Virus record (IMG/VR): IMGVR_UViG_3300047284_000486
Span: 1-25,488 of that record
Length of the DNA stretch: 25,488 bases
Source: a virus
Direction: 5' to 3' (one strand)
This document shows, piece after piece, positions 1 to 25,488 of the stretch. Positions within the stretch are counted from its first letter, which is position 1, and each line of letters starts with the position of its first letter. The position numbers and the translations under genes are program-made. A model generated the notes under the pieces. That model had not been told where the DNA came from. It did no database searches and saw only the letters and a program-made list of their open reading frames with translations.

Positions 1-45
1 GAGAATGATGTGTTCGTTTCACCGACAGTTGAGGTAGCGGAATGA
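1..45 (+). CDS. 3' end of a gene related to the small protein at 887-1117 (partial)
   Basis: The first 45 bases read as an open frame of 14 codons and a TGA stop, giving ENDVFVSPTVEVAE. The same stop-proximal stretch recurs at 1073-1117 as VNDVFVSPATEVAE, with 21 consecutive identical bases (3-23 and 1075-1095). The upstream gene is therefore probably a paralogue of the 76-residue protein at 887-1117, or a longer tail protein sharing its C-terminus. The stop overlaps the next start in an ATGA arrangement at 42-45. Only the end is visible, so length and role are unknown. A tail-associated role is inferred from the neighbour. Confidence 0.7.
   Translation, partial: ENDVFVSPTVEVAE
3..23 (+). 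repeat. 21-bp direct repeat, copy 1
   Basis: Exact match to 1075-1095, in the same frame of the homologous gene ends. It is the most conserved part of a 45-base similarity (1-45 and 1073-1117) flanking the glycine-rich gene. It is most simply explained by gene duplication, and could also support recombination between copies. Confidence 0.85.
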
Positions 46-890
46 GTCGTTCGTATTTGGGTTATGTGTCGTCGCAGACGACTGACAAGGTTCCTGTGAT
101 GGATTACGGTGTTGCGACGGGTGGTAGTTCGTCATCTATCACGGTTGATGGTGTGAACTACACGCTTCTCACCTTCACATCTGATGACAACCTTGTCGTG
201 TCTAAGGCTGGTTTGTTTGATGTGATGCTCGTCGGCGGCGGTGGTGCTGGTCGTGGTGGAACTGACCCACAGTCGGGCGGTGGCGGTGGTGCGGGTGCGC
301 TTGTCGGATTTGCCACAACGACAACTATCTATCTTGCCGCTGGAACTTATGCTGTTGATGTTGGCGCAGGCGGTGCAGGCGTGGCTAATAGTGCGCCAAC
401 AGAGTCGGCGGCTTCATACATTGGGAGTGTTATTTCTGCGTGTGGCGGTGGCGCAGGCGGTAGTCAAGACCGTTTTCAAGGCGAATCTGGTGGTTCTGGT
501 GGTGGAAGTGAAGCCACTTCAACGGGTAGAAGCCTTGATGAGACTTTTGGGAATGACGGTGGTGCGAACTCTGGAAGCAATACCAACGCAGGTGGCGGCG
601 GCGGCTACGGTTCGGCAGGTGGCGCAGGCTCAGGAACAACAGGTGGCTCAGGCGGAAACGGTGTGGACATCTCATCGTGGACAGGCGCAGGTAGCGCAGA
701 CAATGTTGCGGCTGGTGGTGGCGGTGGCGCATCAGGCACAGGCGGTGCCGCAGGCACGGGTGGTGTAGCAGGCAAGAGTTCAGGTAATGGCAATAACGCC
801 ACCACCGCAGGTTCAGGTGGCGGTGGAACTTACGGCACCGCAGGCGGCAACGGTGCGGCAGGCAAAGTATGGGTCAGGTTCAAGGTATGA
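42..890 (+). CDS. Glycine-rich tail-tip / adhesin-like protein
   Basis: The 282-residue product has a non-repetitive N-terminal part of about 65 residues (ITVDGVNYTLLTFTS, then FDVMLVGGGGAG), followed by a long glycine-rich stretch with runs such as GGGGGYG, GGSGGNG and GGGGGASG, ending in GKVWVRFKV. A short beta-rich lead, a glycine-rich body and a final VWVRF-type strand are typical of phage glycine-rich-domain tail proteins. Some phage tail adhesins fold such runs into stacked polyglycine II helices that bind receptors. Host recognition at the tail tip is therefore a reasonable inference, but no receptor site is visible. The gene overlaps both neighbours by four bases and lies between two copies of a related gene end, as if it were a cassette. 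The DNA is itself repetitive (GGTGGC/GGCGCA units) and may be prone to length changes. Confidence 0.7.
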   Translation: MSRSYLGYVSSQTTDKVPVMDYGVATGGSSSSITVDGVNYTLLTFTSDDNLVVSKAGLFDVMLVGGGGAGRGGTDPQSGGGGGAGALVGFATTTTIYLAAGTYAVDVGAGGAGVANSAPTESAASYIGSVISACGGGAGGSQDRFQGESGGSGGGSEATSTGRSLDETFGNDGGANSGSNTNAGGGGGYGSAGGAGSGTTGGSGGNGVDISSWTGAGSADNVAAGGGGGASGTGGAAGTGGVAGKSSGNGNNATTAGSGGGGTYGTAGGNGAAGKVWVRFKV

Positions 891-1117
891 GCGACACACG
901 CACCTACTTCGCCAAGGTTGAGAACGGCATCGTCACCGATGTTCGTGTCGTTGCGTATGACTTCATCGTTGCGAATCCTGAGCGTTATGGTGACGCTTCG
1001 CTGTGGGTAGAGACTTTCTATGACAACTCTCAGCGTGGCAAGTACGCAGGTATCGGTGACATCTATGATGCGGTGAATGATGTGTTCGTTTCACCTGCCA
1101 CCGAAGTAGCCGAATGA
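887..1117 (+). CDS. Small tail-associated protein (76 aa), unknown function
   Basis: I chose the ATG at 887 because it overlaps the preceding stop as ATGA; an in-frame ATG at 869 would add six residues. The product begins MSDTRTYFAKVENGIVTDVR and carries YGDASLWVETFYD and the ending DVFVSPATEVAE. Small proteins with a YFAKV-NGIV opening, an LWVET-like middle and a YAGIGDIYD-like motif recur near tail-fibre genes in aquatic phages, from memory. The role is unknown; a fibre accessory or attachment domain is possible. It is related at its C-terminus to the partial gene at the start of the window and couples to the downstream holin-like gene through another four-base overlap. Confidence 0.6.
   Translation: MSDTRTYFAKVENGIVTDVRVVAYDFIVANPERYGDASLWVETFYDNSQRGKYAGIGDIYDAVNDVFVSPATEVAE
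1075..1095 (+). repeat. 21-bp direct repeat, copy 2
   Basis: Identical to 3-23 and located at the same distance from the stop codon of the homologous gene end. Together the two copies bracket the glycine-rich gene. Confidence 0.85.
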
Positions 1118-1338
1118 CCACGAAAGTAGGCGTGATGAAACTGGACAAAAAGCAGAAAGCCGCATTGTTGTCGTATGCGCGAGCAGCGCTCGCAGCAGTC
1201 GGTGCCGTTGTTGCCACCGGCAACTTCGACCCGCAAGACCTACTGAAAGCAGCGATTGTTGCTGTGCTTCCACCGTTTCTGCGTTGGGTAAACCCGAACG
1301 ACAAAGCGTTCGGTAGGAGCAAAACAAAGAGGCGCTAA
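1114..1338 (+). CDS. Holin-like small membrane protein
   Basis: The 74-residue product has a basic N-terminus (KLDKKQK), two hydrophobic segments at about residues 17-36 (ALLSYARAALAAVGAVVATG) and 43-58 (LLKAAIVAVLPPFLRW), and a charged tail (NPNDKAFGRSKTKRR). Size, two predicted helices and basic tail fit a small phage holin, which would hole the inner membrane and release the endolysin. The start at 1114 overlaps the upstream stop as ATGA; an ATG at 1132 (MKLDKK) is an alternative. It lies far from the endolysin at 22169, so the lysis genes are not clustered. It could instead be a membrane protein with another role. Confidence 0.5.
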   Translation: MTTKVGVMKLDKKQKAALLSYARAALAAVGAVVATGNFDPQDLLKAAIVAVLPPFLRWVNPNDKAFGRSKTKRR

Positions 1339-2937
1339 ATGGATTTGGGAGACCTTCTCAACGAGAAGGAGTGGCGAAAATGCAAAGGTGCGGACACAGG
1401 AAGTGTTGATGACGCACTTGAGGCGTTCGAATACTTTTGTTCAACCTACTGGTTTATTCGCCACCCTGAGCGGGGGCGTATCAAGTTTGTGTTGCGTGAA
1501 GCGCAACTTGAAACTGCACGGAACTGGATGGAGCATCGTTATACGATTGTGTTGAAGGCACGCCAGATTGGGTTTTCTACTTTGGCTGCAGCGTTTGTGT
1601 TTTGGGAAGCGTTCTTTTGGTCTGACCGTTTTATTGTGATGTTGTCGCGCACAGAACGTGAGGCATCGAAACTGTTGCAAAAAACGAAGTACGGCTACAA
1701 GATGTTGCCGCAGTGGATGAAGGTTCGTGGACCAGATGTGCTGGTTGATAACCAGTTGAAGATGGTGTTTTCTAACGAGTCATCTGTTGAGTCGCTGCCG
1801 AGCGGCAATGACCCGGCGCGCGGTGAAGCGGTGTATCGGGTGGTGATTGACGAAATGGCGTTTCTGCCGAACCCTGATGAGGCGTGGGCTTCTATTGAGC
1901 CGATTGCTGACGTTGGTGGTCGTGTCATCTGTTTGTCCACCGCGAATGGTGAGGGCAACATTTTCCACGACTTGTGGGTTGGTTCCCAAACAGGAACCAA
2001 CAGGTTCGTCGGTATCTTTTTCCCGTGGTCGGCGGGTGAACGTGACGAGGAATGGTATGAAGCGAAACGTCGCGACCTGCCAGACTGGCAGTTGGCTCAA
2101 GAGTACCCGTCCGACCCCGACGAAGCCTTTATTCGTTCTGGTCGCCCTGTGTTTGATTTGGAGGTGTTGCGAAGCCTTGAGGTTGTTGAACCGCATCGCG
2201 GTTACCTGCATAAGATGCCCGGTAGAGGTGTATACGAGTTTCGTGAAGATGGTGGCGAGTTTTGTGTGTGGGATTTTCCGCAACTTGGCGAGGTGTATGT
2301 TGTGGGCGCTGACGTTGCTGAAGGTTTGGGGTATGGAGACTATTCGTCTGCTCATGTCATCAACGCTTCAACTGGTGAGATTGTTGCGCATTGGCACGGA
2401 CATATTGACGCAGACTTGTTCGGGGAAGAGGCGTTGTATGCGATTGGGTGGTGGTACAACAAAGCGCTTGTGGGTGTCGAGTCCAACAACCACGGTTTGA
2501 CAACCCTGAAAGGGTTGCAGCGTGTCGGCTACAAGAATCTGTTTAGGCAACGCAGGTTGGGTCAACGCAACCCTACGGTGTCTGAGACGTTGGGGTGGCG
2601 TACGACGAGTGTGTCCAAGCCGTTGGCTATTGACGAGTTATCTGCCGCGATTCGCGATGAGGTGTTGTGGTTGGGATGCAAAGAAACGGTTGCCGAGTTG
2701 CGTACGTTTGTGCGTGAAGAGAACGGCAAGATGCATGGTTCTCCGCATGATGACAGGGTGATGTCTTTGGCGATTGCGAATCAGATGTTGAAGTATGTGT
2801 GGCTTCCTGAGTACAGGTCGTCGGATACGGCTAAGGCAAATACGTTGCAGTGGTGGGAATCTAGGATTATTCGCGAAAGTAAGCCAAATAGGGAGCCGAT
2901 TGGGTCCCATAACGTGAGAAGTAGCAGTTTGGGCTAA
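1339..2937 (+). CDS. terL: Terminase large subunit (DNA-packaging ATPase/nuclease)
   Basis: The 532-residue product carries the full motif set. The Walker A-type sequence KARQIGFST is at residues 73-81, Walker B VVIDE at 168-172, and the coupling motif STAN at 200-203. The C-terminal RNase H-fold nuclease has acidic residues in GADVAEG (D325), GVESNNHG (E381) and HDDRVMS (D471/D472). It drives DNA into the prohead through the portal and cuts concatemers. The start follows the previous stop directly and has a purine-rich AAAGAGG ribosome site six bases upstream. No small terminase subunit is visible nearby. It may lie left of the window or be too divergent to recognise. Confidence 0.95.
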   Translation: MDLGDLLNEKEWRKCKGADTGSVDDALEAFEYFCSTYWFIRHPERGRIKFVLREAQLETARNWMEHRYTIVLKARQIGFSTLAAAFVFWEAFFWSDRFIVMLSRTEREASKLLQKTKYGYKMLPQWMKVRGPDVLVDNQLKMVFSNESSVESLPSGNDPARGEAVYRVVIDEMAFLPNPDEAWASIEPIADVGGRVICLSTANGEGNIFHDLWVGSQTGTNRFVGIFFPWSAGERDEEWYEAKRRDLPDWQLAQEYPSDPDEAFIRSGRPVFDLEVLRSLEVVEPHRGYLHKMPGRGVYEFREDGGEFCVWDFPQLGEVYVVGADVAEGLGYGDYSSAHVINASTGEIVAHWHGHIDADLFGEEALYAIGWWYNKALVGVESNNHGLTTLKGLQRVGYKNLFRQRRLGQRNPTVSETLGWRTTSVSKPLAIDELSAAIRDEVLWLGCKETVAELRTFVREENGKMHGSPHDDRVMSLAIANQMLKYVWLPEYRSSDTAKANTLQWWESRIIRESKPNREPIGSHNVRSSSLG

Positions 2938-2942
2938 GGGTG

Positions 2943-3167
2943 ATGCAGAAGATTGTTTGCGAAGAGTGTTCCCGCGTATTTGAGGCTGAGGAATTGCCCC
3001 GCCGTGGGGCGGTGTGTTTCCGTTGCCATGTGAAGGGTGTGCGTCTGGGTTTCACGTATGGGCGTGAGGATTTTCACGGTCCGACGATTCGGGAGCGTCA
3101 ACGTCAAACAGTTGAGCAAGCCAAGATAAACGGCTATAACGCTGAACCGGTGACAAACTGGATGTGA
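2943..3167 (+). CDS. Small zinc-ribbon-like protein (74 aa)
   Basis: The product starts MQKIVCEECSRVF and has two CxxC pairs (C6/C9 and C25/C28, the second in VCFRCHVKG), a classic zinc-ribbon spacing. The C-terminal half is charged and Gln-rich (IRERQRQTVEQAKING). The function is unknown; DNA or protein binding during packaging is possible from its place between terminase and portal genes. The ATG at 2943 is directly preceded by TAAGGGTG, so GTG at 2940 is an alternative start. The same TAAGGGTGATG string opens the gene at 7598, which also encodes a small Cys-rich protein. Confidence 0.6.
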   Translation: MQKIVCEECSRVFEAEELPRRGAVCFRCHVKGVRLGFTYGREDFHGPTIRERQRQTVEQAKINGYNAEPVTNWM

Positions 3168-3171
3168 TGGG

Positions 3172-3369
3172 GTGGAGACTATTCTGGTTCCGATTGCGGT
3201 TGCGGTTATTTCGGGACCGATAGTTGTTCTGCTGCAAAGGCTGCGTAAAGAGAACGCTGAGCAGCATGCCGAAGGCAGGGTGCTGCTTCGGAATGTTGCC
3301 CACAAGGTTGACAAAGTTGCATCAAAACTTGACGAACACATTGGATGGCATAAAGGGAAAGAGGAATAA
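3172..3369 (+). CDS. Membrane-anchored coiled-coil small protein
   Basis: The frame opens with GTG at 3172; no in-frame ATG precedes it after the upstream stop. The 65-residue product has a hydrophobic segment at about residues 4-21 (ILVPIAVAVISGPIVVLL). A charged helix follows (RLRKENAEQHAEG, then VDKVASKLDEHIGWH) with heptad-like spacing. One N-terminal helix plus a short coiled coil is a layout seen in small phage membrane proteins, some called holin- or spanin-like. With a two-helix candidate at 1114, this could be a second lysis component, but nothing proves it. The stop overlaps the portal start by one base. Confidence 0.5.
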   Translation: METILVPIAVAVISGPIVVLLQRLRKENAEQHAEGRVLLRNVAHKVDKVASKLDEHIGWHKGKEE

Positions 3370-5198
3370 TGGCACGGGTTTCTAACTACGAGTTGTTGAA
3401 GCGGTACCGCAATAAGTTGGAGCATTCGCGTCGTTGGCGCAAAGAAGAGAAGTACGACGATTTGTGGCAACGCATGATTGACCTGTATCGAGGCAAGCAT
3501 CACCGTACCGACACTCGTGAAGACCAGTTGCTGGTGAACATGGCTTTTTCAACTATCAACATTGTGGCGCCTTCAGTGTCGGTGAATCATCCGAAGATTA
3601 CGGTGAACGCTAAACGGCCAGTTGACGGAGACAAAGCGATTGTGACCGAGGCGATTTTGAACTATTGGTGGCGTCACTATGACTGTCAGAAAGAGTTTCG
3701 TCGTGCGGTAAAAGATTGTTTGATTTTGGGTCACGGTTGGGTCAAGACCGGGTATCGGTATGTTGAAGAAGAGAAGGTTGCTGAGGAGAACTTTGATTCT
3801 TTTGATGATGTGGCTGAGGTTCGTGACGAGAATGTTGCCGAGTCAAATCTGATTGTCAAAGAGGACCGCCCGTTCGTTGAACGGGTTTCGCCGTTTGATG
3901 TGTTTGTTGACCCTGATGCAACGAGCATGGAAGATGCTCGTTGGGTTGCGCAACGTATTCGTCGCCCACTTGAAGATGTGAAGAAAGACAAGCGGTACAA
4001 CTCGACTGCACGTCAAGAGGCGGCACCGAGCCATTACAGCAAATGGGGTCAGGATGCGTACCGTCCGCGCCGTTCACAGGACCCAGCAGATTCGTATGTT
4101 GAGGTGTGGGAGTGGTACGACATTGACCGTGACACGGTGTCGGTGTTTTGTGACGGGTCGGACAAGTTCCTTGTCGCCCCGAAGAAGATTCCGTTTGCGT
4201 TCGGTCAACCGTTTGTGATGATTCGGAACTATGACGTACCAGAAACCTTCTATCCGATGGGTGAACTGGAAGCGATTGAGCCGTTGCAGCACGAGTTGAA
4301 TCAGACTCGTACACAGATGATGAACCACCGTAAACGGTTCTCACGCAAATGGCTGTACAAGGAAACCGCGTTTGATACCGATGGTCGTCAGGCGTTGGAG
4401 TCCGATGAGGACAATGTGATGGTTCCTGTTATTACGGATGACAACCTCGGCAATGTGATTGTTCCGATGCCTGCTGTTATCAATCCGCCAGAGTTGTACA
4501 ACCAGTCGGATTTGATTTCCACGGACATGAACCGTGTGTCTGGTGTGAGCGAATATCAGCAGGGTGCGTTGCCTGAGATTCGTCGCACAGCCACAGAAGC
4601 AGCAATTGTTCAAGATGCTTCAAATGCGCGTGCGAGCGACAAACTGGCAATCATTGAGCGCTCGATTGCTGAGTGTGGTCGCCGTTTGGTGATGCTTGCA
4701 CAGCAGTTCATGACCGGTGAGCAGGCGGTGCGTATCGTTGGTTCTGAGGCTCAACCGTTGTGGTTGACGTTTGACCGCGACTACATTCAGGGCGAGTTTG
4801 ACTATGAGGTTGAGGCTGGGTCTACTGCCCCGATGAACGAGTCATTCCGACGCCAGCGTGCGCTGCAGATTGTGGACGCGATGGCTCCGTTTGCTGGGGC
4901 TGGCATTCTGGACATGGGCAAACTGGCGACCTACGTGTTGCAGTACGGTTTCGGCATCAAGCAGGCGGAGGGGTTCTTGATGCCTGCTGGCGGCATGATG
5001 CCGCCTACCGCTGGCGGTATGCCACCTGAAGGCATGATGCCACCAGAGGGGATGGTTCCGGGTATGGGTGCTGCTGAGGCTCCTCCGACTGGCGGTATGC
5101 CGTTGCCGAGCAATATTCCGCCTGAGATTCTCGCTCAACTTCTGGCTTCGGGTGCTCCGCTGCCGAATACGCAGTTGCCAAATCAGGAGATTATGTAG
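3369..5198 (+). CDS. Portal protein
   Basis: The 609-residue product follows terminase and precedes scaffold and coat, the standard place for the portal. Its size and content fit a podovirus- or P22-type portal: an opening helix with many charged residues, an Asp/Pro segment FDVFVDPDATSMEDARW typical of portal wings, and a long central helix region around ELEAIEPLQHELNQTRTQMM. The portal forms the twelve-subunit ring at one capsid vertex through which DNA enters and leaves. The last 70 residues are a Met/Pro/Gly-rich tail (GGMMPP, GGMPPEGMMPPEGM) that probably forms a flexible extension. A good AAAGAGG ribosome site lies upstream. Confidence 0.9.
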   Translation: MARVSNYELLKRYRNKLEHSRRWRKEEKYDDLWQRMIDLYRGKHHRTDTREDQLLVNMAFSTINIVAPSVSVNHPKITVNAKRPVDGDKAIVTEAILNYWWRHYDCQKEFRRAVKDCLILGHGWVKTGYRYVEEEKVAEENFDSFDDVAEVRDENVAESNLIVKEDRPFVERVSPFDVFVDPDATSMEDARWVAQRIRRPLEDVKKDKRYNSTARQEAAPSHYSKWGQDAYRPRRSQDPADSYVEVWEWYDIDRDTVSVFCDGSDKFLVAPKKIPFAFGQPFVMIRNYDVPETFYPMGELEAIEPLQHELNQTRTQMMNHRKRFSRKWLYKETAFDTDGRQALESDEDNVMVPVITDDNLGNVIVPMPAVINPPELYNQSDLISTDMNRVSGVSEYQQGALPEIRRTATEAAIVQDASNARASDKLAIIERSIAECGRRLVMLAQQFMTGEQAVRIVGSEAQPLWLTFDRDYIQGEFDYEVEAGSTAPMNESFRRQRALQIVDAMAPFAGAGILDMGKLATYVLQYGFGIKQAEGFLMPAGGMMPPTAGGMPPEGMMPPEGMVPGMGAAEAPPTGGMPLPSNIPPEILAQLLASGAPLPNTQLPNQEIM

Positions 5199-5228
5199 CA
5201 CCCAGCACAAGGGGTAGAGCAACCGCCG

Positions 5229-5235
5229 AAGGAGG
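5229..5235 (+). promoter_or_regulatory. Strong ribosome binding site before scaffold gene
   Basis: AAGGAGG lies five bases before the ATG at 5241, one of the few full-consensus sites in the rightward block. It fits high output of scaffold. Confidence 0.8.
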
Positions 5236-5240
5236 ACTCT

Positions 5241-6026
5241 ATGAGTAATATTGAAAACACTGTTGATACTGTTGCTGAGGCACCCCTAGAGGGGCAAGTT
5301 GAGGGAACGAGTGAGACAGGTGATGCCCCCGCTGTAGAACCGCGTGAGTATTTCGTTTGGGACGAACACGCTGACAAGCCCGTCAGATTGACTGTCGATG
5401 GCGAAGAAATCGAGGTTCCGTTGGCGGAGGCGCTCAACGGTTACCAGCGTCAAGCAGACTATACCCGCAAGACGCAGGAACTTGCTGAGCAACGAAGACA
5501 GGTGCAGTTCGCTGCCGCTTTGCAAGAGGCTTTGCAGAACGACCCGAAAGGCACCGTTGAACTGCTTTCACAACATTACGGCGTGAACAGCCAGCAACCC
5601 TCGGAAGAGGAACTGGAAATGATGGACCCCGTAGAAAAGCAGTATCGGCAACTTGAATCTAGGGTTCAAGCATTCGAACAGGAGAAAGCGATGCGAGAAC
5701 TTGAAAATCAGATTGCGTCTTTGTCAGGAAGATACGGTGAACTTTTTGACGCCAATGAGGTTGTTGCCAAAGCGTTAGCGACTGGCAACACAAACCTTGA
5801 AGCGGTGTACAAACAGATTGCTTTTGACCGCATCTACGAACAGACTCGTGGCAAGTCTGCGGCGCAAGCCAAGCAGGCTGAAGAAACGAAGAAGATTGTG
5901 GAAGCGAAACGAGAAGCGGCTGTTGTGTCCAAGGGTGCTTCGGCAAAAAGTGCAGATGTTTCTTCTAAACCCATCAAATCCGTTCGCGATGCTTTCGAAT
6001 CTGCTAAACGGCAGTTAGAGGGCTAG
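5241..6026 (+). CDS. Capsid scaffolding protein
   Basis: The 261-residue product is acidic and Gln/Glu-rich and sits between portal and coat, as scaffolds do. It starts with a low-complexity acidic segment. A short folded-looking part (VRLTVDGEEIEVPLAEALNG) and YQRQADYTRKTQELAEQRRQ follow, then long helices to about residue 215. The tail is Ala/Lys/Ser-rich (SVRDAFESAKRQLEG). The segment with TVDGEEIEVPL and ADYTRKTQEL is common in phage scaffolds. It would guide coat assembly and then leave the prohead. The basic C-terminal helix probably binds coat protein, by analogy to known scaffolds. Confidence 0.8.
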   Translation: MSNIENTVDTVAEAPLEGQVEGTSETGDAPAVEPREYFVWDEHADKPVRLTVDGEEIEVPLAEALNGYQRQADYTRKTQELAEQRRQVQFAAALQEALQNDPKGTVELLSQHYGVNSQQPSEEELEMMDPVEKQYRQLESRVQAFEQEKAMRELENQIASLSGRYGELFDANEVVAKALATGNTNLEAVYKQIAFDRIYEQTRGKSAAQAKQAEETKKIVEAKREAAVVSKGASAKSADVSSKPIKSVRDAFESAKRQLEG

Positions 6027-6039
6027 CACAATTTCAACC

Positions 6040-6045
6040 AAGGAG
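6040..6045 (+). promoter_or_regulatory. Ribosome binding site before major capsid gene
   Basis: AAGGAG is placed nine bases before the ATG at 6055, consistent with strong translation of the coat gene. Confidence 0.75.
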
Positions 6046-6054
6046 TAAATCATC

Positions 6055-6999
6055 ATGGCTGGTAACGCAAATTTTGATGCGCTACTTTCCACGACCCTTG
6101 CGAACTACCGTTCGCAACTCACGGACAACGTGTTTACGGCTCGCCCGTTCACGTATTTCCTCATGGACAAGGGTCGTATCCGCATGCTCAACGGTGGTAC
6201 CAAAATCGTTGAGCCGCTCATCTACGGTCAGAACAGCACCGTCGCGTCGTACAGTGGTTACGACACGATTTCGCTGACTGCTCAGGATGGCATTTCGGCT
6301 GCCGAGTACGAATGGAAGCAGTACGCTGCGTCCATCGCAATCAGCGGTATCGAAGAAGCGAAGAACAACGGCGAGCAGGAAATCATCAACCTGCTGGAAG
6401 CCAAAATCATGCAGGCTGAAGAGTCGATGCGTGAAGGCTTCAACCAGATGTTCTTCAGCGATGGCACTGGCAACTCGGGCAAGAACTGGAACGGTCTTGG
6501 CAACATTGTTGAGTCTGGTAACACCGTTGGTGGTATCAACTCGGCTTCGGGTCAAGGCAACGACTGGTGGCGCTCGTACGAAGAGAACACCGCTGGTGCT
6601 CTCACGCTTGCTCAGATGGCGACTGCCTACAACAGCGTGTCGGTTGGCAATGACCACCCCGACATGATTCTTACGACTCAAACCCTGTTTGAGAAGTATG
6701 AGGCACTGTTGCAGCCGCAACTGCGCTACACCGACACCAAGACCGCAGATGCTGGTTTCCAGAACCTGCTGTTCAAGGCTGCTCCTGTTGTTTACGACGT
6801 GCACAACACCGCTGGTGTCGTGTACTTCCTCAACAGCAAGTACCTGACGCTTGTCGGTCATAGTGGCAAGTGGTTTGCTCAGACGGACTTCGTTCGCCCA
6901 GAGAACCTCGATGCTCGCTATGCGCTCATCATGTGCTACGGCAACCTGACTTGTCGCAACCGCGCCAAGCAAGGCAAACTCACGGCGAAGACCGCCTGA
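6055..6999 (+). CDS. Major capsid protein
   Basis: The 314-residue product lies directly after the scaffold gene and is followed by a strong hairpin, as coat genes often are. Features that fit an HK97-fold coat are an N-terminal segment with FTARPFTYFLMDKGR, beta strands carrying TKIVEPLIYGQN, and a long spine-like helix (IEEAKNNGEQEIINLLEAKI). A glycine-rich insertion with FSDGTGNSGKNWNGLGNIV follows, then PDMILTTQTLFEKYE and late strands around VYFLNSKYLTLVGHSGKW. Family assignment rests on these patterns and position; I cannot run a structural search. It would form the icosahedral shell. Confidence 0.9.
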   Translation: MAGNANFDALLSTTLANYRSQLTDNVFTARPFTYFLMDKGRIRMLNGGTKIVEPLIYGQNSTVASYSGYDTISLTAQDGISAAEYEWKQYAASIAISGIEEAKNNGEQEIINLLEAKIMQAEESMREGFNQMFFSDGTGNSGKNWNGLGNIVESGNTVGGINSASGQGNDWWRSYEENTAGALTLAQMATAYNSVSVGNDHPDMILTTQTLFEKYEALLQPQLRYTDTKTADAGFQNLLFKAAPVVYDVHNTAGVVYFLNSKYLTLVGHSGKWFAQTDFVRPENLDARYALIMCYGNLTCRNRAKQGKLTAKTA

Positions 7000-7012
7000 G
7001 TCGGATAGTTTT

Positions 7013-7044
7013 GGGTGGGTGGGGGATGAAGCCCCCGCCCACCC
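7013..7044 (+). terminator. Strong hairpin after major capsid gene
   Basis: Bases 7013-7025 pair with 7032-7044 to form a 13-bp GC-rich stem with one G-U pair and a six-base loop (ATGAAG). It starts 13 bases after the coat stop. No U-run follows on the + strand, so it may be a partial terminator, an mRNA 3'-end protector or a processing site instead of a full intrinsic terminator. Confidence 0.6.
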
Positions 7045-7065
7045 GAAGCAATAAAGGAGAAAGCA

Positions 7066-7509
7066 ATGCCGCAGTACTACTCAGTTCTTGACAATGGTCA
7101 AGGGAAAGCAAAGGGAAAAGCAATGCCACGAAGAAACCAAAACCGCACGTATGGCACCAAGAAGGTGAACTACCGCATGCGCGAGGGTTCAAACTATTAC
7201 GGCGAAGTGTCAGGGGTGAAGACGCGCAAGTCCGCTGAGGACCGTCGTCTTGCTGCTTCTGCCGCCGCTGCAAAAGCGAAGAACACTCGCAGTGCGTTTG
7301 GGAAAGCAGAAGATGCTCGTTTTGCGCGCGGCAAGAAGACATCAAACAAGACTGCTGATGCTCGCGCGCGCGGTGGTGCGCGTACGAGTGGTCGCACGGC
7401 TGACAGCCGCGGTCGTGGAAACACGAGCCGTGGTTATCTGACCGCTGAGGCGAATCGTCAGATGCGTAAGGCACCTTCGAAGAATTATCGCAAGGGTCTG
7501 TACCGCTAG
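7066..7509 (+). CDS. Small very basic protein, possible DNA-binding virion component
   Basis: The 147-residue product has roughly one quarter Lys plus Arg. Repeated short motifs (TADARARGG, TADSRGRGN) and an Ala/Lys stretch (AASAAAAKAKN) suggest a largely disordered nucleic-acid-binding chain. It has a strong AAAGGAGA ribosome site and is isolated by hairpins at 7013-7044 and 7516-7558, so it may be made at a level separate from its neighbours. A second in-frame ATG at 7123 (MPRRNQNR) has almost the same upstream sequence (AAGGGAAAAGCAATGCC), so a 128-residue form could also be made. Its position right after the coat gene suggests a capsid-associated or DNA-condensing role, an inference from charge and context only. 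I do not recognise the family. Confidence 0.65.
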   Translation: MPQYYSVLDNGQGKAKGKAMPRRNQNRTYGTKKVNYRMREGSNYYGEVSGVKTRKSAEDRRLAASAAAAKAKNTRSAFGKAEDARFARGKKTSNKTADARARGGARTSGRTADSRGRGNTSRGYLTAEANRQMRKAPSKNYRKGLYR

Positions 7510-7515
7510 TTGATT

Positions 7516-7567
7516 GGTCCCCACCTCATGTCCACCTCCCTTCCGTGGGGTGGGGGCTTCTTCTCTC
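7516..7567 (+). terminator. Likely terminator hairpin after the basic-protein gene
   Basis: Bases 7516-7525 pair with 7549-7558 (10 bp including two G-U pairs). Inside the loop, 7532-7535 pairs with 7545-7548. The stem runs into a pyrimidine tract CTTCTTCTCTC at 7557-7567. The layout is that of a rho-independent terminator with an imperfect U-tract. The 88-base gap 7510-7597 holds this structure and no gene. Confidence 0.45.
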
Positions 7568-7597
7568 GGAACTAAGTAACAGGCGGGTCTAAGGGTG

Positions 7598-7825
7598 ATG
7601 AACGGTTCTAAACCAGCACACGCAATGTACGGCAAACCCGTCGATGGATACCGGCAGGCTGCACAAAGCCTCGCTGGTGCACGCTTACAGGCTGGTGGGG
7701 GTGAATACACGGGTCGCAACCGCTGCGTAGCGGATGGCGACACCTGCGAAGGTCCGAAAGCAAAGGGCACGCAGTACTGCATTGGGCATCTGCGTAAGGC
7801 TGCCAAAGGCGGTGATGTTGAATGA
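7598..7825 (+). CDS. Small Cys/His protein (75 aa), unknown function
   Basis: The product (MNGSKPAHAMYG start) has a C-terminal Cys/His set: RCVADGDTCEG then AKGTQYCIGHLRK, giving C-x6-C-x9-C-x2-H spacing that could bind one zinc. The short family ending in YC-GHLR is something I associate with phage head genes, but I cannot name it. The ATG at 7598 follows TAAGGGTG with very short spacing; GTG at 7595 or the ATG at 7628 are alternatives. It overlaps the adaptor gene by four bases (ATGA), which ties it to the connector module. Confidence 0.55.
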   Translation: MNGSKPAHAMYGKPVDGYRQAAQSLAGARLQAGGGEYTGRNRCVADGDTCEGPKAKGTQYCIGHLRKAAKGGDVE

Positions 7826-8511
7826 ATCTTGCTGACGTGCGCACGATGGTGCGCGACATTTCTGACTTGGACACGGTGGACCTGCCGAACAGTCTGCTGG
7901 ACACGTTCGTAAAAGAGGCGTTTCAACGCATTATTGCTTTGGAACGCCGATGGCCGTTTTACCAAGAAACGTACACATTGAACACGGTTGCCAATCAGCG
8001 TCCGTATTCGATTGCGTCAATTGGGGATATTCGCGAAATCATCTCAATTGTGGAGACCACAGCATCAGGCAACCGTTTCACTGAGATTGCTTACGATGAT
8101 GCCGAAGAGGTGTGGCTCGGCAACACGGATGTTGCGAGCCGACCGTACTTCTGGGCTGTGTGGGATGGACAGATTCACTTGTATCCGAAGCCTGATGGCG
8201 TGTATCCGCTGACTGTCCGCGCTTATCGCAACCCGTCGTACACATGGTTGACGAATACGGCTACTGAGATTGATGCAGATAACTGGTTTCACATCCTGTT
8301 GGCGTACTATGCGCTTGCGCGCGTGTATCAGCGTCAAGAGGATAACGAGATGGCGATGATGTATCAGCGTTCGTTTGAAGAGGGTGTGGCGATGGCTCGC
8401 CGCGATTTGATGAAGCCGCGGTCGCATCGACCGCTGCTTCTCTCTGGCGGCAAGAAGTATCCGACGATGCGTAGATGGTTGCAGACGCTGGGGGCGACGC
8501 TTGGCTCATGA
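7822..8511 (+). CDS. Head-tail adaptor (connector) protein
   Basis: The 229-residue product opens with DVRTMVRDISDLDTVDLPNS, LLDTFVKEAFQRIIALERRW and PFYQETYTL. This is the helical N-terminal pattern (VRD-then-acidic loop-then-long helix-then-RRWPF) seen in phage adaptor proteins of the SU10 adaptor / podovirus connector type. A beta-rich middle follows (IGDIREIISIVET, WDGQIHLYPKP), and then C-terminal helices (WFHILLAYYALARVYQRQ). It would dock under the portal and link the head to the nozzle. It couples through four-base overlaps to both neighbours, with the nozzle-like gene next, as expected for this module. The family name is from pattern memory. Confidence 0.75.
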   Translation: MNLADVRTMVRDISDLDTVDLPNSLLDTFVKEAFQRIIALERRWPFYQETYTLNTVANQRPYSIASIGDIREIISIVETTASGNRFTEIAYDDAEEVWLGNTDVASRPYFWAVWDGQIHLYPKPDGVYPLTVRAYRNPSYTWLTNTATEIDADNWFHILLAYYALARVYQRQEDNEMAMMYQRSFEEGVAMARRDLMKPRSHRPLLLSGGKKYPTMRRWLQTLGATLGS

Positions 8512-10118
8512 GCAGATTGCTGGCTGACCGATACGACGATTTTACGGGCGGGTTGAACCTGCGTGCCGACCAGTTTCAGTTGGCGAAGAACGAGTCGCCT
8601 GACATGTTGAATGTGGAGATTGACCCTCGTGGTGGGGTGTTTAGTCGTGGTGGGATGCACAGGTTGAATACGACTGCTGTGGCTGGGACGTGGGACCCGC
8701 AGCGTCTGTATGCGTTTTATGGTGATTCGTCGCGTTTGATGTTGGCTAATTCAACGAACGTGTTTTGGTCTTCGGGTGGCGATTTTACGAAGTTGGAGTA
8801 TTCGTCTGGTAATGCTGTGGCTTCTGCTTCTTCTCATGGTGCGTGCATGTATGCGTGGGGTGACACGCTGTATATCACGACTGGTGCTGCTTCAGGCAAA
8901 GTTGGCTACAGGTGGAAGACTGGTGACGCTTACGCTACGGCGTTGACAGCAAACGGTCCTGTTTGGCAACCGTACAACAACCCTGTTGGGAACCATTTCC
9001 CGAGGGCTGAGCATGTGATTACGCATGCCAACAAGTTGTTTGTGGCGCACACGTATGAGGATGGTGTGGCGTATCCAAACAGGTTGCGTTGGTCGCATGA
9101 GGGTTTGCCGGGTGACTGGATGGCTGACGATTACGTTGATTTCAACGGTGGCGGTTTAGGTATTAGGTCTCTTGCGATTGTTGCTGGTCAACTTGTGGTG
9201 TTCAAACCGAACGGCATCTATCTGCTTGTCGGTAACTCGTCGGACAACTTTCAGGTTGTGGAGTTGTCGGTGAATCTCGGTACGAACAATCATCACAGCA
9301 TGGCGCAGTCTGAGGATGGCGTGTATTTCTATTCGAATCCCGAGGGTGTGTTCTTTTATGATGGCACCAAGATTGTGGATGTGTTTGAGCCGCTTCGCCC
9401 ACTTGTGGACGAGCGGCTTTTGTCCACTGCTTCCACCGAGCCGTATTCGGTGTCGTGGATTGGTCGCCGTGCGTGGATTGCGTTGCCGTACGACCCGGAC
9501 AATACGGTGACTCAGCCGACACGGAACTATGTGTTTGACCCGTCTATCGGTTCGCGTGGTGCGTACACACAGTTCGCCACCCACGACGGTTACGGCGTGG
9601 TTGGTGGTTGCGACTGGACTGATGACAACGGTACTAACTATCGTGTTGCGTGTCATCCAACTCAGGCGCGCGTGTTGAAGGTTGATTTGTATGAAGAGGA
9701 GTTGGACAACATTTCTGGTACGGCAACCATTTTCAGTTCGTATTATCGCACCGGTTGGGTTGACGGGAACACGTATGCGCAGAAGAAAGTGTTTCGTCGC
9801 CCAGACATCGTTTTCAAGCAGGTTGATACGCAGCGTCTTGTGAATGTGAAGGTGTACCACAACTATGAGGAGGCGTCTGGTAACGAGCGTAAACAGTTTG
9901 ATGTTGTGTTGTCTGGTACGGGTACGGGCGCGTATTGGGGCACAGGTTTGTGGGGGACTGGTTTGTGGGGCGTGTCGTCTGAGGGTGTGAGTGTGAAACC
10001 GGGTCGCAATCTTGGTTTGGCTCGCAGTGTGCAGTTGCTGTTCACTGGTCCAACGAACGGCGGTTGGGGGATTGATTCAATTACCTACAAGTACAACAAT
10101 CGAAAGGTGAGTGGCTGA
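8508..10118 (+). CDS. Tail nozzle / tail tubular protein B-like
   Basis: I chose the ATG at 8508, which overlaps the adaptor stop as ATGA; an in-frame ATG at 8475 lies inside the adaptor gene. The 536-residue product begins with YDDFTGGLNLRADQF, then SPDMLNVEIDPRGGVFSRGG, a signature opening of podovirus nozzle proteins. Many beta-rich repeats follow (LYAFYGDSSRLMLAN, LYITTGAAS, LVVFKPNGIYLLVG, GVYFYSNPEGVFFYDG), as expected for a beta-propeller-like nozzle. Near the C-terminus is a WGTGLWGTGLWG repeat at about residues 480-492. It would cap the adaptor ring and form the exit channel. Gene order supports this. Confidence 0.75.
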   Translation: MSRLLADRYDDFTGGLNLRADQFQLAKNESPDMLNVEIDPRGGVFSRGGMHRLNTTAVAGTWDPQRLYAFYGDSSRLMLANSTNVFWSSGGDFTKLEYSSGNAVASASSHGACMYAWGDTLYITTGAASGKVGYRWKTGDAYATALTANGPVWQPYNNPVGNHFPRAEHVITHANKLFVAHTYEDGVAYPNRLRWSHEGLPGDWMADDYVDFNGGGLGIRSLAIVAGQLVVFKPNGIYLLVGNSSDNFQVVELSVNLGTNNHHSMAQSEDGVYFYSNPEGVFFYDGTKIVDVFEPLRPLVDERLLSTASTEPYSVSWIGRRAWIALPYDPDNTVTQPTRNYVFDPSIGSRGAYTQFATHDGYGVVGGCDWTDDNGTNYRVACHPTQARVLKVDLYEEELDNISGTATIFSSYYRTGWVDGNTYAQKKVFRRPDIVFKQVDTQRLVNVKVYHNYEEASGNERKQFDVVLSGTGTGAYWGTGLWGTGLWGVSSEGVSVKPGRNLGLARSVQLLFTGPTNGGWGIDSITYKYNNRKVSG

Positions 10119-10396
10119 TGCCTCTGTCTATTTCTTACGTTTTTACTTCGGGCACGGTTATCGAGGCTTCGGAGATGAACAGCAATTTCACGGGTGTGAA
10201 GAACTTTGTGGACGGGTTAGCGACTGGTGCCAACATTGATGCTGGTGCGATTACGGCAGCAAAGATTGGTACTGCCGCTGTTGAGACAGCAAAGATTGCT
10301 GATGGTGCTGTGACTGCAGCGAAGTTGGCTCCCGGTGCTGGTGGCGGCAGTGGTGATAGTGACCAAATTGTTTTGGGTGTGCAGGTGTTCGGATGA
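10118..10396 (+). CDS. Short fibre-repeat protein
   Basis: The 92-residue product starts LSISYVFTSGTVIEASEMNS and then has repeats of about ten residues (DAGAITAAKIGTAAVETAKI, then ADGAVTAAKLAPG), typical of phage fibre or spike shafts that trimerise. It ends in a glycine-rich linker and QIVLGVQVFG. The length is much shorter than a full fibre, so it is probably a fibre base, an adaptor shaft or a small needle-like part. The start overlaps the nozzle stop by one base and the end overlaps the next gene by four. No receptor domain is visible. Confidence 0.6.
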   Translation: MPLSISYVFTSGTVIEASEMNSNFTGVKNFVDGLATGANIDAGAITAAKIGTAAVETAKIADGAVTAAKLAPGAGGGSGDSDQIVLGVQVFG

Positions 10397-10569
10397 GAAC
10401 ACCGTGGTCGTCGCCCATCATCAACACGTTGACGACGGATGATGCTGCTCGTTTGCAGCAGATTTTTATGTCGCTGTCGAAGGAGTTGGCGGAGATGCGG
10501 CGTGAGGTTGACGAGTTGAGGCGTGCAATGGGAAATATGAGTGCGGGGTCTTATGGCGTACGACCCTAG
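10393..10569 (+). CDS. 58-aa coiled-coil protein
   Basis: A short open frame opens with ATG at 10393, overlapping the preceding stop as ATGA, and stops at TAG 10567-10569. The product begins MRTPWSSPIINTLTTDDAAR and continues with a heptad-like helix (LQQIFMSLSKELAEMRREVD, then ELRRAM). Without this gene there would be a gap of about 150 bases in an otherwise gapless block, and the four-base overlap is the coupling used throughout. It overlaps the next gene by 17 bases if that gene starts at 10553. The role is unknown; oligomerising partner of the fibre-repeat protein is a guess. Confidence 0.7.
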   Translation: MRTPWSSPIINTLTTDDAARLQQIFMSLSKELAEMRREVDELRRAMGNMSAGSYGVRP

Positions 10570-10987
10570 TATTTACGAGGCTCGTCGTCGTCAGGCGACT
10601 GAAGGCTATTCTGCCACGGCTGCAGCGAATCAGTATTCGCGCACTCTCGCCCAGCAGCGTGGCGCACGCCAGCGGATGCAGGCGTTGCGTCAGTATGAGA
10701 CTGCACAACCGCAGTTGGTTCGCGGGTATTCGCAGAGGAATCTTGTGTCGCCTTCGGTTCGTAGCGGTTTGTTTAGCCGTGCGATGCAGGAGTTTGGTTC
10801 TGAGCGTGCACGTGGGTTGTCGGAGTTTGATTTGGGTCAGGCTGAACAGATGAGGGGGTTTGATTTGGAGGATGCCCGTTTGTTGCAGCAGTATCGTGCT
10901 GCGCTTGGGGATTTGGAGGCTGAGAAAGCAAGAGAGATAGCGGACGCTGCGAGGCAGTTGTTTGCGTTTAGAGCAGGAGCAGCATAA
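10553..10987 (+). CDS. Helical virion-type protein, unknown function (144 aa)
   Basis: The product (MAYDPSIYEARRRQATEGYS) is rich in Ala, Gln, Arg and Glu and predicted helical throughout. A central NLVSPSVRSGLFSRAMQEFG segment is flanked by long charged helices (DLEAEKAREIADAARQLFAF). I chose ATG 10553 over an in-frame GTG at 10541. It is the first of four consecutive genes for helical proteins that end with the giant gene, the arrangement of internal (ejection) proteins in podoviruses. I do not recognise the family. It overlaps the next gene by one base. Confidence 0.55.
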   Translation: MAYDPSIYEARRRQATEGYSATAAANQYSRTLAQQRGARQRMQALRQYETAQPQLVRGYSQRNLVSPSVRSGLFSRAMQEFGSERARGLSEFDLGQAEQMRGFDLEDARLLQQYRAALGDLEAEKAREIADAARQLFAFRAGAA

Positions 10988-12120
10988 TGGCACCACGTGG
11001 AATAAGCAAATATGACCCGCGCGACCCAGAAGCATCTCGCATTGCTTTGGGTTTGCGCGCGGCTGGAATGGGTTCTGGCAACACAACCAGTCAGGTTAGA
11101 CAAACCGTTGACCCGAATGAGTCTTACAAAAAATCCATAGAACAAGCCTCTGATTATCAGGTTTCACAAGCAATGAAAAACTATGAAGCAATGATGTCAA
11201 ACTTTTTGAAAGGCTTTTCTGGTGGCGGAACTGCCGCGAATGCAGACGATTTGTTGGCTAAAAGAAAATATGAAGACGAACTAGCCAAAGAGCGTCGCTC
11301 GATTGATGCGTACCGAAACATGCTTTCTAGTGGCGGATATCGCAGCGGAATGGACACGCTTCTTGGGATGATTGGCACCGAGGGTGGGCGCCAAACTGGA
11401 GAGGTAAACAAGGCATACAACGATGCTTTGGCAAATATCGCTGCCGGGTACGGTCAGGCGCAGCAAACTACGGATGTTGGGTTCAATACGTTGAATCAGT
11501 TTTTGCGTCAGAACCCGAATAATCCGTATGCCAATGTGCAGGTGTCCGCTGGTGCGGCACCTGATGCGATGGAGCAGATTCTGTCTGCGTATGGTGTGTC
11601 GGCTGACCCTGTGCGTGCACAGGTTTCTGCCGAGCAGGCTGCAGCCCAGCAGGGTGCTGCTGGATTCCAGAATCTATTGGATGTGTTGGGTGCTTCGGCT
11701 CAGCAGTCTGATTTGTCGCGGTTGGCTGAGTCACAAATGGCGCAACGTTTGGCTGGCGAGTCTCTTGCTGGTCAACAGGCTGGTTTGCGTGCGCAGGCTT
11801 CGCGTGCGCAGGCTGATGCTTTGTCTGCGATTCAGGCTCAGTTGGCTCAAGCCCGTCTTGAGCAGGAGGCTAATGCTGTTGCTCGTCGTCAAAGCATTGA
11901 GGATGCGATTGTGGCTGCGGGTGGACAGTTGCCCGTTCCGGCAGCGGCTGCAGCAGCAAGCCCAGCGGCAACCCCAGCGGCAACCCCAGCGGTTGCTGCG
12001 CCTGCCGTCACACAGATTGGTTCGCCGGGTGTCAAGGGCGGTACGCCCGACTATTTGCGTGTTATTGCTGAGCAGATGGCGCGACCACAGGAACCGAAGA
12101 AAAAGAAGAAAAAGAAGTAG
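10987..12120 (+). CDS. Ala/Gln-rich internal virion protein candidate with poly-Lys tail
   Basis: The 377-residue product is mostly helical. Residues 1-60 contain KYDPRDPEASRIALGLRAAG, the middle has long helices, and about residues 218-310 are a dense Ala/Gln/Arg coiled-coil region (SLAGQQAGLRAQASRAQADA). Near the C-terminus are Pro/Ala/Thr repeats (SPAATPAATPAVAAPAV), a short folded-looking part (GTPDYLRVIAEQMARP) and a final PKKKKKKK run. A basic tail like this could hold DNA or the inner membrane. A TAATG stop-start overlap and a CAGGAG ribosome site give a clear start. The role as a DNA-ejection or core protein is inferred from neighbours and composition; no enzyme motif is visible. Confidence 0.5.
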   Translation: MAPRGISKYDPRDPEASRIALGLRAAGMGSGNTTSQVRQTVDPNESYKKSIEQASDYQVSQAMKNYEAMMSNFLKGFSGGGTAANADDLLAKRKYEDELAKERRSIDAYRNMLSSGGYRSGMDTLLGMIGTEGGRQTGEVNKAYNDALANIAAGYGQAQQTTDVGFNTLNQFLRQNPNNPYANVQVSAGAAPDAMEQILSAYGVSADPVRAQVSAEQAAAQQGAAGFQNLLDVLGASAQQSDLSRLAESQMAQRLAGESLAGQQAGLRAQASRAQADALSAIQAQLAQARLEQEANAVARRQSIEDAIVAAGGQLPVPAAAAAASPAATPAATPAVAAPAVTQIGSPGVKGGTPDYLRVIAEQMARPQEPKKKKKKK

Positions 12121-12141
12121 CGAAAGGCTCTTTGGGTAGAG

Positions 12142-13332
12142 ATGGCTGACGGGCAGATAAACCCATACGACTTCTTGTCGCTTGTTGCAGCCCAATCTGC
12201 TGCCCAAAAAAATCCGACCCAAAGCGGCATCAATCGTCTATTCATGCCAGAAATTGGGGTACTGACGGGCACATTCTACGGTGACACTGGCGGTGTTTCG
12301 CAGCAGCAGGAAGCCGCAACGATGCTGCAGTTGGCTCCCGATATTCTCCGAATCTCAAACATTGCTCAAAGCAACCCAGATGATATTCGTGCGCAGATTG
12401 CGCGCAAGATTGTGTACGAAAAACAACCCGTGTGGGAAGTAAAGCGTCTTATTCAGAAGTATGTTTTGGATGCGTCTGCTGCGGGTGAGGATATTGATAC
12501 GGCTGCGACATCAACGGAGTTGATGGCTTTTGCTGACAAGATTCAGAATCAAAGCGATGCTCTTGATGCAAGTTATGCGAAGGCTTCCATCACCAAAGGC
12601 AATGATGTTTTTTCGCAGGCTGGTTTGCCTTCGCCGCAGGAAAGGTTTTCGCCAGACCAGTTGTTGCCCGAGTTTTTTGCAAAATATGCGACTGGAACTC
12701 AGGAGCGCCAAAGCAAACTTGATGCCCTAAAACGTAATCAATCGGCTCGTTCTGCTGCCGTAAAGTTTTTGGGCGACCAGTCGGGAACAGTTGATGTTCG
12801 TTCTGCTGAGTTGCCAAAGTATGAAACGCCGGGATATTTTGATTCGGACCGCAGAACAAAAGAGGGTTTGAAGTCAACATCGCAAGAAATTGAACGTTTG
12901 CAAAGCGATTATCAAAAGGCTTTGGCTGATTTGAACCGCGTAACAAAATCGTATAAGCCGCTTTCGAAGGGAAGCATGACCCAGCAGCAGGCTATTGCCG
13001 CCGCCCAGAAACGTGTTGATGCAACAAAGAAGTTGTTTGATGACAGGTTTGCTGCAGCCAAAGAACGAGGAATGTACAGCCCAGCAAAAATGGCTCAAAC
13101 CGGTGCACAGGATGTTGAAACAATTCGTTTCAAGGAAATTGCTAGTCGGGCAGCAGCCAGACCAGACACAAGTGCGGAGCGTTTGGATTTGGTCAAGCGA
13201 CAGAAGTATGAAGACGATGTGGCCGCTGCGGTTGCCCGAAAGATTTCGGAACAAGCAACTTCTATTGGTTATACGCCATTGATTCAGGCTTTGATGACTC
13301 GTGCAAATTTTGTTGGTTTGGGCGGTAGTTGA
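12142..13332 (+). CDS. Helical internal virion protein candidate (396 aa)
   Basis: The product begins MADGQINPYDFLSLVAAQSA and has an early beta/loop region (MPEIGVLTGTFYGDTGGVS), then long helices with coiled-coil character (TSQEIERLQSDYQKALADLN and neighbours). It ends in IGYTPLIQALMTRANFVGLG. There is no transmembrane segment or catalytic motif that I can recognise. It is the last gene before the giant one and overlaps it by three bases (TGATG), which suggests translational coupling and a shared complex. A 21-base gap separates it from the poly-Lys gene, with no strong ribosome site visible there. Confidence 0.5.
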   Translation: MADGQINPYDFLSLVAAQSAAQKNPTQSGINRLFMPEIGVLTGTFYGDTGGVSQQQEAATMLQLAPDILRISNIAQSNPDDIRAQIARKIVYEKQPVWEVKRLIQKYVLDASAAGEDIDTAATSTELMAFADKIQNQSDALDASYAKASITKGNDVFSQAGLPSPQERFSPDQLLPEFFAKYATGTQERQSKLDALKRNQSARSAAVKFLGDQSGTVDVRSAELPKYETPGYFDSDRRTKEGLKSTSQEIERLQSDYQKALADLNRVTKSYKPLSKGSMTQQQAIAAAQKRVDATKKLFDDRFAAAKERGMYSPAKMAQTGAQDVETIRFKEIASRAAARPDTSAERLDLVKRQKYEDDVAAAVARKISEQATSIGYTPLIQALMTRANFVGLGGS

Positions 13333-16300
13333 TGGCTGCCGTTGCTGGCGGTCAAAACTTTGACGAGTTGCTGAAGCGACTCGCCAAAGTAAAACCGCTT
13401 CCGGGTTCTTCCGCAGACGCATCTGGGTTTGTCACCCAGCAGATGAGTACTGGTTTGGATTTGCGTGATTCGGTAATCAACTCATTCCGAAATTCTGGTG
13501 GTTTGGATTACCAACAAATTAGAGATGTGGCTGCCGGTGGGTCTCCCGTTACTTCTGGTCCGCGTGGGTTGCTTGCTTCCACGTTGAATAGCGCACCCGC
13601 AAAGGCTGTTTTGAATGGTTTGAATACCATTGGCGTTCCGATGCGTCTTGTCAACAGCACGCTGAAGGAAGTGAAAGATGCTTTGGATAGCGACCCGAAC
13701 ACGAAAGCGGGTTGGAATGATTACTGGAAGCAAGTAAAGGACCCAACTTTCGGCTTTGGTCGAGTGGTGCCGATGAAGGGTTGGGGTGGGCGGCTTATTG
13801 GTTTTGCTGGCGATTTGATTACAGACCCAATCAACTGGCTGACTTTGGGTTCCGCTGGCGCTTTGCGCACAGCGGGTAATCTTGGGGCGCAGGGGGCTTT
13901 CCGTGCTGGTGTTCGGGAATCTTTGGAGGCATCTGGTCGTTTGAGTGCTGGCGCTGTTGGCAAAACGTCGTTGCGTGAAACTTTGGGTGTTCGCACTCTT
14001 GCCGGTGCGGATGGAAGATTTGCTTTGGCTGAAGAAGTTCGCCGTTTGGGCGGAACTGCTAGCGAAGTTGCTGGGGTTGCCGCAAGAGGAAAACTTGCCG
14101 TACCAAAAGATATTGCCGAGGTTATGGGTTTGGGCAAGTCGGGCATTTATGTTGCGGGCACAAAGGTTCGTCTGCCGGGTTCGGGTTTGCTGTCGGAGAT
14201 GACGGAAAAAACTTTGACGAAGATGCGTCTTGGTGTTTTGCGTTCTGGTGTTGGCGACATTTTGCAGCGCGCTTTTACGCGCCGCGGTGTTGCGGCAGAC
14301 ACAAAGCGGTTCAGAATGCTTCTTTCAAAAGGCATGCTGCCAGACGATGAGGTGCAACTTGCAACAATGCTGCTGAACTCGGACACAAGGTTCCGTGCTG
14401 CGGCAAACATTGCACGCGAGTCAACAAAACGCAGAGTGATTGATTACGCCGCAGACGCAGATGTGGATGCAACACGCAACACCGTGTATCGGGTCATGGA
14501 GAACCCTGATGGTGTTGTGGCATCCGAGGCTGAACGTAGGGCTGCCGAGAAGATTCGCAATTTCTTTATGACCGAGTTGGATTTTGCCAACAAGCGTTTC
14601 AAGGCAGTTGATGATGGGTATATTCCAAGAAGTTTGAACAACTTCCTTCCACACGTGTTGAGCGATGCAGCAAAAGCGGAGTTTGATAAGGCATACGCAA
14701 ATCCAGCGTTGGAACAGGTTCTGACCTATTTGAAAGTGAATCCTTTGGAGGCTCAGGGTTCGTTCAAGCACCGCTTTATTACTGCTGACCAAGAGTTCCT
14801 TGGCGTTCCCGGAAGCGTACACAAGGGGACTATTGACGGAATCAATGCGGTGACTCGTGAAAAACTTGGATTTGATTTGTTTGAAACTGACGTCATCAGA
14901 ATGATGACGAAGTATGCCGACACGATTGGTGGTGCTGCCGGAAGCGCAGAAATGATGCGACTGATGAAGGAGTCGCGTTTCCTTTTGGATGCTCGCAGGG
15001 TTGCGGCGATTGACCCGCAGTGGATGCTTGACGCAAAGAACGGTTTGGCTGTGGTGACCAAGTCGCTTCACGATGAGGGCGGGGCTTTGGTTGATTCTGT
15101 TGAGTCTGTTATTGGTCGAATGGAGAAATCGTTTGATGACGGTGCGCTTGGTCAGATGGTTGGTCGCGAAACTGCTGCTGCACAAAAAGAACTCAACGAA
15201 ATTGGCAAGGGTTTGGGTAAGCCAGTAAAGAATTTCATTGATGAGCCAATAACTTTTGTTGACTTTGAGGGCAATACGTATCGCCCAAGCGACATGAATT
15301 TGTTGTTGCGCGTTGACGCTGAGCGTCAAGCGCTGATTGACGCGGTGAACAAATTCAACCTCAAGCAGGCAGAATTTTCTGCCCTGTTTGCTCCCGATGG
15401 TGGGGGCGAGATGAACATGATTCATCAGATTCTGACATCCGAACACAAGCGGCTTACCGACGCCTTTGATGCGGCGCAAGCAAAACTATTTGCCTTGCGT
15501 CAAGGCATTGCCGAGGGCAAGGAAACCACAGAAACACTCCAAGCATTGCGTGTTCAGTCCAAGGAGGCTTTGAAGGCTGCACGTGAGGCAACGAAGAAGT
15601 ATTCTGGCACATTGCGAGATTACGAGTTTTGGGCAGATGATTTTGGCACTTGGATGCAGGAGTCGCTGAAGCGTGTTGGTCAATTGCGTGAAGACATAAC
15701 CCGCGACCCGGTCACCGGCAACATTCTGGAGAAGTCGCTTATTCCTGTGCGCGGTCGAAGTTTGGTTCCAGAAGATGTTTCTTCGGAAACAAAAGAAGTT
15801 CTCACCCGCATTATTGATGCGGAAGAACGCAAAATTCTTCCACCGGGCATGGGTTTGAACGAAAACTGGTTGAGTCAAACATTTGGAAACAATTCCGACC
15901 CAAGCCTTTCCAAACAGTTGCTTATTGAAACCGCCCCACAACTGGTTGGTCAACCGGCGCGAATCAACCAAATTACTTCGCAGTCCGTTACGCAATCGGT
16001 AATCAGGGGTCTTACATCGGCAGACAATATTGAGCAATTGTCCGATTCGTTTGGGTGGATGACAATTCGACTTCTGAAAGAAGCAGAACGTCGTGGCGGT
16101 GTTGAAGCGCGAGAAGCGTTGGCGCGACAATTGGCTGAGGGTGTTGGTGGTATCGGTCAGATGTGGCAACGTGCCAAAAAGCAGGTCGACATCCTTGACT
16201 CTGTGTACGACACGATTTCTCTTGTTGCGAGACGGAAGCCGACTGCCGCTATCAAGGAATTTGGGAAACAGGCTGTTGATGTTTCCGAACAAATTGCCGC

Positions 16301-19300
16301 GCTCACGCGGCAAATTGATTCGGCTAACGAAAAGATTCTGGAACTGTCAAAGTCGACTAGCGGAAATATTGGTTTGGCTGCAAGGGAAATGTTGAGTGAC
16401 CTTGACGATTTCGCAGCATCAACATTTAGGACTGCGGACACAATAACTCAAGAAAGTCTTGACGAATATATTGCTCGCGTTGACGCTGTGTTTGATGGCT
16501 TTGTTGAGCAGGGAATTGTTCGCGAGGAAGAGATTTTCAATTTGCGCGCTGTCGCAACTTTTCAGTTGCGCCAAGGTTTTGTCACCGGCGACGTAAACAG
16601 AAACACGCTCAATGAATACAGAAACATTCTCAACGATGAATTGGGCACACACATTGACGGATTCATGCTCAAAAACAGAAAGACCGCCAATCAGCGTTCA
16701 ATGGCCGAAATTGGTGGTCTGCAAAAAACTATCCGAGAAAACCAGCAGAAGATTGATAAATTGCTGAAAAGCGATTCTGGCGACAATGATTATGTGAAAT
16801 ATACGGTTGCCGCTTTGTCGGGCGATTTGCGCACACAGGTCTCTGCTGTTGCTGAAACTCTTCAGGAATACCAGATATTCAATGAAGCGTATTTTTGGTT
16901 TTCCGCTTTTCAAAATCTTGCACCAGCAGGCGTCGTTATCCCAGAAACAGTGTGGTCGCACCTGCTCGCGTCAACGGCAGAAACACAATACGACGCTATT
17001 CAGCAGGGTCTTGATGATGCCATGCGAGCCAGAGAACTTGCTTTTGAAATGTGGAACGGAAGCATTTCCAAGTTGCCAAAACCAGAGCAGGCAAATGCTC
17101 TTGCGTTGGCGGTTGAATCATTGCCGATGGAAGATAGGCGGTTGATGAACCGATTTTTCGGTACATTGATTAGCGGTCAAGAATACAAAGAAATTAGCGA
17201 CCTCGACCGCGTGGTCCGTCAGGACCCGCGGTACACGCAGTTGCTGAATGAAATTGCGGACGTTGTTACTGGTAGGGCAACTCGCGCTGGTTCGCTGGCA
17301 CCCGGTGTTGTGGGCGGCTTGGGGGCTGCTGGTCGAGAGGCTGCTCCGCAAGCCGTAACATCAGGAAGAGTAAACGCTTCGTTGCTCATTGCTGACATTA
17401 GGAACGAATCTTCGTTGAAAAAAGTTAGAGGGTTGTTGACAACAACACACAAACGAACTGGGGCAAGATTTGGCGATGGCTCACTTGTGCAGAAGAAATG
17501 GCTAACGCAGAAAGAGGCTGAGGATTTTCTTGTTCGATTGCAGGATTTGGAAGTTGATGCACGCTTGCGGGTAAAAGAAATTACCGCAATGGTAAAAGAG
17601 AATTCCAAGTCCAAGAATAAGCGTCAGATGCAGGCGGAGATTCGTGGTGACGAATTTGGTTTGAGCGGATTGTTTAGGGCTGCCACCCAAAGCCGTGCCA
17701 ATGGTACGGGAGCAAGGGTTAGCGAATGGTTTGCTCGTGCAATCGGTGGAGGAAAAACAGCGGAGGAAGCCAAGGCTCTTGGTTCCCGTGTTTACACAGG
17801 CGTTGGCGGCAAGTATCGCACGACGGGCACATTCGCAATCAACCAATACGGTAACTCTGGTGACATCATCATGGGTGGAACGTTTGCTAATGTCACGGGA
17901 GATATCGAAAAACCTTTGGCTCGGCAGTACAAGTACATCACCGAATCAGAGTCGCACTATGGACAGGCATACGACCGTCTTGCTAAGCGCAAGACTGCTT
18001 TGCGCGCATTGATGCGTGACTCAACCGTCAGTGAAGAAATTGCGGTCGGCAGACTTCCTGACGGAACTCTGATTGATGAAAGAGGGAATGCGATTGTTGG
18101 TCGCGTGGACACGGAGGGTGTGCTCGGACCGATGAGTTATATCATTGCCTTGGAGGGTCAACTTGACGAGTATCGTCAAGCACTCAAGCAATTCGGCATT
18201 GACGACATGGAGTTCAAGAAAATCAAAGCGCTTGAAGATGGGGCTTTCAAAGTCAAGAGTCGTGCAACTGCAGCAGAAAAAGAAATTGCGAGACTTCAGC
18301 AGGAAGATTACGAATTGTTCAAGGCTTCTCGCGACCCACAACAGGTCGCCTACATTCAAGCGATTCTTCGCGGCGAGTACGACGAGCCGCAGCCAGCAAA
18401 CCTGCACCCAAAGGTTCGGGATGCAGTTCAAGGACTAATTGAATCACGTAGGACTCAAGAAAAGATTGAATCGACTCGTGGCTATTTGAGTTCGATTGAT
18501 AGGCGTTCTTTGCACAAATTCATCAAGCATCTTGCTGGATACAACTTGGGACACAATACGGATACCGGAATGGGTGGTTTGCGTGAGTTGTCATCGCGTG
18601 TTGTGAATCCGAACGCGCCACAAAAGAGATTGTATACGTCTGTTGAGTTTGCCAATTTGAAGAAGTTTGCGCAAAGAATTGCCGAACAGCAAATCAATAC
18701 TCCCGAAGGATTCATAAAAGGCACCCCTGACTTTATTCTTGTCAAAGCAACAAGGGCACCATTTGTGCCAGAAGAGGCTGCCCAAATAATTGCTTCACGT
18801 AGAAACGACTACATTTTCATAAAGGACAATTTTAGATTCACCGACGAAATGCTTGCTGCGTTTTTGTCGGCAAACAAAAACGCCAATCTGCCAGAAAATC
18901 AACTTGCTTTGGTCCGCAGGGCGATTGACGATAGGACTGTTGATATCTGGAAAGCAGATACCACCGCGCCGCTGAGGTATGGGGATGCGTTTGACCCAGA
19001 GGAAACACTTGCGGTGTTGACAATAACAAGCACCGGGGACACCAGAATTTTCAACGGCACCGATGTCTTTGGATATTCTGCGCCGGTCAGGGATACGACC
19101 ACATTCCCGACGATGGAGATTGATGGCGTCACCATTCCCATCACTTTTGACGAGTTGGAATGGGACCAGTTGTTTGCCAAGCCAATGGATGTTCGTCAGG
19201 TTCGCAATAAGTTGGCAGCAAAAGAAGCCGAACGAAAGAAGTTGTGGTCTACCACGTTTGGCACAAATGAAAAGAAGATGGCAAAGTTGGATAAACTTGA

Positions 19301-22172
19301 CGCCGAAATTGAGGACTTGAAGATTCAAATTGTTCGCAATGATGCGAACAAACAAATGGAAATGGTCCGCCGTGCCCGCGCAATGCGAAACTACTTTGAC
19401 CAACCAGACGTCAAGAAGAAACTTGGTTTGAAGGCTGACGCATCACCAGAAAAAACTTTTGACCAATGGGCTGACATGAATGCAAAGAACATGTCAATTC
19501 GCGACACGCCTCAATTTGTTGAGGACCGCGTAAAAGAATTAGACAACGCTTGGGATAGTTCGTACGAGGCAAAGGTTATTTCGGAGCATCGCGCGGCGAG
19601 CACAAAGGCAAAGAACTCTGCCATGACATTGCAGACTGCTTTGGCTGGGGGAAGGGCGGCTTGGCTTGCCGACAAGGTAAATGCCATCGAGATTGCCCGT
19701 CAACGTAGTTTGGAAAAGGCTGGACAGTCGGTTGAAGAGGCATTGAAGAGGTTGGAGCGTTTTGCCGTTCAAATTGTTTCAAGGGAAAGTTCTGTTGCTT
19801 CGGAGATTGCTGCGCAAAAACTGAATGTGAAAGTCGAGAGTCTTGCGGAACTGCTTCGCGACCCGGCATTCCGACCGGGCGCTTTGAATCAGGTGATGAC
19901 TGAATACGACAAGGCAATCAATGAAATAGTAAAGAAGTCTGGTTTGATTGAATCGGATTTGTTTGGTCCATCTGGTTTGCTCAGGTCGGTAACTGGAGAA
20001 GAAATTGTTACCGGTCAGGTTCAAAATGTGCACGCCGAAAAGATTATGGATGCGCTTGACGCAAGAGCCAAAGTCATCCGCGAATCAATTGAAAAGGGTT
20101 TGCGCAAGCCTGCTTCTGCTGCCGCAGCGCAGGCGGAACGCGCTGGTGCTGCTGCGCGCGAAGGAAACGTTCAGTTGTATGGTGCTGAACTTTACGATAG
20201 AACGATTCGGTCGGAGGTCGCGGCAAATACTGTTCAGTTGAAGAACTGGGAGAGGGCAGTGAAGGAGGCTCAAACGGCTGCAGAACTGACAGAGAAAGAA
20301 CTTAGGCAGTTTGAGGCAGCGGTTCTAAGCGGCAAGGAACCCAAGGCAAAAAGCCTCGGCTATGTTCGTGAGTATTATCGCGCCAAGAAGAACGCTCAGC
20401 GTGCAGCCGAAGGCGCACGCCAAGCATCGGATGCGCTTGAAGCATCTATGGCTAGGTTTGATTCCGCAATGTCTGCGTTCCAGAATCGTGGCGTCACAAG
20501 ACTGCGTGCCACAGAAGCGTATTCACGTGCACAGAACTTGAAGAAGTTGCGCAACAGCATGGATGCCTCCATCAAGAAGATGAAGGATGACAAGATTCTC
20601 AACACTGAGTTTGACGAATTTGGCGACAGCATTGAACGCCTGTTTGAAGAGTTGAACAAGATGGCTAAGTTCGGTGACGAGATTGATGAGATTTCCGCTC
20701 TCCGCGGTGTGCTCGTTCAGTATCAGGAACAGCGTGCGGACTGGTTGATTCGTTATCAGCAGCAGGCTGACACAAGGGCAAGAATCAAAGTTGTTGAGGA
20801 TGCATCAAAGACGATAAAGGATTTGGGTCCGTTGGCTTACTTGAATCCAGTGCTAACCGAAACGAATGCTTTTACGTTGGTGAACAAATTAGAGAAGGGT
20901 TTTGTTCAGTTTGGTGAACAATTCCCCAACCTAATGGCTGACCCGAGGGTCATGGAGATTTTTGAGAATGCCCACAGGTTGCGTGACCCAGCGTTTGCGC
21001 GTGCCGCGCAACGCTTCATGGGTCCGTACACAAAGTTCTTCAAGGCTTGGGCTGTTGCTACGCCGGGTTTCCATGTGCGCAACTCTTTCAGCAACGGATT
21101 CATGTTGTTTGCTGCTGGCGGCAGACCAGACAGCCTGTATCGAGGGCTGTTGGCGTTCAGGGCGCTGAAAGAAGCGATTGACAAGGGCGAATCTTTTGAG
21201 ACACATGTTGCCAAATTGTCCGCAGAGGAACAGGTTCGAGTTCGTGGTGCGTATTTTGCGATGATGGGTTCTGGTGGCGGTTTGATGTCTGATGTCGATT
21301 TGTCTACGGGTAGCAGATTGTATGCAAACAAGTTCACCAAGAAGTTGCAAAAGTTGGGTATTGCGGCGGACAATCACGCACGGTTCATGTTGGCTTACGA
21401 TGGCATGGACAACGGAATGGATGCTCTCACTGCTGCTGCCCGTGTGAAGCGGTTTATGGTTGACTACGAGGACACTTCGGTGGCTGATGCGTATATGCGT
21501 CAGATTATGCCGTTCTGGATGTGGACAAGCCGCAACCTGCCGCTTCAGATTCAGAACATTTTCTTGAACCCGAAGGCGTACCGTTTCTACACGGCGATGA
21601 GCAACAACTTCCGCGACGAAGATGAGACAAACAAGTTGCCGAAGTATTTGCGTGAAGTTGGTGCGTTTGCTTTGCCGGGTGGGAAAACCTATTTTTCTCC
21701 AGACCTACCATTTAGTCGTGTCGGTCAACAGATTGAGCAGATTCAGTCGCCTCGTCGCCTTGCTGCCGACGTGAACCCGCTGTTGCGGGTTCCGTTGGAG
21801 GTGATGCTTTCAAACAAGAAGTTCTATTCCGATATTCCATTCAAAGAGGGGCTACAGAAAGCCGATGGTCCAGTCGCTAATCTTGCTTCGTATCTTGCTC
21901 AGCCGTTCGGTCAGGGTGGGACAATGAAAGACGGTGGCAGGGGTGTCACCGACAAGGCGATGTACTCGCTGATGAACTACATTCCGATTGCTGGACAGTT
22001 TGAACGTCTGGTTCCGTCAACCGAAACATATCAGTCAAGACCGGGGTCAACACGTTTGGCGCAATACTTTGGTGTTCCCGTTCGCGAAATGACCGACCAG
22101 ATGAAGCAGCAGGAGTTGCAACGAAGGTTATACGAAATCAATGCACTACGAAGACAGCAGGGGCAGCAATGA
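13332..22172 (+). CDS. Giant structural/ejection protein candidate (2946 aa)
   Basis: This one continuous frame of 8.8 kb has no stop or obvious frameshift and starts at ATG 13332, overlapping the previous stop. Residues 148-190 carry MKGWGGRLIGFAGDLITDP, then INWLTLGSAGALRTAGN, a Gly/Ala-rich hydrophobic segment seen at the front of very large phage proteins. Residues of about 600-2450 are long charged helices. The C-terminal 400 residues are more conserved-looking: ATPGFHVRNSFSNGF near residue 2575 and QIMPFWMWTSRNLPLQIQN near 2725. This 'PGFHxRN ... PFWxWxxxNLP' pair recurs in large actinophage and other phage virion proteins, from memory. No lysozyme, protease or polymerase motif is evident. 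Position after three helical genes and size suggest the main internal protein that exits into the host envelope ahead of DNA, as podovirus ejection proteins do. Confidence 0.65.
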   Translation: MAAVAGGQNFDELLKRLAKVKPLPGSSADASGFVTQQMSTGLDLRDSVINSFRNSGGLDYQQIRDVAAGGSPVTSGPRGLLASTLNSAPAKAVLNGLNTIGVPMRLVNSTLKEVKDALDSDPNTKAGWNDYWKQVKDPTFGFGRVVPMKGWGGRLIGFAGDLITDPINWLTLGSAGALRTAGNLGAQGAFRAGVRESLEASGRLSAGAVGKTSLRETLGVRTLAGADGRFALAEEVRRLGGTASEVAGVAARGKLAVPKDIAEVMGLGKSGIYVAGTKVRLPGSGLLSEMTEKTLTKMRLGVLRSGVGDILQRAFTRRGVAADTKRFRMLLSKGMLPDDEVQLATMLLNSDTRFRAAANIARESTKRRVIDYAADADVDATRNTVYRVMENPDGVVASEAERRAAEKIRNFFMTELDFANKRFKAVDDGYIPRSLNNFLPHVLSDAAKAEFDKAYANPALEQVLTYLKVNPLEAQGSFKHRFITADQEFLGVPGSVHKGTIDGINAVTREKLGFDLFETDVIRMMTKYADTIGGAAGSAEMMRLMKESRFLLDARRVAAIDPQWMLDAKNGLAVVTKSLHDEGGALVDSVESVIGRMEKSFDDGALGQMVGRETAAAQKELNEIGKGLGKPVKNFIDEPITFVDFEGNTYRPSDMNLLLRVDAERQALIDAVNKFNLKQAEFSALFAPDGGGEMNMIHQILTSEHKRLTDAFDAAQAKLFALRQGIAEGKETTETLQALRVQSKEALKAAREATKKYSGTLRDYEFWADDFGTWMQESLKRVGQLREDITRDPVTGNILEKSLIPVRGRSLVPEDVSSETKEVLTRIIDAEERKILPPGMGLNENWLSQTFGNNSDPSLSKQLLIETAPQLVGQPARINQITSQSVTQSVIRGLTSADNIEQLSDSFGWMTIRLLKEAERRGGVEAREALARQLAEGVGGIGQMWQRAKKQVDILDSVYDTISLVARRKPTAAIKEFGKQAVDVSEQIAALTRQIDSANEKILELSKSTSGNIGLAAREMLSDLDDFAASTFRTADTITQESLDEYIARVDAVFDGFVEQGIVREEEIFNLRAVATFQLRQGFVTGDVNRNTLNEYRNILNDELGTHIDGFMLKNRKTANQRSMAEIGGLQKTIRENQQKIDKLLKSDSGDNDYVKYTVAALSGDLRTQVSAVAETLQEYQIFNEAYFWFSAFQNLAPAGVVIPETVWSHLLASTAETQYDAIQQGLDDAMRARELAFEMWNGSISKLPKPEQANALALAVESLPMEDRRLMNRFFGTLISGQEYKEISDLDRVVRQDPRYTQLLNEIADVVTGRATRAGSLAPGVVGGLGAAGREAAPQAVTSGRVNASLLIADIRNESSLKKVRGLLTTTHKRTGARFGDGSLVQKKWLTQKEAEDFLVRLQDLEVDARLRVKEITAMVKENSKSKNKRQMQAEIRGDEFGLSGLFRAATQSRANGTGARVSEWFARAIGGGKTAEEAKALGSRVYTGVGGKYRTTGTFAINQYGNSGDIIMGGTFANVTGDIEKPLARQYKYITESESHYGQAYDRLAKRKTALRALMRDSTVSEEIAVGRLPDGTLIDERGNAIVGRVDTEGVLGPMSYIIALEGQLDEYRQALKQFGIDDMEFKKIKALEDGAFKVKSRATAAEKEIARLQQEDYELFKASRDPQQVAYIQAILRGEYDEPQPANLHPKVRDAVQGLIESRRTQEKIESTRGYLSSIDRRSLHKFIKHLAGYNLGHNTDTGMGGLRELSSRVVNPNAPQKRLYTSVEFANLKKFAQRIAEQQINTPEGFIKGTPDFILVKATRAPFVPEEAAQIIASRRNDYIFIKDNFRFTDEMLAAFLSANKNANLPENQLALVRRAIDDRTVDIWKADTTAPLRYGDAFDPEETLAVLTITSTGDTRIFNGTDVFGYSAPVRDTTTFPTMEIDGVTIPITFDELEWDQLFAKPMDVRQVRNKLAAKEAERKKLWSTTFGTNEKKMAKLDKLDAEIEDLKIQIVRNDANKQMEMVRRARAMRNYFDQPDVKKKLGLKADASPEKTFDQWADMNAKNMSIRDTPQFVEDRVKELDNAWDSSYEAKVISEHRAASTKAKNSAMTLQTALAGGRAAWLADKVNAIEIARQRSLEKAGQSVEEALKRLERFAVQIVSRESSVASEIAAQKLNVKVESLAELLRDPAFRPGALNQVMTEYDKAINEIVKKSGLIESDLFGPSGLLRSVTGEEIVTGQVQNVHAEKIMDALDARAKVIRESIEKGLRKPASAAAAQAERAGAAAREGNVQLYGAELYDRTIRSEVAANTVQLKNWERAVKEAQTAAELTEKELRQFEAAVLSGKEPKAKSLGYVREYYRAKKNAQRAAEGARQASDALEASMARFDSAMSAFQNRGVTRLRATEAYSRAQNLKKLRNSMDASIKKMKDDKILNTEFDEFGDSIERLFEELNKMAKFGDEIDEISALRGVLVQYQEQRADWLIRYQQQADTRARIKVVEDASKTIKDLGPLAYLNPVLTETNAFTLVNKLEKGFVQFGEQFPNLMADPRVMEIFENAHRLRDPAFARAAQRFMGPYTKFFKAWAVATPGFHVRNSFSNGFMLFAAGGRPDSLYRGLLAFRALKEAIDKGESFETHVAKLSAEEQVRVRGAYFAMMGSGGGLMSDVDLSTGSRLYANKFTKKLQKLGIAADNHARFMLAYDGMDNGMDALTAAARVKRFMVDYEDTSVADAYMRQIMPFWMWTSRNLPLQIQNIFLNPKAYRFYTAMSNNFRDEDETNKLPKYLREVGAFALPGGKTYFSPDLPFSRVGQQIEQIQSPRRLAADVNPLLRVPLEVMLSNKKFYSDIPFKEGLQKADGPVANLASYLAQPFGQGGTMKDGGRGVTDKAMYSLMNYIPIAGQFERLVPSTETYQSRPGSTRLAQYFGVPVREMTDQMKQQELQRRLYEINALRRQQGQQ

Positions 22173-22702
22173 GAACGTACACAGGTAATCGTGATGGTGA
22201 CCACGGGAAGGCTCGACCGGGGTTGCTGGAGTTCGTCAAGACTGTTGAGCAGGTGACGGATAATGCGTTGTGGAACAACGGCACGTATGCGAGTCGCCCG
22301 ATGCGTGGCAAGCAGTCGTTGAGCGTGCACGCCACTGGGCGTGCCGTAGACCTGTCGTGGCGCAAGATGGGCAGGAAAGGCAAGCGGAACGGTTTGGAGG
22401 TGTCACGCTGGTTTGCGGACCTGCTGGTGAACAACGATGACTTGCTTGGCGTGGAGTGCGTTTTGGATTACCACCCCGCCCCGTGGGGGCGTGGCTGGTT
22501 GTGTGACCGTGGCGAGTGGCAGTCGTATAAGACTGCTACCTTGGGCGGCGCCCCCTCAGGGGACTGGCTGCACGTGGAGTTGACGCCGCGTATGGCGGAT
22601 AGTCCAACGCTGGTGAGAGAGGCGTGGTCTGATTTGGCTGACTCTGGGCTGCTGGCTGGGATGCCAATCCCGGTGCGAAAGACGGCAGAAAAACGTCAAT
22701 AA
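22169..22702 (+). CDS. M15-type zinc peptidase, probable endolysin
   Basis: The 177-residue product has SVHATGRAVD at residues 52-61, matching the SxHxxGxAxD signature of the M15 (VanX/DacA-like) peptidase family, with H54 and D61 as zinc ligands. DWLHVEL at about 132-138 provides the third ligand H135 and E137. Such enzymes cut peptide bonds in the peptidoglycan stem or cross-bridge. No binding domain, signal peptide or membrane segment is visible, so it would need a holin; candidates are at 1114 and 3172. It starts within the end of the giant gene (ATGA overlap), so a virion-associated, wall-degrading role is an alternative to a lysis role. It is the last rightward gene and its end overlaps the convergent gene. 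Confidence 0.85.
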   Translation: MRTYTGNRDGDHGKARPGLLEFVKTVEQVTDNALWNNGTYASRPMRGKQSLSVHATGRAVDLSWRKMGRKGKRNGLEVSRWFADLLVNNDDLLGVECVLDYHPAPWGRGWLCDRGEWQSYKTATLGGAPSGDWLHVELTPRMADSPTLVREAWSDLADSGLLAGMPIPVRKTAEKRQ

Positions 22703-22949
22703 TCTGATTGACCATCCCTTTCGGGATGTGTGTGACCATGCCGACGGTTGATGCCCTGTGTTCGTCTTCGTCTTCAGGGAACCATGATGCGGTGAGCGAG
22801 ATGTGTCCGTCTAGGCAGTCTTCCCACAGGAAGCCAACCGAAACCACACAGCAGGGTTTCGGTTTGTATTCTTTGACATCAATCCAACCGTTGTCTGAGT
22901 CGAATGCGTCGGTCCAATGTACGGCGACGAGTCGTGCTGGCAGTTTCAT
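22536..22949 (-). CDS. Conserved phage protein of unknown function (137 aa)
   Basis: I chose the start at 22949 (MKLPARLVAVHWTDAFDSD) because it overlaps the upstream stop as ATGA. The first 80 residues carry a pattern I recall from many phages: VHW-D-x(n)-GW, a VSVGFLWEDCLDGHISLTAS core and a closing HIPKGMVNQI. This is probably a small beta-rich protein. The role is unknown. The last 50-odd residues are Pro/Ala/Ser/Gln-rich and lie antisense to the endolysin gene (167-base tail overlap), so they may simply be a run-on to the next stop rather than selected sequence. Confidence 0.6.
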   Translation of the reverse strand: MKLPARLVAVHWTDAFDSDNGWIDVKEYKPKPCCVVSVGFLWEDCLDGHISLTASWFPEDEDEHRASTVGMVTHIPKGMVNQIIDVFLPSFAPGLASQPAAQSQPNQTTPLSPALDYPPYAASTPRAASPLRGRRPR

Positions 22950-23209
22950 TGTTGTTCCTCCAGATGTTCTTTCATGTTGTCTACGAGATGTTCCACGAAC
23001 GATGAGATGCGTAGCCAAGCGTACGGGTCGCCGCCCACTGCCCTGTCCCATGTTTTGCACAGGTCAATAACATCTTCGCGTGTTGCGCTAATCATCATCG
23101 TGACGATGGTGTTGGTGTTGCGCTCAATGTTTTCCATTTTGCGTTCCATGTTGTCCGCTTCAGTTTTGGACATGAACTCATAAATCCAGTCACCGTTTTC
23201 TGCTGACAC
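22946..23209 (-). CDS. Small acidic helical protein (87 aa)
   Basis: A GTG at 23209 is chosen as the start because a strong AAAGGAGGG ribosome site (23217-23225) lies seven bases ahead of it. A later ATG at 23173 is possible but has no good site. The product (MSAENGDWIYEFMSKTEADN) is helical and acidic, with ERKMENIERN, IDLCKTWDRAVGGDPYAW and a C-terminal VEHLVDNMKEHLEEQQ. The family and role are unknown. Its place in the replication/metabolism operon is the only hint. Confidence 0.65.
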   Translation of the reverse strand: MSAENGDWIYEFMSKTEADNMERKMENIERNTNTIVTMMISATREDVIDLCKTWDRAVGGDPYAWLRISSFVEHLVDNMKEHLEEQQ

Positions 23210-23375
23210 GAGTCTTCCCTCCTTTGTTGTGAATGTAGATGGTGTTCTCTGGTAGACCATTGACTGTGACACCTTGACCCATCTCCACGTCATCAAAATG
23301 CGCAGCAAGAATTTTGACAATCTTCGCCACATCAATCGCCCTGTCGAATCCCAGTGTCACCTGCCGAAAAGACAT
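23190..23375 (-). CDS. Small protein of unknown function (61 aa)
   Basis: The start at 23375 is supported by an AGGAG site six bases upstream (23382-23386). The product reads MSFRQVTLGFDRAIDVAKIV, then KILAAHFDDVEMGQG, and ends HNKGGKTRVSRKR: an alpha/beta-looking core with a basic tail. It overlaps the upstream gene by 44 bases and the downstream one by 20 bases, large for this phage. It is accepted because of the ribosome site and its regular composition. The function is unknown. Confidence 0.55.
   Translation of the reverse strand: MSFRQVTLGFDRAIDVAKIVKILAAHFDDVEMGQGVTVNGLPENTIYIHNKGGKTRVSRKR
23217..23225 (-). promoter_or_regulatory. Ribosome binding site fixing GTG start at 23209
   Basis: AAAGGAGGG on the minus strand, seven bases before the GTG. 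It lies inside the coding end of the preceding gene and argues against longer or shorter starts. Confidence 0.75.
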
Positions 23376-24216
23376 CTTCCTCTCCTAGTTCTAGTTTGAA
23401 TGTTTCATCGAGCACCATCAGCCCGATGACGCAATATCCTACGATGTCAACGAGTGTATCAATGAACGATTCGTTGATACGTGGGCTGGTTGCCTTGCCT
23501 TCTTTCAAGAACATTCTGGAGAACTCTAGGTTGGCGAGACGCTCATACTTGTCGTTGAGTCGCACGATGATGCCTTTGATTCCGAACCTGTCAATGTTCT
23601 TGTGTCCATAGTCGTGTTGTTTGCTGGACAGCAGGTGAGCCATTCTGCCGGTATCCCATTCGTCAAGACTTCTGAGATAGGAGATGACTGGTGATGCGAC
23701 TACGACGAACGCATTGGCGTTCGGTTCGGAGTCGTTGTGGAAGGTGATGCCGATGAGCGCATCAATCCTGTCACGCAACGCACCAAAGTCAAGTGTGTCT
23801 GTTGCGCCAGAGATTGACGCAAGATGACCGCACCATTGTGCTGCTGATTGTCCCCAAGTTTTAGCCATGTCGTACTTCTTTCTGATGAGTGGATTCATTT
23901 CTAGTTTACTTCGCAGATTCTTGTAGGCGGTGTCGCGTATGCGCATAATGTGTACGTCGGAGTAGCCAAGGATTTTTCCTGCGGCACGCAGCGACTTGGA
24001 TTCGTGTAGTAGAAGTTCAATGACTTTGCGTTGCCTTTCTGGCAACGCCATGACTGCTTCCACTACGGCTTCACGCAGTTCGCTGATGTCTTCGGAGTGT
24101 GGCGGCTCTTCACCGGGTTTCATTTGCATCAGCACTTCCAACGCTGATGACGGTTCGTGGCTGGATTCCATTCTGTCGAACACATCGGTGCGAAACAGAA
24201 TGTGTTTTTTAGCCAT
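23332..24216 (-). CDS. Sigma-70 region 4-like HTH fused to DUF1599-like domain
   Basis: I chose the start at 24216 (MAKKHILFRTDVFDR), which overlaps the upstream stop by eight bases; a 10-residue extension lies in the other gene. Residues 46-105 match sigma-70 region 4: VVEAVMALPERQRKVIELLL, then KSLRAAGKILGYSDVHIMRI and AYKNLRSKL. Residues of about 185-272 resemble DUF1599, the nucleotide-modification-associated domain: KQHDYGHKN (199-207), FGIKGIIVRLNDKYERLANL (211-230) and ESFIDTLVDIVGYCVIGLM (249-267). The DUF1599 type is an all-helical, MazG-like group linked to phage nucleotide metabolism. The first domain would bind DNA or RNA polymerase. No region 2 is present, so this is not a complete sigma factor. 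The fusion is unusual; both domain calls are by motif only. Confidence 0.65.
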   Translation of the reverse strand: MAKKHILFRTDVFDRMESSHEPSSALEVLMQMKPGEEPPHSEDISELREAVVEAVMALPERQRKVIELLLHESKSLRAAGKILGYSDVHIMRIRDTAYKNLRSKLEMNPLIRKKYDMAKTWGQSAAQWCGHLASISGATDTLDFGALRDRIDALIGITFHNDSEPNANAFVVVASPVISYLRSLDEWDTGRMAHLLSSKQHDYGHKNIDRFGIKGIIVRLNDKYERLANLEFSRMFLKEGKATSPRINESFIDTLVDIVGYCVIGLMVLDETFKLELGEEDVFSAGDTGIRQGD

Positions 24217-24640
24217 CGTATTTTTCGTCGTACAGAAGCGACGCAACGTCTGCTGGTTTCAGCAGGTAGCCCCACGCAGGGTTGTCTGAGTTTCGTGCGA
24301 AGTCACGGGTGTCAAGCGTGTCTCGGTTGATGTCAATGAAACGCTTCAGCCTGTCTACGGACACGATGACGAAACCGCCATCCATTGAGAAGATGTACAC
24401 CCACCATTTTGCTTTGGTGACCTGTAGCCCTGAGCGAATCCATTTGCCGCATCGGCGTGGGTTCTGGCGCATCTCAACAGCCATGTTGCCGTTGCGGTAG
24501 CGGTCAGACTTCACCTCGAATGAACCTTCAACGAGACTCTCCAACATTTTGCGGATTCGTTTCTCGCCCAACTGACCGTACTTCAGGTCTTTGTCAAAGT
24601 TGAATGTGTTGGATTCGATATCCCATTTACTGTTCTTCAT
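24209..24640 (-). CDS. PDDEXK-type nuclease-like protein (143 aa)
   Basis: The start at 24640 (MKNSKWDIESNTFNFDKDLK) follows the preceding zinc-ribbon gene with a 14-base overlap. Motifs fit a small restriction-like nuclease: LGEKRI with E26, SFEVKSDRYRNGNMAVEM with E42-x-K44 and E56, then IRSGLQVTKAKWWVYIF. A pattern of EVK-D, N-VE and SG-x-T-KA-WWVY recurs in phage-encoded PDDEXK proteins involved in DNA end or host DNA processing. Catalysis needs two metal-binding acids; E26 and E42 are candidates with K44. The exact substrate is unknown. Its neighbours (resolvase, replication protein) suggest DNA metabolism. Confidence 0.5.
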   Translation of the reverse strand: MKNSKWDIESNTFNFDKDLKYGQLGEKRIRKMLESLVEGSFEVKSDRYRNGNMAVEMRQNPRRCGKWIRSGLQVTKAKWWVYIFSMDGGFVIVSVDRLKRFIDINRDTLDTRDFARNSDNPAWGYLLKPADVASLLYDEKYDG

Positions 24641-24797
24641 TGAGTGTCTCCCATGACGCCTGCGAGAAGCCTCGCACGCGACCATCTGGCTGGATGTACA
24701 CCCATTGTGGTGCGTCTGGGTCGCAGTTGCAGCCTGCGACGTTTCGTTTGTCGTGCACAACGATTGTTTGGCAGTGGTTGCATCTGATTTTGGTCAC
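24627..24797 (-). CDS. Small zinc-ribbon protein (56 aa)
   Basis: A short frame starts with GTG at 24797, overlapping the RusA stop as GTGA, with GAGG five bases ahead, and stops TAA at 24627-24629. The product opens MTKIRCNHCQTIVVHDKRNV, has a second pair in AGCNCDPD and ends PDGRVRGFSQASWETLNEEQ. The CxxC...CxC set suggests one zinc site. It fills what would otherwise be a 150-base gap in a gapless operon, and the overlaps at both ends support it. The function is unknown. Confidence 0.7.
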   Translation of the reverse strand: MTKIRCNHCQTIVVHDKRNVAGCNCDPDAPQWVYIQPDGRVRGFSQASWETLNEEQ

Positions 24798-25138
24798 GAT
24801 TTCCTCACGGTCACTTCAACGATTTGGCTGTCGTCTTCCCACGCTACACCATTGAGCGCATCAAGAATGGACTTGGCGTAGTTATCTACATCGCCACGCA
24901 ACTGATGCTTGTAGTTCTTTTTCTTGGTTCCCGTGATGACGATTGTTGAGCCTTCAAGGTTGCACACGACTGAAACTTCAAGCAGATACGACTCATCAAA
25001 GAACGGTCCTTTGTACGCTGCAGCGACCTGCTTTTCGTAGTTCGCTGTGCGTTTCGGTGTGTAGACGTGACCGGTGCGGGTTGCTCGTGGTCGTTCTTTG
25101 GCTAGTGGGCGAACCTTGATGAGTTGTTTCCACTTCAT
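24794..25138 (-). CDS. rusA: RusA-like Holliday junction resolvase
   Basis: Starting at 25138 (MKWKQLIKVRPLAKERPRAT), which overlaps the preceding stop as ATGA, the product is 114 residues, close to the usual RusA size. The RPRATRTGHVYTPKRTANYE opening and the RGDVDNYAKSILDALNGVAW core with D83/D85, K89 and D93, then EDDSQIVEV with D102/D103, match the RusA signature (D-x-D-N-x-x-K ... D, then DD). RusA cuts four-way junctions during recombination and before packaging. Its place in the leftward operon beside a nuclease-like and a replication-type gene is consistent with this. It is translated with its neighbours through four-base overlaps. Confidence 0.9.
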   Translation of the reverse strand: MKWKQLIKVRPLAKERPRATRTGHVYTPKRTANYEKQVAAAYKGPFFDESYLLEVSVVCNLEGSTIVITGTKKKNYKHQLRGDVDNYAKSILDALNGVAWEDDSQIVEVTVRKS

Positions 25139-25488
25139 GTGAACACCTTCATGATGATGGATTCCAGATGCATTATCCCGTCTTCCCTGGCGTGGAACTT
25201 GCCCCACCGTTTGTCTGCTTCAATCAGCAGGGTGAGTGCTTCTTGGGGCTGTAGCCCATCTTCACGCATCTTGTGCGCTAGGCGCACAAGTGTGGTGGAA
25301 CGGTCAGAACCTTCGAGCGGTCCGTCGTTGATGATGGTGTAGACGTACGGCGATACGAAGTATTTGAGTTCGCCAAGCGACATCGGTTTGCTGGTGCTGG
25401 TCAACACTTTGGGGCGTGGGGGTGGTGTCCACAAGGCGGCCACAGAGGCGATTGCGTCAACCGAAGCAAGGCTGTTGCGTGCAGCGGC
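25135..25488 (-). CDS. C-terminal part of a larger probable replication protein (partial)
   Basis: The frame is open to the right edge, with 117 visible codons ending in FHAREDGIMHLESIIMKVFT. A GTG at 25443 could start it, but the frame continues upstream without a stop and no ribosome site precedes that GTG. The visible end contains GSDRSTTLVRLAHKMREDG, PQEALTLLIEADKRWGKF and a helical close. A motif like RS-LV-LA...E-G...EA...AD-RWGKF-xR is what I associate with C-terminal segments of phage replicative ATPases, helicases or primases. That is pattern memory only. It overlaps RusA by four bases. The N-terminus lies outside the window. Confidence 0.45.
   Translation of the reverse strand, partial: AAARNSLASVDAIASVAALWTPPPRPKVLTSTSKPMSLGELKYFVSPYVYTIINDGPLEGSDRSTTLVRLAHKMREDGLQPQEALTLLIEADKRWGKFHAREDGIMHLESIIMKVFT

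Follow-up and report, generated by a model that had tools for sequence, protein, structure and literature searches.

A giant late protein of an environmental podovirus, probably an ejection protein with a gp16-like module

What is the job of a protein of 2946 residues that is encoded at the end of the virion genes of a podovirus and in which common domain searches find no enzyme? The question is raised by IMG/VR record IMGVR_UViG_3300047284_000486, a complete virus record of 25,488 bases that is called the window here. We consider it roughly 75% probable that the product serves a short-tailed phage as its large ejection (internal core) protein. This assessment is based on the position of the gene, its synteny, relatives in podoviruses proven by electron microscopy (EM), and a profile match between the N-terminal module and gp16 of phage T7.

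The giant gene and its place in the gene order

The open reading frame of the giant runs from an ATG start to a stop at 13332..22172 on the plus strand, as are all parts of the gene cited below, and is proposed to encode a gp16-like ejection protein. A TTG located 3 bases upstream of the ATG at 13332 is an alternative start and would yield 2947 residues. The earlier note had described a single uninterrupted frame of 2946 codons here, and this description holds. The closest relative (L005, 2941 aa) can be aligned end to end with 51–73% identity and few gaps, and substitutions between the two proteins' genes show conservation of codon positions in the order 2 > 1 > 3 in the N-terminal, middle and C-terminal parts. 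Because the alignment is full-length and the coding pattern of substitutions includes the middle, this is a genuine gene. At its start it overlaps with the stop codon of the gene in front (TGATG), at its end with the start codon of the endolysin gene (ATGA), and both overlaps suggest coupled translation.

The neighbouring genes, also on the plus strand, encode the large terminase (1339..2937), a portal of the SU10/P22 type (3369..5198), a scaffolding protein (5241..6026), the major capsid protein (6055..6999), a head–tail adaptor (SU10_adaptor, E 1.4e-21; 7822..8511), a nozzle or tail-tube-B-like protein (8475..10118) homologous to gp25 of Arthrobacter phage Jasmine (E 8e-45), and three partners of the giant, namely P1 (148 aa; 10541..10987), which is homologous to Jasmine gp27, P2 (377 aa; 10987..12120) and P3 (396 aa; 12142..13332), the latter two being neighbours kept in relatives. 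After the giant follows a peptidase-type endolysin (22169..22702), for which weak matches indicate a D-Ala-D-Ala carboxypeptidase-like or M15-like enzyme. Since the set contains an SU10/P22-type portal, an SU10 adaptor and a nozzle, the virus, judged from its gene content, is a podovirus. The missing tape measure, correctly reported in the earlier note, is therefore expected and needs no explanation; the gene set is that of a short tail, and no long-tail genes were recognized in the structural run. The note had also placed three Ala/Gln-rich helical genes before the giant and the endolysin behind it; P1 to P3 (14–19% alanine, 8–11% glutamine) and the peptidase-type enzyme agree with both statements.

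The order portal–scaffold–capsid–adaptor–nozzle–P1–P2–P3–giant–endolysin was found in 22 loci, and the 25 commonest gene orders around the giant all fit it, most of them as truncated versions. The giant thus stands last in the run of virion genes, behind the adaptor, the nozzle and the small helical core genes, which is the position of ejection proteins of the T7 gp16 type. P1 to P3 had no match among T7 gp14 and gp15, P22 gp7 and gp20 and the Mx8 proteins. A scan of bacterial genomes for relatives of the giant returned only one fragment, in an Acidobacteria MAG.

Other parts of the window also merit description. The capsid protein is closest to that of MW202803 and of Mx8-like podoviruses, and Jasmine is more distant. 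The late structural proteins of Mx8 and Stenotrophomonas phage BUCT555 (loci L224 and L225), both with capsid proteins related to that of the window, are much smaller than the giant, the last one having just 583 aa in Mx8 and the largest 860 aa in BUCT555. Neither conserved module of the giant, described below, matched Mx8 p57 or the late genes of BUCT555. Upstream of the terminase, 42-890 encodes a glycine-rich protein (Gly_rich_2, E 1e-19), a candidate fibre tip; glycine-rich domains are common in fibre tips. On the minus strand, 23335-24246 encodes a sigma-70 region 4 (E 8e-6) fused to a DUF1599 or nucleotide-modification-associated domain (E 0.002; phrog_1485, 4e-13), which is an unusual combination, and 24212-24760 a protein matching phrog_13596 (function unknown; E 4e-27).

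Two conserved modules around a variable middle

Relatives of the giant were gathered from phage records and from family scans of IMG/VR. The 146 complete ones have 931–3173 aa, and an N module precedes a C module in every one of them (146/146). The window giant, like the giants of the Jasmine gp29 type, carries both modules in one frame with the N module first. Its N module (residues 1–640; 13332..15251) is kept in the family, and its C module (residues 2481–2946; 20772..22169) is the most conserved part of the protein; both are predicted to be almost wholly helical. Between them lies a charged, hypervariable middle without known domain (residues 641–2480; 15252..20771), which measures 1,840 residues here and from 105 to 2,177 residues across the family, evolves fast and is shared among close relatives only. 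The long charged middle noted earlier is thus real, and hypervariable as well. The two C-terminal motifs of the note, PGFHxRN and PFWxWxxxNLP, exist as PGFHVRN (residues 2578–2584; 21063..21083) and PFWMWTSRNLP (residues 2727–2737; 21510..21542). Both lie in the C module and are conserved, and 60 family members have an invariant P, R and N in the former. The N-terminal hydrophobic Gly/Ala segment also exists, with a hydrophobicity that is only weak (best 19-residue mean 0.93).

When the giant and 20 diverse relatives were searched against Pfam, PHROGs, NCBIfam and PDB sequences, the sole informative hit was a ComEA-type domain in one of the relatives. None of these proteins, the middle included, showed an enzyme domain, and the earlier impression that no lysozyme or polymerase domain is obvious in the giant was confirmed in Pfam, PHROGs and PDB sequences. 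This relative is the giant of L038 (3308-11968), whose C end carries a DNA-binding helix-hairpin-helix of the ComEA type (residues about 2810–2886, E 7e-25), and this suits a DNA-handling role of the giants. No known fold was found for the C module, whose predicted structure gave only unconvincing helical matches in the PDB, with Z under 5. In a viral structure library, only members of the giant's own family rose above noise.

Among isolated phages, members occur in Jasmine, Adat, Brad, Nellie and others that infect Arthrobacter, in Microbacterium phage Shocker and in Cellulosimicrobium phage DS1. With the giants of Jasmine, Shocker and DS1, HHalign matched the C module at 99% (E 3e-18) and the N module at 96.6% (E 5e-10). 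EM has shown Jasmine and its cluster to be podoviral with a short stubby tail of 10.3 nm, then the sole podoviruses among thousands of actinobacteriophages examined, and the Jasmine giant is the last gene of the virion module (PMC5513430, PMC5794937).

The N module and gp16 of T7

A profile of 75 N-module sequences was compared by HHalign with a profile of eight gp16-type proteins (those of T7, gh-1, JSF18, PHB01, SeaP4 and UNO-SLW2, phiKMV gp37 and LKA1 gp48), giving a probability of 87%, an E of 3.7e-6 and a score of 61.1; as 28 profile pairs were compared in all, a corrected E would be near 1e-4. Control scores were much lower, reaching at most 26.8 in 78 column shuffles, 31.6 in 79 block shuffles, 18.6 with the reversed profile and 21.7 with ten unrelated large phage ORFs. 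Single gp16 sequences matched the N module weakly or not at all (E 0.003 for T7 alone, 0.00015 to 0.3 for the others), and the single P22 gp16 sequence had no HHalign match to it. The profile alignment is collinear across three motifs, although only the region of motif 2 scored strongly. Motif 1 (residues 148–173, MKGWGGRLIGFAGDLITDPINWLTLG; 13773..13850) is aligned with GLGAKLSAGIIGAGVDPLSYVPMVG of T7 gp16 at about 325–351; within it WGGRLIGFAGDLITDPINWLTLG pairs with the T7 stretch, and a D and a P are invariant in 8/8 gp16-type proteins. Motif 2 (residues 437–441, NFLPH; 14640..14654) is aligned with TYVPH (664–668), its core FLPH pairing with YVPH. Motif 3 (residues 516–528, LFETDVIRMMTKY; 14877..14915) is aligned with gp16 at about 794–806, where FETDVIRMMTKY pairs with a stretch resembling D-x-x-MFRIMPAY. 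Independently of this alignment, the PHROG profile of gp16, phrog_342, has just two matches in the window, both inside the giant frame and collinear, one at motif 2 (14520-14717) and one at motif 3 (14874-15158), with E values of 0.02 and 0.11. From these comparisons of sequence profiles, the N module appears to be homologous to the ejection protein gp16 of T7.

Structural comparison gave less. A model of the N module (pLDDT 65) aligned with the T7 gp16 chain 9jyy_I at Z 6.6 and an rmsd of 7.1 over 197 residues, a Z that is within chance for helical proteins. The register, with model residues 208–559 on chain residues 507–837, fits motif 3. T7 gp16 was absent from the top 50 of a plain Foldseek search with the same model.

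T7 gp16 consists of an SLT domain (1–156), a first membrane region (243–410), a cytoplasmic part (411–1118) and a second membrane region (1119–1290); mutations at 737–761, within the cytoplasmic part, release a brake on DNA entry (PMC8954989). Motif 1 falls in the first membrane region, and motifs 2 and 3 in the cytoplasmic part. Pfam finds the SLT domain in T7 gp16 and nothing in the giant; this transglycosylase is variable among gp16s and absent in P22 and Sf6 (PMC8954989). By simple hydropathy, strong segments like those of T7 gp16 (1.3–1.4) are absent, the best value in the N module being 0.93, and near the C end the mean of the C-module family is at most 0.43. Predicted membrane segments near the C end are reported for the gp16-like homologues surveyed (PMC8954989), and the weak hydropathy there is why the giant is not filed as gp16 proper. 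The C module had no significant match to gp16, also when the C-terminal part of gp16 was used alone; a low-threshold alignment that pairs PFWMWTSRNLP with T7 QFKSFTIKSLN was kept out of the evidence. Without an SLT domain, with weaker hydrophobic segments and with no match for its C module, the giant is not a plain gp16; it appears to share a homologous module with gp16 and probably works like it.

Possible function and known systems

The earlier note had suggested a new type of DNA-ejection conduit. Position, synteny, relatives in EM-proven podoviruses and the gp16 profile match give good support to its first half, a podovirus ejection (core) protein; the strongest points are the family as such, its occurrence in podoviruses of actinobacteria seen by EM, and the gp16 similarity of the N module. 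'New type' goes too far, as the N module appears homologous to an ejection protein already described. The novelty lies in the giant, size-variable architecture and its spread, phages of actinobacteria included. From the parallels described, we infer a location in the virion, ejection and membrane crossing for the giant, as well as roles for its middle and C module. The protein would be stored inside the head, above the portal, along with P1 to P3. At adsorption, it would be threaded, partly unfolded, through portal, adaptor and nozzle ahead of the DNA and would refold in the host envelope and cytoplasm, where giant and partners could form or hold a passage for genome entry; these steps of storage, ejection and refolding are modelled on T7 (PMC11784390, PMC8954989). 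The N module would be the counterpart of the gp16 part comprising the first membrane segment and the DNA-entry-brake region. The C module probably has a second job, perhaps self-assembly or partner contact. The middle, a fast-evolving helical insertion, may lie exposed inside the cell or cross the envelope. It could determine reach or provide functions specific to a lineage, and it could match the host envelope in length or contain cargo.

Several other functions have to be weighed. The giant could be a polyvalent effector-carrying virion protein, packaged and injected, whose main work is on host targets or defences via domains in the middle. The entries closest to it in the viral structure library bear the name 'Large polyvalent protein associated domain-containing protein', its middle evolves fast as in conflict proteins, and phage polyvalent proteins occur among late genes (PMC5512222). 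However, no enzyme domain was detected in the window giant or the 20 diverse relatives, and the terminal modules show the pattern of an ejection protein; LPD38 (PF18857) had no match in the giant, in a search in which the control likewise matched nowhere. We consider this improbable as the main function, and it overlaps partly with an ejection protein because a polyvalent effector too would be ejected. Existing labels point elsewhere, to a tail fibre or a determinant of host specificity: 27/33 C-module members match phrog_19395 ('tail fiber protein; host specificity'), and the C module matches PP_25 of cyanophage PP, labelled 'tail fiber' (E 1e-8). Yet fibres are beta-rich, whereas both conserved modules are predicted to be almost all helical; the N module matches gp16, the glycine-rich domain is carried by the separate gene at 42-890, and the PP label looks like a guess from position, so that a fibre is very improbable.

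The two remaining alternatives are scarcely credible. An N4-type virion RNA polymerase would be similar in size, from the same kind of virus and in a late gene position, but searches of Pfam, PHROGs, NCBIfam and PDB sequences gave no RNA polymerase match, and the motif patterns of single-subunit enzymes (DxxGR, RxxxK...YG) are absent. A tape measure of a long-tailed phage would likewise be a long helical protein encoded late in the structural run; against it stand the SU10-type adaptor and nozzle, a run without long-tail genes, and relatives with both modules that are podoviruses by EM.

With an ejection protein as the function we prefer, a likely role can be assigned to a gene that ranks among the largest of many environmental podoviruses and currently carries the label hypothetical, tail fibre or chromosome segregation; the family is widespread and mostly unannotated. 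GenBank labels of its members include 'chromosome segregation' (L003:23805-27743) and 'tail fiber' (L054:16740-20201), which look wrong and are poor guides. This function would also extend gp16-like ejection proteins to podoviruses of actinobacteria, while a recent review calls ejection proteins a typical trait of podoviruses that infect Gram-negative bacteria (PMC8954989). Jasmine-type phages, whose host is a laboratory Arthrobacter strain, make the idea directly testable, namely that a protein of 190–330 kDa is packed, unfolded and ejected before the DNA, with the middle setting reach. To our knowledge, podovirus DNA entry into single-membrane actinobacteria is unexplained. More tentatively, and with some doubt on our part, the giants may form a widespread class of ejection proteins built of two end modules, one of them in common with gp16, around a length-tunable middle (~100–2,200 residues) that would adapt DNA passage to different envelopes, including those of single-membrane actinobacteria.

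Known systems resemble the giant to different degrees. The virion RNA polymerases of N4 (about 3,500 residues; PMC12633501) and DEV (3,398 residues; PMC10925440) are podovirus giants ejected with the DNA, whereas the giant here lacks polymerase features; at ~3,400–3,500 residues, they refute the earlier claim that it is larger than any known podovirus core protein. Cyanophage PP PP_25 (1153 aa) and QKE60843 of Arthronema virus TR020 (1091 aa) carry the C module (E 1e-8) and, immediately ahead of it, a weak trace of the N module, with hardly any insertion between the two; PP_26 and PP_27 were considered as separate N modules and rejected. The 'chromosome segregation' protein of MW202803 (1312 aa) and UOF81946 of MW202795 (1106 aa) belong to the family with a short middle; the former lies before a lysis gene, a position as in the window, and its name looks wrong, perhaps owing to coiled coils. 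T7 gp16 (1318 aa), phiKMV gp37 and LKA1 gp48 resemble the giant's N module over about 325–840 of gp16, and T7 gp16, like the giant, is encoded late, behind the nozzle gene and the small core genes. The giant differs in having neither an SLT domain nor strong hydrophobic segments, and its middle comprises 1,840 residues. Closest in design are Jasmine gp29 (1803 aa), Shocker gp37 (1743 aa) and DS1 QSJ04773 (1783 aa), all uncharacterized 'hypothetical proteins'. They are about 1,100–1,200 residues shorter than the window giant, their middle cannot be aligned with it, and P2 and P3 have no match in Jasmine, whereas nozzle and P1 are homologous. Like the window giant, these three proteins contain both modules, and their genes stand in the same surrounding order of nozzle, P1, giant and endolysin.

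Follow-up and report, generated by a model that had tools for sequence, protein, structure and literature searches.

A sigma-70 region 4-like helix-turn-helix domain fused to or encoded beside a DUF1599 domain forms a conserved and apparently undescribed partnership in phages

Does a phage protein that joins a sigma-70 region 4-like helix-turn-helix (HTH) to a DUF1599 domain reflect a true partnership between the two domains, and what might such a protein do? The question is raised by a gene in IMG/VR virus record IMGVR_UViG_3300047284_000486, of which we analysed one stretch of 25,488 nucleotides (the window). The gene is a 294-aa open reading frame on the minus strand, with its ATG at 24216 and its TGA at 23332-23334 (Table 1). 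Its product carries the HTH at residues ~46-107, followed by an all-helical, C-terminal DUF1599/Nmad1 domain at residues ~119-280. The original prediction, which gave no strand, had called one 294-residue protein with an HTH at residues 46-105 and DUF1599 at 185-272; the open reading frame is single and intact, and profile and structure matches bore out both domain identities and their boundaries. That prediction had also considered that the junction might be a frameshift between two genes. The uninterrupted two-domain architecture is kept in relatives at 97%, 55-58%, 40%, and 31% identity, and comparison with the fusion gene of contig L001 gave a dN of 0.015 and a dS of 0.162 (dN/dS ~0.09), with purifying selection in all three segments of the gene (HTH, middle, and core). 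Because the relatives at 97% and 55-58% identity retain the whole architecture and dN/dS is well below 1, a frameshift artefact or two-gene chimera was ruled out.

Table 1. Features of the fusion gene and of its operon neighbours in the window (residue numbers refer to the 294-aa protein).
Feature	Position	Strand	Basis or remark
HTH-DUF1599 fusion gene, 294 aa	23332..24216	-	Open reading frame and full-length relatives
Short E-x-L-M motif preceding the HTH, residues 27-30	24127..24138	-	Alignment of HTH proteins
Sigma70_r4-like helix-turn-helix, residues 57-102	23911..24048	-	PF04545, NCBIfam, PDB, structure model
Start of recognition helix, residues 86-92	23941..23961	-	Family pattern S/T-K-x-H-x-W-R; window S-D-V-H-I-M-R
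N-terminal helical subdomain of the C-terminal part, residues 119-185	23662..23862	-	Also opens stand-alone 163-178-aa DUF1599 phage proteins
DUF1599/Nmad1 core, residues 186-280	23377..23661	-	PF07659, phrog_1485, profile comparison, invariant residues
phrog_13596 gene, ~143 aa, upstream in operon	24209..24640	-	3' end shares 8 bp with start of fusion gene
RusA-type Holliday junction resolvase, 114 aa, same operon	24794..25138	-	PF05866, 1.3e-20

The assignment of the HTH rests on several independent comparisons. Its Pfam Sigma70_r4 score of 25.8 bits exceeds the gathering threshold of 24.1, and NCBIfam and PDB sequence comparisons identified residues ~33-109 as a FliA/WhiG-type sigma region 4. 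The HTH part of the full-length AlphaFold model matched sigma region 4 domains in the PDB with a Foldseek probability of 1.0 and a target TM of up to about 0.8-0.9, none of these matches having an E-value <0.001. Region 4 is thus shared with the sigma-70 family in sequence and in predicted fold, whereas regions 2 and 3 are absent; no match to sigma region 2 was found in the fusion protein with Pfam, NCBIfam, or PHROGs, as had been anticipated. PF04545 was matched by 38 of the 41 HTHs of the family, and their PHROG matches were to sigma factors (39/41), to the "transcriptional regulator" phrog_36 (35/41), and to a "late transcriptional activator" (7/41). Residues L29/M30 of the motif preceding the HTH are retained in about 90% of the 41 proteins, fused and split. 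Most of the HTH domain is variable; in the recognition helix, conservation is 85% for K87, 66% for H89, 71% for W91, and 83% for R92. When aligned by eye, the residues at the positions that contact the −35 element (K/D-x-H-x-W/M-R) differ from those of sigma-70, and the target DNA sequence of this family is therefore likely to be distinct. The r4 core of the window protein has a pI of 10.1, and 13 of 14 HTH proteins of the split form are acidic (pI 4.6-6.0).

For the C-terminal domain, PF07659 scored the window protein at 19.1 bits, below its cut-off of 25, but phrog_1485 covers residues 190-280 at 4e-13. Compared with some relatives (L008, L009), the window protein has about nine extra residues in the loop ahead of the helix bearing E249, a possible cause of the low PF07659 score. 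PF07659 matched all 24 related phage contigs with homologues, 17 of them above the cut-off, and hhalign gave a probability of 95.5% for the match between a profile of 89 DUF1599 sequences and the Bacteroidetes tandem DUF1599 proteins. Eleven residues are invariant in the 89 domain sequences (K199, D202, Y203, D222, K223, R226, E249, D253, D257, G260, and Y261), and most of them are charged or polar. The phage domain has the motifs K-x2-D-Y-G, D-K-x2-R, and E-x3-D-x3-D-x2-G-Y in common with DUF1599 (PF07659; phrog_1485). It differs in the added three-helix N-terminal subdomain and the HTH, whereas bacterial DUF1599 proteins are ~95-aa single or ~190-aa tandem forms without an HTH. The Nmad names reportedly go back to the base-modification paper of Iyer et al. 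from 2013.

AlphaFold predicted an all-helical DUF1599 domain with a mean pLDDT of 89.8, and this model had no significant fold neighbour in the PDB. In the viral structure library BFVD the model retrieved members of the same family, plus weak hits to entries for MazG and dATP/dGTP diphosphohydrolase. One entry, A0A6J5QFU4, is a 273-aa protein of an uncultured Caudovirales phage named after Gp74 of Clostridium phage phiCTP1; its C-terminal domain, to which the comparison applies, is 47% identical (TM 0.80), and its length suits the fused form. We rejected a MazG-type NTP pyrophosphatase assignment given an hhalign probability of 0.4-0.6% and the missing PDB fold match; the weak BFVD matches leave it as a distant prospect.

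We used an HMM of the HTH family to ask how often the two domains occur together. Among 90 viral DUF1599 loci (610 kb), 43 encode fusions, 25 have an HTH gene directly before the DUF1599 gene and in the same orientation, 2 are truncated, and 20 are without the HTH; no further match to the HTH family was found anywhere in these loci. As the HMM was made from members of the same locus set, the informative part of this result is the absence of matches elsewhere. As a second, independent test, 25 contigs were scanned in full with PF04545; 24 had matches, and except for one weak match in a giant open reading frame all of these fell within the DUF1599 gene or just ahead of it, which amounts to one sigma region 4 signal per phage contig. 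In the split form a ~104-134-aa HTH gene comes first and is followed by a ~163-178-aa DUF1599 gene, the two abutting or, mostly, overlapping by a few bases. One such pair lies in the Manatee Spring podovirus (MW202803.1, 17293-18289; L128, 5304-6300), where the HTH gene and the overlapping DUF1599 gene are unannotated in the public record. When mapped onto a DUF1599 domain tree, the fused state requires five changes, at least three of them on well-supported branches, with gains and losses indistinguishable.

Since the HTH and DUF1599 are fused or side by side across dozens of related phages, the two parts almost certainly work together, and a widespread module that is repeatedly fused or split is stronger evidence for this than a fusion in one phage would be. 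A search of one paper library found no description of an HTH-DUF1599 fusion; the conserved partnership, although built from known domains, is apparently undescribed. The 20 of 90 viral loci without the HTH family indicate that DUF1599 can also work without it. Lineages of this kind still keep DNA-related company, the upstream gene encoding a C5 cytosine methyltransferase in L084 and DNA polymerase A in L088. In L094 (2090-2482) and L102 (2235-2675), the second gene upstream of DUF1599 encodes a protein that combines a helicase-associated (HA) domain with a Sigma70_r4/Mor-like HTH tail scoring below threshold, possibly an independent pairing of DUF1599 with a transcription-type HTH.

The surroundings of the gene in the window are those of a replication operon. 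The RusA neighbour that had been predicted was confirmed by Pfam, but the label "PDDEXK-like" given to the gene next to the fusion was not: its sole match in Pfam and PHROGs is phrog_13596, which has no assigned function. Phages with the module typically encode, in order, a DnaB-like helicase (preceded by an exonuclease in some), a primase (AEP), RusA, the phrog_13596 protein, HTH-DUF1599, and sometimes one or two small open reading frames. The fusion gene is therefore the last gene, or nearly so, of the early replication operon, and the late genes on the opposite strand converge on it, with endolysin-like, giant virion protein, structural, portal, and large terminase genes beyond the module. 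The large terminase gene (window 1339-2937) is far from the fusion gene. The giant plus-strand open reading frame of the window (13329-22172, 2947 aa) had no match in Pfam or PHROGs and probably encodes a virion protein. In a near-identical relative of the window phage (L195, 13827-16430), the early operon starts with an amidoligase-like gene followed by a gene with a weak match to class-II glutamine amidotransferase.

The last or nearly last place in the early operon is also that of Ltr late activator genes (PMC13123087). The split HTH proteins resemble the Ltr/ArpU/RinA late regulators of Gram-positive phages in size (~105-135 aa), in a gene position that follows RusA and closes, or nearly closes, the early module, and in matching phrog_36 and late activators among the PHROGs. 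Ltrs, however, are small basic proteins, whereas 13 of the 14 split HTH proteins are acidic; unlike an ltr gene, which sits directly upstream of the promoter that it activates, the fusion gene converges with the late genes; and the HTH is fused to or paired with DUF1599. With size and position in agreement and charge and place relative to the target promoter in disagreement, we describe the protein as working somewhat like an Ltr and do not assign it to that family. Scans for regulatory signals gave no convincing operator repeats around the divergent early/late region or the convergent end of the near-identical relative, and promoters and terminators predicted at the end of the window did not stand out from those in shuffled sequence. 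A search for a T7-type RNA polymerase (PF00940) was without a match in phage contigs and controls alike and so does not speak for its absence.

Bacterial DUF1599 genes provide a second context. The locus L110 (2987-6333) encodes, by Pfam, HMUDK_hel, a thymidylate-synthase-like protein, DUF1599, a ThsB-like TIR protein, and Nmad2. By gene size and order the same module is present in L109, L112, L119, L120, L121, and L122, and L115 has a rearranged version partly recognized by Pfam. This module is probably a defensive nucleotide-modification island. Bacteroidetes chromosomes (L163-L173, L188-L193) encode a tandem protein of ~185 aa with two DUF1599 domains, near genes for triosephosphate isomerase, a MauE-like protein, and a pterin-binding enzyme of the dihydropteroate synthase family (neighbours checked in L191). 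The 25 phage contigs, several of which are fragments, lack both PF00303 (thymidylate synthase/dUMP-hydroxymethylase) and PF18723 (5-hmdU DNA kinase). Thymine hypermodification was therefore rejected as a candidate for these phages, in which base modification has no support.

The reading that we favour, tentatively and with a little less than even confidence, is that of a phage transcription regulator that binds a promoter or RNA polymerase and has DUF1599 attached as a nucleotide-handling partner. We infer the transcription role from the matches of the HTH to Sigma70_r4, PHROG sigma factors, phrog_36, and late activators, and the nucleotide role from the invariant charged residues and the bacterial neighbourhood of DUF1599. 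The N-terminal half would mimic sigma region 4, its target being promoter DNA, the surface on host RNA polymerase normally contacted by region 4, or both. The DUF1599 domain would handle a nucleotide or nucleoside phosphate and touch its partner within one chain in the fused form and in a complex in the split form. Made last or nearly last in its operon, such a protein would fit a role in switching host polymerase between the early and the late transcription programme of the phage, in response to nucleotide state. Several observations weigh against this reading: no operator or target promoter was found, the late genes converge instead of lying downstream, the split HTH proteins are mostly acidic, DUF1599 has no known ligand or catalytic activity and its model no solved fold neighbour, and 20 of the 90 viral loci do without the HTH family. 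A stricter version, in which DUF1599 binds or hydrolyses nucleotides and directly controls the sigma-region-4-like domain, such that the nucleotide pool gates polymerase takeover within one protein, seems rather unlikely to us.

The original prediction had offered either a nucleotide-sensing regulator or a modification enzyme tethered to transcription or replication, and of these the DNA-modification half is weakened by the missing PF00303 and PF18723 matches. An HTH that just brings a nucleotide- or base-processing enzyme to DNA or to the replication or transcription machinery, with regulation not the main job, would account for the enzyme-like set of invariant residues, for the methyltransferase and polymerase genes next to phage DUF1599 genes in L084 and L088, for the thymidylate-synthase-like and HMUDK_hel genes beside bacterial ones, and for the place of the gene within a replication operon. 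We nevertheless consider it fairly improbable, as the 25 phage contigs encode neither thymidylate synthase/hydroxymethylase nor 5-hmdU kinase, the MazG idea failed profile comparison (probability below 1%), and DUF1599 is without a known activity. It is also unlikely that the protein appropriates host RNA polymerase by the logic of AsiA/MotA. Its r4-like domain would then stand in for region 4 of the host sigma factor, silencing or diverting host transcription with no need for a DNA sequence of its own. A region 4 fold without region 2 and the acidity of most split HTH proteins, which suits protein contacts, are what such a mimic would lead one to expect, but K87, H89, W91, and R92 of the recognition helix are among the most conserved positions of the HTH, and the basic r4 core of the window protein suits contact with DNA.

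Two further explanations appear much less probable. A small-terminase-like or other packaging or replication accessory would use the HTH for DNA and the helical C-terminus for oligomerisation, in keeping with an HTH on an all-helical body and with Paenibacillus phage API480, in which a stand-alone DUF1599 gene directly precedes the large terminase gene. The distance between fusion gene and large terminase gene in the phage family of the window, and invariant charged residues that exceed the needs of oligomerisation, make this very unlikely. Least probable of all is a role in counter-defence, in which the protein would act on a signal nucleotide or a modified one produced by host defence, the HTH controlling its own expression. 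Short bacterial DUF1599 genes do occur in the TIR- and Nmad2-containing module, and a validated defence system combines thymidylate synthase, 5-hmdU kinase, and a nucleotide-modification domain, whose Nmad type is not clear from the text (PMC13092281). Most sampled phages of the group, however, keep the gene in the replication operon, which is unusual for counter-defence genes, and no direct link to defence was found.

The transcription regulator with a nucleotide-handling partner thus remains our preferred reading. DUF1599/Nmad1 is widespread, in phages, on Bacteroidetes chromosomes, and in a TIR-containing nucleotide-modification module, and to our knowledge no activity has been assigned to it. 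A partner that is repeatedly fused, or otherwise encoded by an overlapping gene, links the domain to a sigma-like domain and makes its function testable. If DUF1599 acts within a one-protein switch, this would be its first function, as the sensor-effector partner of a sigma-like HTH. Should the HTH instead bring an enzyme to DNA, the module would point to unknown nucleotide chemistry, and if transcription is regulated by nucleotide state, it would represent a new timing mechanism for phage gene expression.
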